This document shows positions 1 through 64,000 of a stretch of 64,000 nt of DNA, piece after piece (position 1 is the stretch's first letter; each line of letters opens with the position of its first letter). The notes under the pieces are model-generated. The model saw only the letters and a program-made list of their open reading frames with translations. It did not search any database and was not told where the DNA came from. The stretch is from Blautia schinkii DSM 10518 (GTDB lineage: Bacteria; Bacillota; Clostridia; Lachnospirales; Lachnospiraceae): NCBI GenBank assembly GCA_000702025.1, contig JNKJ01000010.1, forward strand, positions 124,001-188,000, written 5' to 3'. Both the position numbers and the translations under genes were made by a program.

Positions 1-16
1 ATTTGTATGTATTCAA

Positions 17-526
17 ATGCTCCAAACAATAAGAAAAAACACATTCGTTCCTGCAGTAAGAACAACTATCCTTTTCATTGCTGCGGTCACAGGCACAGTC
101 ATCGGTATTTGGATACTGGACGTTCATATCCAAATCCCCAGGGAAATGCTTCCTTCCAGGTGGTCGGACTTTGAGTTTTGGTCAGATTTATGGAAACGTA
201 TTATTCAGGATGTATCTCTGCTTTTGAAAACAGAAAAAAGTGAAATGGTCCTCCATGATTACCACAATTTCCTGAAAACCGGAGGCTGCAGCATAGCCGC
301 GGCAATTCTGGGATGCATCTCATTCAGCAACCTGCACATAAAAAACAGCATAATCCTCTGGACAGCATCCGCAGCCTCCATGATACTTACATATCTGTTT
401 TTCACAACAAACATCCAGAGCAGCGTGAGCCTGACAAATAACCGAATCCTATGGCTGCTGATGCCCGCGTGCTTCATCATGAACTATATCAGCTACCACT
501 ACGTTTTCATCGCTTCGCATAGATAG
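17..526 (+). CDS. Hypothetical membrane protein, possibly 5'-incomplete
   Basis: I do not recognise this protein. The 169 residues contain about four hydrophobic stretches (roughly residues 15-33, 92-107, 112-130 and 143-163), with a charged segment between the first and second, so it is probably an inner-membrane protein. The reading frame is open to the left window edge with no stop before the ATG at 17 and no clear ribosome-binding site, so the real start may lie outside the window. A membrane-spanning subunit of a transporter is possible but nothing in the sequence proves it. Confidence 0.5.
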   Translation: MLQTIRKNTFVPAVRTTILFIAAVTGTVIGIWILDVHIQIPREMLPSRWSDFEFWSDLWKRIIQDVSLLLKTEKSEMVLHDYHNFLKTGGCSIAAAILGCISFSNLHIKNSIILWTASAASMILTYLFFTTNIQSSVSLTNNRILWLLMPACFIMNYISYHYVFIASHR

Positions 527-533
527 TCGCTTT

Positions 534-569
534 TAACGGTAGATTCTTAACGGTAGATTCTTAACCGTT
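534..569. repeat. Short 14-bp tandem repeat
   Basis: The 14-bp unit TAACGGTAGATTCT occurs twice head to tail (534-547, 548-561) and is followed by a partial inverted copy (TAACCGTT). It lies just after the membrane protein stop codon. It could be replication slippage or a protein-binding site; there is no evidence for either. Confidence 0.6.
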
Positions 570-671
570 GACTTATCCAATATCATCACATTCAAATATT
601 TATTTTTCGATTTCCAGTATCAAACCGGCGAAAACTACAAACCTTACGATGGGGCGAAAACGTAGAGGAAA

Positions 672-763
672 GTGAGGATAGGGGCGATGGGTGCGGGGTT
701 TGTCAGGCAGATTTTGCGGCACATCTGCCTGACAACCCCCGCACCCATCGCCCCTATCCTCAC
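672..763. repeat. Long near-perfect inverted repeat (element A)
   Basis: Two 41-bp arms (672-712 and 723-763) are complementary with a single mismatch around a 10-nt loop. The 3' arm abuts a 27-bp box and promoter that drive the mutS2-like gene. The arms contain purine-rich runs, GTGCGGG and TTGTCAGGCA, and TTTTGCGG at the loop. The same words recur in the same order in the element at 49488-49907, and GGGGCGAAAACGTAG just outside (655-669) matches the complement of the second element near 49725-49740. This points to a dispersed intergenic repeat family rather than a simple terminator. Confidence 0.8.
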
Positions 764-831
764 CGTTCAACAACTTTCCGGGGAATCCCATCAAAATCCC
801 ATTTGACAAAACTGCATTCAGCGTTTATAAT
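763..831 (+). promoter_or_regulatory. 27-bp box plus consensus promoter for the mutS2-like gene
   Basis: The promoter is a perfect sigma-70/SigA match: TTGACA at 803-808, 17-bp spacer, TATAAT at 826-831. Starting 40 bp before the -35 is a 27-bp box (763-789, beginning CCGTTCAACAACTTTCCGGG and ending AATCCC). The same box precedes the purF promoter at the same 40-bp distance and, in diverged form, the glnN promoter at 51 bp. I infer an activator or architectural protein site, since position and phase are kept while intervening bases differ. Confidence 0.75.
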
Positions 832-1212
832 TCAAAAAACAACAGTTAAGAAATGAGGTGTCTTTTTGCTGAGGGTTTTCGTAACCAACATTACAAAATA
901 ATCGAATAAAACCGAATAATTTGTAAGGATAGTCTATCGTTTCCCGATACCCTATCCTTGTATCAGTGTACCCAAATACCAAAACACCTGATACATACGT
1001 TTACGAACCCTTACTACACACTTCCAATACAACCAAATAAACAGAAAAACTGTCATCCCGCTGCCTTTTGCAGACGGCTCGTTTCAGTACCTCCGTTTAT
1101 TTTCCTTCTCATGAAGGCCGCAGAAGTCGTATACCCGTTCGGGGCGTATGTATCTGTGGTTATTTTTTTGCAAATATTTATCAGAGAGGAAAAAAATAAG
1201 AGAGGAAAAAAC
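832..1212 (+). other. Long untranslated leader with hairpin
   Basis: About 375 nt separate the promoter at 803-831 from the ATG at 1213. The only structure I see is a hairpin at 925-959: AAGGATAG pairs with CTATCCTT, and TATCG with CGATA inside. It lacks a following U-run, so it is not an obvious terminator. The frame of the downstream gene is open back to a TTG at 958, but the residues encoded there do not resemble the MutS family and no ribosome-binding site precedes them, so I treat the stretch as leader. Confidence 0.5.
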
Positions 1213-3135
1213 ATGAACAATAAATCATTAGAAACCATCGGATATTACAATATATTAGAAAAACTAAAAGAATGCGCCTCCACAGAAAAAGCCAAAATCA
1301 ACATCACTCAAATGCAACCGCTCCTGTCAGAGACACATTTGCGTAAGCAGCTCCGCGATACCACAGAAGCCAGAGCAATGCTGGAGCTTTCCGGCACGCC
1401 GCCCATTCCAGCCATGGAGCATGTGGAGGAATACGTGCATAAGGCAGTGACGGGCGACATGCTTTTGCCCGAGCAGCTCGAAGAACTGGGCATGTTCCTG
1501 AGTGCTGTGCGGCGCTTAAAATCCTATCTGCTAAGAGGAGAGGAGGGACAGATCAGTCTTGCCTTTTATAACCGGAATCTTATCTTTCCCGGGGAATTGC
1601 AGGAAGAAATCGAGCGTTGCATCAGAAAGGGAAGAGTAGATGATTACGCCTCTTCATATTTAAAAGATATCCGGAAACAGCTGCAGCTTTTGGAAGAAAA
1701 GCTAAGCGAGCGGGCGGAACGTGCCCTGAGAACAAACAAGCAGTATTTAAACGATTCATTTGTAGTCACCAGAAACGGAAGATTCTGCATTCCTGTGAAA
1801 AAAGAATGCAGGTCCATGGTTCCGGGGAGTGTTGTGGAGCAGTCCTCCACAGGAGCCACGCTGTTCATCGAACCGGAAGCGGTTGTGAACCTACGGGAGG
1901 AATTGGAGATATATAAAATCGAAGAGGATGCGGAGGAGCGTAAAATACTATACACGCTCACAAATATGACGGCTGAAAAAGAAGCCGAGCTGCTGGAAAA
2001 CATCCGTGTAATCGAAAAGTTGGATTTTATGTTCGCCAAAGGAAAACTGAGCCTGGACATGGACGGTATCGAGCCGAAAATCAACCTCGAACAATACATG
2101 GAGATAAAAAAGGCCAGACATCCTATGCTGGAAAAGGAAAGCTGTGTCCCTCTGGATTTTCAGATTGGCAGAGGGACCCGAGGCGTTATTATCACTGGTC
2201 CCAATACAGGCGGCAAGACGGTAGCCATCAAAACTGTGGCTTTAATGAGTGCCATGGCTTGTTCAGGCCTGCATGTTCCGTGTAAAAAAGCGGACATTTG
2301 TATGCAGAATCAGATTCTATGCGATATCGGGGACGGTCAGAATATCTCAGATAATTTGTCAACGTTCTCAGCCCATATTAAGAACGTACTGCATATTTTG
2401 AGGCGTGTAACCCCTGACAGTCTTGTGATCATGGATGAATTAGGTTCGGGCACAGACCCGCAGGAGGGGATGGGAATTGCTGTTTCTATACTGGAAGAGC
2501 TGCGCAGGAGCCAAGCTCTTTTCCTGGTGACGACCCATTATCCCGAGGTAAAGGAATATGCGGACAGATATGAGGATGTAGTAAATGCAAGGATGGAATT
2601 TGACCGGGACAGCCTGAAACCCTTATACCGGCTGCGTGTGGGAGAGGCTGGGGAGAGCTGTGCGCTGTATATCGCGAAGCAGCTGGGCTTTCCTGATAAA
2701 ATGCTGATATCAGCAGCAAAAGAGGCTTATGGGGAAAAGAGCGAGGCTCTGATTCATGCCATGAAACTCAAGGAAAACAGCCGGAAGCTTGAAAGAACGC
2801 ATGCTCCGCGCATTGAGAGGGCTGCCGTGATAAAGAGCAATATGGATATCATGCAGAAATTCTCAAGAGGGGACAGCGTAACGATACTGCCTGATGGGAA
2901 AATCGGGATTGTGGCCAAGCCGGCAGACAAGAATGGAAATGTCCTGGTCCAGTTCAGAAATGAGAAGCTGCTGTTCAGCCATAAGCGATTGAAGCTAAAA
3001 GTTGCGGCTTCGGAGCTTTACCCGGAGGATTATGATTTTTCTATCATCTTCGACACGGTTGAGGTAAGAAAGGCAAGACATGAAATGGGCAGGCATCATG
3101 TGGAAGGTCTGGAGATAGAAGTAGACGAATATTGA
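1213..3135 (+). CDS. MutS2-like DNA mismatch/recombination ATPase lacking Smr domain
   Basis: The 640-residue protein has the MutS core (lever/clamp helices about 1-310) and ABC-type ATPase about 310-540, with Walker A GPNTGGKT at 329-336 and Walker B IMDELGSGTD around 405-414. MutS2 is normally about 780 residues with a C-terminal Smr endonuclease domain; here the chain ends after a short beta-rich segment, so no nuclease is present. MutS2 proteins act on recombination intermediates and collided ribosomes rather than mismatches; which applies to this short form is unknown. The start at 1213 follows AGAGAGGAAAAA. It is transcribed alone from the promoter at 803-831. Confident of family, not of role. 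Confidence 0.85.
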   Translation: MNNKSLETIGYYNILEKLKECASTEKAKINITQMQPLLSETHLRKQLRDTTEARAMLELSGTPPIPAMEHVEEYVHKAVTGDMLLPEQLEELGMFLSAVRRLKSYLLRGEEGQISLAFYNRNLIFPGELQEEIERCIRKGRVDDYASSYLKDIRKQLQLLEEKLSERAERALRTNKQYLNDSFVVTRNGRFCIPVKKECRSMVPGSVVEQSSTGATLFIEPEAVVNLREELEIYKIEEDAEERKILYTLTNMTAEKEAELLENIRVIEKLDFMFAKGKLSLDMDGIEPKINLEQYMEIKKARHPMLEKESCVPLDFQIGRGTRGVIITGPNTGGKTVAIKTVALMSAMACSGLHVPCKKADICMQNQILCDIGDGQNISDNLSTFSAHIKNVLHILRRVTPDSLVIMDELGSGTDPQEGMGIAVSILEELRRSQALFLVTTHYPEVKEYADRYEDVVNARMEFDRDSLKPLYRLRVGEAGESCALYIAKQLGFPDKMLISAAKEAYGEKSEALIHAMKLKENSRKLERTHAPRIERAAVIKSNMDIMQKFSRGDSVTILPDGKIGIVAKPADKNGNVLVQFRNEKLLFSHKRLKLKVAASELYPEDYDFSIIFDTVEVRKARHEMGRHHVEGLEIEVDEY

Positions 3136-3166
3136 AAACGTATTGAAGTAAAGGATACTATTGAGA

Positions 3167-3207
3167 AGCTGTCGTTTCGCGACATACTTATCGTTGAGGC
3201 GACAGCT
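3167..3207. terminator. Hairpin between converging mutS2-like and spo0A-C genes
   Basis: AGCTGTCG (3167-3174) is perfectly complementary to CGACAGCT (3200-3207), with a 25-nt loop that can fold further. It sits in the 87-bp gap between convergent genes, where a bidirectional terminator is expected, but it lacks a U-run on either strand, so the call is tentative. Confidence 0.4.
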
Positions 3208-3222
3208 CCATGGCATTAAGCA

Positions 3223-3561
3223 TTAATCCCGGGTCCCTGTCAGGAAGGCGCATAAATAAAATATGAGCTCTTTGGGTGTGGGCTTTTCAAAGAGAGTTCG
3301 TCCGGCTATGCTTTCCAGGCGTTTCCGGTCTCCATAGTCCCAGCAGTCATCGGCAGCTCTTGCAACATTGCGGGATATTGCTTTTGTAGATACGCCGGTC
3401 TCGTTGGCAACCAGGGGATAAATCTGCCGTTCAAGACTGAAATAGGCATAGAATTCCACCTGGCAGCTGTAATATACAACCAGTGCCAGGTGGTAATAGC
3501 TCTTATTGCAGGGATGGCCGGCAATTGACCATATAACTGATAAAACATCCTTTAGTACCAT
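3223..3561 (-). CDS. Stand-alone Spo0A C-terminal-type DNA-binding protein
   Basis: The 112 residues align by eye with the effector domain of the sporulation master regulator Spo0A: residues about 10-105, including the block IYPLVANETGVSTKAISRN (the helix-turn-helix) and the following ARAADDCWDYGDRKRLES, which matches the Spo0A pattern of helices after the recognition helix. The receiver domain is absent, so the protein cannot be controlled by the phosphorelay in the usual way. The ATG at 3561 is preceded by a strong AGGAGGTG. Upstream lie three helically phased TGTCTAA/TGTCCAT motifs resembling 0A boxes, which suggests binding at its own promoter. It may modulate Spo0A-type promoters; this is inference. 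Confidence 0.75.
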   Translation of the reverse strand: MVLKDVLSVIWSIAGHPCNKSYYHLALVVYYSCQVEFYAYFSLERQIYPLVANETGVSTKAISRNVARAADDCWDYGDRKRLESIAGRTLFEKPTPKELIFYLCAFLTGTRD

Positions 3562-3623
3562 GATAACACCTCCTCTTTAGCAAATACATTATTATTGCGT
3601 AAAAAAGAGAAACAAAGGTGTTA

Positions 3624-3661
3624 ATGGACATATTTAGACATATTAATGACTATTTTAGACA
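3624..3661 (-). promoter_or_regulatory. Phased 0A-box-like motifs upstream of the spo0A-C gene
   Basis: Read on the minus strand, TGTCTAA occurs at 3655-3661 and 3634-3640 and TGTCCAT at 3624-3630. Start-to-start distances are 21 and 10 bp, so all lie on one face of the helix. The Spo0A box consensus is TGNCGAA, one base away from TGTCTAA. They sit 60-100 bp upstream of the gene for a Spo0A-type DNA-binding domain. Confidence 0.4.
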
Positions 3662-3691
3662 TAAAATGTATGTGTTACGACAGTGAAACAG

Positions 3692-3731
3692 CCAACAGCC
3701 CGTACCCCTTGTGGGGATATCGGGCTGTTGG
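3692..3731. terminator. Strong hairpin, terminator-like
   Basis: CCAACAGCCCG (3692-3702) pairs with CGGGCTGTTGG (3721-3731), and the interior contains a second pairing CCCC/GGGG. It lies between the divergent control region of the spo0A-C gene and the end of the small minus-strand gene at 3798. No long U-run follows on either strand. A terminator for the minus-strand gene at 3798-4004 is the simplest reading. Confidence 0.45.
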
Positions 3732-3797
3732 TTTGTGCCGTTTAAGTCTTTTCAGGCTTTTCGGCAAAGAGAGTAGAGAGTGTGCAGGGCACACGAG

Positions 3798-4004
3798 TTA
3801 GATGAGGTGCTGCACTCGTGAGTCTCGGTCATCAAACATGGATTCCACGTAGTCACGCATTTGATTATGGGAGGTCACCTGTCGTGCGCCGTTTATAACG
3901 GAATCCTGTTCCTGTTTGGAGAGATGCGAGAAACGATTGAGGATATCGGAGTGCATTGCCAGCTCCATCGTAAAGCCGATGGGCAGTTCGCGATTGTCTA
4001 TCAT
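3798..4004 (-). CDS. Small conserved hypothetical protein (68 aa)
   Basis: The frame extends further upstream, but the ATG at 4004 is preceded by GGGGTGAT at good spacing and the protein then begins MIDNRELPIGFTMELAM. I recall small Clostridia proteins with the same layout (N-terminal LPIGFxMALA block, then a helical part with SxxEQxxVIxGxxxVxSxxEM and an acidic tail), with no known function. It appears soluble and helical, with no cysteine pair or membrane segment. It is monocistronic. Confidence 0.6.
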   Translation of the reverse strand: MIDNRELPIGFTMELAMHSDILNRFSHLSKQEQDSVINGARQVTSHNQMRDYVESMFDDRDSRVQHLI

Positions 4005-4185
4005 GTTTATCACCCCGCAATTAGTATGAGCAGGCGCGGTCATATTTATGCAGAGTAAATTACTGGGAAATATTTGTATTGTAAGAAGATAAAATTTTGC
4101 TTCATATAGAGATAGGAAGTATAAACAGGAGTGCGCTGAAATCAAAATGTATCAAAAAGTAACGATTATTACATTAAAGTGTCGA

Positions 4186-4214
4186 TTGACATCACACAAT
4201 TCCTCCTATACAAT
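4186..4214 (+). promoter_or_regulatory. Promoter of the MATE gene pair
   Basis: TTGACA at 4186-4191, a 17-bp spacer and TACAAT at 4209-4214 form a near-consensus housekeeping promoter. It ends 42 bp before the GTG at 4257, which supports that start over possible upstream codons inside the promoter. Confidence 0.75.
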
Positions 4215-4256
4215 GGTAAACAGAGCAAAAATGAGAGAGAAGAGAGGAGGATTCAT

Positions 4257-5624
4257 GTGAAGAACAACATGAATGAACAGGAAAATAAGATGGGAGTCAT
4301 GCCTATCAACAAGCTATTGATATCTATGTCCGTGCCGATGATGCTGTCCATGCTTGTGCAGGCTTTGTACAATGTCGTGGACAGTATGTTTGTTGCACGG
4401 TTAAATGAGAATGCTCTGACCGCGGTTTCGCTGGCTTTCCCGGTGCAGAACCTGATGATCGCAGTGGGAGCGGGCACGGGAGTTGGTGTGAATGCCTTGG
4501 TATCACGGTCTCTGGGCGAAAAGAATACGGAATACGCGAATAAGGCGGCTAACAATGGTATTTGGCTGTCGATATTTAGTTTTTTGGCCTTTGCAGTGCT
4601 GTCAGCATTTTTCAGCCACACATTTTTTGCGGTTCAGACAAGTAATGCGCAGATTCTTTCGTATGGTGTGAGCTACGTGCGGATTATCGGAATCATGTCC
4701 TTTGGTATTTTCATGCAGTTTATCTTTGAACGTCTGCTCCAGTCAACGGGGAAGACTTTTTACACAATGATCACCCAGTCGTTGGGGGCGGTTATCAATA
4801 TCATTCTGGACCCGATTATGATTTTCGGACTTTTCGGATTCCCGCGGCTGGAGGTGGCCGGAGCGGCACTTGCCACAGTGGTGGGGCAGATCGTTGCCGC
4901 CTGTCTTGCATTTTGGTTTAACAGGAAAAAGAATCCGGAGCTTCATGTGTCTCTTAGAAGGTACAAGCTATCAGGCAGGGTGGTACGCGGTATTTACAGC
5001 GTGGGTATTCCATCCATTATTATGGCTTCTATCGGTTCTGTGATGACCTTTGGAATGAATAAGATTCTTATGGCTTTTACCTCCACGGCAACGGCAGTAT
5101 TCGGTGTTTATTTTAAGCTTCAGAGCTTTGTGTTCATGCCTGTGTTCGGGCTTAATAACGGAATGGTGCCTATTGTATCATACAATTTCGGGGCAAGGAA
5201 GCCCGACAGGATTAAAAAGACTATCCGTCTCAGTATTACCTATGCAGTGTGTATTATGCTCATCGGTTTCGGAGTTTTCCAGCTGATGACAGCTCCGCTG
5301 CTTCGTATATTTGATGCGTCTGATGCTATGCTGGAAATTGGTGTACCTGCGCTTCGTATCATTAGCCTCAGCTTCCTGCTGGCGGGCTTCGGCATCATTT
5401 CGTCATCGGTTTTCCAGGCACTGGGACACGGTTTTTTAAGTCTGGCAGTGTCTGTGCTTCGTCAGCTTGTCGTGCTGCTTCCAGCGGCGTTTATCCTGTC
5501 CAGAGTGGGCGGACTTTCAGTTATTTGGTGGGCGTTCCCCATCTCGGAGATATTCTCTGGTACTGTTTGTTTCCTGTTTATAAGGTATGTTTACAAAAAG
5601 GAAATCAACCCGCTTGGCAAGTAA
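4257..5624 (+). CDS. MATE family multidrug/organic cation exporter, first copy
   Basis: About 455 residues with twelve predicted membrane helices in two six-helix halves, typical for MATE (NorM/DinF type) antiporters that expel cationic drugs or metabolites using Na+ or H+. The N-terminal pattern PMMLSMLVQALYNVVDSMFV and the pseudo-repeat in the second half (GLNNGMVPIVSYNFGA) are family hallmarks. The start is GTG at 4257, six bases after AGGAGG; an in-frame ATG at 4269 is the alternative. A second MATE gene follows after 15 bp, so they are cotranscribed. Substrate cannot be deduced. Confidence 0.9.
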   Translation: MKNNMNEQENKMGVMPINKLLISMSVPMMLSMLVQALYNVVDSMFVARLNENALTAVSLAFPVQNLMIAVGAGTGVGVNALVSRSLGEKNTEYANKAANNGIWLSIFSFLAFAVLSAFFSHTFFAVQTSNAQILSYGVSYVRIIGIMSFGIFMQFIFERLLQSTGKTFYTMITQSLGAVINIILDPIMIFGLFGFPRLEVAGAALATVVGQIVAACLAFWFNRKKNPELHVSLRRYKLSGRVVRGIYSVGIPSIIMASIGSVMTFGMNKILMAFTSTATAVFGVYFKLQSFVFMPVFGLNNGMVPIVSYNFGARKPDRIKKTIRLSITYAVCIMLIGFGVFQLMTAPLLRIFDASDAMLEIGVPALRIISLSFLLAGFGIISSSVFQALGHGFLSLAVSVLRQLVVLLPAAFILSRVGGLSVIWWAFPISEIFSGTVCFLFIRYVYKKEINPLGK

Positions 5625-5639
5625 GGGAGACATGGGAAA

Positions 5640-6980
5640 GTGGAAAAGAAAAGTTTTTATCGGTCATTTTTTGCCATGTATGTGGTTCTGGTACTGCAGA
5701 ATGTAATCTCGTTGAGCGTAAATCTGGCGGACAATATCATGCTGGGAGGCTACAGTGAGATATCCCTTTCCGGGGTGGCTGCGGTGAACCAGATACAGTT
5801 TGTATTTCAGCAATTGCTTACGGCTATCGGGGATGGTCTTGTGATTCTCTGCAGCCAATACTGGGGCAAGAAGCAGACAGAACCTATGAAGAGAATTGCG
5901 GCAGTGGCTATGCGCTCGGGACTTGGTATAGCAGTTGTACTTTTTCTAGCGGTAAGCTTCTTTCCGTCTCAGGTTGTGGGGCTTTTCACCACGGATCAGG
6001 CGATTATTGAGCAGGGTGTAAAGTATCTGTTTACTGTCAGATTTACATATTTATTTTTCGCGGTTACCATGACGCTTCTGGCAACTATTCGGAGCGTGGA
6101 GGTGGTGAATATTGCTTTTTACCTCTCGGTTTCCACTCTGGTTATCAACTGCGGCATCAATTATGTGCTGATTTACGGACGTTTTGGTGCGCCGGAATTA
6201 GGGGTGACAGGAGCGGCAATCGGTACCCTCACAGCGAGGATTGTGGAATGCGGGGCAGTGATTTTCTATGTTTATAAAAAGGAAAAGAATCTGAGATTGC
6301 GGCTGAAAGATTATCTTCATACAGATAGGGTTTTGCGCCGGGATTATTTCAAGGTGAGCCTGCCGATGGTGTTTATCCAGGGCTTGTGGGGAGTGAATAC
6401 TGCTATGCAGACGGCAATCCTGGGGCATATGACAGCCAGCGCCATTGCTGCCAATAGTGTGGCATCCACCTTGTTTCTGGTGGTCAAATCCACGGCGGTG
6501 GGGGCTGCGTCCACAGCCTCGGTTATCATCGGCAAGGCCATTGGTATGGGGGATATGAAAGTGGTCAAGTCCTATGCAAAGCGGCTCCAAAAAATGTTTT
6601 TGGTAATTGGAATTATTTCCGGAGTGATTTTATTTTTCATACGAATCCCTGTTTTGGGATTGTACGAGTTGTCCCCTCAGACAAGGGAAATGGCCAACAC
6701 ATTTTTGATTATTTTAAGTGTGGTATGTGTGGGAATGTCCTACCAGATGCCCACAAACAACGGCATTATCCGCGGAGGCGGAAATGCCATGTTTGTGGTG
6801 AAGATGGACCTCATCAGCATCTGGGGGATTGTTATGCCGCTGTCCTTTATCATGGCTTTTGTGGTCAAGGCATCACCGGTTGTGGTGGTGTGCTGCCTGA
6901 ATGCGGACCAGGTATTCAAGTGCATCCCCGCGTTTCTGGAATCAAACTACGGCAACTGGGTGCGTAAGCTTACGCGTTGA
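5640..6980 (+). CDS. MATE family exporter, second copy
   Basis: The 446-residue protein is a second MATE antiporter with twelve hydrophobic segments; motifs include SLSVNLADNIMLGGYS near the N-terminus and the long cytoplasmic loop followed by NSVASTLF. It is clearly diverged from the upstream copy, so it is not a recent tandem duplication. The start is GTG at 5640, preceded by AAGGGAGA. The two genes form an operon from the promoter at 4186-4214. MATE proteins act as monomers, so the pair could give two specificities or a heteromer; the latter is speculation. Confidence 0.9.
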   Translation: MEKKSFYRSFFAMYVVLVLQNVISLSVNLADNIMLGGYSEISLSGVAAVNQIQFVFQQLLTAIGDGLVILCSQYWGKKQTEPMKRIAAVAMRSGLGIAVVLFLAVSFFPSQVVGLFTTDQAIIEQGVKYLFTVRFTYLFFAVTMTLLATIRSVEVVNIAFYLSVSTLVINCGINYVLIYGRFGAPELGVTGAAIGTLTARIVECGAVIFYVYKKEKNLRLRLKDYLHTDRVLRRDYFKVSLPMVFIQGLWGVNTAMQTAILGHMTASAIAANSVASTLFLVVKSTAVGAASTASVIIGKAIGMGDMKVVKSYAKRLQKMFLVIGIISGVILFFIRIPVLGLYELSPQTREMANTFLIILSVVCVGMSYQMPTNNGIIRGGGNAMFVVKMDLISIWGIVMPLSFIMAFVVKASPVVVVCCLNADQVFKCIPAFLESNYGNWVRKLTR

Positions 6981-7087
6981 GTAAGGTCCAGAAGATCTTG
7001 CGTAGGGGCTGAGCGGAGCCTAAGTGGATACTAAGCGGTAATTAGCTGGGATTGAGCACGGCTGTACAGGTAGTAAAGGTCTAAAAC

Positions 7088-7114
7088 ATGGGCTTACTTA
7101 GGCTTTCAGCCCAT
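7088..7114. terminator. Hairpin at convergent gene ends
   Basis: ATGGGCT (7088-7094) pairs with AGCCCAT (7108-7114). It overlaps the last codons of the minus-strand phosphorylase gene and lies about 110 bp past the MATE stop. It may serve as a weak bidirectional terminator; the U-run is poor. Confidence 0.35.
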
Positions 7115-9541
7115 ATATACGACAACGTTATATTCTGCTTTACGTGGTTCTGTGGGAATTAAATTTCCGGTGATTTCCCTGCCGTCCACCACCAGTTTCT
7201 CTACACCTTTTTGCACGTGCCGCGGGTTCTTCACTTCGATGTGATAGACAGCACCGCGGTAGTATCGTGTGACCCGGAAATCTTCGAAATCCTCCGGAAT
7301 ACAGGGGTCTATGAGCAGTCCGTTGTAGGAGGGACGCACGCCGAGGATTGCCTGGGAGAGATTGTGGAAGGTCCAGGCAGCGGTCCCGGTGAGCCAGCTG
7401 TTTTTCGCTTCGCCGTGTGCGGGTGCATCGGCTCCCGCAATCATCTGCGCGTATACGTAAGGCTCTGTGCGGTGGATTTCGCTGATATTTTCCAGGCAGG
7501 AAGGGCAGGTTTTTTGGTAAACTTCAAAGGCTCTGTTTCCCCGTCCGATTACCGTTTCCGCAATGGAAATCCATGGGTTATTATGACAGAAAATACCTGC
7601 GTTTTCCTTGTAACCGGGTGGATAGGACGAAATTTCCCCGAGATTTACATAGTATTTTGTATAGGCTGGCTGGAGGAGCATGATACCGTAGCTCGTATCC
7701 AGCCTTTTTTGTACGGAATCCAGAGCTTTCTCAGCCAGACCCTCGGATACCCCGATTCCGGCCATCACACAGAAGCCCTGAGGTTCAATGAAAATCTGCC
7801 CCTCTTCACATTCGTGTGAGCCCACTTTCTCTGATTCCGCGTCGTAAGCGCGCAGAAACCATTCCCCGTCCCAGCCTGCATCCAACACGGTATGATACAT
7901 ATCTTTTACGGCATTTTCTGCCTTTTGAGCCTGGTCCGGTTTGTCGTACCGACGGCTTATTTCTGCAAATTCTTTCCCATATTTGACAAACATGGCGGCG
8001 ATAAATACGGATTCTGCGACAGGACCCTCGGAGGGGCCTGTGGTCTGGAAGGATTCGCCCGGCTCCTTTGAAAAACAGTTAAGATTGAGGCAGTCATTCC
8101 AGTCTGCACGCCCGATGAGCGGCAGCTTGTGCGGCCCGAGATGGGTCAATGTAAATTCAAATGAGCGACAAAGGTGTTCGTACAGGCTGGCAGCTTTTTC
8201 AGTCTGACAGTCAAAGGGTACGGGCTCATCTAAGATAGAAAAATCGCCTGTCTCTTTTAAATATGCGGATACCGCAGCGATAAGCCAGAGCGGATCATCG
8301 TTAAAACCACTGCCGATATCCAGATTCCCTTTCTTTGTGAGCGGCTGGTACTGGTGGTAGGCGCTGCCGTCCTCAAACTGGGTGGCGGCGATGTCAAGGA
8401 TGCGTTCCCTTGCCCTCTCAGGGATCAGGTGTACAAACCCTAAAATATCCTGGCAGGAGTCGCGGAAGCCCATCCCGCGTCCGGTACCTGATTCATAGTA
8501 GGACGCAGAGCGGGAGAGATTAAAGGTTACCATGCATTGATATTGATTCCAGATATTTGCCATGCGGTTTACATGTACGTTTCCACTCTCCACCTGGAAG
8601 CGGGAGAGCAATGCATCCCAGTAATCTTTAAGTGCCGCGAAGGCAGCGTCTGTCTGTGCGGTTGTGGAGAAACGGTTGATGAGTGCCAGGGCACTGCTTT
8701 TGTTGAGGATGCCGGGGGACTCCCATTTTTGTTCTTCCGGGTTTTCGCAGTATCCCAGGATAAAGATGAAATCCTTTGATTCGCCCGGGCTGAGTTTGAC
8801 GGCCAGCTCGTGGGAGGCTATGGGGTACCAGCCGCTGCATATGGAATTGCGGCACATGTTTTCCCGCACGGCCAGCGGTAAGGAATTCCCCTTACCATGA
8901 CCGAGAAAAGCATCCCGGCTGGTATCAAAGCCAAGTATGGGAGCGTTAACACTGAAAAAACTGTAATGGTTCCGGCGTTCTCTGTATTCTGTTTTATGAT
9001 AAATTACACTTCCCTGAACCTCCACCTCACCGATGCTTAAGTTTCTCTGGAAATTCGTCATGTCATCCACAGCATTCCAAAGACAGAATTCCACATAAGA
9101 AAAGACCGAAAACGATTTCTTTTCCTGTGAATTGTTTGTCAGGCGAAGTCTGTTTATCTCACAGGGCGCATCCGTGGGAACAAATGCAAGCAGCTCGGCG
9201 GACAGATTGTTTTTTGAGGAGCTGAAGCGGGTATAGCCAAGTCCGTGGCGGCATTCGTAAGTGTCCAGTGGTGTGCACGAGGGCATGAAGCCGGGATTCC
9301 AAATGTGGCCGTTTTCGCGGATATAGTAGTATTTTCCATCGGAATCCGGGGGCAGGGCGTTATAGCGGTATCGTGTGATACGCCGCAGCTTGGCATCTTT
9401 ATAGAAGCTGTAGCCTCCGCCGGTATTCGATACCAGGCTGAAAAAGTCCTTACTGCCAAGGTAATTGATCCAGGGCAGAGGAGTGTCAGGGGTGGTGATG
9501 ACGTACTCTCTGGCAGCGTCATCAAAATATCCGAAGTTCAT
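7106..9541 (-). CDS. cbp: Cellobiose phosphorylase (GH94)
   Basis: GH94 enzymes cleave cellobiose with inorganic phosphate to glucose and glucose 1-phosphate in the cytoplasm, saving ATP. The 811-residue length equals that of characterised clostridial cellobiose phosphorylases, and the N-terminal beta-sandwich, (alpha/alpha)6 barrel and C-terminal jelly-roll fit. RADWNDCLN around residues 478-486 contains the likely general acid (Asp near 483), and [12 protein letters not shown] is the usual GH94 block. Chitobiose and laminaribiose phosphorylases are related, so the substrate is a strong inference, not proof. The start at 9541 follows a GGGAGG. It is divergent from a LacI-type regulator and ABC importer, and its ~200-nt leader carries an operator-like array. 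Confidence 0.88.
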
Positions 9542-9566
9542 ATTAAAACCTCCCTAATTATGATAT

Positions 9567-9667
9567 GAAGACGATTATATGAAACCGATAATTACGAAGC
9601 TGATAATTATGGAAACATCTGTGCGGAAACGATTGTGCGGAAACGATTATGTGAAAACGATTATGTT
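9567..9667 (-). promoter_or_regulatory. Tandem 14-15-bp operator-like repeats in the phosphorylase leader
   Basis: Seven head-to-tail units occur, on the plus strand starting near 9567, 9581, 9596, 9611, 9625, 9639 and 9653, with consensus GRAAACGATTATGT. The three central units are almost identical and the outer ones degenerate. The core GAAAACGATTA also occurs next to the lacI promoter (10014-10026). The array lies inside the transcribed leader of the phosphorylase gene, just upstream of its ribosome-binding site. It probably binds the neighbouring LacI-family protein or CcpA; a role as RNA is also possible. Confidence 0.6.
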
Positions 9668-9752
9668 GAAAATACAGAAAGATAATTTACGAAAACGAGT
9701 AAGTTGAGAATATAGCTAGTATAATTAGATAAGAACGCCTTGATTTCTTCAT

Positions 9753-9781
9753 AGTATATAGGAAAGCAAAAGAAAAATCAA
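9753..9781 (-). promoter_or_regulatory. Promoter of cellobiose phosphorylase
   Basis: On the minus strand, TTGATT (9781-9776), a 17-bp spacer and TATACT (9758-9753) form a good housekeeping promoter. Transcription would begin near 9746, leaving a leader of about 200 nt that contains the tandem array. Confidence 0.6.
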
Positions 9782-9851
9782 CTGTTTTTCTGAAAATGTC
9801 AATCGGGACCAGGAATAAGCAAGGAATTAAAACATTTGTTTAGTAGTGTTT

Positions 9852-9866
9852 ACGAAAACTTTTCGT
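9852..9866. promoter_or_regulatory. Palindromic LacI-type operator
   Basis: ACGAAAACTTTTCGT is a perfect 15-bp palindrome around a central C. It lies midway between the divergent phosphorylase and regulator promoters. Shape and sequence fit LacI/GalR-family operators; the half-site ACGAAAA recurs at 10014 and near 9690. Confidence 0.6.
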
Positions 9867-9978
9867 TAAAATATCGTAATACAGGAAAAAATTTTGGGGT
9901 TTTGTGAATATACAGAGGCTTGTTTTTTGTGCAATAGGGATAAAGTGTTAATAATGAACAAAAAATCAAATAAAACGG

Positions 9979-10026
9979 TTGATATTTTGTGGATATGATA
10001 ATAAAATAGAATTACGAAAACGATTA
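9979..10026 (+). promoter_or_regulatory. Promoter of lacI-type regulator with overlapping half-site
   Basis: TTGATA (9979-9984), a 17-bp spacer and TAAAAT (10002-10007) precede the regulator gene. ACGAAAACGATTA at 10014-10026 covers the predicted transcription start, a classic place for autorepression by the LacI-family protein encoded downstream. Confidence 0.6.
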
Positions 10027-10063
10027 AGGAACGCAGAAAACTAGGAAAGATTGAGGCACGCCT

Positions 10064-11077
10064 ATGGTTTCGATGAAAGAAATCGCTCAGAGATGTCATG
10101 TTTCCGTAGCCAGTGTCAGCAAAGCACTGAACGGATATCCGGATATCGGGGAGGACACGAAAAAGTACATATTAAAGACAGCAGCAGAGATGGGATATCT
10201 CCCAAATTCTTCCGCCAGAGCCCTTAAGACAAAAAGAAGCTACAATCTGGGCGTGTTGTTTGTGGATGAAGCTATGAGCGGACTTACCCACGACTATTTC
10301 AACCATGTATTGGAGAGCTTTAAGAGCACGGCAGAGAAGAATGGATATGATATCACCTTTACCAGCGGAAGTGTTTCCGGGCAGAAGATGAGTTATTACG
10401 AGCACTGCCGTTACCGCGGGGTGGACGGAGTGGTGATCGCTTGTGTGAATTTCTACACCGAGGAGGTGCAGGAGCTTGTCCGGTCAGATATTCCGGTCGT
10501 GACCATCGACCATGTGTTTGACGGAAGGATTGCCGTGGTTTCCAATAACAGCCACGGGATGGAGCAGCTTGTATCTTATGTTTACCGGAAAGGACACAGA
10601 AGGATTGCGTATATCCACGGAGATGATTCCTCAGTAACACGCAGCCGTCTGAGCAGCTTTTACAGGACACTTGAGCGATTAAGGCTTGAGATACCGGATG
10701 AATATATTCTTCAGGTGCCCTACAGAGATGCGGACCGCGCGGCCCAGGCCACAGGTATACTGCTCAATCTGCCGAAGCCGCCTACCTGTATCCTGTATCC
10801 TGACGATTACGCCGCGCTTGGAGGCATCAATGAAATCCGTGAACGAGGACTTCGCATACCTGATGATATTTCTATTGCGGGATATGACGGGATTACAGTG
10901 GCGAGGATTTTGGAGCCTAAGCTGACCACATTATGTCAGGACACGGAAGCAATCGGCAGAATTGCCGCCGAGAAACTGATCGGCCTGATCGAGAACCCGA
11001 AAACCACATTGATTGACAAATTCACAGTAGAAGGAACCCTGTTCCAGGGAGCTTCGGTGAAGGAGCTTCAGCAGTAA
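10064..11077 (+). CDS. LacI/GalR-family transcriptional regulator of the cellobiose module
   Basis: The 337 residues comprise an N-terminal helix-turn-helix (MKEIAQRCHVSVASVSKALN, about residues 4-23), a hinge helix with NSSARALKTKR, and a periplasmic-binding-protein-like effector domain to the C-terminus. ARAL in the hinge fits operators with a central CG or palindromic core. It heads an operon with the binding protein 56 bp downstream and is divergent from cellobiose phosphorylase, so cellobiose or cellodextrin is the probable inducer. ATG 10064 is used; ATG 10073 is an alternative. Confidence 0.85.
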   Translation: MVSMKEIAQRCHVSVASVSKALNGYPDIGEDTKKYILKTAAEMGYLPNSSARALKTKRSYNLGVLFVDEAMSGLTHDYFNHVLESFKSTAEKNGYDITFTSGSVSGQKMSYYEHCRYRGVDGVVIACVNFYTEEVQELVRSDIPVVTIDHVFDGRIAVVSNNSHGMEQLVSYVYRKGHRRIAYIHGDDSSVTRSRLSSFYRTLERLRLEIPDEYILQVPYRDADRAAQATGILLNLPKPPTCILYPDDYAALGGINEIRERGLRIPDDISIAGYDGITVARILEPKLTTLCQDTEAIGRIAAEKLIGLIENPKTTLIDKFTVEGTLFQGASVKELQQ

Positions 11078-11133
11078 TTTCTATTACAGAGTAATTAGAA
11101 ATAAAACGGAGAAGAAAAAAGGAGGAAGCAAAA

Positions 11134-12483
11134 ATGAAGAAAAAAGTGATGAGTGTAGTGTTGGCAGCATCCATGCTCGCAGGGATGACCATGAGTGCAG
11201 TTCCCGCAGCCGCAGCAGAGGAAGAAGGCAAGGTTCTCAATATTTACTGCTGGAATGAAGAATTCCAGAGCCGGTATATGGACTATTTTGACGCAAAAGG
11301 CCTGCTCCCAGAGGGCGTTACGGTAAACTGGGTGATCACACCGAACGAAAACAACGGCTATCAGGATAAACTGGACGAAACACTTCTCAACCAAGAAAAC
11401 GCAGATGCGGACGACAAGATTGATATTTTTCTTATTGAGGCAGACTACGCGCTGAAATATGTGGACAGTGAATATACATTGGATGTAAAAAATGACATCG
11501 GACTTACGGACGAGGATTTAAAAGACCAGTATAAATACACACAGGATATCGCAACAGACAGTAACGGAGCTTTAAAGGGCGTGACATGGCAGGCGACACC
11601 GGGACTTTTCGCATACCGTCGTTCTATTGCAAAGGATGTGCTGGGAACGGACGACCCGGATGAGGTGCAGGCAGCCCTTGCAGATTGGACTAAGTTTGAA
11701 GAGGTTGCGGCAAAAGCAGCAGAGAAAGGGTATAAAATGCTCTCCGGATACGATGATGCATATCGTACTTTCTCCAATAATGTATCAGGACCGTGGGTTG
11801 ATGAGGATTTAAATGTTGTTGTGGATGAGAATCTCATGAACTGGGTAGACCAGACAAAGAGTTTCACAGACAATGGCTATAATAATAAGACAGCTCTTTG
11901 GGCTGACGGCTGGAATGCTGACCAGGGCCCGGACGGTAAGGTATTTGGCTTCTTTTATTCAACCTGGGGTATCAATTTTACACTGCTTGGCAATTCTCTG
12001 GAAACACCTGTTGACGCAGGCGGCAAGGAAGAGGTTGGCAACGGCGCATTTGGCGACTGGGCTGTATGTGAAGGTCCTCAGAACTACTATTGGGGAGGAA
12101 CCTGGATTTGTGCGGCAAAGGATACAGACAATCCGACTCTGATCCATGACATTATGTATACACTTACCTGTGACCCTGTAACTATGAAAGCGATCACAGA
12201 GGATACGCAGGATTACACAAACAACCAGACCGCTATGGGTGAGCTAGCAGACAGTGATTTCCAGTCCGCGTTCTTAGGCGGCCAGAACCATATCAAGCTC
12301 TTTGCCGAGGCAGCTCCGAAGATCGATATGAGCAATATCAGCCCGTATGATCAGGGATGTAATGAAGAATTCCAGGCTGCTTTTAAGGATTACTTTGACG
12401 GCAATGTAGAAAAAGAAGAGGCCCTGTCCAACTTCTACACTGCAATTACAGAAAAATATCCGGAACTGAATACTCCGGAATAA
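11134..12483 (+). CDS. ABC sugar-binding protein (family 1 solute-binding protein)
   Basis: The 449-residue protein has an N-terminal signal peptide (about residues 1-28, ending AVPAAAAEEEG) and a bilobal solute-binding domain rich in surface acids and tryptophans, such as NIYCWNEEFQSRY near the N-terminus. It should capture cellobiose or cellodextrins for the two permeases that follow. Gram-positive binding proteins usually have a lipobox cysteine; here the lipobox-like LAG is followed by Met, so the protein may be released or held by an uncleaved signal anchor. AGGAGG lies before the ATG. The stop is 12 bp from the permease start. Confidence 0.85.
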   Translation: MKKKVMSVVLAASMLAGMTMSAVPAAAAEEEGKVLNIYCWNEEFQSRYMDYFDAKGLLPEGVTVNWVITPNENNGYQDKLDETLLNQENADADDKIDIFLIEADYALKYVDSEYTLDVKNDIGLTDEDLKDQYKYTQDIATDSNGALKGVTWQATPGLFAYRRSIAKDVLGTDDPDEVQAALADWTKFEEVAAKAAEKGYKMLSGYDDAYRTFSNNVSGPWVDEDLNVVVDENLMNWVDQTKSFTDNGYNNKTALWADGWNADQGPDGKVFGFFYSTWGINFTLLGNSLETPVDAGGKEEVGNGAFGDWAVCEGPQNYYWGGTWICAAKDTDNPTLIHDIMYTLTCDPVTMKAITEDTQDYTNNQTAMGELADSDFQSAFLGGQNHIKLFAEAAPKIDMSNISPYDQGCNEEFQAAFKDYFDGNVEKEEALSNFYTAITEKYPELNTPE

Positions 12484-12495
12484 GGACGAGGTAAG

Positions 12496-13425
12496 ATGAC
12501 CGCATCCGGTATGAAGCATACCAGGAGAAGGAAAAAGGGTGTCAGCTATGTGAAGTGGGGATATATTTTCCTGATACCCTTTTTCCTGATCTATACGATA
12601 TTTTCCCTGGCTCCACTGCTTTCAACATTTTATAACAGTTTTTTTGAGAATTTTATGTCAGGGCTGAAGCAGATTGGACCGACTTTTGTGGGATTTGAAA
12701 ATTATGTAAAGATTTTTACTGAGGGTGATCTCCTTAAATATGCGGAAAACACCCTCATCATATGGATTATGGGCTTTGTGCCTCAGATTATTGTCTCTTT
12801 GCTGCTGGCGAGCTGGTTTACAGATATCCGTCTCCGGCTTAAGGCACAGGGATTTTTCAAGACCATCATTTATATGCCGAACCTTATTATGGCTTCTGCG
12901 TTCGCTATGCTCTTTTTTGCCTTGTTTTCCGACTATGGGCCGGTGAACAGTATTTTACAGAGTATGGGCCTTCTTGACAGTCCGTTCCGGTTTCTTTCGA
13001 GTGTCTGGGGGACAAGGGGATTGATTGCGCTGATGAATTTTCTGATGTGGTTCGGAAATACCACGATTCTTTTGATGGCAGGAATCATGGGAATTGATAC
13101 CACGCTTTATGAAGCAGCGGAGGTGGATGGAGCGAAGCCGTCTCAGACCTTCTGGAAGATTACGATCCCGCTGCTCAAGCCAATCCTGCTGTATGTAATG
13201 ATTACTTCGATGATTGGCGGTATCCAGATGTTCGATGTACCTCAGATACTTACAAATGCAAAGGGGACGCCAAACAGGACGACGATGACGCTGATCATGT
13301 ACCTCAACAAGCATCTTTACAGCAAAAATTATGGTATGGCGGGTGCATTGTCTGTGATTCTGTTCATTATTACGGCGATTTTGAGTTTGGTGGTATTTTT
13401 TTCACTGACGAAAAAGGATGACTGA
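12496..13425 (+). CDS. ABC sugar permease, MalF-type
   Basis: The 309-residue membrane protein has six predicted helices and the EAA loop EAAEVDGAKPSQTFWKITIP (about residues 212-231) that docks the ATPase. It pairs with the next gene to form the channel of a carbohydrate importer (CUT1 class). No ATPase gene is present in the cluster; Firmicutes CUT1 importers commonly share one MsmX-type ATPase encoded elsewhere. Its 3' end overlaps the region just before the next start. Confidence 0.88.
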   Translation: MTASGMKHTRRRKKGVSYVKWGYIFLIPFFLIYTIFSLAPLLSTFYNSFFENFMSGLKQIGPTFVGFENYVKIFTEGDLLKYAENTLIIWIMGFVPQIIVSLLLASWFTDIRLRLKAQGFFKTIIYMPNLIMASAFAMLFFALFSDYGPVNSILQSMGLLDSPFRFLSSVWGTRGLIALMNFLMWFGNTTILLMAGIMGIDTTLYEAAEVDGAKPSQTFWKITIPLLKPILLYVMITSMIGGIQMFDVPQILTNAKGTPNRTTMTLIMYLNKHLYSKNYGMAGALSVILFIITAILSLVVFFSLTKKDD

Positions 13426-13438
13426 AAGGAGGATAGCG

Positions 13439-14314
13439 ATGGTAAAGAATGGTTACAGCCAAAAAGATAAAAGTGACAGAGCGGTTCTGAATGTCCGGCG
13501 GACTGTGAGTTATATTGTACTGGCTATCCTCACGGTTATCTGTCTGTTTTCCTTTTATATACTGATCATCAATGCGTCCAGATCTCATCCGGAAATCCAG
13601 AAGGGATTTTCGGCTATGCCGGGTAAATCGCTGAGGATTAATTTCAACAGCTTAATGAGCAATGATAACCTGCCAGTATTGAGGGGGATTTTGAACAGTC
13701 TGCTGGTATCAGGAGGCTGTGCGGTGCTTACCACATATTTCTCCGCGTTGACCGCTTATGCGATTCATGCATATAATTTCCGGTTCCGCAAGGCTGCGTT
13801 TTACTTTATCCTCATGATCATGATGGTGCCCACGCAGGTGACGGCGCTGGGCTTTGTGAGACAGATGAACGCCATGAAATTGATGGATTCTTTTATCCCG
13901 CTAATCCTGCCGTCCATCGCGGCACCTACAGTATTTTTCTTCATGAAGCAGTATATGGAGGGCGCGCTGCCGCTGGAAATTGTGGACGCAGCCAGAATCG
14001 ACGGCTCCGGGGAATTCCATACCTTTAATTTTGTGGTGATGCCAATCCTTAAGCCTGCCATGGCAGTACAGGCAATCTTTGCTTTTGTGACCGCGTGGAA
14101 TAATTATTTTATCCCCAATCTGATTCTGCAGTCCAAAATGAAAAAGACGCTGCCCATACTGATCGCTCAGCTTAGAAGCGCAGATTTTCTCAAGTTTGAT
14201 ATGGGTCAGGTGTATATGATGATAGCTATTTCCATACTTCCGGTGATCGTGGTTTATCTTTGTCTTTCCAGATTTATTGTGGCAGGGGTGGCGCTTGGGA
14301 GTGTGAAAGGATGA
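13439..14314 (+). CDS. ABC sugar permease, MalG-type
   Basis: The 291-residue membrane protein has six predicted helices and the EAA-type loop IVDAARIDGSGEFHTFNFVV in its second half. It is the partner of the upstream permease. An upstream ATG at 13418 overlaps the preceding gene, but ATG 13439 is preceded by AAAGGAGGATAG at ideal spacing and gives the usual N-terminus. It is the last gene of the cellobiose operon; a strong terminator follows. Confidence 0.88.
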   Translation: MVKNGYSQKDKSDRAVLNVRRTVSYIVLAILTVICLFSFYILIINASRSHPEIQKGFSAMPGKSLRINFNSLMSNDNLPVLRGILNSLLVSGGCAVLTTYFSALTAYAIHAYNFRFRKAAFYFILMIMMVPTQVTALGFVRQMNAMKLMDSFIPLILPSIAAPTVFFFMKQYMEGALPLEIVDAARIDGSGEFHTFNFVVMPILKPAMAVQAIFAFVTAWNNYFIPNLILQSKMKKTLPILIAQLRSADFLKFDMGQVYMMIAISILPVIVVYLCLSRFIVAGVALGSVKG

Positions 14315-14347
14315 GGTTGTTTAGATGAGGTGATTTACGTGGAAATT

Positions 14348-14400
14348 ACTGCGGCGGAAGGGTAAGATGACTATTTACCAATCCGTCGCAGTATTTTTTT
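14348..14400 (+). terminator. Intrinsic terminator of the cellobiose operon
   Basis: ACTGCGGCGGA (14348-14358) pairs with TCCGTCGCAGT (14382-14392) with one G-U pair, followed by a run of seven T. It separates the convergent sugar operon and PrpR-type regulator. Confidence 0.85.
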
Positions 14401-14406
14401 CTTGTT

Positions 14407-16215
14407 TTATTGACTGCCATCACGGCTTTTCAGAATCCGCCATAGGGTGCTTCGGCTGATGCCGAGCCGCTTGGCGGTTTTTTCTTTGCTCATGTTTTCC
14501 TGCTCCAGGACTGTGCGGATGATATCATAATTAATCTCATCGAGAGTTCTGTCCAGGTTAAAAGGTATCTGTTTCTGTACCTGCCAGGGGTGCGCCGGCT
14601 GTTCCTTTTTTAGGATGTCTGTGACACTCTCCTTGGTGATGTAAGAGGATTTTGTGATTACGGCCAGTTCTTTAAGAATCCTGTGGAATTGATCCAGGTT
14701 GTGATTCCAGGGGAAGTTCTGTATAGCAACCAGAGCGTCGGCCTCAAATCCGATGATCTGTTTTCCTAAGGAGGCGTTCAGCTGGTTCAGATAGAGGGCG
14801 CTGATGCTGGGGATATCGTCTTTCCGGCTGCGCAGGGGCTCTAGATGCAGCGTGAGGCAATTGAGCTGGTTAGTGAGATAACTGCATACAGGAGAGTTCA
14901 TGGCATTGACTCCGGGGGTCTCTACGTAGGAGAAAATAAGCCGGTTACGCTTCAGCACATTGCTCTGCTCAAAATAGGAAAACAGGCGGTCAAGCTGAGT
15001 ATTATTCAGTTTTTCCATTCCTTTCAGATGAATGGTGGTATGAACTGTGTTTAACGGTGAGTTATCATTATCCAGCAAGGCGGCCCAGCGCTTTTCATTA
15101 AGGAGCCCGCAGTTGATCATATAGTAGGGACCGTTTTGGTAAGGCCCCTGTTCATAAATCAGAGAAGCAGCCTTATCCTTTCCGGTACCCACCTCTCCGA
15201 GGATCAGCACAGGAAACGTGGTGGCAGCATAATCCTCGATAAAGCTTCTTGTTTTTCCGATATAAATGGCACTGTTATAATAATTGCGGAAATCCTCCGG
15301 GTCTGCAGCAGGCTTGTTGAAAATGGCAATGCTGTTGTCTGTATCCGAAAATAGAGCCTGTTTTTTTGTAATCGTGATGATGGTATATTTCTGCTCTTCG
15401 TAGTACACATGATGGTTGGACAGGTTTAAGATTGTCCGGGAATATTTAATGTCTAAGCGGAAATATGGCTGTTTCAGGAAATCCTGTAAATGCTCCTCCA
15501 TAGTATCGGCTAGCGCTGCGCGGAAGTTCTCCTGGGCCAGGTCGTCTACTGTGGAGTACCAGAGCTTTCCGTCCGGGTCATAAATAAGAAAATCTTCTTC
15601 CCGGTCTGTGAGTATCGTCTGAAATAATTCTTTCTGTTTATAGATACGCTGTGAAGATTTTACTAATTTCACAGCTTCGTTTAAAGCTGTTTCAATACTT
15701 TCTGTACCCGAGGAAATCAATATGGAATTCATGCCAAGCTGGGCTGCTGTGGTGGAACCTATCATGTCACAGATGATAAGACCGTAGCCCTGTTTTTTTA
15801 GCCTGGATAGAGTGGAGTATGCATCCTCAGTTTTCTCAAATGTGAAAATATCAATTTTATACTGCAGCAGGTCGCATAAAAGTTTAGCGCAGTTTGTTAT
15901 GCTGGGGAAACCGGCTATGGCCATCTTGTCCGAATAATTTTCTGCCATTTTGATGGCGCGCAGTACGTCATAGACAGAGATAGCTGTCTCCACCACAGGA
16001 ATCTCCCCACTTGAACGGATTAAATCTGCCGTACCTCCTCGGGACAGTATGACATCATAGTTCTGGTGCTCTAATGTTTTTGCGATTTGAAGTCCTGTGG
16101 ACAGGTTACCTACACGAACAGTGACATCCAGGTCCTCTCTCTGCTGGGCGATTGCCAGAATGGTTTCTGCCATGCCTTCATAGGGGGCAATTGCTAAAAT
16201 CTTTATTTTTCTCAT
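14407..16215 (-). CDS. PrpR-type regulator with degenerate sigma-54 activator domain
   Basis: The 602-residue protein begins with a PrpR N-terminal sensory domain (about 5-190; PrpR-N domains bind small acids in family members), then a PAS-like segment (about 195-290), an AAA+ region (about 315-480) and a Fis-type helix-turn-helix at the C-terminus (KEKTAKRLGISRSTLWRIL, 578-596). Walker A GEVGTGKD is at 340-347, but the GAFTGA loop that contacts sigma-54 is absent and Walker B is replaced by TIHLKGM (394-400). It therefore cannot be a normal sigma-54 activator, in line with the sigma-70 type promoter of the divergent TRAP operon it presumably controls. The start at 16215 follows GGGAGG. Confidence 0.82.
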   Translation of the reverse strand: MRKIKILAIAPYEGMAETILAIAQQREDLDVTVRVGNLSTGLQIAKTLEHQNYDVILSRGGTADLIRSSGEIPVVETAISVYDVLRAIKMAENYSDKMAIAGFPSITNCAKLLCDLLQYKIDIFTFEKTEDAYSTLSRLKKQGYGLIICDMIGSTTAAQLGMNSILISSGTESIETALNEAVKLVKSSQRIYKQKELFQTILTDREEDFLIYDPDGKLWYSTVDDLAQENFRAALADTMEEHLQDFLKQPYFRLDIKYSRTILNLSNHHVYYEEQKYTIITITKKQALFSDTDNSIAIFNKPAADPEDFRNYYNSAIYIGKTRSFIEDYAATTFPVLILGEVGTGKDKAASLIYEQGPYQNGPYYMINCGLLNEKRWAALLDNDNSPLNTVHTTIHLKGMEKLNNTQLDRLFSYFEQSNVLKRNRLIFSYVETPGVNAMNSPVCSYLTNQLNCLTLHLEPLRSRKDDIPSISALYLNQLNASLGKQIIGFEADALVAIQNFPWNHNLDQFHRILKELAVITKSSYITKESVTDILKKEQPAHPWQVQKQIPFNLDRTLDEINYDIIRTVLEQENMSKEKTAKRLGISRSTLWRILKSRDGSQ

Positions 16216-16318
16216 GAATACCTCCCATTACGTATTTCGTGATACCGGAAAGCTTTTGAATCATGTGTGTGGGATTAAAAAGGTCGGATTGTAGCTTTCG
16301 GATGTTTTATATAGATAC

Positions 16319-16347
16319 ATTATAACGGTATACTGCTATAAATACAA
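16319..16347 (-). promoter_or_regulatory. Promoter of the PrpR-type regulator gene
   Basis: Minus strand: TTGTAT (16347-16342), 17-bp spacer, TATAAT (16324-16319). It is divergent from the operon promoter at 16402-16430, leaving a compact shared control region. Confidence 0.6.
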
Positions 16348-16365
16348 CCAGATTTTACCACAAAA

Positions 16366-16382
16366 TGTTTCAAAATAAAACA
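16366..16382. promoter_or_regulatory. Dyad site 1, candidate regulator binding site
   Basis: TGTTTCAAAATAAAACA is an imperfect dyad (TGTTT/AAACA) located about 30 bp upstream of the -35 of the TRAP operon. A second related dyad at 16451-16468 (TGTTTCAAAAAGAAAC) lies downstream of the promoter. The centres are about 85 bp apart, close to eight helical turns. TGTTTCA-type dyads are common for regulators with a Fis-type helix-turn-helix. Confidence 0.45.
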
Positions 16383-16401
16383 ATATTAATGTTAAAAATA
16401 G

Positions 16402-16430
16402 TTGAAATTATAGATTGTTCTAGTTAAAAT
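16402..16430 (+). promoter_or_regulatory. Sigma-70-type promoter of the acid-sugar operon
   Basis: TTGAAA (16402-16407), 17-bp spacer and TAAAAT (16425-16430). No sigma-54 -24/-12 element (GG-N10-GC) is seen between here and the dctP start. Confidence 0.6.
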
Positions 16431-16450
16431 AGGATTACAAAACAGATGAA

Positions 16451-16468
16451 TGTTTCAAAAAGAAACGT
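16451..16468. promoter_or_regulatory. Dyad site 2 in the dctP leader
   Basis: TGTTTCAAAAAGAAACG has arms TGTTTC and GAAAC around five A. It repeats the half-site of the dyad at 16366-16382 and would sit just after the transcription start, suitable for repression or looping. Confidence 0.45.
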
Positions 16469-16503
16469 CAAGAGACCATACGAAAAAGAGGAGGATAAAT
16501 CTT

Positions 16504-17511
16504 ATGGCAAAGAAATCAGTAGCAATGGTATTAGCAACAGTAATGGCAGTATCAATGGGTGTTGCGGGGGCAAGTACGGTTCAGGCGGATGCAGAGTATG
16601 TGATCAAACTGTGTTATGAAAACAATGATGGAGACCCGATTGATAATGGATGTGACAAATGGGCAGAGCTTGTAAAAGAAAAAACAGACGGCGCGGTGGA
16701 AATCCAAATCTATCCCAGTTCACAATTAGGTGCGAAAGCCGACCTAATTGAGATGATGCTTATGGGACAGAATGTGGCAACTATTGCAGACGGTTCTTAT
16801 CTTATGGACTATGTACCTGATTTCGGCGTGGTTATGGGACCTTATCTTTTTGACGAATGGGATCAGATGTACAAGCTTACCGGAAGCGACTGGTGGGCGG
16901 AACAGTCTGCTAAACTGGAAGATGAGGGATTGAAAATTGTATCAAAGAATTGGATTTATGGGGACAGGCAGCTTCTTACAAAGGATCCGATTGAAAGCCT
17001 GGCAGACTTAAAAGACTTAAAGATCAGAGTTCCCAATAATGATATTTCTGTAAAAATGTTCAATCTTTTGGGTGCAGCTTCTACACCAATGGCACTTTCA
17101 GAGGTTTATACATCTCTGAGCCAGGGCGTGGTAGATGGTGTGGAGAATCCTCTTACAACTTTATGGAACAACAATTTCCAGGAAGTCTGCAAGCATTTGA
17201 CCATGACCGGACATCAGATGACCTTCAGTAACTTTATTGTTGGTAAAGATTTCTTTGATACTATCCCGGAGGAATACCAGAAGGCTATTATGGAAGCGGG
17301 AGATGAAGCAGCAGAGTATAACAATGAGCTGTACAAAGAGGAGACGGAAGAGCTTTTGGGAAAATTCGAAGAAGCGGGCGTGACTGTTCATGAGCTTTCG
17401 GACCTTGATGATTTTAAAGCGGCAGTACAGGAATTATATCAGCAGTATGAAGACGAAGGAACCTGGACAGCAGGAACCTATGATACCATTCAGAAAATCA
17501 TAAACGAATAG
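16504..17511 (+). CDS. dctP: TRAP transporter solute-binding protein DctP
   Basis: The 335-residue extracytoplasmic protein has a signal peptide (about 1-28) followed by a DctP fold; the block LKIRVPNNDISVKMFNLLGA and the later TPMALSEVYTSLSQGVVDGVEN contain the family's conserved arginine and asparagine region that binds the substrate carboxylate. It delivers an organic acid, probably a sugar acid, to DctQM. The ATG at 16504 follows AGAGGAGG; an ATG at 16450 lies in the dyad site and lacks a ribosome-binding site. As with the sugar-binding protein above, no lipobox cysteine is present (GVAGAS). Confidence 0.88.
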   Translation: MAKKSVAMVLATVMAVSMGVAGASTVQADAEYVIKLCYENNDGDPIDNGCDKWAELVKEKTDGAVEIQIYPSSQLGAKADLIEMMLMGQNVATIADGSYLMDYVPDFGVVMGPYLFDEWDQMYKLTGSDWWAEQSAKLEDEGLKIVSKNWIYGDRQLLTKDPIESLADLKDLKIRVPNNDISVKMFNLLGAASTPMALSEVYTSLSQGVVDGVENPLTTLWNNNFQEVCKHLTMTGHQMTFSNFIVGKDFFDTIPEEYQKAIMEAGDEAAEYNNELYKEETEELLGKFEEAGVTVHELSDLDDFKAAVQELYQQYEDEGTWTAGTYDTIQKIINE

Positions 17512-17529
17512 TTCTTAATTTATCGGTGA

Positions 17530-17550
17530 ATGGGAGGCATAACCTCCCAT
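17530..17550 (+). terminator. Small hairpin between dctP and dctQ
   Basis: ATGGGAGG (17530-17537) pairs with CCTCCCAT (17543-17550), loop CATAA. It lacks a proper U-run, so it probably stabilises or processes the dctP message or causes partial termination, giving more binding protein than membrane subunits. Confidence 0.5.
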
Positions 17551-17581
17551 TTCCTGATTGATTCTGGTAAGGAGGCCGGAC

Positions 17582-18064
17582 ATGAAAAAAGTAATAAGCA
17601 TAATAGAAAAATTGGATTTGTTTATTTCCAGTATTTCTTTGATCATTATTATCTCCATAACCGTAGCAGGCGTCATAGCGCGAAAATTCTTAGGTACTCC
17701 CATTGCCTGGCTGGAAGAAATTCAATTGTTCTTTTTTGTCTGGACTGTGTTTTTTGCGGGAAGTGTGGCATTTCGTACCGGGAATCATGTGGGGATTGAC
17801 ATTGTCGCAGAGCGCTTAAATCCAAAAACGCGCAAGGTGTTGGATGTCATTGTGTATATCATCACAATGTTGGTGATTCTGTACCTTTTTAAAGGTTCAC
17901 TGGATTTGCTCTCTGCAGTTACCAAAAAAGTGACTCCCTATTTTAAAATCTCTTATGTGTACATAGATGCGGCCGCACCTATTGGGTGTGTGCTGATGAT
18001 GCTCCAGTATACGATTTTAATCTGCAGAAAGCTGATGGGAAAAGAAGTAAAGGAGGAGGAATAA
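17582..18064 (+). CDS. dctQ: TRAP transporter small membrane subunit DctQ
   Basis: The 160-residue protein has four predicted membrane helices, and WLEEIQLFFFVWTVFFAGSV is typical of DctQ. It forms the transporter with DctM and receives substrate from DctP; uptake is driven by an ion gradient. The ATG at 17582 is preceded by AAGGAGG; the upstream ATG at 17558 is unlikely. It is separated from dctM by a single base. Confidence 0.88.
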   Translation: MKKVISIIEKLDLFISSISLIIIISITVAGVIARKFLGTPIAWLEEIQLFFFVWTVFFAGSVAFRTGNHVGIDIVAERLNPKTRKVLDVIVYIITMLVILYLFKGSLDLLSAVTKKVTPYFKISYVYIDAAAPIGCVLMMLQYTILICRKLMGKEVKEEE

Positions 18065-18065
18065 A

Positions 18066-19361
18066 ATGTCGCCGATTGCCATTGCAGCTATTATTTTACT
18101 AATTTCATTATTTGCAAATGTTCCGGTGTTTGCTGCGGTTTTAGGTTCATGTATTACCTATTTCCTTTTTAACCCGGAGGCTGGTATTACAGGAGCCTTA
18201 GCCATTCAGAGGGTGATCAGTGGTATGCAGTCAGTTCCTATGCTGGCTATTCCGTTTTTTGTGGCTACCGGTATCCTGATGAACTATTGCGGAATTACAG
18301 AGCGTATGCTCCGGTTCTGTAAAGTGCTGACTGGTCATATGGTGGGCGGTCTGGCACAGGTAAACATTGTACTGAGTACCTTGATGGGCGGTATGTCCGG
18401 TTCGTCTCTGGCAGATGCAGCCATGGAAGCCAAGATGCTGGTTCCTGAGATGGAAAAAAACGGATATGAGAGAAGCTTTTCTTCTGCTGTCACGGCAGCC
18501 TCATCCATTATCACACCTTTGATTCCGCCTGGAATCGCAGCCATCATCTATGGAAGCATTACAAACACTTCTATTGGAAAGCTGTTCGTTGCGGGAATCG
18601 TCCCTGCCATTCTGCTTTGTTTTGCTATGATGGTGATTGTACACTTTGTGGCAAAAAAGAAAGGGTATCCCAAGATTTATGATAAACGGGCCAGCGGAAG
18701 TGAACTTTGGGAAGCATTTAAACCAGCAGCGCTTCCATTATGTCTCCCGATTATTATTATTGGTGGTATTCGTCTGGGATTCTTCACTCCAACAGAGGCA
18801 GGAGCCATCGCTATTGTATATGCTTTAATTCTGGGACTGGGATATAAAGAATTAAAAGTAAAGCATATTATCCTCTGTTTAAAGGAAACGGTTGCCACCA
18901 CTTCTTCTATTATGCTGATCGTAGGAGCAGCTACTTGCTTTTCCTGGATTTTAACATGGGAAAATGTGCCTCAGAATCTTACTACTATGTTGATTTCTGT
19001 TTGCCACAACAAATATATCTTTTTATTGTTAGTCAATGTATTTCTTCTTATTGTGGGAATGTTTATCGAAGCAACAGCAGCTCAGATCGTTCTGGCTCCC
19101 ATGTTGGTACCGGTGGCTCTGGCCTTTGGTATAGACCCGGTGCAGTTTGGTATGGTATTTATTTTCAATATGGCGATTGGTTCTCTTACACCGCCAATGG
19201 GAAACCTGATGTTTGTTACCTGTGGTGTTACCAAATGTAAATCAGAGGAATTTATTAAGGCCAGTGTGCCATTTTATTTATTACTGTTTATAACCCTTAT
19301 GGCAATGACATATATACCATTTTTAACTACTTCACTGCCAAATCTTATGTATGGAGTTTAA
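18066..19361 (+). CDS. dctM: TRAP transporter large membrane subunit DctM
   Basis: The 431-residue protein has about twelve membrane segments and DctM signatures such as GGMSGSSLADAAMEAKMLVP and LTPPMGNLMFV. It is the transport subunit of the tripartite transporter. AGGAGG sits just before the ATG at 18066. A catabolic gene follows after 3 bp, so the transporter and the enzymes are one operon. Confidence 0.92.
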   Translation: MSPIAIAAIILLISLFANVPVFAAVLGSCITYFLFNPEAGITGALAIQRVISGMQSVPMLAIPFFVATGILMNYCGITERMLRFCKVLTGHMVGGLAQVNIVLSTLMGGMSGSSLADAAMEAKMLVPEMEKNGYERSFSSAVTAASSIITPLIPPGIAAIIYGSITNTSIGKLFVAGIVPAILLCFAMMVIVHFVAKKKGYPKIYDKRASGSELWEAFKPAALPLCLPIIIIGGIRLGFFTPTEAGAIAIVYALILGLGYKELKVKHIILCLKETVATTSSIMLIVGAATCFSWILTWENVPQNLTTMLISVCHNKYIFLLLVNVFLLIVGMFIEATAAQIVLAPMLVPVALAFGIDPVQFGMVFIFNMAIGSLTPPMGNLMFVTCGVTKCKSEEFIKASVPFYLLLFITLMAMTYIPFLTTSLPNLMYGV

Positions 19362-19364
19362 AAG

Positions 19365-20342
19365 ATGAAAAAGATTAGAACGGTTTTGGGAGATATTCCC
19401 GTGGAAGAGTTGGGAGTAACGGATTGTCATGACCATATCATACGCAGCGGAGGGCCGGAGGTAAAGCTTGATACAGCCTTTCTCATGGATGACGTGGACT
19501 GTGCAGCAGAAGAATTGGGACGTTTTTTGAAAGCAGGGGGTAAGACCATGGTGTGCATGGACCCTATTGGTTGTGGAAGAAATGTTTCTAAAATGCTGGA
19601 AGTAGCAGAGCGTTTCCGGGGAGAGGGACATATTCTTATGACAACGGGCTTTCACAAAGGTAGTAATTACTGTCCAAATACATCTTTTTTGGCCACCGTG
19701 GAGGTTAACAAGGTGGCTCAGATGATGATTCTTGAAATTGAAGAAGGAATGGACCTTCATAGCTATAACGGTCCTGTTGTAGAGCGGACAAAGGCAAAGG
19801 CAGGTCTGATCAAGGCAGGCACCAGTTACCGTCTGATAACCGGATTAGAGGAAAAAGCTCTGGCAGTGGCAGCTATTACTCAAAAGGAAACAGGATGTGC
19901 TATATCTATGCATACTGATTTTGGAACTATGGGAATGGAGATTTTGGATGCGATAGAAGCAAACGGAGGAAGTGCAGAAAAGACTGTGCTTTGCCATATG
20001 CAGAGGAACAGGGATAAATACTATTATCAAATGCTTCTGGATCGGGGAGTTAATATCTGCTTTGATGAGCCAAATAAGGCTGCTTACTGTAGTGATACAG
20101 AAATTGCAGAAGTGATCGGATGGCTTATAGACAAAGGATATTCACAACAACTGGTTCTTGGTATGGACGGAGGACGGCGTGAAGCCTTGGCTTCTTATAT
20201 GAAAACAGAGGGAAGGGCAAATGGGTTGGAATACCTTCTTACGCGTTTTGTCTCCATCTTGAAAAAAACAGGAATCACCCAGGAGACCATCGATACCATG
20301 CTCATTCATAATCCGGCCAGAATTTTTGCCATTGACGTATAA
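19365..20342 (+). CDS. Phosphotriesterase-family metal-dependent hydrolase, probable lactonase
   Basis: The 325-residue amidohydrolase-superfamily protein has the binuclear metal site of the phosphotriesterase family: HxH at 22-24 (DCHDHI), a candidate carbamylated lysine in KAGLIKAGT, His in SMHTDFG and in CHMQRN, and Asp in GMDGGRR. Relatives hydrolyse lactones, carboxylate esters or phosphorylated sugar lactones. In this operon it may open a sugar-acid lactone before or after phosphorylation; that substrate is inference. It begins 3 bp after dctM and has no clear ribosome-binding site, suggesting translational coupling. Confidence 0.8.
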   Translation: MKKIRTVLGDIPVEELGVTDCHDHIIRSGGPEVKLDTAFLMDDVDCAAEELGRFLKAGGKTMVCMDPIGCGRNVSKMLEVAERFRGEGHILMTTGFHKGSNYCPNTSFLATVEVNKVAQMMILEIEEGMDLHSYNGPVVERTKAKAGLIKAGTSYRLITGLEEKALAVAAITQKETGCAISMHTDFGTMGMEILDAIEANGGSAEKTVLCHMQRNRDKYYYQMLLDRGVNICFDEPNKAAYCSDTEIAEVIGWLIDKGYSQQLVLGMDGGRREALASYMKTEGRANGLEYLLTRFVSILKKTGITQETIDTMLIHNPARIFAIDV

Positions 20343-20355
20343 AGGAGGAACCAAC

Positions 20356-21510
20356 ATGGGATACCAATTGAAAGTCCCGCCCTGCGCTTACGCAGGTGCA
20401 GGCAGCATAGAGGCGGTGAAAGGAATCATAGCCAGGGAGCAGTCAAAAAGCATTCTGGTGTTTACGGATAAGGGAATTCGCAGCACAGGCTTATTGAACC
20501 CGCTCACCCACTGTCTTGATGAGATAGGTGTGCAGTATACAGTGATTGATGATTTAAAGCCGGAGCCGGCTTATACAGACGTAGAAGAGACTTTAAGACA
20601 GGCCCAAGTTGTGGAAAGTGATATTATCATTGCCCTGGGCGGTGGGAGTGTAATGGATGCCGCCAAACTGTGTTCTGTACTGATCAGAGCACCCTACACA
20701 ATCCAGAATCTGCTGGACGACCCGTCGCTGGCGAAAAAACAGATAAAAACAGTTATGATACCAACTACCTGCGGCACGGGCTCGGAGGCCACCTGTAACG
20801 CTATTGTGGCAATTCCTGAGGAACAGTCTAAGAAGGGAATTGTAAATGATGACATGATTCCGGATTATGTGATTCTGGACCCGGCAATGATCGCCGCATT
20901 GCCAAAATCCATCGTAGCGGCCACTGGAGTGGATGCCTTAGCCCATGTGGTAGAGTGTTATACTTCCAAAAAAGCAACCCCCTTTTCTGATACCTATGCT
21001 CTGGCCGGAGCCAGGTTGATTTTCCAAAACATCCGCAGGGCTTACGAAAACCCACAGGATGAGGAGGCGAAGGAGGCAATGATGCTGGGGGCCTTCTACG
21101 GAGGCGTGGCTATTACGGGAAGCGGAACCACGGCTGTCCATGCCCTTTCCTATCCTCTGGGAGGGAAATACCACATTCCCCACGGTGTTTCCAACGCCAT
21201 TCTCTTTGCCCACGTAATGGAGTTCAATCAAGATGCCTGCCAGGAGCGTCTGGCCGCACTGTGCGATGCTGTATGGCCTCATATGAGCCGGTCAGAGGAA
21301 GAAGCGAAGGCCCGGTATGTCATCGATGAGATTGCGGATATTGTGAAGGTCACAAATATCCCTACGGATTTAAAAGAATTTGGGGTAAAGAAGGATGATC
21401 TTGATTTTCTGGTAGAGGCAGGAAGCCGTCAGACCCGGCTTTTGGTAAACAATCGGAAGGAATTGTCCCTTGAGGATATACGGGAATTATATAAAAAAGT
21501 ACTAAAATAA
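20356..21510 (+). CDS. Iron-containing alcohol dehydrogenase family protein
   Basis: The 384-residue group III dehydrogenase has the NAD(P)-binding block IIALGGGSVMDAAKL near residue 95 and metal ligands in GVDALAHVVE, AVHALSYPLGG and IPHGVSNA. Such enzymes oxidise or reduce alcohols, or sugar acids and their semialdehydes. Its neighbours (DUF1537 kinase, PdxA2, sugar-acid transporter) suggest a hydroxy-acid or acid-sugar substrate. ATG 20356 follows AAAGGAGG; the frame is open 30 bp upstream into the previous gene, but no ribosome-binding site supports that. Confidence 0.82.
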   Translation: MGYQLKVPPCAYAGAGSIEAVKGIIAREQSKSILVFTDKGIRSTGLLNPLTHCLDEIGVQYTVIDDLKPEPAYTDVEETLRQAQVVESDIIIALGGGSVMDAAKLCSVLIRAPYTIQNLLDDPSLAKKQIKTVMIPTTCGTGSEATCNAIVAIPEEQSKKGIVNDDMIPDYVILDPAMIAALPKSIVAATGVDALAHVVECYTSKKATPFSDTYALAGARLIFQNIRRAYENPQDEEAKEAMMLGAFYGGVAITGSGTTAVHALSYPLGGKYHIPHGVSNAILFAHVMEFNQDACQERLAALCDAVWPHMSRSEEEAKARYVIDEIADIVKVTNIPTDLKEFGVKKDDLDFLVEAGSRQTRLLVNNRKELSLEDIRELYKKVLK

Positions 21511-21526
21511 AGCGAGGAGAAGCATT

Positions 21527-22558
21527 ATGAAGAAACCAATTTTGGGAATAACCATGGGGGATCCGGCCAGCGTCGGTCCGGAGATCACGGTGAAAGCCCT
21601 GGCTAATATAGAGATTTATAACAGATGCCGCCCCTTGGTGATCGGGGATGCACAGGTCATGGAAAAAGCCGTGGAGATTGTAGGCAGACAGGGACAGGTG
21701 GCTATTCATCCGGTAAAAACTGTAGAGGAGGCTCTTTTTCAGCCAGGTACCATTGATGTTTATGATATGGGCATCGTGGATATAGAAAAGCTGGAATATG
21801 GCAAGGTGTCCGAAATGGGCGGCGAGGCGGCTTTTCAGTATGTGAAAAAGGTGATCGAGCTGGCCATGGCCAAAGAGGTGGATGCCACAGTGACGAATGC
21901 CTTGAACAAAGAAGCTATTAATCTGGCCGGACATCACTACTCGGGCCATACAGAAATCTACGCAGATTTTACAGGTACAGATAAGTATACCATGCTTCTG
22001 GCTCATGAAAATCTCAGAGTGGTCCATGTGTCCACTCACGTATCTTTAAGAGAAGCCTGTGACCGTGTGAAAAAGCAGCGTGTGCTTGACGTAATCCGGA
22101 TTGCAAACGATGCCTGCAAGGCTTTAGGAATTCAGGAGCCTAAGGTAGGTGTGGCGGGACTGAACCCTCACTGTGGAGAAAACGGCCTGTTCGGAACCGA
22201 GGAAATCGAGGAGATTGCTCCCGCAGTTGCCCAGGCGCAGACGGAGGGAATCCAGGCTTTTGGTCCTGTGGCGCCGGACACGATTTTTTCAAAAGCGAGA
22301 GGCGGCTGGTTTGACATTGTAGTTGCCATGTACCACGATCAGGGGCATATCCCGCTGAAGGTGGTAGGATTTGTATATAATGAGGAGCAAAAGGAATGGA
22401 ATGCTGTGGCAGGAGTAAATATTACTCTGGGGCTGCCCATTATCCGTACCTCTGTGGATCACGGAACAGCATTCGGGCATGCGGGAAAAGGAAATGCAAA
22501 TGAGTTAAGTCTGCTCAATGCGATTGATTATGCCATTACCCTTGCCAATCATAAATAA
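21527..22558 (+). CDS. pdxA2: PdxA2-type 4-phospho-acid-sugar dehydrogenase
   Basis: The 343-residue protein matches 4-hydroxythreonine-4-phosphate dehydrogenase: GITMGDPASVGPEI at the N-terminus and metal-binding histidines in GHTEIYADFTG, MYHDQGHIPLK and RTSVDHGTAF. When PdxA homologues are paired with a DUF1537 kinase, the known role (shown for D-threonate and erythronate pathways) is oxidation and decarboxylation of a 4-phospho acid sugar to dihydroxyacetone phosphate and CO2, not vitamin B6 synthesis. No other pdx gene is nearby, so I prefer PdxA2. AGGAG precedes the ATG; the kinase gene follows after 11 bp. Confidence 0.85.
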   Translation: MKKPILGITMGDPASVGPEITVKALANIEIYNRCRPLVIGDAQVMEKAVEIVGRQGQVAIHPVKTVEEALFQPGTIDVYDMGIVDIEKLEYGKVSEMGGEAAFQYVKKVIELAMAKEVDATVTNALNKEAINLAGHHYSGHTEIYADFTGTDKYTMLLAHENLRVVHVSTHVSLREACDRVKKQRVLDVIRIANDACKALGIQEPKVGVAGLNPHCGENGLFGTEEIEEIAPAVAQAQTEGIQAFGPVAPDTIFSKARGGWFDIVVAMYHDQGHIPLKVVGFVYNEEQKEWNAVAGVNITLGLPIIRTSVDHGTAFGHAGKGNANELSLLNAIDYAITLANHK

Positions 22559-22569
22559 AGGCAGGTGAT

Positions 22570-23919
22570 ATGATGGTAAAACTGTTGATTGTGGCAGATG
22601 ATTTCACAGGTGCGCTGGACACCGGTATTCAATTTGCCAAACAAGGAATTGAAACACAGATTTTTACCAATGAGCTGACAGAGCGCACGGCAATCGCCCC
22701 TAATACACAGGTTCTGGTGGTGAATTCGGATACCCGGCATCTGTCCGGGGCGGAAGCGGGAAAAGTGACCGGAGATATTGTAAGCTGGGCTGTTCAAAGG
22801 GAAATACCTACTATTTATAAAAAGACAGACTCTGCCCTGAGGGGAAATATCGGCAGTGAACTGGAGGCGGCTCTTACAAAATCCGGGCAGCATACATTAT
22901 ATTTTATCCCGGCCCTTCCTGAGATGAACCGGGTGACGATTTCCGGAACACATTACATAGACGGGGTACCCCTGGAATACAGTATGTTCGGCAAGGATCC
23001 ATTTGAACCGGTGAGAAGCTCTTACATCCCTCGGATCATCAGTGAGCAGAGCCAAATTCCGGTGCGGTGTATCGAGGTGAGTGAGCCGATGCCAGACCCG
23101 GCATCAGACAAACAGATTTTTGTATTTGATATACAGACCAGGGAGGATATGCACAACCGGGTGAAAGAGCTAAGGGAAAAGAACTGTCTTACTTTGCTTG
23201 CCGGCTGTGCGGGTTTTGCGGCTTTCCTGCCCAAGGCTCTGGGACTGGAAGGGAGAAAGAGCGAAAAGCAAGTCAGAACGCAGGGGCTGTTTGTGGCCTG
23301 CGGAAGTTTAAACCCGATTACCAGGGAACAGGTGGAATACGCAGAGGCGGAAGGATATGTGAGAATCCGGCTTACACCGGAACAGAAGCTGATGCCATCT
23401 TATTATGATAAGGCAGTGGGCCGCAGCTTTCTTCACGACCTGTACGCTGTTTGTGAGGAGAATTCCAGGGTGATCATAGATACATTTGATGAAGAAACAG
23501 GTGAAAATACCATTGAATATGCAGATCGTCACGGAATTCCCAGAGATAAAATCCGTTTCTCCATTACCGCCTGCCATGGGAAGATACTTCGGTATCTGGC
23601 AGAACGTGGACTGCCTTACACCATGCTTATCACGGGGGGAGACACTTTGATGGGCTTTATGAAGGAAATGGGCTGCGGACAGCTCCATCCTGTATGTGAA
23701 ATCGCCCGAGGAGCGGTTCTGTCTAATCTGAAGTGGAGGGGAAAGACCATCCCGGTGATATCCAAGTCCGGGGGCTTTGGTGACAGGGAAGTGATGGTAA
23801 AGATTGGAGATCAGGTGATTGCGCAAGGAGGAAGAGAGAATGAAATTTGTAATGACCCAGGCAGTATGCCAGGAGGGGATGAAGCTGCTGGAGGGGAAAG
23901 CCGATATCTATGTGGCTGA
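22570..23919 (+). CDS. Four-carbon acid-sugar kinase family (DUF1537)
   Basis: The 449-residue protein shows both DUF1537 halves: N-terminal IVADDFTGALDTGIQFA and YKKTDSALRGNIGSE, and the C-terminal nucleotide-binding part with ITGGDTLMGFMKEMG and VISKSGGFGDRE. Family members phosphorylate D-threonate, L-threonate or D-erythronate at C4. It sits directly after pdxA2, the characterised partner. The C-terminus runs 80 nt into the next gene and adds residues not expected for the family after the SGGFGD block; a small frameshift could restore a stop at the next gene's ATGA. Specific substrate unknown. Confidence 0.85.
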   Translation: MMVKLLIVADDFTGALDTGIQFAKQGIETQIFTNELTERTAIAPNTQVLVVNSDTRHLSGAEAGKVTGDIVSWAVQREIPTIYKKTDSALRGNIGSELEAALTKSGQHTLYFIPALPEMNRVTISGTHYIDGVPLEYSMFGKDPFEPVRSSYIPRIISEQSQIPVRCIEVSEPMPDPASDKQIFVFDIQTREDMHNRVKELREKNCLTLLAGCAGFAAFLPKALGLEGRKSEKQVRTQGLFVACGSLNPITREQVEYAEAEGYVRIRLTPEQKLMPSYYDKAVGRSFLHDLYAVCEENSRVIIDTFDEETGENTIEYADRHGIPRDKIRFSITACHGKILRYLAERGLPYTMLITGGDTLMGFMKEMGCGQLHPVCEIARGAVLSNLKWRGKTIPVISKSGGFGDREVMVKIGDQVIAQGGRENEICNDPGSMPGGDEAAGGESRYLCG

Positions 23920-24832
23920 TGACAAGGACCCTAATAACTATCCGGAACAAATGCAGGATGCGGATGCTTTGATTGTGCGTATTGCCTCCTGTGACAGAAA
24001 TGTAATTGAAAACGCTTCGGCCTTGAAGGTTATCGGAAGGACGGGAGTGGGTTATGACAGCGTGGATGTAGAGGCAGCTACGGAGAGGGGAATCCCGGTG
24101 GTGATCACTCCGGGAGCTAATAACCGCTCGGTTGCCGAGCATGCAGTGGCTATGATGATGGCTATATCCAAAAATCTTACGGAAGCTCAGACAGAGATGA
24201 AGGCAGGCAACTGGAAAATCAGGGATGCCAAAAAAGCTTTTGAGGTTTTAGGAAAAAAGGTAGGCTTTATTGGTCTGGGAGCTATTGGGCGAGAGGCTCA
24301 GAAGATTTGCAGCGGGATTGGTATGAAAACAGCAGGCTATGATCCTTTTTTGTCCAGAGAGAGAATTGAGGGGCTGGGCTGTGAATACTACGAAAATTAT
24401 CGTCAGATGCTTAAGGAATGTGATTTTATTTCTGTCCATGTACCTCTGCTGGATTCCACGAGAGATATGATTGGTAAGGAAGAACTGGCATCGATGAAGT
24501 CCACGGCAGTTTTGATTAATTGTTCCAGAGGGGGTATTGTAAATGAACAGGCTCTTATAGAAGCCTTGAATGATGGCGTTATTGCAGGAGCCGGAACAGA
24601 TGTGTATGTGGAGGAGCCGCCAGCGCCGGACAGTCCGCTGCTCAATGCAAGGAACCTGCTTTGCAGTCCCCACAGCGCTGCCCAAACAAGAGAGGCAGTC
24701 ATCAATATGGCGCAGATGTGCGTGGAAGGATGCCTGGCTGTGCTCAGAGGGGAGAGGTGGCCCTATGTGGCAGACAAAAAGGTATACGAGCATCCCATCT
24801 GGCAGGAAAAGGCCAAAGCGAATGAAGAATAG
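23840..24832 (+). CDS. D-2-hydroxyacid dehydrogenase (SerA-like)
   Basis: The 330-residue protein has the Rossmann motif KVGFIGLGAIGREAQ (about residue 142) and the catalytic Arg, Glu and His in NCSRGGIVNE, VYVEEPPAP and CSPHSAAQT. It resembles phosphoglycerate dehydrogenase without the ACT domain; members reduce or oxidise 2-hydroxyacids such as glycerate, glyoxylate or sugar acids. ATG 23840 follows AAGGAGGAAGAG and lies inside the 3' end of the kinase frame. It probably handles an intermediate or side product of the operon's pathway, but the substrate is not visible. Confidence 0.85.
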   Translation: MKFVMTQAVCQEGMKLLEGKADIYVADDKDPNNYPEQMQDADALIVRIASCDRNVIENASALKVIGRTGVGYDSVDVEAATERGIPVVITPGANNRSVAEHAVAMMMAISKNLTEAQTEMKAGNWKIRDAKKAFEVLGKKVGFIGLGAIGREAQKICSGIGMKTAGYDPFLSRERIEGLGCEYYENYRQMLKECDFISVHVPLLDSTRDMIGKEELASMKSTAVLINCSRGGIVNEQALIEALNDGVIAGAGTDVYVEEPPAPDSPLLNARNLLCSPHSAAQTREAVINMAQMCVEGCLAVLRGERWPYVADKKVYEHPIWQEKAKANEE

Positions 24833-24855
24833 ACATGGATCAGGAGGAAGATAAA

Positions 24856-25755
24856 ATGATACAGGCAAAGGGAATTATTGCTGCTATGCAGACACCGATG
24901 TATGAGGACGGCAGCATCAATGAAGAGGAAATGAGAAGACAAATTGAACGCCAGATTCAGGCTGGTGTGGACGGGATTTTCTGTCTGGGGACAAACGGGG
25001 AATTTTATATCATGGATAAGGAAGAGAAAATCCGTGTTATGGAAATCTTTGTAGACCAGGCAAAGGGCAGAGTTCCGGTATATGCGGGCACCGGATGCGT
25101 GAGCACTAAGGATACCATTGAGCTGTCTGTGAGAGCGAAAGAAATTGGTGTTGATATTCTGTCTGTGATAACTCCTTATTTTGCAGCTTTGAATCAGGAC
25201 GAACTGTACACACATTATGCTGCGTTGGCAGAGGCTGTGGACCTTCCTATCGTAATGTACAACATTCCGGCAAGGACCGGAGCTGCCCTCTCCCCTGCCA
25301 CGGTAGGAAAGCTGGCCGCAAATTATAAAAATATAATCGGTGTAAAGGATTCCAGTGGGAACTTTAACAACATTCTCCAGTATATCGCCGAGACGAAGGA
25401 TACTCCTTGGTTTTCCGTGCTTTCCGGAAATGATGCGCTGATACTTTGGACGCTTCTCGCAGGAGGAAAAGGAGGGATTACTGCTATTGCCAATATTCTT
25501 CCGGAAATTATGGTGAGTATTTATAAGTATTGGCAGGAAGGAAATCTGGAGGCTGCAAAGGCGGCCCAGGAATCCATTGCCCCCATTCGAGACTGTTTTA
25601 AATACGGAAATCCTAATTCTATTGTAAAACGCGCAACTAATCTTATCGGCCAGCCGGTAGGCCCCTGCCGGGCTCCCTTTGGTATGGTGTCGGAGGCTGC
25701 TGATAAAGCCATTTTAGAAACGATTGATACGTACTATTCTCAATATAAAAAATAA
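24856..25755 (+). CDS. DapA-family Schiff-base aldolase/dehydratase
   Basis: The 299-residue class I aldolase-fold protein contains GTNGEFY near residue 46, the catalytic Tyr in MYNIPARTG and the Schiff-base Lys in IIGVKDSSGN. Enzymes of this family include dihydrodipicolinate synthase, N-acetylneuraminate lyase and 2-keto-3-deoxy-sugar-acid aldolases. The catabolic operon context argues for cleavage or dehydration of a 2-keto-3-deoxy acid to pyruvate rather than lysine synthesis. ATG 24856 follows AGGAGG at ideal spacing; an ATG at 24835 is upstream of that site. It is the last gene before a terminator. Confidence 0.82.
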   Translation: MIQAKGIIAAMQTPMYEDGSINEEEMRRQIERQIQAGVDGIFCLGTNGEFYIMDKEEKIRVMEIFVDQAKGRVPVYAGTGCVSTKDTIELSVRAKEIGVDILSVITPYFAALNQDELYTHYAALAEAVDLPIVMYNIPARTGAALSPATVGKLAANYKNIIGVKDSSGNFNNILQYIAETKDTPWFSVLSGNDALILWTLLAGGKGGITAIANILPEIMVSIYKYWQEGNLEAAKAAQESIAPIRDCFKYGNPNSIVKRATNLIGQPVGPCRAPFGMVSEAADKAILETIDTYYSQYKK

Positions 25756-25778
25756 GATATCACGTTTGTGAACAATTT

Positions 25779-25810
25779 ACGGTATAGTCATTTGTGGCTG
25801 TGCCGTTTTT
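25779..25810 (+). terminator. Intrinsic terminator of the acid-sugar operon
   Basis: ACGGTATAG (25779-25787) pairs with CTGTGCCGT (25798-25806) with G-U pairs, and is followed by a T-run to 25810. Confidence 0.7.
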
Positions 25811-25905
25811 TGCTTTCTGATGATGATTAAAATCAAGGTTAGCTATGTGTTTAATAGAAGTTATAATATGGGATGAAAATAAAAGCTTTTGGGAGAAAGC
25901 GCGCT

Positions 25906-25915
25906 ATGGTATAAT
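25906..25915 (+). promoter_or_regulatory. Extended -10 promoter of the TRIC-type gene
   Basis: TGGTATAAT forms an extended -10 (TATAAT 25910-25915). The -35 region at 17 bp (TTTTGG) is weak, as is usual for extended -10 promoters. The ATG lies 60 bp downstream. Confidence 0.5.
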
Positions 25916-25975
25916 AGCTCCAGATTGGACATGATTCTGTTGGAAAACGGATATAAAGGGAGGATATAAAGGTAC

Positions 25976-26638
25976 ATGGATTATCGGGAAATTATTACCT
26001 TTATCATGGAGATGGTAGGCACAGTTGCTTTTGCAGCCTCCGGAGCCATGGTGGGAGTGGGGAGAAAAATGGATATTTTCGGGGTCAGCGTGCTTGGCGT
26101 GGTGACGGCTGTGGGTGGCGGTATGATACGTGATATCGTTCTTGGTGTAATTCCACCCAGTGTATTCCAACACGCTGTGTATGCGGCAGTGGCTACGGTT
26201 ACTTCCTGCCTTGTATTTATGGTGCTCTATCTGCGAAGTGAGCTCCTTGAGGGACGCTTTCGGGTGACCTATGACAAGGTAATGCTGGTGATGGACTCGA
26301 TCGGGCTTGGAATCTTTACTGTGGTAGGTGTGAATACTGGAATTCATCATGGATATCTGGGACATACCTTCCTGCTGGTGTTTCTGGGGACGATTACCGG
26401 AGTGGGAGGAGGACTTCTTCGCGATATGATGGCAGGAGTGCCGCCCTATATATTTGTACGTCATATCTATGCATGTGCATCTATTGTTGGTGCGGTGGTG
26501 TGTGTTTACATGTACCGTCTGTTCGGTTCCGTGGAGGCCATGGTGGTAGCTTCCGCAGTGGTGGTGTTGATTCGTTATCTGGCGGCACACTATCATTGGA
26601 ATCTGCCAAGGCTTACGTTGGAGGAGAAGGAAAAATAA
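25976..26638 (+). CDS. TRIC-type (UPF0126/YadS) membrane channel protein
   Basis: The 220-residue protein has about seven hydrophobic helices in two homologous halves, each with a glycine-rich GVGGG motif (GVVTAVGGGMIRDIVLG near residue 42 and GTITGVGGGLLRDMMAG near 138). This internal duplication is the signature of bacterial TRIC-like channels, which form trimeric monovalent cation pores; glycine transport has been suggested for some relatives. GGGAGG precedes the ATG. It is monocistronic, with hairpin 26661-26689 downstream. Confidence 0.85.
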   Translation: MDYREIITFIMEMVGTVAFAASGAMVGVGRKMDIFGVSVLGVVTAVGGGMIRDIVLGVIPPSVFQHAVYAAVATVTSCLVFMVLYLRSELLEGRFRVTYDKVMLVMDSIGLGIFTVVGVNTGIHHGYLGHTFLLVFLGTITGVGGGLLRDMMAGVPPYIFVRHIYACASIVGAVVCVYMYRLFGSVEAMVVASAVVVLIRYLAAHYHWNLPRLTLEEKEK

Positions 26639-26660
26639 GAATAGAGGGGGGAACGAAAAA

Positions 26661-26689
26661 GAGCAAATCGCCTGGTATGCGATTTGCTC
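26661..26689. terminator. Bidirectional hairpin terminator
   Basis: GAGCAAATCGC (26661-26671) pairs perfectly with GCGATTTGCTC (26679-26689), loop of seven. It lies between the TRIC-type gene and the convergent Rpn remnant. U-runs are short on both sides. Confidence 0.6.
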
Positions 26690-26729
26690 GATAAGTTCTA
26701 TTTTATCTTTTGTATAGTAATGCAAAATA

Positions 26730-27508
26730 CTATTTTTCTGCAGCTTCCAGGGAAATCCCATATTCCCGGAATAATTCCTGCAGAAAATGTGGGTCAGAGG
26801 AACAGCGTTTTAAATCGTCCAAACGGTTATCGGTAATCAGATGTTGTGTGAGAAGATTCATCTTTTCAAGCGCTGCATCAAGCCCCGAGTTGAATCCTGA
26901 ATCATACCCGCTGGAAAAAATAGCTCTTCTGTCGGCATAGTATTTTTCTCTGGCCTCGAGACGAAGCTTCTGCTCTTCGTCTGAGGTTAATTCTCTGATA
27001 AAAACGCCGGCCTCTTTCATGATAGGGGAATGTTCGGCCATCTTTTTCACCTCCTCGTATTCAGTAGCACGAAAAAGCTTTGCCCATTGGTATAAGTCCG
27101 AATTTTTGTACATATCAGCTATATGTTCTACCTGGCTTAAGTTTACCATAACAATGGAATAATCTCTAGTATAAATATGTCCTGCCCCGATTTTAAATCA
27201 GCATACATTCTGAAGGTGTAGTAATCAGAGCCCTGTGGCCAGTTGTCAATTTGCAGCTCTATATTCAGTTTCAGGTTGGAGTTGAGGATTAACAGGATAT
27301 CAAGAATACAGTATTTATCATCAATCTGCTCGCCTAAAATAATTGGATTAAGGATTTCACAGGAACGGATTTCGTCAGGATTTATATTGAGTATTGCACA
27401 TATGAGTCCACGCAATGTCGCCCGGGGCGAATAAGAGATAGTGTCAGAGAAAATGCTGTGTATACGGAGCGGCTTTAAAGGGATAAATGTATAAAGTTGC
27501 TTTACCAC
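26730..27508 (-). pseudogene. Broken Rpn/PD-(D/E)XK nuclease-transposase-like gene
   Basis: Two overlapping frames encode parts of one protein. 27508-27143 (121 aa) carries the N-terminal nuclease part, with SDTISYSPRATLRGLICAIL and DDKYCILDILL...NIELQ, the D-x-(D/E)xQ-type catalytic block of the Rpn (recombination-promoting nuclease) family. 27149-26730 (139 aa) carries the C-terminal part, with YQWAKLFRATEYEEVKKMAE and EAREKYYADRRA, a standard C-terminal pattern of these proteins. They are in different frames, and the central segment that should follow DLKSGQD is missing, so an internal deletion with frameshift has inactivated the gene. Confidence 0.75.
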
Positions 27509-27677
27509 ATGATGTAGTAAAGTTTACATATCATTATAATTACAGGGCTAAATGTCAATTGTATTTTAAGACAAAAAAGTAGCCAGTTATGCCTATGTTA
27601 TTGTAAAAATGATGTACTATGATAAAATTAGATTTAGCAGCAGTATGCTTTATAATTGTCGGGGGAGAGTGAAGAAA

Positions 27678-30600
27678 ATGAAAAAAAGAATAGTAGCGCT
27701 TATGTTGGCATTGATAATGATTATAGAACCTGTAAATATGGCTGGAGCAACAGAATTTACTAGTCAGGAGGAATATCAGGAAAATATTTTCAGTGATGCT
27801 GAAGATGAAACTTTGTTTTCTGATGGAGAAAGTGATAGCTCTTTCATGGATGGGAACATCCAAGAAGAGGCACAAGATGCAGAATCAGAGTATGTAGACA
27901 TTGGAAATCAACGACTCTTTTTTGATATTGTTTCAGAAACAGAGGAGGCACAGCCGATAAAGGTTTCAATAAATGAAATTAGAGATAATAGGGATAAAAA
28001 TGATGAGATTGCAGGTATGTTCTTTATACCGGATGCCTTTAGTATAAATGATGAGCAATATGAGGTAATTCAACTTCAAAGTACATTGTTTGAGGAAAGC
28101 CAGGTGGTAAAAAATATCTTTATACCTGATACGGTACAAAATATTGATGATACAGCATTTGGCAATAATAATAGTTTAACTATATTTTGCAACACTGGAA
28201 GTTACTGCGAAACATTTGCGCTGGAACATGGTTTAGCAGTTGTTACAGATTGTATTAGTATTGAAGCGCCAGATTCTGAACTAAGTTTAGGTAGTCAAAC
28301 AAAGATAAATATAAAGAAAAATATGGATTGGATACCTAACAATGAAAAAGTAGAATGGTCGGTATCTGATGCGACTGTTGCCGAAATAGATAATGAGGGT
28401 GTATTAAGTGCGCTGAAAGTTGGAAATGTGGAGGTGTGTGCTAATTTAGGCGGTGTCAATGCATCTTGTAAGATTCAAGTTTTTGAAGCTAATAAAGTGT
28501 TGGGAGAAATTAAGGAAATAAACTTAGATGGGGAGATAACTTATCAGAATCAGGGACAGATCTCGGATTTTATTTTAGAAGATGGTGTTATCAAAGGATA
28601 TAATGGTTCAGGTGGAGTAGTTGAGATACCATCAGAAATTGATGGAGTGACGGTAACTGCAATAGGTGAAGGGGCTTTTTCTGGAAATACTGCAATTACA
28701 GGAGTTACATTTCCGAAGGGTATTAATTCTATTGGAGCAAAAGCATTTTCAAACTGTACAGAACTCGGGGGTATTCTATCAATTCCACAAGGTGTAGTCA
28801 ATATAGAAAGGCAAGCATTTGCTCATTGTTATAAGATATCGCACTTGGATTTACCGGAGGGACTAGAAAAAATTGGAGAGGAAGCCTTTGATAGCAACAG
28901 GGGAATTGCTGGAGAACTTATTATCCCTGATACTGTAATCGAAATTGGTAGCTATGCATTCTGTGGATGTACCGGGGTGACGGGATTGAAACTTGGGAGT
29001 GGGCTGCTAAGGATAGGGAATGGTGCATTTCAATCTTGTGGAGCGAACGGCGAAGTTATAATCCCAGAGGGAATAGAAAAAATAGAAAGCAATACCTTCC
29101 AATTCATGTCAAATGTGGTATGTTTCGTGATAGGAAGTAACGTTAGGGATTTGGGATATCAGGCTTTTGACGATTGTAGAAGGGTTAAAAAGCTTGTGTT
29201 TCTTGGTAGTATCCCACCAGACAACCCTGGAAACCTTTATAGTATGTATAGTCTTGAGAGTGTACATGTGCCATCGGGGACTTATAGTGTATATAGTGAA
29301 CAATTCAATCACTATTTGCCTTCAGGAGCAAGAATTATAGAGGAAGGAAGTAATGGATGTCAGATAAAGAATAATGTGCTAATACTGTATTCAGGAGAGG
29401 AGACAGAAGTCGTAGTTCCAGATAATGTTAAGGCTATAGGAAAAGGGGCTTTCCAGAATAATCAAACTTTAAGGCGAGTTATTCTTCCAGAAACACTTGA
29501 GGAAATTCAGAAATATGCATTCAGTGGTTGTACGGCTTTGACAGAGGTAAGATTGCCGAAATTTCTTGAGGAAATTCATGAATATGCCTTTAATGGTTGT
29601 ACTGGTTTGACAGAGGTAGAGTTACCGGGAGGGCTTAAGGTAATCGAGAGAGATGCTTTCCATGGATGCGTGGAACTTGGAGGAACACTTTCAATTCCAG
29701 AAGGTGTTACGAGCATAGGAGACAGAGCTTTTTTAGAATGTCAGAAGCTATCTGGGCTGGAACTATCGGAGGGGTTGGTAGCAATAGGTAATAATGCCTT
29801 TCAAGCAAACAGTGGGATTACCGGAGAACTTGTTATCCCTGACACAGTAACGGAAGTTGGTGGCTATGCTTTTTCCGACTGTTCAGGATTGACCGGGCTG
29901 AAGCTTGGGACCGGGTTGCAGAAGATAGGGAGCGGAGCTTTTCAGGCTTGCGGTGGGGTGATTGGTGAGGTTATAATCCCGGAGGGGATAGAGAACATAG
30001 AGAGCTACGCTTTCCAATATATGTCAAAAGCAGAGCGCTTTGTAATAGGGAGTAGGGTAAAGGACCTAGGATACCAGGCGTTTAATGGGTGCAGTGGGAT
30101 AAAAGAACTGGAATTCCTCGTGAACATCCCTCCGGCCAGTCCGGTAAACCTGGCGTATATGTACAGCCTGGAACGGGTGTATGTGCCATCAGGGACATAC
30201 GGTGCATACAGTGAGCAGTTTAAGAGCAGCCTGCCTTCAGGAGCGCGTCTCATAGAGGTGGGGAGCAGTGGGTGCCAGGTGCAGGATGGCGTACTGGTAA
30301 TGTATGCAGGAGAAGAGACTGAGGTCACAGTGCCGGATGGAGTAAAGGTGATTGGCGAAGGGGCATTCCAGAATAATAAGTCTGTGGAACGTGTGGTGCT
30401 GCCGGAAGGCCTTGAGGAGATCCGAGCCTATGCGTTCAGCGGCTGTACGGCCCTTGCAGAGGTCAGCCTGCCGGAGGGGCTGAAGGTAATTGAACCGTAT
30501 GCATTCCATGAGTGCAGGGAACTCGGAGGCATCCTCATAATTCCCAAGGGAGTGACAAGTATAGGGGAAGGAGCGTTTTCTTCATGTCAGAAGCTGTCCG

Positions 30601-33600
30601 GCTTAGAACTGCCGAATGGTTTGTTAAAGATAGGAAACAGTGCCTTTGGGTCAGACAGTGGGATTGTGGGAGAATTGATTATTCCAGATACAGTGACAGA
30701 AATTGGGAGTTATGCTTTTTCAGGCTGTTCGGGGTTGACTGGACTGAGGCTTGGAGCCGGGCTACAGAAGATAGGAGGCGGAGCCTTCCAGTCTTGTGGC
30801 GGAGTGCTCGGTGAGATTGTGATTCCGGAGGGGATAGAGAACATAGAGAGTTACACTTTTCAATATATGTCAAAAGCAGAGCGCTTTGTAATAGGAAGCA
30901 GGGTAAAGGACCTGGGATATCAGGCGTTTAATGGGTGTAGTGGAATAAAAGAACTGGAATTTCTTGTGAACACCCCTCCGGCCAGTCCTGTAAACCTGGC
31001 GTATATGTACAGCTTAGAACGGGTTTACGTGCCATCAGGGACATACGGTGCATATAGTGAGCAGTTTAAGAGCAGCCTGCCTTCAGGAGCGCGTCTCATA
31101 GAGGTGGGGAGCAGTGGGTGCCAGGTGCAGGATGGCGTACTGGTAATGTATGCAGGAGAAGAGACTGAGGTCACAGTGCCGGATGGAGTAAAGGTGATTG
31201 GCGAAGGGGCATTCCAGAATAATAAGACTGTGACACGTGTGGTGCTGCCAGATAGCCTTGAGGTAATCCGTGCATATGCGTTCAGCGGCTGTACGGCCCT
31301 TGCAGAGGTCAGCCTGCCGAAGGGGTTGAAAGAGGTCGAGTCGTATGCATTTTATGAGTGCAGGGAACTTGGAGGCACCCTCATAATTCCCGAGGGTGTG
31401 GCGAGTATAGGGGAAGGAGCGTTTTCATCATGTCAGAAACTGTCCGGTCTGGAGCTGCCGAATGGTTTGTTAAAGATAGGAAACAGTGCCTTCGGGTTTG
31501 ACAATGGGCTCGCTGGAGAACTGATTATTCCAGATACAGTGACAGAAATTGGGAGTTATGCATTTTCTGGTTGTTCAGGATTGACTGGACTGAGGCTTGG
31601 AGCTGGGCTACAGAAAATAGGGGGCGGAGCCTTCCAGTCTTGTAGCGGAGTGTTGGGTGAAATCATAATTCCAGAGGGGATAGAGAACATAGAGAGTTAC
31701 ACCTTCCAATATATGTCAAAAGTAGAGCGCTTTGTAATAGGTAGCAGGGTAAAGGACTTAGGATATCAGGCGTTTAATGGGTGTAGTGGAATAAAAGAAC
31801 TGGAGTTTCTTGTGAATACCCCTCCGGCCAGTCCTGTAAACCTAGCGTATATGTACAGCTTGGAATGGGTGCATGTGCCATCGGGGACATATGGTGCATA
31901 CAGTGAGCAGTTTAAAAGCAGTCTGCCTTCAGGTGCGCGTCTCATAGAGATAGGAAGCAGTGGATGCCAGGTGAAGGACGGCGTACTGGTAATGTATGCA
32001 GGAGAAGAGACTGAGGTCACAGTGCCGGATGGAGTAAAGGTAATCGGTGAAGGGGCATTCCAGAATAATAAGTCTGTGACACGTGTGGTGTTGCCGGAAG
32101 GCATTCAGGAGATTCGCGCATATGCGTTCAGCGGCTGTACTGCCCTGGAATGGGTGAGCATGCCTGAGGGTCTGAAAGAGGTGGGGCCGTATGCATTTCA
32201 TGAGTGCAGGGAACTTAGAAATACCCTCATCATTCCCGAGGGAATGACGAGCATAGGGGAGGGAGCGTTTTCATCTTGTCAGAAACTGTCCGGCCTGGAA
32301 CTGCCGAATAGTTTGTTAAAGATAGGAAATAACGCTTTCGAGTTTGACAGTGGGCTCACAGGGGAACTAATTATTCCAGATACAGCAACAGAAATTGGAA
32401 GCTATGCTTTTTCTGGCTGTACAGGTCTGACCGGACTGAGGTTGGGGACCGGGCTGCAGTGGATAGGTGGAGGTGCCTTCCAGTTTTGTGAGGGAGTGTC
32501 CGGTGAAATCACAATCCCGGAGGGGATAGAGAACATACAGAACTACACCTTTCAGAGTATGTCAAAGGCAGAGCGCTTCGTAATAGGCAGTAGGGTAAAA
32601 GATCTTGGATATATGGCATTTAATGGGTGCGGAGAGGTGAAAGAACTGGAATTCCTTGGGAATACTCCTCCTGCTAGTGCGGTAAACTTGACATATATGT
32701 ATAATATAGAACGGGTATATGTACCATCAGGGACATATGGCGCATACAGTGAGCAGTTTAGGAGCAATCTGCCTTCAGGAGCGCGTCTCATAGAGCAAGG
32801 AAACAGCGGGTGCTTGGTACGGGATGGCGTACTGTTAATGTATGGAGGAGAAGAGTCTGAGGTTATAGTGCCGGAAGGAGTAAAGGTAATCGGTGAAGGT
32901 GCATTTCAGAATAATAAGACAGTGACGAGAATAACGCTACCGGAGGGAGTCGAGAAAATTCGGAAAGGTGCGTTCAGCGGCTGCACGTCATTAGCCAGTA
33001 TAAACCTGCCTGAAAGCCTGCGGGATATCCAGGAATATGCATTTCACGGATGTAGTGAACTGATGCAGGTAATCGTGCCGGAAGGGGTAGAGGAGATTCG
33101 TTCACACACATTCAGTGAATGCCGATGCTTGTCAGAGCTGCACCTACCGGAGAGCCTTAAGCGTATAGGAGAGTTTGCATTCTGCAACTGTTCAGATCTT
33201 TCGGGAAAGCTGGTTATCCCAAGCAATGTCACAGAGATAGAAGACTATGCATTTATATATTGTTTTAATCTGAACAGTTTGGAACTGCCGGAAGGTTTGG
33301 AGAGAGTAGGAGACGCTGCATTCGATAACTGTTTGGGACTTGCCGGGGAACTTAAAATCCCGGACAGCGTGTCAGCAATAGGAAGCTGCGCGTTTAAGAA
33401 CTGCGAGAGCCTGTCAGGACTGAAACTAGGGGCCGGGCTCAGGAGTATTGGAAGTCGTGCGTTTTATGACTGTAGTAGTGTGAAGGGCGAGGTGGTGCTC
33501 CCGGAAGGACTGGAAACTGTGGGAGATGGTTCTTTCCATAACATGAAAAGAATGGAGACTCTCACAGTGGGAAGCAAAGTGAGAAACTTGGGCAGCGATG

Positions 33601-36600
33601 GCTTTTACGGATGTACAGGAGTGAAAGCGGTTGTGTTCCTTGGGAGTGTGCCACCAGAATACAATTTAAACAACTTAAACTACATGACTGGCTTGGAGAA
33701 GGTGTATGTGCCAAAGGAATCATACGAAACGTATAGAACTGCTTTCGCAACATATTTGCCCAATAATGCAGTAATTATAACAGATAGCCTCCTTTTTGCC
33801 CCAGGCAATTTTAAAGTAGATAGAGTTTATAGTCATACGGCGTATTTAAGCTGGAATCCTGCACAAAGTAATGAAGTTATAGGGTATAAGCTATATCGTG
33901 ATGATGAAGTAGAGCCACTGGCTGTCCTTACTGCTACAAGCTTTATAGACAAAAACTTGACGGTGGATAAAAGATATTCTTATAAGGTGGCAGGATACAC
34001 GGAAGACGGAAGGATGACAGCATTTTCCGCTACAGCATTAACGCCCAAGGAACCGTCAGTATTACGACTGGATACGGGTAATTTACAAAATAAAATAAAC
34101 CTTACTAAAAATTATTTATATGCTTATGCAGGTAATACTGGAAACCTGGACAGCTTAGGCGACTTACAAACGACGGGTACTTTTTATTATTTGGATGCTG
34201 ATAATAAACGGATTAAGATAGGCGATAGCTTAAAGAATTATTCAACAACATCTACAGGCGAGGCAAGATATCAAACCCGTTGGGATATTTCAGACATTAA
34301 AGATGGTACATATCAGGTAATCTTCGTCCTTACAGATGCCGATGGGGTAAGCGCAGAAAAACAAATGCAGGTCACTGTTGATACTTCCCGTCCGCAAAAA
34401 ATCCGATCAGTAGTGGCGCTGGGTGACACGAATCAAATTGTGCTTACATGGGCAATGGCAATTGAATCTGATGTGGACCAATACCGTATATATCGGAAAG
34501 CAGAAAGTGATACGGATTTTTATATATTGGCATACATTAATTCTAGAAATCAGTTGGATTATGTCGATAATAAAGTGCGAGGGGATCAAAAATACGATTA
34601 CTATGTTGTGGCAGTGGATAGTAATGGAATGGAGAGCCTGCCGTCAGAGATTGTTTCTGCATATCCAGGTATTGATGTTGAGAAGCCAAGGATTTTAGAG
34701 TTAAATCCATCACCAGAAAGGAGGATTTCCGGAAAGGTTAAATTTAGTTTACGCGCCGAAGATAATGTTTCAGTGACAAAGACAGAACTTTATACTTCGA
34801 CGGATGATGGAGTGAATTGGATACTACTTAGCAGCGGAACATCATCATCTGTAGACGGGACATTTGATACAACAGAAATATTGAGCGGAAAGCTTAAGGT
34901 AAAAGGGCTTGCATATGATGCCAGAAATAACATCAGTGATCCGCTTATTTACACCTATGAAGTTGACAATCAGGGTCCAGAAGCCGTTAGTGGAGTCAAC
35001 GCAGAGAGCACAGCGGTTTCGATAACGTTGCGCTGGAATGATGTTTCTGATCAGGATATTGCTTTTTATCGAGTAGAGCAAAAACAGAAAGACGGTACTT
35101 ATCTAAAAGTATCTGACAGTTATAAAACCTTGGGAATAAATCTTACAGGACTTAAACCGGATACTGAATATATTTACCGCGTAGTGGGATATGACTTATT
35201 AGGAAATAGAGGGATTCCATCGGGTGATTGTATTGTTAAAACACAGAAAGATGAAGTTCCGCCTGTGATAACTGCCCTGAACCCCAAACCTGGCAGGTAT
35301 AATGCTAATATATCTTTTAAGGTGACCGCCGAGGATGCATACGGCATTGCTAGAGTAAAGATACAGGCATCCACGAACTTATCAGAATGGAAATATATAC
35401 AGGAAAGAAGTTATGATTCTATCCATACTGCTGTTACAGAATCATTTTTAGTACCATTAGAAGGATATTCTGAAGGTTCACTATATTTAAGGGCGGTGGC
35501 ATACGATCATAGCGGTAATATCAGCGATACTTCGCTCTATGCACCATACGTAGAATACATAGTAGACAGGACTCCACCAGCAGCACCCGAAAATTTTCAG
35601 GTAAATGGAAAAAATGGATATATTGAATTATCCTGGACCCAAGGTGCGGAAAGTGATCTGGATGGGTATAATATTTACCGAAAAGAAGGGCATGGAGGAA
35701 ATTTCGCGAAGGTAACATCTAGACTGCATCAAAAAAATTATATAGACCGCACTTGTACAGCCGGAGTGGAATATTTCTATGCTATATCAGCAGTAGATGA
35801 GGCTGGGAACGAGAGTGTATGGAGTGAGGAGGTATCTTCTTCCGTATTGGACGATACAGAAAATCCGGAGATTGTCAGTGTAAGCCCAGCAGAAGGGGAG
35901 AGGCTTGGAGATAGTTTTAAAACGGTAAGGATCTTAGCCTCAGATAATCAGGCGCTGCACTCAATCCATGTACAATACCGGAAGAAAGATGAACCGGAAT
36001 ATGCAGAGCTGCCATCGGAACAAAATGTAGATTCACACTATGTAACGGCTGATTTTGTGATACCAATAGAAAAGTATAAGGATGGTGATCAGATAGAGAT
36101 CATTGCTTGGGCCACGGACAAGGCGGGTAATGAGAGTAGTCGAACGAAGACGGCGTATCTTATAGATAAACAGGCGCCTATAGTTGAAAGTGTATCTGTG
36201 GAATATCAGGATGATGAAGTTAAGATAAACTGGACAGGTGCAGCTGAACACGACATATTGGGATATAGAGTTTACAGAATGATAGGACACAATGACTTCC
36301 AACTGATCGCTCAGCGTAAGGGGAGCAAGGATCTCAAAGAGTATTCGTGGATTGACCGTACTCTACCATTAGGTAAATGTGACTGTCAGTATAAAGTAGA
36401 GGCAGTAGATGATGTCGGGAATACCTCATTCAAAGTGTCTACTGTGATCTCTATTCCGGATAGGAGTAGACCAACACCAGTATTAAACTGTGATTCTGTT
36501 ATGGAAACAGAGGTTGAATATGTATTTGATGCAACGCAATCAAAAGATAATACCGGGATCTCATCCTACAAATTGGATTATGGAGACGGCACATCTGATA

Positions 36601-39600
36601 CTGCCGGGAATGGTAGATTTGTGCATAAATTTGGGACCGTTGGAACTTATACAGTAACTTTAACAATATGGGACGAAGATGGAAATGAAGCGTTGCTCCA
36701 GAAGGACATTACAGTCAGAGAACCGGGTCTTTTCGGTACAGCAGTTATAAAAGTTGTGGATACTGCAGGTGCCCCGCTTACACATGCACCAGTTTATTTT
36801 GACTTAGGTGAAGAGGAACAGGTGATCCGTGAGACTGATAATTCGGGGACAGCCCGGTTTACTGCTGAAGTAGGAAAACATGCAGTTGGATGTGTCATAG
36901 GGAATAATCAATATCTGCCAGCAAAAAAAGAAATTATTTTAAAGAATGGGGTTGAGATCTCACTAACGATTGTAATGACAAAGTCGCCGATAATAGATGG
37001 TACATTTGAAATCCATAGAATGACATTCGACGAAATTATCGCTGCTGGTATTGATGTGAAGAAACCTGAAAATCAATATATAGCAAAAGTTGAGGTGAAA
37101 TTACAGTATGGAACAGAACAGGTAGATACTTCATTTGAGTATAACTATTCGACCGGAACCGTTATCAGTAAACCAATAATAGTAGACACAACGGAAGGAC
37201 AGCGCGAAATTATTCCTGTTGTTATTGCACCGCAGATACCAGTAGGGAATGAAGATGGCTATCATTTTGAAAAAGATGTAGCAGTTGCATATTTAGATGT
37301 TCCAATCGGAACTTCGATTTTAAAAGAGTTTTTTGATGTACGACTGTATATCATGAACCATGCGTCGAGCGAATTCAGCATGCTCAGCAATCAGATACAG
37401 TTAAATGTACCTGAGGGATTATCTATTGTAGAAGCACAGGGGCATGAGGAATCTTCCCAGGTTTATCTTCAGGAGATTCCTGGACAGACGATGAAAACAC
37501 TACAATGGGTGTTGCGTGGTGATAAAGTTGGGAGCTATGAGTTAAGTGCGGATTATTCTGGCATTTTATCAAAATTTAATGCACCGATGACAGCTCGATT
37601 TGAGTCATCAGAAAAAATTGAAGTATATGGTATGACAGGATTGAAGATGACTATTGAGATTCCGCGGGAATTAGATTTTGGAACATTGTATTATAATGCC
37701 ATACTGGAGAATACCGGTTTGTTGGATGTATATCTGCCTAATATAAAAACCGATGATTTACTAATAGAGTCAGAGTATTATGATACGATTGGAAATATGG
37801 TGACCGTGGATCCTTTGGTGGATGTGAACGCTCTAAAGGAAGGCAATGGGAAGGAACATATTACCACAATCAGTGAATACCCTAAGACGTTGAAAATTGG
37901 TGAGAAAATAGCGAACCACTATATGTGCTTATCCCAGACAAATTATTCTGAAAAAATAAAAGAGCTGGAGAAATATTTTGTCGAAGCAATGAACGAATAT
38001 GGCCTAGAGATAAAAGTAGAAAAGCGTGACTTGAAATATTTCAAGGACTATCTTGATGCCAAAGATTTTTCGGTGGACAAATTTTTAGCGCTATCACAAA
38101 AAAATCAGTCTTATTTTGAATATTTAATGGATGACATTAACTATATTTACTGGGACATCTATCAAGCAAATGGCGGGGTTGAACTTCCAAGCAATGCTGA
38201 GGAAGATTTTTGGAATATCTTTAAGATTCTGAGTGGCGGAGGTGATTTAAAGGAGATATTTGGTGCAGAAGATGAGGAACAGATTAAGGCACTTCTTCTT
38301 TCTGCTATGGAAATACAGGTTGAAGAGGGACACATGCCCGGCATGGAGACAACCGTCAAATTTTTAAAAGAATGTAAAAAATATGCCGAAAAATTCAAAG
38401 TGGATGCTGGTGGTGAAATTCTATTCGAAAAGATAGGAAACACGATTCCGCAAACGTTCAATCTAATCTATACCAAGTATGAATATACCGCATATAAAAT
38501 TTTGATGGAGCAAAGTTTTGCGAAATTTGAAGATTTTATAGTAAGTGTTGCTTCAACAACAATTGAATACCAAAACATTACTGCCGTATCTGCGGAAACT
38601 AAAGAAAACGCTTTGCGAAAAACCATTAAACAGTTCTTTAGTGCCGATGGGTTTAAAGATGTATGGAAAAGTTTGGGGTTTAATTTAAAAGCAGCTCAGA
38701 CAATAGTAGATGCGTATAAAGCCATTGACATGGATGCTTCAATTTTTATCCAGTCAAGAGCGACCCAACAGGAATGCGAATTATTTCTGGATGCTGTTAT
38801 TTGTAATTTAGATACCAACGGTGAAGCGGGATTAGTAAGGAAAAGTGCAAAAAAATTAAAAGAGATTATTTCTTCTGATGAATACAATCCGTTGCTTACC
38901 TTAGAAAATTTTGGTTGGGATGAAATGAAGTACACACTCCTTAATAAAGGGAAAGAGGTACTATTATCGAAATTATGGGGAACTCCTTCTTCCATAGCAA
39001 AGGGGATTAAGGCAGTAATGAAAATTACAGTGGCAGTTGGAGATAATGTTTTTCACCTTAGCGAACGTCATGATATTGCTGATAATATTCGTTTTTTGGT
39101 ACATATAGGTGATGCCCTAAAAGCTCAGATTAATAAACGAAAAACGGATTATGAGACATATAAGATAGATGAATACGCTACGGAATCAATGCAATTAATT
39201 GGATACTTATTAACTATACGTCGGATTGGAGAATCCCAAATGGCTCAATTTGGCCAAACATTTGAAGTCCTTCAGGGTGTTTTTGACAGCAAGGAGATGC
39301 TTTATAATGTGAACAGGCTTCTGGGGACTGAAAGTACTTCATGGATAGAATGGCTTGATATTGTGCAGGATAAGATTCAAATTGCAAGACTTCATCTGCT
39401 TCAGAACCCTAATGCGGAGACCCCCAATGCATACACCGGACCCGCTGTAAATATCAATTATAAAAAGGGCCAGACTATGCAGAGTTTCGATAGTGGATAT
39501 GAGTATGCAATTAATGATAAAAATGTTTGGTATCCCTGTAATGGAGGACCAATCACTTTCGAGCCTAAGTTCTTTAGTCAATGGCTATGGGTAAAAAAGA

Positions 39601-42600
39601 AAAATGTACAGGAGGGAGATAGTGAACGTTTAACAACTCTAAGGTCAATTGCAGCAATACCAGAATTCGTATATGGCACTATAAAAGTTTATAAAACGAA
39701 GACGGGCTATCGCATTATTAACCTAGACAACATTACTCAATACGAATGTACATTTTCAAAAGAACCTTTGAAACTTGGGTATGACACTGTATTGCCATAT
39801 GCTATACCGAGAGAGTCCTATACATATGATTTCGATACGGACGAAAATTTTGATTATGTATATATCAGAACCCAGGCCAACCAGGAGGCGTTTGCGAGCC
39901 GTATTGGTCAAATAAAGATTCATGATATGGTTGAAGTAAGTACAGTCCTAGATGGAAATGGGAAAGTTACCGGAGGAGGTACTTATGAAAAAGGTGAGAC
40001 TGTCACACTGAAAGCAGAAAGTGACGCAGGCTGGAAGTTTGCAGGCTGGTATGCTGGAGAAAACCTGATATCATCTGAAGCAGAATACAGTTTTACCGCA
40101 GAAACAGATGTAGAGTATACGGCCAGGTTTGAAGACAAACGCCTTCAGGGAATTTCTCTTAACCAGGAGGAAGTAACACTGACAGTAGGAGAAAGCATAA
40201 CCCTGGAGGTAAGGTATAGTCCTGAGGATACGCTGGATGACCGAAGTGTGAAGTGGAGCAGCAGTGATGAATCGGTTGCAGAGGTGACCGAAGGAGCCGT
40301 GACAGCAAAGGCCAAGGGTGAAGCACAGATTACTGCGGAAGTAGGAGAATACAGTGCGACCTGCCGAATCAAAGTAGAAGTGCCGAAAGTGACAATAGGA
40401 GCTGTAGTGTCCGAAGGAGGTACAGTTTCCGGCGGTGGTACCTATGAAAAAGGTGAGACTGTTACCCTGAAAGCAGAAAGTGATGCGGGTTGGAAGTTTG
40501 TAGGCTGGTACCAGGGAGAAAACCTGATGTCAGCAGAAGTCGAATACAGTTTTACTGCGGAATCGGATGTAGAGTATATGGCCAGGTTTGAGGACAAACG
40601 TCTTCAGGATATCACCCTTACACAAGAGGAAGTAACACTGACAGCAGGAGAAAGCATAACCCTGGAGGTGAGATATAATCCGGAAGATACACTGGATGAC
40701 CGCAGTGTGAAGTGGAGCAGCAGTGATGAATCGGTTGCAGAGGTGACCGAAGGAGCCGTGACAGCAAGGGCCAAGGGTGAAGCACAGATCACTGCGGAAG
40801 TAGGAGAATACAGTGCGACCTGCCGAATCAAAGTAGAAGCACCGAAAGTGACAATAGGAGCTGTAGTGTCCGAAGGAGGTACAGTTTCCGGTGGTGGTAT
40901 CTATGAAAAAGGCGAGTCTGTCACATTGAAAGCAGAAAGTGACGCAGGCTGGAAGTTTTCAGGCTGGTATGTGGGAGAGAGCCTGATGTCATCTGAAGCC
41001 GAATACAGCTTTACTGCGGAATCAGATGTCGAGTACATGGCCAGGTTTGAGGATAAACGTCTTCAGGAAATTTCTCTTAACCAGGAGGAAGTAGCACTGA
41101 CAGTAGGAGAAAGCATAACCCTGGAGGTGAGATATAGTCCGGAAGATACGCTGGATGACCGAAGCGTGAAGTGGAGCAGCAGTGATGAATCGGTTGCAGG
41201 AGTGACAGAAGGAGTCGTGACAGCAAAGGCCAAGGGTGAAGCACAGATCACTGCGGAAGTAGGAGAATACAGTGCGACCTGCCGAATCAAAGTAGAAGTG
41301 CCGAAAGTGACCATAGGAGCTGTAGCATCTGAAGGAGGAAAAGTATCTGGAGGTGGCACCTATGAAAGAGGAGAGTCTGTCACATTGAAAGCGGAAAGTG
41401 ACGCAGGCTGGAAGTTTATGGGCTGGTATGTGGGAGAAGCGCTATTGTCTCCAGAAGCCGGGTACAGTTTCACCGCAGAAACAGATGTAGAGTATACAGC
41501 CAAGTTTGAGGACAAACGCCTCCAGGGAGTTTCTTTTACACAAGAGAAAGTAACACTGACAGTAGGAGAAAGCGTTACCCTGGAGATAAGGTATAGCCCA
41601 GAAGATACGCTGGATGACCGAAGCGTGAAGTGGAGCAGCAGTGATGAATCGGTTGCAGAGGTGATAGAAGGAGCCGTGACAGCAAAGGCCAAAGGTGAAG
41701 TACAGATTACCGCGGAAGTAGGGCAATACAGTGCGACCTGCCGAATCAAAGTAGAAGCGCCGAAAGTGACCATAGGAGCTATAATGTCCGAAGGAGGTAC
41801 AGTTACCGGAGGAGGTACCTATGAAAAAGGTGAGCTTGTTACACTAAAAGCAGAAAGTGACGCGGGTTGGAAGTTTGCAGGCTGGTATGTGGGAGAGAGC
41901 CTGATGTCATCTGAAGCAGAATACAGTTTTACCGCAGAAACAGATGTAGAGTATACAGCGAGGTTTGAGGACAAACGTCTTCAGGATATCACCCTTACAC
42001 AAGAGGAAGTAACACTGACAGCAGGAGAAAGCATAACCCTGGAGGTGAGATATAATCCGGAAGATACACTGGATGACCGCAGTGTGAAATGGAGCAGTAG
42101 CGATGAATCAGTTGCAGGAGTGACAGAAGGAGCCGTAACAGCAAAGGCCAAGGGTGAAGCACAGATTACCGCGAAAGTAGGACAATACAGTGCAACTTGC
42201 CGAATCAAAGTAGAAGCGCTTAGGGTAAATATAGGAGCTATAGTATCTGAAGGAGGCAAAGTATCCGGAGGAGGCACCTATGAAAAAGGCGAGTCTGTCA
42301 CATTGAAAGCAGAAAGTGACGCAGGCTGGAAGTTTTCAGGCTGGTACCAGGGAGAAAACCTGATGTCAGCAGAAGCCGAATACAGCTTTACTGCGGAATC
42401 GGATGTAGAGTACACGGCAAGGTTTGAGGACAAACGACTGCAGGGAATTTCTCTTAACCAGGAGGAAGTCACACTGACAGCAGGAGAAGGCATAGCCCTG
42501 GAGGTAAGTTATAGTCCGGAAGATACGCTGGATGACCGAGGTGTGAAATGGAGCAGCAGCAATGAATCGATTGCAGAGGTGACAGAAGGAGCCGTGACAG

Positions 42601-44699
42601 CAAAGGCTAAGGGTGAAGCTCAGATCACCGCGGAAGTAGGACAATACAGTGCGACCTGCCGAATCAAAGTGGAAGCGCCGAAAGTGACCATAGGAGCTAT
42701 AGTGTCCGAAGGAGGCACAGTTATCGGAGGAGGTACCTATGAAAAAGGTGAGACTGTTACACTAAAAGCAGAAAGTGACGCGGGTTGGAAGTTTGCAGGC
42801 TGGTATGCTGGAGAGAACCTGATGTCATCTGAAGCAGAATACAGTTTTACCGCTGAAACAGATGTAGAGTATACAGCGAGGTTTGAAGACAAACGCCTCC
42901 AGGGAATTTCTTTTAGCCAGGAGGAAGTAACACTGACAGTAGAAGAAGGCATAACCCTGGAGGTAAGGTATAGTCCGGAAGATACGCTGGATGACCGAAG
43001 TGTGAAATGGAGCAGCAGCGATGAATCGGTTGCAGAGGTGACAGAAGGAGCCGTAACAGCAAAGGCCAAGGGTGAAGCACAGATCACCGCAAAAGTAGGA
43101 CAATACAGTGCAACTTGCCGAATCAAAGTAGAAGCGCCGAAAGTGACCATAGGAGCTATAATATCCGAAGGAGGTACAGTTTCCGGCGGTGGTACCTATG
43201 AAAAAGGTGAGACTGTCACACTGAAAGCAGAAAGTGACGCGGGTTGGAAGTTTGCAGGCTGGTATGCTGGAGAGAATCTGATGTCATCTGAAGCAGAATA
43301 CAGTTTTACCGCAGAAACAGATCTAGAGTATACGGCCAGGTTTGAAGACAAACGCCTTCAGGGAATTTCTCTTAACCAGGAGGAAGTGACACTGACAGTA
43401 GGAGAAAGCATAGCCCTGGAGGTAAGGTATAGTCCGGAAGATACGCTGGATGACCGCAGTGTGAAGTGGAGCAGTAGCAATGTGTTAATTGCTGAGGTTG
43501 TTGAAGGAACAGTGATTGCAAAAGCTCCAGGAGAAGCAATAATTCAAGTTAAATCTGGTGAGTTTAGTGCTGAATGCAAGGTGAATGTTAAAGTTGGAAA
43601 GGTAAGTATTTATGCTTCAGCCAGCATTGGCGGCAAAATAAGCCCGACAGGAACCAAGGAATTTAAGATAGGAGATGATGCAACCTATATTGTAGTTTCA
43701 GATAGTGGGTACAGATTAGATTACATAAAAGTAGACGGGGTATTAGTTTCGAATACTTTAACATATACTTTTAAAAATTTATCTGAAGATCATTCTATAG
43801 AAGTTGTTTTTATAAGAGCTAATGATTCAGGTGGAAGCACCGAAGAACCAAATCCGCCTATTATCAGACCAGATGGTATTATCATATTACCAGATGGAAC
43901 AATTCTTCTTCCAGATGGGACAGAATTTAAACCGGATGATAACGGTAATAAACCATCTATTGATGCAGATGGCAATATAACAGCTTCAAACGGAGATGTT
44001 CATATGGTGGATGGAACCGTAATAAAATCTGATGGAACTACTTACAATACAGATGGGAGCATAATAGCCGCAAATAAAGATGTTATAAGACCTGCAACTG
44101 TTGTTATGGAAGAGATACAGAAAAAAAATAATGCGGCTGTTGTATCAATTTCCGATGAATGTCGAGGGGCATCTGGATTTGATTATGTAATCGGAACAGA
44201 TGAAGACTGTATAATTAACAAAAATTATTTTAAGGTCAACAAAAATGTTCTGCTATCACAAACAGAATTCAGGTACTTACCTAAAGGCACTTATTATGCA
44301 TACTGTCATTCTTGGGTTCGCGGAAATGATGGCAAAAAGGTGTTTGGAAAATGGTCGGAATGCCAAATGTTTGAAATAACGGTAAATACACCTCAAACGC
44401 CAAAGGTTCTAAAAGCAACAGTGAATAATAAGAATAAAAGGGTCAGTATTAAATTAAATATTCCTGGCGCCAAAGGATATGATTTGGTTTTAGGCAAGAA
44501 AAAAGCTAAAGTCTATGGTGAAATTCGTCCAATTGATTATGGGAAAAACGTCAAAAAGAATCAAACTAAAAAGACTGTAACATTTAATAACTTAAAGAAA
44601 GGGACGTATTATTTAGCGCTTCATTCCTATAACCGAGACGACGATGGAAAAAAGATATTTGGTCCTTGGTCTAATGTTATTAAAATTGTTGTAAAGTAG
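27678..44699 (+). CDS. Giant secreted BspA-type LRR/FN3/PKD/InlB-repeat surface protein
   Basis: About 5,673 residues. The ATG at 27678 follows GGGGGAGAG and begins a signal peptide (MKKRIVALMLALIMIIEPV). Order, with approximate residues: bacterial Ig-like 194-275; BspA-type leucine-rich repeats (LRR_5) 290-2035, arranged as 282-residue super-repeats; fibronectin III/Ig-like 2038-2928; PKD 2931-3015 (KLDYGDGTSD); carboxypeptidase-regulatory-like 3017-3102; a beta-rich then long alpha-helical region of unknown family 3105-4075; eight 153-residue units of divergent InlB B-repeat plus BIG_2 4084-5307; one partial repeat; a PDGT-rich linker 5393-5475; two FN3-like domains at the C-terminus. No LPXTG, S-layer or choline-binding anchor is seen. 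Probably an adhesin; role inferred only from domains. Confidence 0.9.
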   Translation: MKKRIVALMLALIMIIEPVNMAGATEFTSQEEYQENIFSDAEDETLFSDGESDSSFMDGNIQEEAQDAESEYVDIGNQRLFFDIVSETEEAQPIKVSINEIRDNRDKNDEIAGMFFIPDAFSINDEQYEVIQLQSTLFEESQVVKNIFIPDTVQNIDDTAFGNNNSLTIFCNTGSYCETFALEHGLAVVTDCISIEAPDSELSLGSQTKINIKKNMDWIPNNEKVEWSVSDATVAEIDNEGVLSALKVGNVEVCANLGGVNASCKIQVFEANKVLGEIKEINLDGEITYQNQGQISDFILEDGVIKGYNGSGGVVEIPSEIDGVTVTAIGEGAFSGNTAITGVTFPKGINSIGAKAFSNCTELGGILSIPQGVVNIERQAFAHCYKISHLDLPEGLEKIGEEAFDSNRGIAGELIIPDTVIEIGSYAFCGCTGVTGLKLGSGLLRIGNGAFQSCGANGEVIIPEGIEKIESNTFQFMSNVVCFVIGSNVRDLGYQAFDDCRRVKKLVFLGSIPPDNPGNLYSMYSLESVHVPSGTYSVYSEQFNHYLPSGARIIEEGSNGCQIKNNVLILYSGEETEVVVPDNVKAIGKGAFQNNQTLRRVILPETLEEIQKYAFSGCTALTEVRLPKFLEEIHEYAFNGCTGLTEVELPGGLKVIERDAFHGCVELGGTLSIPEGVTSIGDRAFLECQKLSGLELSEGLVAIGNNAFQANSGITGELVIPDTVTEVGGYAFSDCSGLTGLKLGTGLQKIGSGAFQACGGVIGEVIIPEGIENIESYAFQYMSKAERFVIGSRVKDLGYQAFNGCSGIKELEFLVNIPPASPVNLAYMYSLERVYVPSGTYGAYSEQFKSSLPSGARLIEVGSSGCQVQDGVLVMYAGEETEVTVPDGVKVIGEGAFQNNKSVERVVLPEGLEEIRAYAFSGCTALAEVSLPEGLKVIEPYAFHECRELGGILIIPKGVTSIGEGAFSSCQKLSGLELPNGLLKIGNSAFGSDSGIVGELIIPDTVTEIGSYAFSGCSGLTGLRLGAGLQKIGGGAFQSCGGVLGEIVIPEGIENIESYTFQYMSKAERFVIGSRVKDLGYQAFNGCSGIKELEFLVNTPPASPVNLAYMYSLERVYVPSGTYGAYSEQFKSSLPSGARLIEVGSSGCQVQDGVLVMYAGEETEVTVPDGVKVIGEGAFQNNKTVTRVVLPDSLEVIRAYAFSGCTALAEVSLPKGLKEVESYAFYECRELGGTLIIPEGVASIGEGAFSSCQKLSGLELPNGLLKIGNSAFGFDNGLAGELIIPDTVTEIGSYAFSGCSGLTGLRLGAGLQKIGGGAFQSCSGVLGEIIIPEGIENIESYTFQYMSKVERFVIGSRVKDLGYQAFNGCSGIKELEFLVNTPPASPVNLAYMYSLEWVHVPSGTYGAYSEQFKSSLPSGARLIEIGSSGCQVKDGVLVMYAGEETEVTVPDGVKVIGEGAFQNNKSVTRVVLPEGIQEIRAYAFSGCTALEWVSMPEGLKEVGPYAFHECRELRNTLIIPEGMTSIGEGAFSSCQKLSGLELPNSLLKIGNNAFEFDSGLTGELIIPDTATEIGSYAFSGCTGLTGLRLGTGLQWIGGGAFQFCEGVSGEITIPEGIENIQNYTFQSMSKAERFVIGSRVKDLGYMAFNGCGEVKELEFLGNTPPASAVNLTYMYNIERVYVPSGTYGAYSEQFRSNLPSGARLIEQGNSGCLVRDGVLLMYGGEESEVIVPEGVKVIGEGAFQNNKTVTRITLPEGVEKIRKGAFSGCTSLASINLPESLRDIQEYAFHGCSELMQVIVPEGVEEIRSHTFSECRCLSELHLPESLKRIGEFAFCNCSDLSGKLVIPSNVTEIEDYAFIYCFNLNSLELPEGLERVGDAAFDNCLGLAGELKIPDSVSAIGSCAFKNCESLSGLKLGAGLRSIGSRAFYDCSSVKGEVVLPEGLETVGDGSFHNMKRMETLTVGSKVRNLGSDGFYGCTGVKAVVFLGSVPPEYNLNNLNYMTGLEKVYVPKESYETYRTAFATYLPNNAVIITDSLLFAPGNFKVDRVYSHTAYLSWNPAQSNEVIGYKLYRDDEVEPLAVLTATSFIDKNLTVDKRYSYKVAGYTEDGRMTAFSATALTPKEPSVLRLDTGNLQNKINLTKNYLYAYAGNTGNLDSLGDLQTTGTFYYLDADNKRIKIGDSLKNYSTTSTGEARYQTRWDISDIKDGTYQVIFVLTDADGVSAEKQMQVTVDTSRPQKIRSVVALGDTNQIVLTWAMAIESDVDQYRIYRKAESDTDFYILAYINSRNQLDYVDNKVRGDQKYDYYVVAVDSNGMESLPSEIVSAYPGIDVEKPRILELNPSPERRISGKVKFSLRAEDNVSVTKTELYTSTDDGVNWILLSSGTSSSVDGTFDTTEILSGKLKVKGLAYDARNNISDPLIYTYEVDNQGPEAVSGVNAESTAVSITLRWNDVSDQDIAFYRVEQKQKDGTYLKVSDSYKTLGINLTGLKPDTEYIYRVVGYDLLGNRGIPSGDCIVKTQKDEVPPVITALNPKPGRYNANISFKVTAEDAYGIARVKIQASTNLSEWKYIQERSYDSIHTAVTESFLVPLEGYSEGSLYLRAVAYDHSGNISDTSLYAPYVEYIVDRTPPAAPENFQVNGKNGYIELSWTQGAESDLDGYNIYRKEGHGGNFAKVTSRLHQKNYIDRTCTAGVEYFYAISAVDEAGNESVWSEEVSSSVLDDTENPEIVSVSPAEGERLGDSFKTVRILASDNQALHSIHVQYRKKDEPEYAELPSEQNVDSHYVTADFVIPIEKYKDGDQIEIIAWATDKAGNESSRTKTAYLIDKQAPIVESVSVEYQDDEVKINWTGAAEHDILGYRVYRMIGHNDFQLIAQRKGSKDLKEYSWIDRTLPLGKCDCQYKVEAVDDVGNTSFKVSTVISIPDRSRPTPVLNCDSVMETEVEYVFDATQSKDNTGISSYKLDYGDGTSDTAGNGRFVHKFGTVGTYTVTLTIWDEDGNEALLQKDITVREPGLFGTAVIKVVDTAGAPLTHAPVYFDLGEEEQVIRETDNSGTARFTAEVGKHAVGCVIGNNQYLPAKKEIILKNGVEISLTIVMTKSPIIDGTFEIHRMTFDEIIAAGIDVKKPENQYIAKVEVKLQYGTEQVDTSFEYNYSTGTVISKPIIVDTTEGQREIIPVVIAPQIPVGNEDGYHFEKDVAVAYLDVPIGTSILKEFFDVRLYIMNHASSEFSMLSNQIQLNVPEGLSIVEAQGHEESSQVYLQEIPGQTMKTLQWVLRGDKVGSYELSADYSGILSKFNAPMTARFESSEKIEVYGMTGLKMTIEIPRELDFGTLYYNAILENTGLLDVYLPNIKTDDLLIESEYYDTIGNMVTVDPLVDVNALKEGNGKEHITTISEYPKTLKIGEKIANHYMCLSQTNYSEKIKELEKYFVEAMNEYGLEIKVEKRDLKYFKDYLDAKDFSVDKFLALSQKNQSYFEYLMDDINYIYWDIYQANGGVELPSNAEEDFWNIFKILSGGGDLKEIFGAEDEEQIKALLLSAMEIQVEEGHMPGMETTVKFLKECKKYAEKFKVDAGGEILFEKIGNTIPQTFNLIYTKYEYTAYKILMEQSFAKFEDFIVSVASTTIEYQNITAVSAETKENALRKTIKQFFSADGFKDVWKSLGFNLKAAQTIVDAYKAIDMDASIFIQSRATQQECELFLDAVICNLDTNGEAGLVRKSAKKLKEIISSDEYNPLLTLENFGWDEMKYTLLNKGKEVLLSKLWGTPSSIAKGIKAVMKITVAVGDNVFHLSERHDIADNIRFLVHIGDALKAQINKRKTDYETYKIDEYATESMQLIGYLLTIRRIGESQMAQFGQTFEVLQGVFDSKEMLYNVNRLLGTESTSWIEWLDIVQDKIQIARLHLLQNPNAETPNAYTGPAVNINYKKGQTMQSFDSGYEYAINDKNVWYPCNGGPITFEPKFFSQWLWVKKKNVQEGDSERLTTLRSIAAIPEFVYGTIKVYKTKTGYRIINLDNITQYECTFSKEPLKLGYDTVLPYAIPRESYTYDFDTDENFDYVYIRTQANQEAFASRIGQIKIHDMVEVSTVLDGNGKVTGGGTYEKGETVTLKAESDAGWKFAGWYAGENLISSEAEYSFTAETDVEYTARFEDKRLQGISLNQEEVTLTVGESITLEVRYSPEDTLDDRSVKWSSSDESVAEVTEGAVTAKAKGEAQITAEVGEYSATCRIKVEVPKVTIGAVVSEGGTVSGGGTYEKGETVTLKAESDAGWKFVGWYQGENLMSAEVEYSFTAESDVEYMARFEDKRLQDITLTQEEVTLTAGESITLEVRYNPEDTLDDRSVKWSSSDESVAEVTEGAVTARAKGEAQITAEVGEYSATCRIKVEAPKVTIGAVVSEGGTVSGGGIYEKGESVTLKAESDAGWKFSGWYVGESLMSSEAEYSFTAESDVEYMARFEDKRLQEISLNQEEVALTVGESITLEVRYSPEDTLDDRSVKWSSSDESVAGVTEGVVTAKAKGEAQITAEVGEYSATCRIKVEVPKVTIGAVASEGGKVSGGGTYERGESVTLKAESDAGWKFMGWYVGEALLSPEAGYSFTAETDVEYTAKFEDKRLQGVSFTQEKVTLTVGESVTLEIRYSPEDTLDDRSVKWSSSDESVAEVIEGAVTAKAKGEVQITAEVGQYSATCRIKVEAPKVTIGAIMSEGGTVTGGGTYEKGELVTLKAESDAGWKFAGWYVGESLMSSEAEYSFTAETDVEYTARFEDKRLQDITLTQEEVTLTAGESITLEVRYNPEDTLDDRSVKWSSSDESVAGVTEGAVTAKAKGEAQITAKVGQYSATCRIKVEALRVNIGAIVSEGGKVSGGGTYEKGESVTLKAESDAGWKFSGWYQGENLMSAEAEYSFTAESDVEYTARFEDKRLQGISLNQEEVTLTAGEGIALEVSYSPEDTLDDRGVKWSSSNESIAEVTEGAVTAKAKGEAQITAEVGQYSATCRIKVEAPKVTIGAIVSEGGTVIGGGTYEKGETVTLKAESDAGWKFAGWYAGENLMSSEAEYSFTAETDVEYTARFEDKRLQGISFSQEEVTLTVEEGITLEVRYSPEDTLDDRSVKWSSSDESVAEVTEGAVTAKAKGEAQITAKVGQYSATCRIKVEAPKVTIGAIISEGGTVSGGGTYEKGETVTLKAESDAGWKFAGWYAGENLMSSEAEYSFTAETDLEYTARFEDKRLQGISLNQEEVTLTVGESIALEVRYSPEDTLDDRSVKWSSSNVLIAEVVEGTVIAKAPGEAIIQVKSGEFSAECKVNVKVGKVSIYASASIGGKISPTGTKEFKIGDDATYIVVSDSGYRLDYIKVDGVLVSNTLTYTFKNLSEDHSIEVVFIRANDSGGSTEEPNPPIIRPDGIIILPDGTILLPDGTEFKPDDNGNKPSIDADGNITASNGDVHMVDGTVIKSDGTTYNTDGSIIAANKDVIRPATVVMEEIQKKNNAAVVSISDECRGASGFDYVIGTDEDCIINKNYFKVNKNVLLSQTEFRYLPKGTYYAYCHSWVRGNDGKKVFGKWSECQMFEITVNTPQTPKVLKATVNNKNKRVSIKLNIPGAKGYDLVLGKKKAKVYGEIRPIDYGKNVKKNQTKKTVTFNNLKKGTYYLALHSYNRDDDGKKIFGPWSNVIKIVVK
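29347..33780 (+). repeat. 846-bp LRR super-repeats inside the giant gene
   Basis: A block starting GSSGCQVQDGVLVMYAGEE recurs at about 29347, 30261, 31107, 31953 and 32799. The last four starts are exactly 846 bp (282 codons) apart; the first unit is 915 bp. Units two to four are nearly identical; for example 30243-30379 and 31089-31225 are the same over about 137 bp. This indicates recent duplication or gene conversion and predicts length variation between strains. Confidence 0.85.
39927..43598 (+). repeat. Eight tandem 459-bp InlB-like/BIG_2 units
   Basis: Eight exact-length 459-bp (153-codon) units start at 39927, 40386, 40845, 41304, 41763, 42222, 42681 and 43140. Each encodes a WKFxGWYxGE-type InlB B-repeat followed by an Ig-like domain (KWSSSDESVAEV). 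Differences are scattered single substitutions and no unit has lost frame. Swapped variants shared by non-adjacent units (for example DITLTQEEVTLTAGES in units two and five) suggest gene conversion. Confidence 0.9.
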
Positions 44700-44743
44700 C
44701 GGTGCAGGTTAATGGGTGATTGAATTAAAAAGTAATAAGCAAT

Positions 44744-44774
44744 AGATAGCGCTGAGTTAAAACCGGCGCTATCT
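44744..44774 (+). terminator. Hairpin after the giant gene
   Basis: AGATAGCGC (44744-44752) pairs with GCGCTATCT (44766-44774). It is 45 bp after the stop. It has no U-run, so it may protect the 3' end rather than terminate. Confidence 0.45.
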
Positions 44775-45082
44775 AAAGGGATTCTGCTGTAATTTGGAGA
44801 TGTCATTCCATTAATAAGAACTGCACGACTCGTATTAAAAATGTTAGGTTTTGTTCAACTTTTAATTAGAACTGTGGTATGAAATGATTTAAGGTAAGGC
44901 GGGTATTATATCTTTGTGAGAACAGGTGGTATTGTTGAGTTTGCATAGGTAATGGCGAGAGTGCGTTTTGCACCGAATGAGTTCTGTATATCCAGTATAC
45001 GAAATAACCGTAAAAGTAAGGTATGCAAACAATTTGTAGAAGTCTGGTTGCACAATAGTATTTGGTGAAAAAAGAGATATGT
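44775..45082. other. Intergenic stretch without recognised content
   Basis: I see no gene, RNA or clear promoter in these ~300 bases; reading frames here are short and do not resemble known proteins. Confidence 0.5.
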
Positions 45083-45087
45083 GGCGT

Positions 45088-45121
45088 AAAAAGGGTCTGC
45101 GGAGTTTTCCGCGGACCCTTT
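45088..45121 (-). terminator. Terminator of amt
   Basis: A 14-bp stem (45090-45103 with 45108-45121, one G-U pair) with a GTTT loop on the plus strand gives, on the minus strand, a GC-rich hairpin followed by five U. It starts 14 bp after the amt stop codon. Confidence 0.88.
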
Positions 45122-45134
45122 CTCCAACAAATAT

Positions 45135-46892
45135 TTATTCCCCCGGCTGTGTATCCTGAAGAGCCAGGTAGCCTTCCTCACCGGTTCGGATTTTTACAAC
45201 ATTTTCAATATCATATACAAACACTTTACCATCGCCGATCTGGCCTGTCTGGAGAACCTTCTTGGCTGTTTCAATAACCTTTTCCACAGGTACGAGACTG
45301 ACGACGATTTCGATTTTTACCTTAGGCAGCAGGTTCATGTCAAGCTCAACGCCTCGATAAAAAGCAGGAGACCCTTTTTGTATGCCGCAGCCTAAGACAT
45401 TAGTGATGGTGATTCCGGTGACGCCGATTTCATTCATGGCCTGCATGAATTCCTCCAGCTTGTTCTGGCGGGTGACGATGACCACCTTTGTAAGCTTGTG
45501 TGTGCCTTCGCCTGGCAGGATGAACGTAGATTCAGCAGGGGCAGCAGCGGCCGAACCGAACGAACCAACAGAACCGTTTACGGCTGCTTTCTTAGAAGTA
45601 CCCATAGGAGTGGGAACCTTTACCAAGCTGTCCTGAACTACGAAATCGCCATAAGCACTTGCAAGTCCGTGTTCTTTAGAGTCCAATCCGGCGATTTCTT
45701 CCTCGGCGGTAACGCGAAGTCCGATGGTGTGTTTGATGATCTGGAATACGATTGTCATAGTGACGGCAACCCAGGCGATGGTGACGATCATGCCCATGAA
45801 CTGTACCCATAGTCCGTGCACGCCGCCTCCTGTGAAAAGTCCTTTCCAGTCCGTGCCGGCGCCGTCAGAGAAAAGTCCTACAGCCAGGGTTCCGAATGCA
45901 CCGCAGATGCCGTGTACGCCTACCGCACCTACCGGATCGTCCACCTTTAACACCTTGTCAATAAATTCGATACCGAAGACCACCAGAAAGCCGGAAATAA
46001 TGCCGATGATGGCAGCTGAGAGCGGAGATACCGTGTCGCAGCCTGCGGTGATTGCCACAAGTCCGGCCAGAGAGCCGTTCAGTGACATGGAAACATCCGG
46101 CTTTTTATAACGTATCCAGGTGATGATCATTACCGCAACGGTCGCTACGGCTGCGGCGAGGTTTGTGGTGACGAAAATCTTAGCGGCACTTACAATGGCA
46201 TCGCCCTCCATACTTACCGTGGAGGTCCCGTTGAAGCCGAACCAACAGAACCAAAGGATAAATACGCCCAAAGCGCCAAGCGTCAGGTTATGGCCGGGAA
46301 TCGCTTTGGATTTGCCGCTTTTTGAGTATTTGCCGATACGAGGACCGAGAATCAGCGCGCCCACAAAGGCAGCCACACCGCCTACCATATGGACAGCGCA
46401 GGAGCCTGCGAAGTCATGAAAGCCCATCTGGGAAATAAAGCCGCCGCCCCAGATCCAGTGTCCGGATATCGGGTAGATCAACAGGCTGATGATAAGACTG
46501 TAAATACAATATGCGGAAAATTTTGTACGCTCTGCCATAGCGCCGGATACGATGGTGGCAGCGGTGGCACAGAATACGGTCTGGAAGATCAGAAACGCCC
46601 AGAAGGGCACGCCCTGGGGAAGCATACCATTGCCATAGTTTGCCTCAGAGGCGATTCCTCCGATTTTGCCGATATAATCATTGCCTGTACCAAACATCAG
46701 GCCAAAGCCAATCAGCCAGAATACCGGCGTCCCGATGCAGAAGTCCATGAGGTTCTTCATAATAATGTTGCCTGCGTTTTTCGCTCTGGTAAAGCCGGTC
46801 TCCACCATGGCAAAGCCTGCCTGCATGAAAAACACCATAGCTGCGCCCAGCAGAACCCAAATCGTGTTGACGGATGAAAACATTTCACTCAT
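45135..46892 (-). CDS. amt: Ammonium transporter Amt with fused P-II (GlnB/GlnK) domain
   Basis: The 585-residue protein joins an eleven-helix Amt channel (residues about 1-410; motifs VFFMQAGFAMVETGFTRAKN and GVHGICGAFGTLAVG) to a complete P-II domain (about 475-585) through an Ala/Ser/Gly-rich linker (GSVGSFGSAAAAPAES). The P-II part has the T-loop region GCGIQKGSPAFYRGVELD with the tyrosine in FYRG, followed by LPKVKIEIVVS and the nucleotide-binding loop GQIGDGKVFVYDI...IRTGE. Free GlnK normally blocks Amt when nitrogen is plentiful; here the sensor is tethered. ATG 46892 follows AAGGGAG; an upstream ATG at 46928 lies inside a leader hairpin and is unlikely. Confidence 0.9.
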   Translation of the reverse strand: MSEMFSSVNTIWVLLGAAMVFFMQAGFAMVETGFTRAKNAGNIIMKNLMDFCIGTPVFWLIGFGLMFGTGNDYIGKIGGIASEANYGNGMLPQGVPFWAFLIFQTVFCATAATIVSGAMAERTKFSAYCIYSLIISLLIYPISGHWIWGGGFISQMGFHDFAGSCAVHMVGGVAAFVGALILGPRIGKYSKSGKSKAIPGHNLTLGALGVFILWFCWFGFNGTSTVSMEGDAIVSAAKIFVTTNLAAAVATVAVMIITWIRYKKPDVSMSLNGSLAGLVAITAGCDTVSPLSAAIIGIISGFLVVFGIEFIDKVLKVDDPVGAVGVHGICGAFGTLAVGLFSDGAGTDWKGLFTGGGVHGLWVQFMGMIVTIAWVAVTMTIVFQIIKHTIGLRVTAEEEIAGLDSKEHGLASAYGDFVVQDSLVKVPTPMGTSKKAAVNGSVGSFGSAAAAPAESTFILPGEGTHKLTKVVIVTRQNKLEEFMQAMNEIGVTGITITNVLGCGIQKGSPAFYRGVELDMNLLPKVKIEIVVSLVPVEKVIETAKKVLQTGQIGDGKVFVYDIENVVKIRTGEEGYLALQDTQPGE

Positions 46893-46926
46893 AATAAAAC
46901 TCCCTTTCCTTTTGGTTTTTATGCGC

Positions 46927-46958
46927 AAAGGCGCGGAATTGTATTTTTCCGCGCCTTT
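46927..46958 (-). promoter_or_regulatory. Perfect leader hairpin of amt
   Basis: AAAGGCGCGGAA (46927-46938) and TTCCGCGCCTTT (46947-46958) form a perfect 12-bp stem 35 nt upstream of the amt ATG. Only three U follow, so termination would be weak. A TATATA-rich -10-like sequence lies just upstream (minus strand, near 46965-46972). Position and the GTAAAGGCGC start resemble the purF and glnN leader terminators. Confidence 0.55.
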
Positions 46959-47172
46959 ACGTTCTATATATATGTAAAACAGAGGATATCCGTATTTTTG
47001 TGATTAATGGATGAGGAAATCGATAATGAATTATGAAGTAGAGTTCATAATGAGATATCCCCTGTGTTTACCATATGAAAGTCCCGGATATTGGCTGTGC
47101 GGATATGCAGGCTTTGCTGTATAGGCGTACAGACAAGACGGGGCTGATTTTATGAAATTTAAAATGGAAAAT

Positions 47173-49272
47173 CTAAATGGAAAATAACAGCTTATCATAG
47201 GTTGGATAAGGCAGCAAGCTTTCCGGCAGAAGAGCCTCAGCTTCATCGGCATATTTTCTTAAATTCTCCATGTCTTTTAGGACAGTGGTCTGATATGCCT
47301 TGGAGGCAGTGAGGATATCCGTATAAGTCTGTGCTTTCGAGGTATCTGTTCTTAATACCTCCAGAGCCTCTGTCATTCCATCCTGCAGACAGGTAAGTTT
47401 TCTCAAAAGTACCGCCTCGCTGGTGGTAGAGATATCATCCAATACCGCTTTTTTCAGAGAGGCAGTGTGGGCCACCTGCTCCATGTATGTAAAGATGGCC
47501 GGAAGCAGGTCTTTTTGCACCATTTCAGCCATGGTACACGCTTCAATATGCAGCGTTTTCGTATAGTTTTCCAGCCATATTTCATAGCGGGAATGAAGCT
47601 CGCCCTTTGTGAAAATATGATGTCTTGTAAACAACGCCACATTTTTCTCGCTGATGAATTCCGGAAGTGCGTCCGGCGTGGTTTTAAGATTAAAGAGACC
47701 ACGCTTCTGTGCTTCCTCCACCCACTCGTCCGTGTAGCCGTTTCCGTTAAAGATGATCCTCTTGTGGCCGGAGATTGTGGCTTTCAGAAGATTATGCACA
47801 GCCTGCTCCATATCCTCAGCCGGAATATGCTCAAGCTTCTCGGCAAACTGGCGCAGTACCTCGGCCACGGCAGTGTTTAGCACGATATTGGGATTAGCCA
47901 CGGAAGCCGCGGAACCCAGCATACGGAATTCAAATTTATTTCCGGTAAAGGCAAAGGGTGAAGTACGGTTTCTGTCGGTATTATCCTTCACAAAATGGGG
48001 GAGCACTGTTGCACCGATATCCATCTGGATAGCGTTCTGTCCGCTGAAATAGGTGTCTTTCTCAATGGTTTTCAGCACCTCCGTAAGCTCATCCCCAAGG
48101 AACACGGAAACAATGGCAGGCGGCGCTTCGTTCGCTCCCAGCCTATGGTCATTGCCGGGGCTTGCCACCGAAATCCGTAAAAGGTCGGCATAATCATCCA
48201 CAGCCTTGATGACAGCCAGTAGAAACACAAGGAACTGGGTGTTCTCAGCCGGAGTCCGGCCGGGATCCAGGAGATTCACGCCGCTGTCTGTGATCATGGA
48301 CCAGTTGTTGTGTTTGCCGCTTCCGTTGATGCCCTCAAAAGGCTTTTCGTGAAGCAGGCACACCATCCCATGTCTGTCGGCCACCTTTTTCATTATTTCC
48401 ATTGTAAGCTGGTTGTGGTCCACTGCCACATTGGTGGTATCGAATACCGGAGCCAGCTCGTGCTGAGCAGGAGCCACTTCATTATGCTTTGTCTTTGCCG
48501 GAATGCCAAGCTTCCACAGCTCCTCGTCCAGGTCGTGCATGTATTCAGAAACTCGGGGCTTCAAGGAGCCGAAGTAATGGTCCTCCATTTCCTGTCCCTT
48601 TGGTGCAGGAGCGCCGATGAGGGTACGGCCGCAGAAAATCAAATCCTTTCTCTGGCAGTAAAGTTCTTTGTCAATCAGAAAATATTCCTGCTCAGGTCCG
48701 ACCGTGGTGGAAACATGCTTTACCTCTTTATTGCCAAGAAGGTGGAGCATATGTACAGCCTCTTTGTTAAGTGTCTCCATGGAGCGGAGCAGAGGTGTTT
48801 TTTTGTCAAGCGCCTCACCGCTGTAGGAGCAGAAGGCAGTGGGAATGTAAAGTGTGCGGTCTTTGATAAAGGCCGGTGAGGTAGGGTCCCACGCCGTATA
48901 ACCTCTGGCTTCAAAGGTAGCCCGCAGTCCGCCGGAGGGGAAACTTGATGCGTCCGGTTCTCCTTTTACCAGCTCTTTGCCGGAGAAATCCATGATTACC
49001 TGGCCGTCTCCGGTGGGAGAGATGAAGCTGTCATGTTTTTCTGCGGTTACGTTAGTCATTGGCTGGAACCAGTGTGTGTAATGTGTGGCTCCGTTATCAA
49101 TGGCCCATTCTTTCATGGCTACAGCCACGGAATTCGCCACGTCCAGCTCCAGATGAGTTCCGTTTTGAATGGTTTTTTTCAGCGCCTTGTACATGTCTTT
49201 TGGTAATTTACTGCGCATGATCTTGTCGTTAAAAACAAGACTGCCGTAAAGTTCGGGAATGTTTTGTGCCAT
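47173..49272 (-). CDS. glnN: Glutamine synthetase type III
   Basis: Glutamine synthetase makes glutamine from glutamate, NH4+ and ATP. The 699-residue length is typical of type III enzymes (type I is about 450). Blocks seen include NGATHYTHWFQPMTN and EKHDSFI near the N-terminus, FPSGGLRATFEARGYTAWD, the active-site VGPEQEYFLIDKE and INGSGKHNNWSM, and LGANEAPPAIVSVFLG. AAAGGAG lies 10 bases before the ATG. It is read from its own promoter at 49431-49458 through a terminator-containing leader, and amt follows downstream on the same strand with its own leader hairpin. Confidence 0.95.
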   Translation of the reverse strand: MAQNIPELYGSLVFNDKIMRSKLPKDMYKALKKTIQNGTHLELDVANSVAVAMKEWAIDNGATHYTHWFQPMTNVTAEKHDSFISPTGDGQVIMDFSGKELVKGEPDASSFPSGGLRATFEARGYTAWDPTSPAFIKDRTLYIPTAFCSYSGEALDKKTPLLRSMETLNKEAVHMLHLLGNKEVKHVSTTVGPEQEYFLIDKELYCQRKDLIFCGRTLIGAPAPKGQEMEDHYFGSLKPRVSEYMHDLDEELWKLGIPAKTKHNEVAPAQHELAPVFDTTNVAVDHNQLTMEIMKKVADRHGMVCLLHEKPFEGINGSGKHNNWSMITDSGVNLLDPGRTPAENTQFLVFLLAVIKAVDDYADLLRISVASPGNDHRLGANEAPPAIVSVFLGDELTEVLKTIEKDTYFSGQNAIQMDIGATVLPHFVKDNTDRNRTSPFAFTGNKFEFRMLGSAASVANPNIVLNTAVAEVLRQFAEKLEHIPAEDMEQAVHNLLKATISGHKRIIFNGNGYTDEWVEEAQKRGLFNLKTTPDALPEFISEKNVALFTRHHIFTKGELHSRYEIWLENYTKTLHIEACTMAEMVQKDLLPAIFTYMEQVAHTASLKKAVLDDISTTSEAVLLRKLTCLQDGMTEALEVLRTDTSKAQTYTDILTASKAYQTTVLKDMENLRKYADEAEALLPESLLPYPTYDKLLFSI

Positions 49273-49380
49273 ATAAGAGTGCTCCTTTCGATTTCCTGCA
49301 TTGGATTGTTTTTGGTTTTAATATTTGAATATGTGTAGGAAAGCAGCATTTTGTTTAGCGGGAAAGTGTTTCCGGGAAAC

Positions 49381-49414
49381 AAAAAAAGCGCCTTGGAGAA
49401 AACTCCAAAGCGCC
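49381..49414 (-). terminator. Promoter-proximal terminator in the glnN leader
   Basis: On the minus strand an 11-bp GC-rich stem (GCGCUUUGGAG with CUCCAAGGCGC), loop UUUU, is followed by seven U. It begins about 10 nt after the expected transcript start and ends about 110 nt before the ATG, so transcripts would stop near 44 nt unless antiterminated. The 5' side, AAGCAACGGCGCTTTGGAG, is nearly identical to the purF leader. Confidence 0.85.
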
Positions 49415-49430
49415 GTTGCTTATGTGATGT

Positions 49431-49509
49431 AGTATACACAAAAAAAATCAGATGTCAATGGTTTTTTCAAAAAAATTTGGAAGGGGGCCCCTGGAAACTT
49501 GTTGAACGG
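49431..49509 (-). promoter_or_regulatory. glnN promoter with diverged upstream box
   Basis: Minus strand: TTGACA (49458-49453), 16-bp spacer, TATACT (49436-49431). A copy of the 27-bp box (CCGTTCAACAAGTTTCCAGG, starting at 49509) begins 51 bp before the -35, that is 11 bp more than at purF and the mutS2-like gene, one extra helical turn. Confidence 0.75.
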
Positions 49510-49907
49510 GAAGGGGAAGGAAATTCGGTGTGCGGGCGCCGGCGCTGTCTTGTCAGGCTTGCTCGCTTGCCTTCAACTAAGTTCTAACTGCGACTAAAGC
49601 GCTCACGAAGAGCGTTCGCGCTTAAGTCTCCGTAAGAACTGGATTTTCAGGCGCGCTTCCGCAAAATGCCTGACAAGGCCAGCGCCAGCGCCCGCACACC
49701 GAATTTCCTTCCCCTTCCCTTCCGCTACGTTTTCGTCCCCTTCTGGGAGGTGGGCGTTTTCTTCGGGAGATATTAAAGGCTCTTCGTGAACGTCTTAGTC
49801 GTAGTTAACACTTAGTCGAAGGGAAGCGAGCATCAGCCTGTGCGGGATAAGCCCAGCCGCCCCCAAATTCCTCCTCCTCGCCGTTCGACAACTTTCCGGG
49901 GAATCCC
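49488..49907. repeat. Compound inverted-repeat element between glnN and purF (element B)
   Basis: Three sets of inverted repeats are nested in about 420 bp. The ends are inverted copies of the 27-bp box (49488-49509 and 49881-49901). Arms of about 51 bp (49508-49558 and 49668-49719) differ at few positions. A third pair of about 60 bp (49554-49615 and 49779-49841) overlaps these and contains CGACTAA and TTCACGAAGAGC words. No open reading frame of note is present. Shared words with element A (672-763) indicate a common family. Confidence 0.8.
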
Positions 49908-49948
49908 TTCAAGTAACGACTTGACAAACGCAGAACTTCGATTATAAT
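49881..49948 (+). promoter_or_regulatory. purF promoter with 27-bp upstream box
   Basis: TTGACA (49921-49926), 16-bp spacer, TATAAT (49943-49948). The box starts at 49881, exactly 40 bp before the -35, as upstream of the mutS2-like gene, and shares 25 of 27 positions with that copy. Confidence 0.78.
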
Positions 49949-49963
49949 TTCCATGTAAGCAAA

Positions 49964-49996
49964 GGCGCTTCGGAGTATACCCGAAGTGCCTTTTTT
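49964..49996 (+). terminator. Promoter-proximal terminator in the purF leader
   Basis: GGCGCTTCGG (49964-49973) pairs with CCGAAGTGCC (49981-49990), 7-nt loop, then six T. It starts about 9 nt after the expected transcript start and leaves about 50 nt to the ATG. The 5' strand AAGCAAAGGCGCTTCGGAG matches the glnN leader in 17 of 19 positions. Confidence 0.85.
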
Positions 49997-50044
49997 CGAT
50001 GATAGGAATTTTGAACGATAGGAAATTTAGACGGAGGGATTATA

Positions 50045-51424
50045 ATGGCGGAAATAAAGGAAGCATGTGGGGTACTTGGTATTTATGATCTGGATGGAGG
50101 GAATGTGGCTAAGTCTATTTATTATGGTCTGATGTCGCTGCAGCACAGGGGACAGGAATCTTGTGGTATGGCTGTGTCTGACACAAAGGGGGAGAGAGAG
50201 AATGTCCGGTTTCACAAGGACCAGGGGCTGGTAAATGAGGTTCTTAAGAATGAGAATATCAGCAGAATGGAGGGGGATATTGGCATCGGGCATGTGCGTT
50301 ACTCAACCACAGGGGCTTCTGTGGCTGAAAATGCTCAGCCGCTGGTGCTGTCTTATGTGAAGGGAACGCTGGCGTTGGCGCACAACGGGAATTTGATCAA
50401 TACTCCGGAGCTTAAGTGGGAGTTGGTTCAGAATGGTGCTATTTTCCATACCACAACGGATTCGGAGGTGATAGCCTTTCATATTGCCAGGGAGCGTGTA
50501 CATACACAGAGTGTCGAGGAGGCGGTATTTCGAACGGCGCAGAAAATAAAGGGGGCTTACGGGCTGGTTGTCATGAGTCCACGTAAGCTGATCGGTGTAC
50601 GGGATCCCTATGGTATTAAGCCTCTTTGTCTGGGAAAGAGGGATGATACCTATGTGCTGGCCTCGGAAAGCTGTGCGCTCACGGCAATGGGGGCGGAGTT
50701 TGTGCGGGATATTGCGCCAGGTGAAATTATGACCATTACCAGGGACGGAATCAAATCTGACATGCGGCTTGCGGTGCAAAAGCCGGCGCATTGTGTGTTT
50801 GAGTATATTTATTTTGCCAGACTTGACAGTACGATTGATAATGTACGTGTGTATGATGCCAGAATCCGTGGAGGCAGGGCTTTGGCTAGGTCTTATCCCG
50901 TGGAGGCGGACCTTGTCACAGGCGTACCGGAATCCGGCGTGCCTGCCGCTAAGGGATATTCTGAGGAATCCGGCATTCCCTTTGGTTTTGCCTTTTACAA
51001 GAACAGCTATATCGGAAGGACATTCATTAAGCCGACACAGGAGGAGAGGGAATCCGGTGTTCAGCTTAAATTGAGTGTGCTGGAGTCTGCAGTGAAGGGG
51101 AAACGTATAGTGCTGGTGGATGACTCGATTGTGCGCGGTACGACCATTGCAAATCTGATCCATATGCTGAAAGAAGCAGGGGCGCTTGAGGTGCATGTGC
51201 GGATATGTTCTCCGCCGTTTCTCTATCCCTGTTATTTCGGGACGGATGTGCCCTCCAATGAACAATTGATCGCTGTGGGAGCAAGCGAGGAGGAAATCCG
51301 TAAACAGATTGGGGCTGATTCTCTGGGATATATGAAATTGGAATCCCTGGAGGAGATGGCAGGTGGGCTTTCACTTTGCAAGGCTTGTTTTGACGGAAAG
51401 TATCCCATGGAGATACTAGATTAG
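50045..51424 (+). CDS. purF: Amidophosphoribosyltransferase PurF
   Basis: PurF makes 5-phosphoribosylamine from PRPP and glutamine, the first step of purine synthesis. The 459 residues begin with a 7-residue propeptide before the nucleophile Cys8 (EACGVLGIYD), followed by an Ntn glutaminase domain and a phosphoribosyltransferase domain with the PRPP loop VLVDDSIVRGTT. Cysteines in AHCVFEYIYFA, FLYPCYFGTD and LCKACF match the four [4Fe-4S] ligands of the Bacillus-type enzyme. GGAGGG precedes the ATG. It is not among other pur genes here; its company is glutamine-metabolism genes, with which it shares leader features. Confidence 0.93.
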   Translation: MAEIKEACGVLGIYDLDGGNVAKSIYYGLMSLQHRGQESCGMAVSDTKGERENVRFHKDQGLVNEVLKNENISRMEGDIGIGHVRYSTTGASVAENAQPLVLSYVKGTLALAHNGNLINTPELKWELVQNGAIFHTTTDSEVIAFHIARERVHTQSVEEAVFRTAQKIKGAYGLVVMSPRKLIGVRDPYGIKPLCLGKRDDTYVLASESCALTAMGAEFVRDIAPGEIMTITRDGIKSDMRLAVQKPAHCVFEYIYFARLDSTIDNVRVYDARIRGGRALARSYPVEADLVTGVPESGVPAAKGYSEESGIPFGFAFYKNSYIGRTFIKPTQEERESGVQLKLSVLESAVKGKRIVLVDDSIVRGTTIANLIHMLKEAGALEVHVRICSPPFLYPCYFGTDVPSNEQLIAVGASEEEIRKQIGADSLGYMKLESLEEMAGGLSLCKACFDGKYPMEILD

Positions 51425-51540
51425 ATACCAAATTAGATGCCAAATCAGATACTAGATTAAAGGCCAGATTGAATACCAGATTAGATGCCAGATTGAATAC
51501 CAGATTAGATGCAAAGTTAGATATTCGGATTGGACATATA
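51411..51540 (+). repeat. Degenerate 12-bp tandem repeats after purF
   Basis: Copies of a 12-bp unit close to CCAGATTAGATA/G run from the purF stop to about 51540 (roughly ten copies, increasingly degenerate). The purF stop lies inside the first copies. No coding or hairpin function is apparent. The remaining bases to 51750 are AT-rich with no recognised feature. Confidence 0.7.
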
Positions 51541-51756
51541 GATAAGATATTGATATCCAGATTGGACATACAGATAAGATAGTACAAAATTAGGCTGGTT
51601 ACATGTGGCACTGAAATCAATCTCACAACAAAATCACAAGAGAGACAAAGTGTGAAATGGCAAATGTAATAAAAAATACAGGTTAAAGTATGAAAAATAT
51701 ATGAAAAAAGACGAATTGTTTAAATTATCACAAAAAAACAAACATAAAATTCTTAC

Positions 51757-51785
51757 TTGACAAATGGTAGATTGTGGAACATAAT
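51757..51785 (+). promoter_or_regulatory. Promoter of the HPr-like gene
   Basis: TTGACA (51757-51762), 17-bp spacer, CATAAT (51780-51785), about 90 bp before the start codon. Confidence 0.65.
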
Positions 51786-51881
51786 GTCAGCATCCAAGGA
51801 ACAAGTGTTTATCTCATCCCGGGAAGCACTCTCGTTTATTCGGGTTTGTCCGGGAATGTATAAAAAGAAAGGATGAGTATT

Positions 51882-52106
51882 ATGTCTCAGAAAATCAAGT
51901 TAAACGCAACCGAGGATGTAAAAGAGCTTGTAACAGCAGCCAGCAGATGTGACTTTGATATTGATATATGTTACAACAGGATTATGGTGGATGCGAAATC
52001 CATCCTGGGTATCCTTAGTATGGATTTGTCCAGAACCCTGACAGTGAACTGCCACGGCGAAAGCCAGGAATTCAACCGGATTGTTCGGAAATTTGCAGTG
52101 GCATAG
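51882..52106 (+). CDS. HPr-like domain protein lacking the catalytic histidine
   Basis: The 74 residues align with phosphocarrier protein HPr: DFDIDICYNRIMVDAKSILG matches the beta strand and regulatory-serine helix of HPr, with Ser40 at the place of Ser46, followed by LSMDLSRTLTVNCHGE. The phosphorylatable His15 motif (GLHARPA) is replaced by LNATEDVKEL, and the only histidine is His58. It cannot act as a PTS phosphocarrier; the Bacillus paralogue Crh, which also lacks His15 and works with CcpA through Ser46, is the nearest precedent. ATG 51882 is preferred to 51873 because AAAGGATGA is then correctly spaced. Confidence 0.8.
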   Translation: MSQKIKLNATEDVKELVTAASRCDFDIDICYNRIMVDAKSILGILSMDLSRTLTVNCHGESQEFNRIVRKFAVA

Positions 52107-52129
52107 GAATGATTCACGCTTAACACCTC

Positions 52130-52203
52130 GAAAAAAGCAGGTATTTCTGTGGAATGACATAATTCCGGGACTCTTAAGCTCCCACAGAGACCTGTTTTTT
52201 TAT
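52130..52203 (+). terminator. Terminator after the HPr-like gene
   Basis: GCAGGT...TTCTGTGG (52137-52152) pairs with CCACAGA.ACCTG (52182-52195), with a long loop, and is followed by seven T. Confidence 0.7.
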
Positions 52204-52254
52204 TGCAAATCTTGTTGAATTGACTGTCAAACAGGTAAAATGTTAGGTGCCAAA

Positions 52255-52321
52255 TTGGCAAAAAGCAGTGTAAGGTTGGCAAAAATGTGTAGTTGACAAA
52301 GAAAATAAAATCGTTTATAGT
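52255..52321 (+). promoter_or_regulatory. pyrG promoter with phased direct repeats
   Basis: TTGACA (52293-52298), 17-bp spacer, TATAGT (52316-52321). Upstream, TTGGCAAAAA occurs twice (52255-52264 and 52276-52285), 21 bp apart, so on one helical face directly next to the -35. Confidence 0.65.
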
Positions 52322-52421
52322 ATAGCATATTTATTTTTGAAAACCCTGGCAAGTGGCTATGTGGATGAGTAAGTATGCACAACACTACGGACACGTCAGG
52401 TTTATATGAAGATATCTGGCA

Positions 52422-52480
52422 AAGGCGTCAGAAGCAGAAGCGGAGGAAGTACCTCCCAACCCTGCTTTTGGCGTCTTTTT
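52422..52480 (+). terminator. Leader attenuator of pyrG
   Basis: A 16-bp stem (52422-52437 with 52462-52477, including three G-U pairs), capped by an inner hairpin GGAGG/CCTCC (52442-52456), is followed by TTTTT. It lies 45 bp before the pyrG start and about 95 nt after the expected transcript start. Bacillus pyrG is known to be attenuated through CTP-sensed reiterative G addition at a GGGC start; the start region here (near 52328) shows no G-run, so the mechanism would differ. Confidence 0.75.
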
Positions 52481-52522
52481 ATTTTGCCGTTCTTAAAAAA
52501 CAATGGAGGAGGAAATCAGGTA

Positions 52523-54124
52523 ATGGCAGTCAAGTATGTATTTGTGACAGGTGGTGTGGTGTCGGGGCTTGGCAAAGGAATCACGGCAGCTTCCCTGGGA
52601 CGTCTTCTCAAGGCCCGGGGCTGCAGCGTGACCATGCAGAAGTTTGACCCCTACATCAACATAGATCCGGGGACGATGAATCCCATTCAGCACGGTGAGG
52701 TTTTCGTTACTGACGATGGGACGGAAACAGATCTTGACCTTGGACATTATGAGCGTTTTATCGACGAAAGTCTTGATAAAAACTCCAACGTCACGACAGG
52801 GAAAATCTACTGGACCGTGCTGCAGAAGGAGCGCCGCGGTGATTTCGGCGGGGGTACGGTTCAGGTGATTCCCCACATCACCAACGAGATCAAGAGCCGT
52901 TTTTACCAGGCGAAATCCCCGGAGGAGGAGAGGATTGCTATTATTGAGGTCGGCGGTACGGTAGGAGATATTGAGAGCCAGCCGTTCCTGGAGGCAATCC
53001 GCCAGTTTCAGCACGATGTGGGGCGGGAAAATGCGGTTCTTATCCATGTGACACTTATCCCCTATCTGCGCGCCTCGGGAGAGATGAAAACAAAACCTAC
53101 CCAGGCGAGTGTAAAGGAATTACAGGGCATGGGAATCCGTCCTGATGTATTGGTATGCCGCAGCGAGCATCCTCTCACAAAGGACATCAAGGAAAAAATC
53201 GCGCTTTTCTGTAATGTGCCGGCAAGCCGCGTGCTTCAGAATCTGGATGTGGAATATTTGTACGAAGCTCCTCTTGCCATGGAGCAGGAAAGGCTGGCAG
53301 ATGTCGTTCTGGAATGTCTGGGTCTTGCGAACCGAAAGCCGGATTTGAGCGACTGGACAGCCATGGTGGAAAGCCTGCGCAATCCTGACAAGACAGTGAA
53401 GATTGCCATTGTGGGAAAATACATAAAGCTCCACGATGCTTATCTGAGCGTGGCTGAGGCTTTAAAACACGGCGGCATTTCCTGCAGGACAAAGGTTGAG
53501 CTTCTTTGGATTGATTCCGAGGAGCTCACAGAGGAAAATCTGGCGGAAAAGCTTGGCTCTGTACAAGGGATTCTCGTTCCGGGCGGGTTCGGAAGCAGGG
53601 GTACCGAGGGCATGGTATTGGCGGCAAAATATGCACGGGAAAATCAGGTACCCTATCTTGGCATTTGCCTTGGAATGCAGATGGCGATTGTAGAGTTTGC
53701 CCGGCATGTGCTGGGTTATGGTGATGCACACAGCATTGAGCTTGACCCTCACACAGAGCATCCCGTAATTGCATTGATGCCTGATCAGGAGGATGTGGAG
53801 GAGCTGGGAGGTACGCTGAGGCTTGGCAGTTATCCCTGTGTGCTGGATGCGAATTCTCTGGCCTGCCGCCTTTATGGGAAAAGAGAAATCCAGGAGCGCC
53901 ACCGTCACCGCTATGAGGTAAACAATGCTTTCCGAAAGGAACTCTCGGAGAAAGGAATGCTGATTTCCGGCACTTCCCCGGACGGGCACATTGTGGAAAT
54001 GGTGGAAATCCCGGAACATCCCTTTTTTGTGGGAACCCAGGCTCACCCGGAATTCAAATCGCGCCCAACCCAGGCACATCCGCTTTTTGCAGGCTTTATA
54101 AATGCAACGGCCCAGAGAACATAA
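52523..54124 (+). CDS. pyrG: CTP synthase
   Basis: CTP synthase converts UTP, ATP and glutamine to CTP. The 533-residue protein has the synthetase domain ([20 protein letters not shown] at the N-terminus, [13 protein letters not shown]) and a class I glutaminase domain with nucleophile Cys in [11 protein letters not shown] and the His/Glu pair in [11 protein letters not shown] 52523 follows GGAGGAGG; an upstream ATG at 52406 lies in the leader before the attenuator. gltB follows after about 100 bp without a clear terminator, so readthrough is possible. Confidence 0.95.
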
Positions 54125-54223
54125 CGTTGCTGCATATAATCAACATATAATAAGAATTTTGAAACACATTTTTACACTCCGCAGCATAGCGGACGGATAC
54201 CAGGAATGGAAAGGATGAGGAAA

Positions 54224-57200
54224 ATGAGTGAAGTGAGGAAAGCGAGTAATTCGAGTAATGCGTGTAAAGTGAGGCATACACGGCAGGGGCTTTACTGTCC
54301 TGAATTTGAGCATGACAACTGCGGTATCGGCGCGGTTGTGAACATCAAAGGCCGCAAAAGCCATGCCACAGTGGCGGATGCACTGAAAATCGTTGAAAAT
54401 CTGGAGCATCGTGCAGGAAAGGATGCCGAGGGCAAAACAGGAGACGGCGTTGGCATTCTGCTTCAGATATCCCATAAATTTTTCAAAAAAGCCTGTAAAA
54501 GAGCCGGGATTGAGCTTGGCGCAGAGCGGGAATATGGAATTGCACAGTTCTTCTTCCCCCAGCAGGAAATCAAGCGGGCTCAGGCAAAGAAGATGTTTGA
54601 GATCATCATAGAGAAGGAAGGACTGGAGCTTTTAGGCTGGCGTACGGTTCCCGTTGCCCCTGAAGTCCTGGGGCACAAGGCAAGAGAATGTATGCCCTGC
54701 ATCATGCAGGCGTTTATCAAAAAGCCGCAGGAGCTTGACAAGGGTCTGGCCTTTGACCGTAAGCTCTACATTGCCCGCCGGGAGTTTGAGCAGAGCAATG
54801 ACAATACGTATGTGGTTTCCATGAGCAGCCGGACCATTGTTTACAAAGGGATGTTTCTGGTAGGCCAGCTTCGGACGTTTTTCGAGGATCTGCAGGATCA
54901 GGATTACGAGTCTGCCATCGCGCTGGTGCATTCCCGCTTCAGCACCAATACCAACCCAAGTTGGGAGAGAGCGCACCCCAACCGTTTCATGGTACATAAC
55001 GGGGAAATCAATACCATCCGCGGAAATGCCGACAAAATGCTTGCCAGGGAGGAAAATATGGAGTCTCTTTACCTGGAGGGCGAGCTTCACAAGGTTTTGC
55101 CCGTCATCAACCGCAAAGGCTCCGATTCGGCAATGCTTGACAATACCCTGGAATTTTTAGTGATGAGCGGCATGGAGCTTCCGCTGGCAGTGATGATCAC
55201 CATTCCCGAGCCATGGGCGAACAATGACACGATTTCCCAGGATAAACGTGACTTTTATCAATATTACGCCACTATGATGGAGCCCTGGGACGGCCCGGCA
55301 TCCATTCTTTTCACAGACGGAGATGTGATGGGGGCAGTGCTTGACCGGAACGGACTGCGGCCGTCCAGATACTATATCACCTCCGACGGAAATATGATCC
55401 TTTCCTCCGAGGTAGGGGTACTGCCTGTGCCGGAGGAAAAAATCGTGCTCAAGGAACGCCTGCACCCGGGGAAAATGCTTCTGGTGGATACCGTACAGGG
55501 CAAGGTAATCGACGACGATGAGCTCAAGGAGGATTATGCGAAAAAGCAGCCCTACGGCGAGTGGCTGGACAGTCATCTTCTGGAGCTTAAGGACATTAAA
55601 ATTCCCAATATCAGGCCAAAGGAGTACACCCGGGAGCAGCGCGCCCGTCTGCAGAAGGCATTTGGCTACACCTATGAACAGTACAGGACTTCCGTGCGGA
55701 ACATGGCCCTGAACGGCAGTGAGAGCATCGGAGCAATGGGCGTAGACACTCCGCTCGCTGTGCTTTCCAAGGAAAACAGGCCGCTGTTTGATTATTTTAA
55801 GCAGCTTTTTGCCCAGGTGACAAATCCGCCCATTGATGCCATTCGTGAGGAAATCGTCACCTGTACCAGCGTGTACGTGGGCAAGGAAGGAAATCTACTG
55901 GAGCAGAAGCCGGAAAACTGCCAGGTTTTGAAGATCAATAATCCTATTCTCACCAACACGGATATGCTGAAAATCAAAAACATGAAGCAGGAGGGCTTCC
56001 AGGTCGCGGTAGTTTCTACTTTATATTATAAGAGCACAAAGCTTGAACGGGCGATTGACAGGCTGTTCGTTGAAGTGGATAAGGTGTTCAGAGAGGGCGC
56101 GAACATCCTGGTGCTCTCAGACCGCGGCGTGGATGAAAACCACATGCCGATTCCGTCCCTGCTGGCCGTATCCGCAGTGCATCAGCATCTGGTGAAAACG
56201 AAAAAAAGCACCTCTCTGGCAATCATTCTGGAATCCGGCGAGCCGCGTGAGGTTCATCATTTTGCAGCGCTTCTGGGTTACGGAGCCAGTGCGGTGAACC
56301 CATATCTGGCGTTAGAAACTATCCGTGAGCTCATAGACAACCGTATGCTGAATAAGGATTATTACGCGGCTGTGGATGATTATAACCGTGCGGTGATTTC
56401 AGGAATCGTAAAGATTGCATCAAAGATGGGTATCTCTACCATCCAGTCTTACCAGGGCTCGCAGATTTTTGAGGCTGTGGGCGTGTCCGGTGAGGTGATC
56501 GACAAATATTTTACAGGAACCGTGAGCCGTGTGGGCGGTATCACGATGGAGGATATTGAGGAGAGTGTGGAGCGTCTGCACTCCGAGGCGTTTGACCCAT
56601 TAGGGCTTGATACGGATCTGACCCTGGACAGTGTGGGGGCGCACAAGATGAGAAGCCAGGGAGAGGAGCACCGCTACAATCCCCGGACCATCCATCTGCT
56701 CCAGGAGTCCACGAAGCGGGGCAGCTATGAGCTGTTTAAGGAATATACCGCGCTTGTGGATGAAGAAAGCCACGGAAGCCTCAGAGGACTTGTGGACTTT
56801 CAATATGCCGGGACTCCGGTTCCTCTTGAAGAGGTGGAGAGCGTTGAGGCGATTGTCAAGCGTTTTAAGACAGGGGCTATGTCCTACGGCTCGATTTCCC
56901 AGGAGGCCCATGAAACGCTTGCCATTGCCATGAATCATCTTCACGGCAAATCTAATACAGGCGAGGGCGGCGAGAGCGAGGAGAGAATTGATTCCGCAGG
57001 AACCGGGAATGACCGCTGCTCCGCCATCAAACAGGTAGCAAGCGGACGCTTCGGCGTGACAAGCCGTTATCTGGTGTCGGCACGGGAGATTCAGATAAAA
57101 ATGGCGCAGGGAGCCAAGCCCGGTGAGGGCGGTCATCTGCCTGCGGGAAAGGTTTATCCGTGGATAGCAAAAACACGCCATTCCACACCGGGAGTAAGCC

Positions 57201-58819
57201 TGATTTCCCCACCTCCGCACCATGATATTTATTCCATCGAGGATCTGGCACAATTAATCTATGACCTGAAAAACGCAAACAAATATGCGGATATTTCTGT
57301 GAAGCTTGTTTCAGAGGCAGGTGTGGGCACTGTGGCTGCAGGCGTGGCAAAGGCCGGAGCACAGACAATCCTTATCTCCGGTTATGACGGCGGTACCGGC
57401 GCGGCGCCTCGAAGCTCCATCCACAATGCCGGACTTCCCTGGGAGCTTGGGCTTGCGGAGACACATCAGACCCTCCTGCGCAATGGCCTCAGGAACCGTG
57501 TCCGACTGGAAACAGACGGCAAGCTGATGAGCGGGCGTGACGTGGCGGTGGCCGCGCTTCTCGGAGCGGAGGAATTCGGCTTTGCTACAGCTCCGTTGGT
57601 GACTATGGGCTGTGTGATGATGCGCGTGTGCAATCTCGACACCTGTCCGGTGGGCGTTGCTACCCAGAATCCGGAGCTGCGCAAAAGATTCCGCGGCAAA
57701 CCCGAGTATGTGGAAAATTTCATGCGCTTTATCGCACAAGAACTGCGGGAATATATGGCCCGGCTTGGCATACGCTCTGTGGATGAGATGGTGGGACGCA
57801 CAGATTTGCTCAAAGTGACAGAGGATATGTCGAAACCCCATAAGGGTTCGCTGGATTTGAGCGCAGTGCTTGACAATCCATATACAGAGCAGGGCGGGAA
57901 AGTCACGTTTGATCCAAAAGCAGAATACAATTTTGAATTGGAAAAGACCTTGGACGAGAGAATCCTGCTGAAAAAATGTAGCAGGGCGGTTTCTAAAGGG
58001 GAGCACACGGAGGTGGAGATTGAGGTATCCAATACGAACCGTACCTTCGGAACTCTCCTGGGCTCAGAGATTACTAGAAAGCATAAGGACGGACTGCCTG
58101 AGGATACGATTGTGATTCACTGTAAAGGTGCGGGCGGCCAGAGCTTTGGCGCGTTTATCCCAAAGGGACTTACCTTACGGCTCACCGGTGACAGTAATGA
58201 TTATTTCGGAAAAGGACTTTCCGGCGGCAAGCTGATCGTCCGGGTGCCGGAGAAGGGTTCCTACAAGGCAGAGGAGAACATCATTATCGGCAACGTTGCT
58301 CTGTATGGCGCCACCAGCGGCACGGCCTTTATTAACGGTGTGGCGGGAGAACGCTTTGCAGTGCGTAATTCCGGGGCAAACGCTGTGGTGGAGGGCGTTG
58401 GCGAGCACGGGTGCGAGTATATGACAGGCGGCCGTGTGGTAGTGCTTGGTAAAACCGGAAAAAACTTTGCCGCAGGTATGAGCGGCGGCATTGCCTATGT
58501 CCTGGATATGGAGAATGAGCTGTACAAAAATATTAATAAAGCGATGATTTCCATTGAAAAGGTTGAAAATAAATATGATAAAAAAGAGCTTCGCGACCTG
58601 ATCGCTGCGCATGTGGAGGCAACCGGTTCCAGACTCGGAGCAGAGGTGTTACATGATTTTGAGAGCTTTCTGCCGCGGTTTAAGAAGCTGATTCCCCATG
58701 AGTATAAGAAAATGCTTACTTTAAGTGCGAAGCTCGAGGAAAAAGGACTCAACACCCAGGAAGCACAAATGGAAGCATTTTATGAAAGCGTCGGAGCAAA
58801 ACACGATAGGAATGAGTAA
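54224..58819 (+). CDS. gltB: Glutamate synthase large subunit
   Basis: GltB transfers the amide of glutamine to 2-oxoglutarate. The protein has about 1,531 residues: class II glutaminase with nucleophile Cys33 after a propeptide (FEHDNCGIGAV), a central domain, the FMN/2-oxoglutarate synthase domain with the 3Fe-4S motif CVMMRVCNLDTCPVG, and the C-terminal GXGXG beta-helix. Candidate starts are 54206, 54215 and 54224; the last has AGGATGAGGA at the best spacing and the N-terminal 20 residues are low-complexity. A small hairpin (TCCGC/GCGGA, 54174-54189) lies upstream. gltD follows after 12 bp. Confidence 0.93.
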   Translation: MSEVRKASNSSNACKVRHTRQGLYCPEFEHDNCGIGAVVNIKGRKSHATVADALKIVENLEHRAGKDAEGKTGDGVGILLQISHKFFKKACKRAGIELGAEREYGIAQFFFPQQEIKRAQAKKMFEIIIEKEGLELLGWRTVPVAPEVLGHKARECMPCIMQAFIKKPQELDKGLAFDRKLYIARREFEQSNDNTYVVSMSSRTIVYKGMFLVGQLRTFFEDLQDQDYESAIALVHSRFSTNTNPSWERAHPNRFMVHNGEINTIRGNADKMLAREENMESLYLEGELHKVLPVINRKGSDSAMLDNTLEFLVMSGMELPLAVMITIPEPWANNDTISQDKRDFYQYYATMMEPWDGPASILFTDGDVMGAVLDRNGLRPSRYYITSDGNMILSSEVGVLPVPEEKIVLKERLHPGKMLLVDTVQGKVIDDDELKEDYAKKQPYGEWLDSHLLELKDIKIPNIRPKEYTREQRARLQKAFGYTYEQYRTSVRNMALNGSESIGAMGVDTPLAVLSKENRPLFDYFKQLFAQVTNPPIDAIREEIVTCTSVYVGKEGNLLEQKPENCQVLKINNPILTNTDMLKIKNMKQEGFQVAVVSTLYYKSTKLERAIDRLFVEVDKVFREGANILVLSDRGVDENHMPIPSLLAVSAVHQHLVKTKKSTSLAIILESGEPREVHHFAALLGYGASAVNPYLALETIRELIDNRMLNKDYYAAVDDYNRAVISGIVKIASKMGISTIQSYQGSQIFEAVGVSGEVIDKYFTGTVSRVGGITMEDIEESVERLHSEAFDPLGLDTDLTLDSVGAHKMRSQGEEHRYNPRTIHLLQESTKRGSYELFKEYTALVDEESHGSLRGLVDFQYAGTPVPLEEVESVEAIVKRFKTGAMSYGSISQEAHETLAIAMNHLHGKSNTGEGGESEERIDSAGTGNDRCSAIKQVASGRFGVTSRYLVSAREIQIKMAQGAKPGEGGHLPAGKVYPWIAKTRHSTPGVSLISPPPHHDIYSIEDLAQLIYDLKNANKYADISVKLVSEAGVGTVAAGVAKAGAQTILISGYDGGTGAAPRSSIHNAGLPWELGLAETHQTLLRNGLRNRVRLETDGKLMSGRDVAVAALLGAEEFGFATAPLVTMGCVMMRVCNLDTCPVGVATQNPELRKRFRGKPEYVENFMRFIAQELREYMARLGIRSVDEMVGRTDLLKVTEDMSKPHKGSLDLSAVLDNPYTEQGGKVTFDPKAEYNFELEKTLDERILLKKCSRAVSKGEHTEVEIEVSNTNRTFGTLLGSEITRKHKDGLPEDTIVIHCKGAGGQSFGAFIPKGLTLRLTGDSNDYFGKGLSGGKLIVRVPEKGSYKAEENIIIGNVALYGATSGTAFINGVAGERFAVRNSGANAVVEGVGEHGCEYMTGGRVVVLGKTGKNFAAGMSGGIAYVLDMENELYKNINKAMISIEKVENKYDKKELRDLIAAHVEATGSRLGAEVLHDFESFLPRFKKLIPHEYKKMLTLSAKLEEKGLNTQEAQMEAFYESVGAKHDRNE

Positions 58820-58831
58820 CAGGAGGATATT

Positions 58832-60316
58832 ATGGGAAAACCTACAGGATTTTTAGAATATGAGAGGGAGACGGCCAAGGTACTGCCGCCTAAGGTACGG
58901 ATCAGTAATTTCAAAGAATTCCGTGTCCCTTTAAATAAAGAAAAGCAGGAGCGGCAGGGCGCGCGCTGTATGGCCTGCGGCGTTCCGTTCTGCCAGTCCG
59001 GTATGATGCTCGGAGGGATGGCTTCCGGCTGTCCTCTGCATAATCTTGTGCCCGAGACAAATGACCTCGTGTATACGGGCAACTGGGAGCAGGCATACCT
59101 GCGCCTCAGCAAAACGCACAGCTTTCCGGAGTTTACCTCCCGTGTATGCCCGGCTCTCTGTGAGGAGGCGTGTACCTGCAATCTGGACAGCGAGCCTGTT
59201 TCCACCAAGGAGAACGAGCGGGCAATCATAGAGACTGCCTTTGAGGAGGGCTGGGTACAGCCAAGACCGCCAAAGGTACGCACTGGGAAAAGCGTGGCTG
59301 TCATCGGCAGCGGTCCTTCCGGTCTGGCGGCCGCGCAGATGCTGAACCACCGGGGACATGAGGTCACGGTATTTGAGCGAAGCGACCGCGTCGGGGGTCT
59401 GCTCCGCTACGGGATTCCTAATATGAAGCTTGACAAATCAGTGATCGACAGAAGGATAAAGCTTATGGAGGAGGAAGGCGTGCATTTTGTCACGGGTATG
59501 AATGTAGGCGTGGATATCAAAGCCGAAGAGCTGCTGAAAAAGTTTGACCGCGTTCTTCTCACCTGCGGCGCGTCCAATCCCAGAGATATCAAGGTTCCGG
59601 GGAGAGAGGCGAAGGGTATCTATTTTGCCGTGGATTTCCTTGGAAGAGTGACAAAGGAGCTTTTAGACTCAGACTTTGCAAAGGCCCCGTACGAGCTGGC
59701 AAAGGGGAAAAATGTGCTGGTGATCGGAGGTGGTGACACGGGAAACGACTGCGTGGGTACTGCCATCCGTCTGGGTGCGAAATCCGTGACCCAGCTTGAG
59801 ATGATGCCCAAGCCGCCTGTCAAGCGTGCTGAGGACAATCCCTGGCCCCAGTGGCCAAAGGTGCTGAAAACGGACTACGGCCAGCAAGAGGCGATTGCTG
59901 TTTTTGGCCATGATCCGCGTATTTATCAGACGACAGTGAAGGAATTTGTGGCGGATAAAAACGGTAATGTTTGTAAGGCAAAGATCATGAAATTAAAAGG
60001 TGAAAAGGATGCTGCAACAGGCCGGCTTCAGATGGTGCCTGTGGAGGGCAGCGAGGAGGTCATCCCCGCAGAGCTTGTGCTTATCGCGGCCGGATTTCTG
60101 GGAAGCCAGAAGTATGTCACAGATGCGTTCGGGGTGGCGGTGAATGCGCGCACGAATGTAGAGACAGCGGCGGAGGGCTACCAGACATCTGTGCCCAGGG
60201 TTTTCGCTGCGGGAGACATGCGGCGCGGACAGTCCCTGGTGGTGTGGGCCATCCGCGAAGGCAGAGAGGCCGCCCGGGCCGTGGATGAATCACTGATGGG
60301 GTATTCTAATTTGTGA
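58832..60316 (+). CDS. gltD: Glutamate synthase small subunit
   Basis: The 494-residue subunit feeds electrons from NAD(P)H to GltB. The N-terminal cysteine clusters (RCMACGVPFCQSG...SGCPLHN and CPALCEEACTCN) bind two [4Fe-4S] centres; VAVIGSGPSGLAAAQML (about residue 153) binds FAD and VLVIGGGDTGNDCVGT (about 290) binds NADPH. AGGAGG lies before the ATG. It is the last gene of the gltBD operon and is followed by a terminator. Confidence 0.95.
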   Translation: MGKPTGFLEYERETAKVLPPKVRISNFKEFRVPLNKEKQERQGARCMACGVPFCQSGMMLGGMASGCPLHNLVPETNDLVYTGNWEQAYLRLSKTHSFPEFTSRVCPALCEEACTCNLDSEPVSTKENERAIIETAFEEGWVQPRPPKVRTGKSVAVIGSGPSGLAAAQMLNHRGHEVTVFERSDRVGGLLRYGIPNMKLDKSVIDRRIKLMEEEGVHFVTGMNVGVDIKAEELLKKFDRVLLTCGASNPRDIKVPGREAKGIYFAVDFLGRVTKELLDSDFAKAPYELAKGKNVLVIGGGDTGNDCVGTAIRLGAKSVTQLEMMPKPPVKRAEDNPWPQWPKVLKTDYGQQEAIAVFGHDPRIYQTTVKEFVADKNGNVCKAKIMKLKGEKDAATGRLQMVPVEGSEEVIPAELVLIAAGFLGSQKYVTDAFGVAVNARTNVETAAEGYQTSVPRVFAAGDMRRGQSLVVWAIREGREAARAVDESLMGYSNL

Positions 60317-60365
60317 GGATGGAGATAACTTAACTCTAACTTAGTTTGAGATTGAATTTGAGATT

Positions 60366-60395
60366 AAAGCAGGTGTGAAAATGCCTGCTTTTTCT
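60366..60395 (+). terminator. Terminator of gltBD
   Basis: AAAGCAGG (60366-60373) pairs with CCTGCTTT (60384-60391), 10-nt loop, followed by TTTTTCTTT. Confidence 0.85.
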
Positions 60396-60579
60396 TTGCG
60401 AAATAAATGGAAGATTTGATTCAAGTCTATTGAAAAATTATAAACTACATTATATACTCAATATACAGAAGCGTGTGAGGGATATTTCCAGGACAATGAA
60501 AAATTGTCATAATGGCTTTGCCTTGCAGCCCGTGTAAAGTCACTTGAGGAGTTTACTAATGGTATGTAGGAGCCATTGA

Positions 60580-60834
60580 ATGGTTTCTACATCAGTTCTA
60601 AAATATTTACGTCTTAAAACTCCGATTTTCATGCCTGAATCCAGGCAATGTTTTCCTTATATTGATAAAGATGATTTGGTTTAGGCCTATGCACTTGGTA
60701 TGCGATGTGAAAATTTAAATTAAGTTTGAGGCGTTGACGAATATTGGTTTTTTGAACTTCATTTGTGGAAAGTTAGTCCACATTATGAGAAAGTAAAGGC
60801 GAAAAGGGAGGAATATTTGGATGATGAAAAATAG
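60580..60834 (+). pseudogene. Decayed coding sequence with three in-frame stops
   Basis: One frame from ATG 60580 reads through about 84 codons of protein-like sequence (LKYLRLKTPIFMPESRQCFP, AYALGMRCENLN, EYWFFELHLWKVSPHYEKVK) interrupted by stops at 60682, 60721 and 60727, and ends at 60834, 14 bases into the next gene. The composition and the single maintained frame suggest a recently inactivated gene. I do not recognise the family. The bases from 60396 to 60579 show no feature. Confidence 0.5.
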
Positions 60835-61189
60835 AATTATTACGGTTCAAAACGTACCTGTGACTGTTTCAGCAGGAGAACTTGATGACTATATCTGTAT
60901 TACCGATATTGCAGGGGCAAAATCAGAGCAGTCCAGGGCTGCGGATATCATAAGAAACTGGTTAAGGAACCGCTCAACTTTAGAATATCTATCTGTATGG
61001 GAGCAATTATATAATCCGGAATTTAAAGTGTTCGAATCTGAACACTTTAAAATGCAGGCGGGTTTGCTTACATTTACGCCAAGTGTTTCTGAATGGGTGG
61101 AGCAGACAGGGGCAATTGGATTATATGTAAAAAGAGGGAAATATGGTGGTACCTATGCACACAACCTAAGCGAACAAACTGGATTATGA
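60821..61189 (+). pseudogene. Truncated KilA-N domain protein
   Basis: The 122 residues match the first two thirds of phage-type KilA-N proteins: ITVQNVPVTV, YICITDIAGAK, ADIIRNWLRNRSTLEYLSVWEQ, NPEFKVFE and a final KRGKYGGTYAHN, after which the family normally continues with a helical DIAFEFASWIS block. Here the frame changes to eight unrelated residues and stops. GGGAGG precedes the ATG, so the fragment may still be made. KilA-N proteins are phage or mobile-element DNA-binding proteins of uncertain role. Confidence 0.75.
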
Positions 61190-61378
61190 ACAGTAGCACA
61201 AAGTTATGACATGAAATGAACTGTTTGACATTCCCATGCGATACTATTAGAATGTAAAAAGAAAGCTATGTCTTTGTTCGCCTTAGAGCTAGAAAACTGA
61301 ATAAATATAGTATAAATTCGCGTTTTTACATAGTTTGGCGGATAAGACGCAATAAAGGCTGTTACGAGAGGGGATAGT

Positions 61379-62398
61379 ATGAGGAAAAACGAATACGACA
61401 AAAACGAGGTTTATATAACTGAATTGAAAACACTCATACAATGGGAGTACGGCCTATCGGCCACTTCCATTGTTCCAGCAAAACGAGGCTATTACGGTGA
61501 GACGTGGCGAGTGGATACGAGGGACGGCAGATATTTTCTCAAGCTAGACGATTCTCCGCAGCACCAAACCAAATATCGTAACAGCCTGGCGGTTGTTGAT
61601 TACCTGTGTGCCAGCGGCATTGATTTTGTCGGTACAATAGTCAAAACAAAGGCGGGGGAGCTGCATTCCACATTTGGGACCGCAGTTCTTGCGATTTTTG
61701 ACTGGATTAACGGCGAAAACCATGAGACGGATGAGACAAAAATTCCGGAGTATGAAATGCTGTGTAAGGTATACGCTGTGTCAAAACCGGGATTTCATAT
61801 CCCCCAAGCTGTGTTTTCCGCTGAAATCGCGTCAGACTTCTTTTCCCGGTGGGAGCAGCTTAAAACACAGGCGGCGAACGTCGAGGCCCAGAAGGTTTGT
61901 TTATTATTAGAGCAAAAGAGTGATTTGCTGCGCCATTATGCCGAACGGCTTCAGAATTTTGCGAAGTGTTGCGAGAAAGAGCAATCCAACTTCTATTTCA
62001 CGCATGGAGACGCTGGAGGAAATCTACTCGTCGGCGAACAGGCATATTACATTCCTGATTGGGATGAAGTCATGTACGCCCCACCTGAAAGGGACGCGTG
62101 GGTTATGTGTTGTCACCAATGGGCGGTAGACCTGTTCAATAAAACCCTCCGTGAAAATAAGGTGGATTATGAGTTGCAGCCCCACCGCCTTGCTTTTTAC
62201 TGTTACCACATGTTTTTCTACTATCTTGTTGAATTTTTGAAGGGCTTTACCAAAGGCGGCTTACAAAAGGAAATGGAAGACTATTTTGATAGTTGGATTG
62301 TGGAACGCATGGAATACGCCGAAACCAATCTCCCGGCAAGGGCCGCTTGCGCTGCCTTGCCAAACGCCCCACAGGTGGAGCGGCGACGGCCCGACTGA
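61379..62398 (+). CDS. Aminoglycoside/spectinomycin phosphotransferase-family protein
   Basis: The 339-residue protein has the APH kinase fold: a small N-lobe with KRGYYGETWRVDTRDGRYFLKLD, and the catalytic loop FTHGDAGGNLLV (HxDxxxxN) followed by the metal-binding IPDWDEVMYAPPERD. The layout resembles spectinomycin phosphotransferases (APH(9)), but relatives also phosphorylate other small molecules, so resistance is not proven. The last ~17 residues are encoded by a much more GC-rich stretch (62336-62400) unlike the rest, suggesting a fused junction or lost original stop. GAGGGG precedes the ATG. Neighbours are mobile-element remnants. Confidence 0.8.
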   Translation: MRKNEYDKNEVYITELKTLIQWEYGLSATSIVPAKRGYYGETWRVDTRDGRYFLKLDDSPQHQTKYRNSLAVVDYLCASGIDFVGTIVKTKAGELHSTFGTAVLAIFDWINGENHETDETKIPEYEMLCKVYAVSKPGFHIPQAVFSAEIASDFFSRWEQLKTQAANVEAQKVCLLLEQKSDLLRHYAERLQNFAKCCEKEQSNFYFTHGDAGGNLLVGEQAYYIPDWDEVMYAPPERDAWVMCCHQWAVDLFNKTLRENKVDYELQPHRLAFYCYHMFFYYLVEFLKGFTKGGLQKEMEDYFDSWIVERMEYAETNLPARAACAALPNAPQVERRRPD

Positions 62399-62637
62399 TA
62401 GACGGGAGAGTTGTACCTGCTGCCCACAATTTGGTAAAAGTAGAAGGAAGCAAAAACTTTAAATAACACTTCAAATAAATAATCCGGAGTGTGGGAGCCC
62501 GGAATCTTAAATTTTCGCCTTGTAATACCCATCACCTCAAGATATACTATAACCATAGATTCGCCTTATATCAGAACGGGAATAGGAGAAGCATTTATAG
62601 AATAAAGAATGGCTTTGGCGGAGAGGAGGGCGCAGAC

Positions 62638-63858
62638 ATGGGGAGATTTTTAAATAGCAGGATACCTTACGAAGAATACAAAGAAATGACTAATATGCGT
62701 TTTTTTGTAGATAAAACGCTGCTGATAAAGGATGTTATAGATTCTGTAAAGATTGACGGCCAAAAGTATTTATGCATTACAAGACCGCGCCGTTTCGGAA
62801 AAAGCGTTATGGCAAATATGCTGGGTGCTTTTTTAGGAAAGGCAGTGGATGCTGGCGCTTTATTTTCCAATCTGAACATTTCGAAAGAAGAAAGGTATAG
62901 TCAACATTTAAATACTTATATTGTCATCTATATTGATTTCAGCAGATTTCCGGAAAATTGCAGAACCTATCCGGAATATATGGAACGTATCCTGAATGTA
63001 CTGAAGAAAGATTTACTGGAAGGATATCCAGAGCTAAAACTAAGCGTTACGGATGCAGTGTGGGATATTCTAATGAGTATTTTTGAAAAAACATCAGATA
63101 AATTTGTCTTTATAATGGATGAATGGGATGCTGTTTTTCAAAAAGATTTTATTTTTGAGAAAGACAAAAAGGCGTATTTGGAATTCCTGAGAAATCTTCT
63201 AAAAGGACAGCCCTATGTTGAACTGGCATATATGACTGGTGTTCTCCCTATAGCGAAGTACTCCAGCGGTTCCGAACTGAATATGTTCCTGGAGTATGAT
63301 ATGGCGATGAAGATGAAATTCAGTGAATATTTTGGATTCAACGACAGGGAAGTGGATGAGCTTTTTGAGATTTATCAGAATACAACAAGTAAGTGCAGAA
63401 TCACAAGAGAAGAACTGACTCAGTGGTACGATGGCTATCATACTGCGGGGGGAGAGCGGCTTTATAATCCACGTTCTGTGGTATGTGCTCTAACAGATAA
63501 CCAAATCAGCAGTTACTGGACCAGCTCCGGACCATATGATGAAATTTTCTTTTATATCCGCAACAATATCGATGAGGTGAGGGATGACATTGCTCTGATG
63601 GTTTCCGGAGAGCATATTGAAATTAAGCTACAGGGATATTCTGTGACAAATACGGAGCTAAATACTAAGAATCAGATTTATTCTGCCATGGTGGTATATG
63701 GGCTTTTGACTTATGATGGCGATGAGCATGAAGTGTTTATTCCAAACCGTGAGCTGATGGAGAAATACAAAGAGCTTTTGATGACAAATGAGAGCTTGGG
63801 TTATGTACATCGGCTGTCCGTTTGTAAATGTATAACAGAACATGAAAGAAGCCTTTAA
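62638..63858 (+). pseudogene. AAA-ATPase/PD-(D/E)XK protein, 3'-truncated
   Basis: The 406 residues form the N-terminal ATPase part of the AAA-ATPase-like plus PD-(D/E)XK family common in gut anaerobes: N-terminal block RIPYEEYKEMTNMRFFVDKT, Walker A-like RPRRFGKSVMANML, Walker B-like FVFIMDEWDAVF, and later EYFGFNDREVDELF and WYDGYHTAGGERLYNPRSV. Full-length members are about 520-590 residues and end with a nuclease domain. Here the sequence turns to unrelated residues after ESLGYVHRLSV and stops, so the nuclease is lost. ATG 62638 follows GAGGAGGGC. Role unknown; defence has been proposed for relatives. Confidence 0.75.
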
Positions 63859-63896
63859 TTTCAAGCATTTCCCGGCGAATAAAGGGGGCTTGAAAT

Positions 63897-64000
63897 ATGG
63901 TGATTTTGCAGATCATAACAATGATTATCGCGCTTGTCGTCCTGATCGTTCTATTCGCGATCGCGATCTTCTTGTTCCTGATTATGCTTCTTGTAGACCT
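63897..64000 (+). CDS. Small hydrophobic protein, cut by the window edge
   Basis: From ATG 63897, after AAAGGGGGC, 34 almost entirely hydrophobic residues (a membrane segment from ILQIITMIIALVVLIVLF onward) run to the window end. It may be a short membrane peptide or the start of a longer membrane protein. Confidence 0.4.
   Translation, partial: MVILQIITMIIALVVLIVLFAIAIFLFLIMLLVD

Follow-up and report, generated by a model that had tools for sequence, protein, structure and literature searches.

A widespread kinase-PdxA-aldolase gene set in Blautia schinkii and its possible role in the fermentation of a seven-carbon dicarboxylic sugar acid

The window analyzed here is a stretch of 64,000 nucleotides from the gut-type bacterium Blautia schinkii DSM 10518 (contig JNKJ01000010.1, positions 124,001 to 188,000). 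It contains an operon of nine genes on one strand, with a regulator gene divergent from them:

14407..16215, minus strand: PrpR_N-type transcription regulator, divergent (PrpR_N 182 bits; weak AAA match, HTH_8)
16504..17511, plus strand: DctP, TRAP solute-binding protein (Pfam DctP 266.7 bits; start assigned from the RBS, read by eye)
17558..18064, plus strand: DctQ, TRAP small permease (Pfam DctQ 109.6 bits; alternative ATG at about 17582)
18066..19361, plus strand: DctM, TRAP large permease (Pfam DctM 388.4 bits; TIGR00786 over cut-off)
19365..20342, plus strand: PTE-family lactonase-like hydrolase (Pfam PTE 154.7 bits)
20356..21510, plus strand: iron-type alcohol dehydrogenase, Fe-ADH (Pfam Fe-ADH 144.5 bits, ADH_Fe_C 177.5 bits)
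21527..22558, plus strand: PdxA (Pfam PdxA 359.1 bits)
22570..23919, plus strand: DUF1537 kinase (Pfam SBD_N 164.1 bits, NBD_C 64.7 bits)
23840..24832, plus strand: D-2-hydroxyacid dehydrogenase, PGDH-like, HADH (Pfam 2-Hacid_dh_C 194.7 bits)
24835..25755, plus strand: DapA/NAL-family class I aldolase (Pfam DHDPS 279.8 bits)
25779..25806, plus strand: terminator-like hairpin with a T tail, 3' of DapA (such sites are no more numerous than in shuffled sequence)

The Pfam matches of all nine genes lie far above cut-off, and the spacings are short, with 1 nt between DctQ and DctM, 3 nt between DctM and PTE, 2 nt between HADH and DapA, and overlapping reading frames for kinase and HADH. The acid-sugar gene set that the initial annotation placed at 16504-25755 is thus confirmed. 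All three TRAP components are present together, and no sugar-acid dehydratase was found by Pfam among the nine genes. The divergent PrpR_N regulator, absent from that annotation, recurs in relatives, and a PrpR-like gene is found in most loci carrying the module described below. Searches for control sites did not rise clearly above background, giving 32 sigma-54 promoter matches with up to two mismatches against 34 by chance, 22 promoter-like sites against 17.8 in shuffles, and 10 terminator-like sites against 9.5. The order TRAP-PTE-FeADH-PdxA-kinase-HADH-DapA is shared with Petroclostridium sp. X23 (L080), where a second TRAP and an amidohydrolase are inserted, is kept in Sporofaciens musculi (L085), and holds in the contigs L072 and L077 up to the points at which these are cut.

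In keeping with the initial annotation, the closest counterparts of the kinase and PdxA are D-threonate-type enzymes, though both score below the equivalog cut-offs. The kinase has both the SBD_N and NBD_C domains. Its best family is D-threonate kinase (NF047819, 203.1 bits, cut-off 450), compared with 88 bits for the 3-oxo-tetronate kinase model, and the same family ranks first for the five other module kinases scored. It is also first, with 56 bits, for a non-module kinase in the same genome (L043), so the ranking of kinases is weak. PdxA passes TIGR00557 pdxA (341.5 over 290.35) and scores 336.3 bits against D-threonate 4-phosphate dehydrogenase (PRK03371), below its cut-off of 583.

DapA passes TIGR00674 dapA with 220 bits (cut-off 206.15), and its second NCBIfam match is TIGR02313, the C7-dioate aldolase exception model. 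Its motifs are GTNGE, TPYF and YNIPARTG, rather than the GTTGE plus TPYY of the lysine type that are carried by the DapA-like proteins L159 and L160. The arginine of YN(I/M)P(A/M)R, which we take to be the carboxylate-binding arginine of DHDPS, is kept in 33 of the 34 aligned rows (four loci being counted twice). The sole row without it, L064, is a non-orthologue, and Escherichia coli YagE has leucine at this position.

The Fe-ADH scores best as a lactaldehyde reductase (271.3 bits, below the cut-off of 523), with 220.1 bits as a 4-hydroxybutyrate dehydrogenase (below 500), and its relatives are 49-75% identical in 30 of the 31 loci found. HADH matches the first 306 of the 525 positions of phosphoglycerate dehydrogenase TIGR01327, with 312 bits (below 454). 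The best NCBIfam match of the PTE is the phospho-furanose lactonase NF045706 (376.5 bits, below 630), presumably of the Mycoplasma agalactiae MAG_6390 type, and its best PDB matches are 3msr and 3ovg. Of 200 genomes of the family, 18 hold relatives of the PTE, with 28 matches between them, and no kinase or PdxA was found in the eight stretches that cover 9 of the 27 matches outside the window, so the PTE is a poor guide to the pathway. The predicted model of DctP has a mean pLDDT of 38 from the single sequence and 88.6 from a seven-row alignment. Its closest PDB chains are 4ovt and 4o8m, whose ligands we take to be L-fuconate and L-galactonate; we count these six-carbon aldonates against a C7 substrate.

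We compared 50 loci chosen by similarity to the Fe-ADH, DapA or kinase, near-copies included (e.g. L067/L070 and L078/L087); 37 of them are core loci, a fraction that gives no unbiased rate because of this selection. DapA is present in 23 of the 26 Fe-ADH-selected loci with kinase and PdxA, and two of the three lacking it lie at contig ends. Conversely, kinase and PdxA adjoin DapA in 9 of 10 distant, phylum-level DapA-selected loci (the window's own excluded), and Fe-ADH is found in six of those nine. DapA accompanies kinase and PdxA in L114-L116 although Fe-ADH is absent, and in L092 kinase and DapA form a single frame of 729 aa. Kinase and PdxA occur without DapA in L052 and L054 (of six kinase-selected loci of the genus) and, with Fe-ADH, in L086, which has no DapA within 21 kb. 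HADH and DapA occur without kinase or PdxA in L117 and L153-L155. The initial annotation took the extra enzymes to set the operon apart, yet the Fe-ADH and DapA genes form part of a module that many Bacillota carry and that is also present at two Actinomycetota loci. Only the TRAP importer and the PTE, both accessories, are particular to the window's variant. Lactone entry, suggested by the initial annotation and in keeping with the nearest match to a sugar lactonase, is therefore a side feature.

The core loci differ in a further enzyme, with HADH in 17 of the 37, a BNR_2 protein in 10 and a flavoprotein in four, never together. Across all 50 loci HADH never lies beside either of the others; the chance of zero overlap is 1.7e-06, a figure that ignores relatedness. 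The three labels require 11 changes on a DapA tree of 36 rows, made from the core loci without L073, whose contig spans 5 kb, and L088, which shares its genome with L050, and with L071 added (DapA and flavoprotein, without kinase or PdxA in its short contig). The BNR_2 protein is a weak match to sialidases (best 3.6e-07), and esterases are found beside it.

We regard the chances as even that the operon imports and ferments a C7 dicarboxylic sugar acid of 2-oxo-3-deoxy type, whether as such or in a 2-hydroxy or lactone form, and we infer the reactions, their order and the substrate. The TRAP system would take up the acid, the PTE would open a lactone form, and HADH would form the C2 ketone where not already present. 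DapA would cleave between C3 and C4 to give pyruvate and 2,3-dihydroxy-4-oxobutanoate, which Fe-ADH would reduce to D-threonate at the expense of NADH. The kinase would convert this to 4-phospho-D-threonate, and PdxA would oxidize and decarboxylate the latter to dihydroxyacetone phosphate and CO2. As PdxA would return the NADH spent by Fe-ADH, the pair would be redox neutral. Given that PdxA removes the carboxylate, in a single pathway the aldolase would have to come before it, leaving an aldehyde acid of at least four carbons. The order aldolase, Fe-ADH, kinase, PdxA would therefore need as substrate a 2-oxo-3-deoxy dicarboxylate with seven or more carbons. The D-lyxo configuration is one of two among eight that yield D-threonate. 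Among the acids weighed were C6 aldarates, 4-hydroxy-2-oxoglutarate, KDG/KDP-type acids and Kdo; those with six carbons or fewer leave no four-carbon acid for kinase and PdxA. Among the points in favor are the arginine kept by DapA and the transporters: DctP, DASS/CitMHS, TctA or TAXI, which are of (di/tri)carboxylate type, lie within the stretch in 24 of the 37 core loci, and an MFS transporter in three. The loci with kinase and PdxA but no DapA (L086, L052 and L054) are counted against a linear C7 route.

To our knowledge, Dha, a rare pectin sugar, is made in plants only in rhamnogalacturonan II (RG-II). In one distant genus, kinase, PdxA and DapA lie 23-29 kb from a BT_1020-like gene, of Dha-hydrolase type. 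The RG-II-type island in its genome G803 also has a GH106-like protein, pectate lyases, GH31, and fucose-isomerase-like and transketolase genes; the BT_1020-like protein gives 320 bits with PF24067 and 483 bits with PDB 5mqr, and an island protein of about 638 aa gave only weak alpha-1,6-mannanase matches in a PDB profile search. Among 72 genomes from the class to which this genus belongs, strong BT_1020-like matches and a DapA of at least 77% identity occur in the same four, all of the genus, on the same contig in three. Against the proposed route we count that three Clostridia genomes with strong BT_1020-like matches have DapA proteins just 28-39% identical, that PF24067 was not found in the window's genome, and that no close Fe-ADH was found in G803, G774 or G702 of the island genus (best about 32%). 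Published sources describe RG-II as common in the human diet with 13 sugars (PMC12282258), Kdo and Dha as both among them (PMC12282258, PMC12168206), and a hydrolase that frees Dha (PMC6811678); no Dha-consuming route was found in the open literature searched. That the substrate is Dha itself falls somewhat short of an even chance. Slightly more tentatively still, the module could be the first candidate Dha catabolic pathway, comprising a Dha aldolase, a D-threuronate reductase, a D-threonate kinase and decarboxylase, and interchangeable entry enzymes that might be the 2-hydroxyacid dehydrogenase, the flavoprotein oxidase and the sialidase-like BNR_2 ketosidase. A further point against is that Dha itself would not require HADH, the flavoprotein, the PTE or the esterases beside BNR_2.

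DtnK and PdxA2 by themselves constitute a known pathway. The operon might hold two parallel branches under one regulator, with kinase and PdxA acting on D-threonate or D-erythronate while HADH, DapA and Fe-ADH convert another acid to pyruvate and an aldehyde, and this to an alcohol, by KDG-like or KDP-like chemistry. The top score of Fe-ADH as lactaldehyde reductase would fit, as would the loci where either pair occurs alone. We think it unlikely, given the association of DapA with kinase and PdxA in 9 of 10 distant relatives, extending to loci lacking Fe-ADH, the fused kinase/DapA frame in one genome, and the lack of a dehydratase gene in the operon. The initial annotation had left a second branch and a longer acid cleaved to pyruvate as alternatives; the 9 of 10 and 23 of 26 associations better support the longer acid. 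An ordinary D-threonate/D-erythronate operon with dispensable accessories would agree with the resemblance of kinase and PdxA to D-threonate enzymes, and the PTE would then open D-threonolactone. It is improbable, as DapA (23 of 26) and Fe-ADH (6 of 9) are conserved about as well as the rest, across Bacillota and the two Actinomycetota loci. Equally improbable is a Kdo aldolase role for the RG-II-linked DapA (giving pyruvate and D-arabinose), with kinase and PdxA serving another RG-II sugar and the window's operon another ulosonic acid. The joint presence of Kdo and Dha in RG-II and the fucose-isomerase-like and transketolase genes of the island speak for it, but it leaves unexplained the DHDPS-like arginine, the tight kinase-PdxA-DapA order and the Fe-ADH partner elsewhere.

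If the Dha proposal is true, it would fill a gap in Dha catabolism, name a substrate for a module of many gut Lachnospiraceae, provide a natural source of D-threonate for bacteria with D-threonate enzymes, and predict that pectin degraders and clostridia cross-feed. Even with another C7 acid as substrate, the sequence of steps can be tested directly.

The enzyme set is widespread yet apparently undescribed, and the operon would be a new variant of the DUF1537/PdxA2 pathways; in keeping with the initial annotation, no match to the full set was found in the partial library of literature searched. Zhang et al. are said to have described in 2016 the D-threonate pathway of DtnK and PdxA2, which shares the DUF1537 kinase, the PdxA-family dehydrogenase and the product dihydroxyacetone phosphate, but here aldolase and Fe-ADH would supply D-threonate from a longer acid. 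DapA shares with DHDPS, the lysine DapA, the fold family, the Schiff-base lysine motif and the arginine of YNxPxRT. It differs in GTNGE for GTTGE and TPYF for TPYY, and lysine-type rows separate in the tree, where the module side is supported only at 62/92. Like 4-hydroxy-2-oxoheptanedioate aldolase of the HpaI type, it is proposed to split a C7 2-oxo-4-hydroxy dicarboxylate, releasing pyruvate and leaving a C4 semialdehyde acid, but the substrate would bear two further hydroxyls; with the DapA-family model TIGR02313 it reaches 195 bits, below the 396.7 cut-off. The phospho-furanose lactonase is likewise a PTE-family lactonase and the top NCBIfam and PDB match, whereas the operon has no phospho-sugar step preceding the PTE. 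With the use of RG-II by Bacteroides thetaiotaomicron through the GH143 Dha hydrolase BT_1020 the link is the related kinase-PdxA-DapA set near a BT_1020-like gene in one genus; the window's genome, without the hydrolase, would instead scavenge the free acid.

The nine genes reported at 16504-25755 in the initial annotation are all present as described: a TRAP importer (DctP, DctQ, DctM), a phosphotriesterase-like lactonase (PTE), an Fe-type dehydrogenase (Fe-ADH), PdxA, a DUF1537 kinase, a D-2-hydroxyacid dehydrogenase (HADH) and DapA. A regulator gene lies beside them:

14407-16215, (-) strand, PrpR_N regulator, divergent from the operon

The match of the regulator to sigma-54 interaction models is weak (35 bits, covering 55 of 168 positions of Sigma54_activat but almost the full length of Sigma54_activ_2), and the frequency of sites resembling sigma-54 promoters does not exceed chance. 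This PrpR-like protein may not use sigma-54. A neighboring gene (27609-44699) encodes a secreted-looking protein of 5696 aa with leucine-rich-repeat-like, fibronectin-like and Ig-like repeats, assigned by eye. The genome (6.68 Mb in 65 contigs; the window is G000:C8:124001-188000) has three DUF1537 kinases including that of the operon, and no relative of the operon PdxA was found in the 19-kb stretch around either of the other two (L043 and L044). The operon kinase frame reaches ∼80 nt into the HADH gene (23840-23919), and its 449 aa exceed the 417 and 430 aa of its relatives in loci L049 and L087.

Relatives of the kinase, Fe-ADH and DapA all lead to neighborhoods that share this gene set. 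They are found in 7 of 60 genomes of the genus (kinase), 6 of 391 of the class (Fe-ADH) and 11 of 348 of the phylum (DapA), the window's own included in each case. PdxA, Fe-ADH and DapA lie beside the kinase in four of six kinase-selected loci of the genus (L049, L050, L051, L053); L052 and L054 have kinase and PdxA without DapA. All five class-level Fe-ADH neighborhoods contain kinase and PdxA, and four a DapA orthologue, the DapA-family protein of L064 being a non-orthologue (113 bits) that lacks the Arg motif discussed below. Kinase and PdxA also adjoin nine of ten phylum-level DapA relatives, six of them with Fe-ADH too; at L117 neither the pair nor Fe-ADH adjoins. A scan of named genomes gave 31 Fe-ADH loci, and Fe-ADH, PdxA, kinase and DapA occur together in 23, counting the fused frame of L092. 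Six of the other eight lie at contig ends and have little flanking sequence (L071, L077, L079, L081, L082, L083). At L086 the 21 kb covered contain no DapA, and L096, a 27% relative, lacks the whole core set. PdxA, kinase and DapA occur together in 37 of 50 tabulated loci. Among these core loci Fe-ADH is present in 34, HADH in 17, a sialidase-like protein (BNR_2) in 10, a fumarate-reductase/aspartate-oxidase-like flavoprotein in four, and PTE in four, only alongside HADH.

Some loci differ in organization. In Anaerostipes hominis (L092, 12243-14432) kinase and DapA form one uninterrupted frame of 729 aa, either a true fusion or the loss of a stop between two genes. At L052 (2285-10293, genome G201) PdxA and kinase accompany a sugar-type ABC importer and a nickel-pincer isomerase, which NCBIfam places in group 22 (499 bits, cut-off 400), perhaps a tetronate epimerase route. 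L153-L155 (G1025-G1027) hold a distinct cluster of HADH and a DapA-family aldolase without kinase or PdxA, to which L154 adds an HpaI-like aldolase (by eye) and a TRAP importer.

The operon enzymes were compared with NCBIfam models. The kinase is closest to D-threonate kinase (203 bits, against 88 for 3-oxo-tetronate kinase), PdxA scores 336 bits to D-threonate 4-phosphate dehydrogenase, PTE 376 bits to phospho-furanose lactonase, and DapA 220 bits to dapA and 195 bits to a C7-dioate aldolase exception model. Curated cut-offs are passed only for TIGR00557 (pdxA) and TIGR00674 (dapA); the other scores fall below them, so no operon enzyme can be named by rule.

The order of reactions narrows the possible substrates. 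PdxA-type enzymes oxidize and decarboxylate, leaving a product that is no longer an acid cleavable by DapA. In a single pathway DapA must therefore act first, and the aldehyde that it releases must still be an acid and have four or more carbons. This would be OHC-CHOH-CHOH-COOH if the kinase substrate is a tetronate, and Fe-ADH would reduce it to D-threonate, a role like that of 4-hydroxybutyrate dehydrogenase acting for succinate semialdehyde. All DapA rows but that of L064 carry the Arg of the YNxPxR motif (33 of 34, with four loci entered twice). In DHDPS the corresponding Arg binds the carboxylate of aspartate semialdehyde; E. coli YagE has Leu at the position. Lysine-type DapA rows also have the Arg, as expected, so it argues for an acidic aldehyde and not for a C7 substrate specifically. 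Transporters vary between loci. DctP, DASS/CitMHS, TctA or TAXI, families known for di- or tricarboxylates, occur in the stretches of 24 of 37 core loci, and MFS transporters at L065, L112 and L113. Among the eight configurations of 3-deoxy-hept-2-ulosaric acid, D-lyxo and D-xylo alone give D-threonate. Dha, a rare seven-carbon acid sugar of rhamnogalacturonan II (RG-II), has the D-lyxo configuration according to PMC12168206. D-threonate kinase is the best family for the window kinase and for all five other module kinases tested (182-308 bits); L043, a non-module kinase, ranks it first too (56 bits), which makes this ranking a weak indication. We consider a linear C7-dicarboxylate pathway to be evenly balanced, and propose Dha tentatively, as a substrate somewhat short of probable.

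HADH, the flavoprotein and BNR_2 never occur together at one locus. Random placement on the 37 core loci would give this with a probability of 1.7e-06, ignoring relatedness. On the DapA tree (36 rows) the labels HADH, flavoprotein, BNR_2 and none require 11 changes against a minimum of three, so the swap occurred repeatedly. Six core loci lack HADH, flavoprotein and BNR_2 alike: L073 (5 kb), L084, L090 and the island loci L114-L116. Each of these proteins could produce a C2 ketone: HADH by oxidizing a 2-hydroxy acid with NAD, the flavoprotein (best models L-aspartate oxidase or TfrA, 258-271 bits, under cut-offs) by flavin-dependent oxidation of an acid with a 2-hydroxy or 2-amino group, and BNR_2, a sialidase-like propeller, by 2-ketoside hydrolysis. 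HADH in the window might instead form lactate; we favor entry oxidation because the three are mutually exclusive. Esterases are carried by the BNR_2-type loci L069, L075, L078, L087, L091 and L094; at the 10 BNR_2 loci they are feruloyl-esterase-like in four and PHB-depolymerase-like in six. Dha as substrate leaves them unexplained.

A link to RG-II comes from a distant genus. Kinase, PdxA and DapA lie together in genomes G803 (L115), G774 (L114) and G702 (L116); in G999 (L151) PdxA and DapA lie at the start of a contig. In G803 they are surrounded by pectate lyases, GH31 and GH42 proteins, a fucosidase and a GH106-like protein (38 bits against a cut-off of 29). Another protein there aligns with the N-terminal portion of NF049877 (beta-glucuronidase/beta-L-arabinofuranosidase; presumably BT0996) at 156 bits, far under the cut-off of 1800. 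Farther along is a PF24067 (Beta-prop_BT_1020) protein (320 bits). A profile built from two rows, this protein and its counterpart in G702, hits PDB 5mqr with 483 bits (residues 19-610). The founding protein of GH143 is presumably BT_1020, in its N-terminal half; the family was created for a B. thetaiotaomicron Dha hydrolase, according to PMC6811678. The end of DapA and the PF24067 gene are ∼25, 23 and 29 kb apart in G803, G702 and G999, respectively, and lie on separate contigs in G774. In that class (72 genomes), PF24067 matches that are strong (E < 1e-90) and DapA of at least 77% identity coincide in the same four. The fifth listed genus member, G875, has neither, and G993 has a weak PF24067 match without a close DapA. 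In another six genomes, G1024 among them, DapA is 42-52% identical, and the stretches examined for the other five (L153-L157) contain no kinase or PdxA. The coincidence is confined to one genus and so may be a single evolutionary event. Other observations count against the link. Three of 391 genomes of the window's class have strong PF24067, with a fourth below the cut-off, and DapA in those three is only 28-39% identical. PF24067 is absent from the window's genome, and no close Fe-ADH was found in G803, G774 or G702, so in the island the reduction would fall to a different enzyme, for which the SDR at L115 15966-16766 is a possible candidate. Also present in the island (L118, L119, L115; G803:C7) are two pairs of split transketolase genes (the first identified by Pfam, the second by reading plus one NCBIfam match), a URO-D protein and, by eye, a transaldolase-like gene; these might serve routes for apiose and methyl-ether sugars.

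Substrate entry can be compared with solved structures. The nearest to DctP are 4ovt (Z 39.0) and 4o8m (Z 38.8), followed by relatives that include several sialic-acid receptors. Dha is a sialic acid analogue, yet from this likeness we cannot tell the ligand. The best solved relative of PTE is 3msr, presumably a lactonase of pentonolactone 5-phosphates; such a substrate, like a Dha lactone, would combine a gamma-lactone ring with a further anionic group. Among the open-literature matches listed (including PMC6353982, PMC12168206, PMC6811678 and PMC12282258), neither a catabolic route for Dha nor the operon's gene set is described, which does not show that none has been published. Set beside the known systems, the operon is a variant of the DUF1537/PdxA2 acid-sugar pathways that is both conserved and modular and has an aldolase at its front end.
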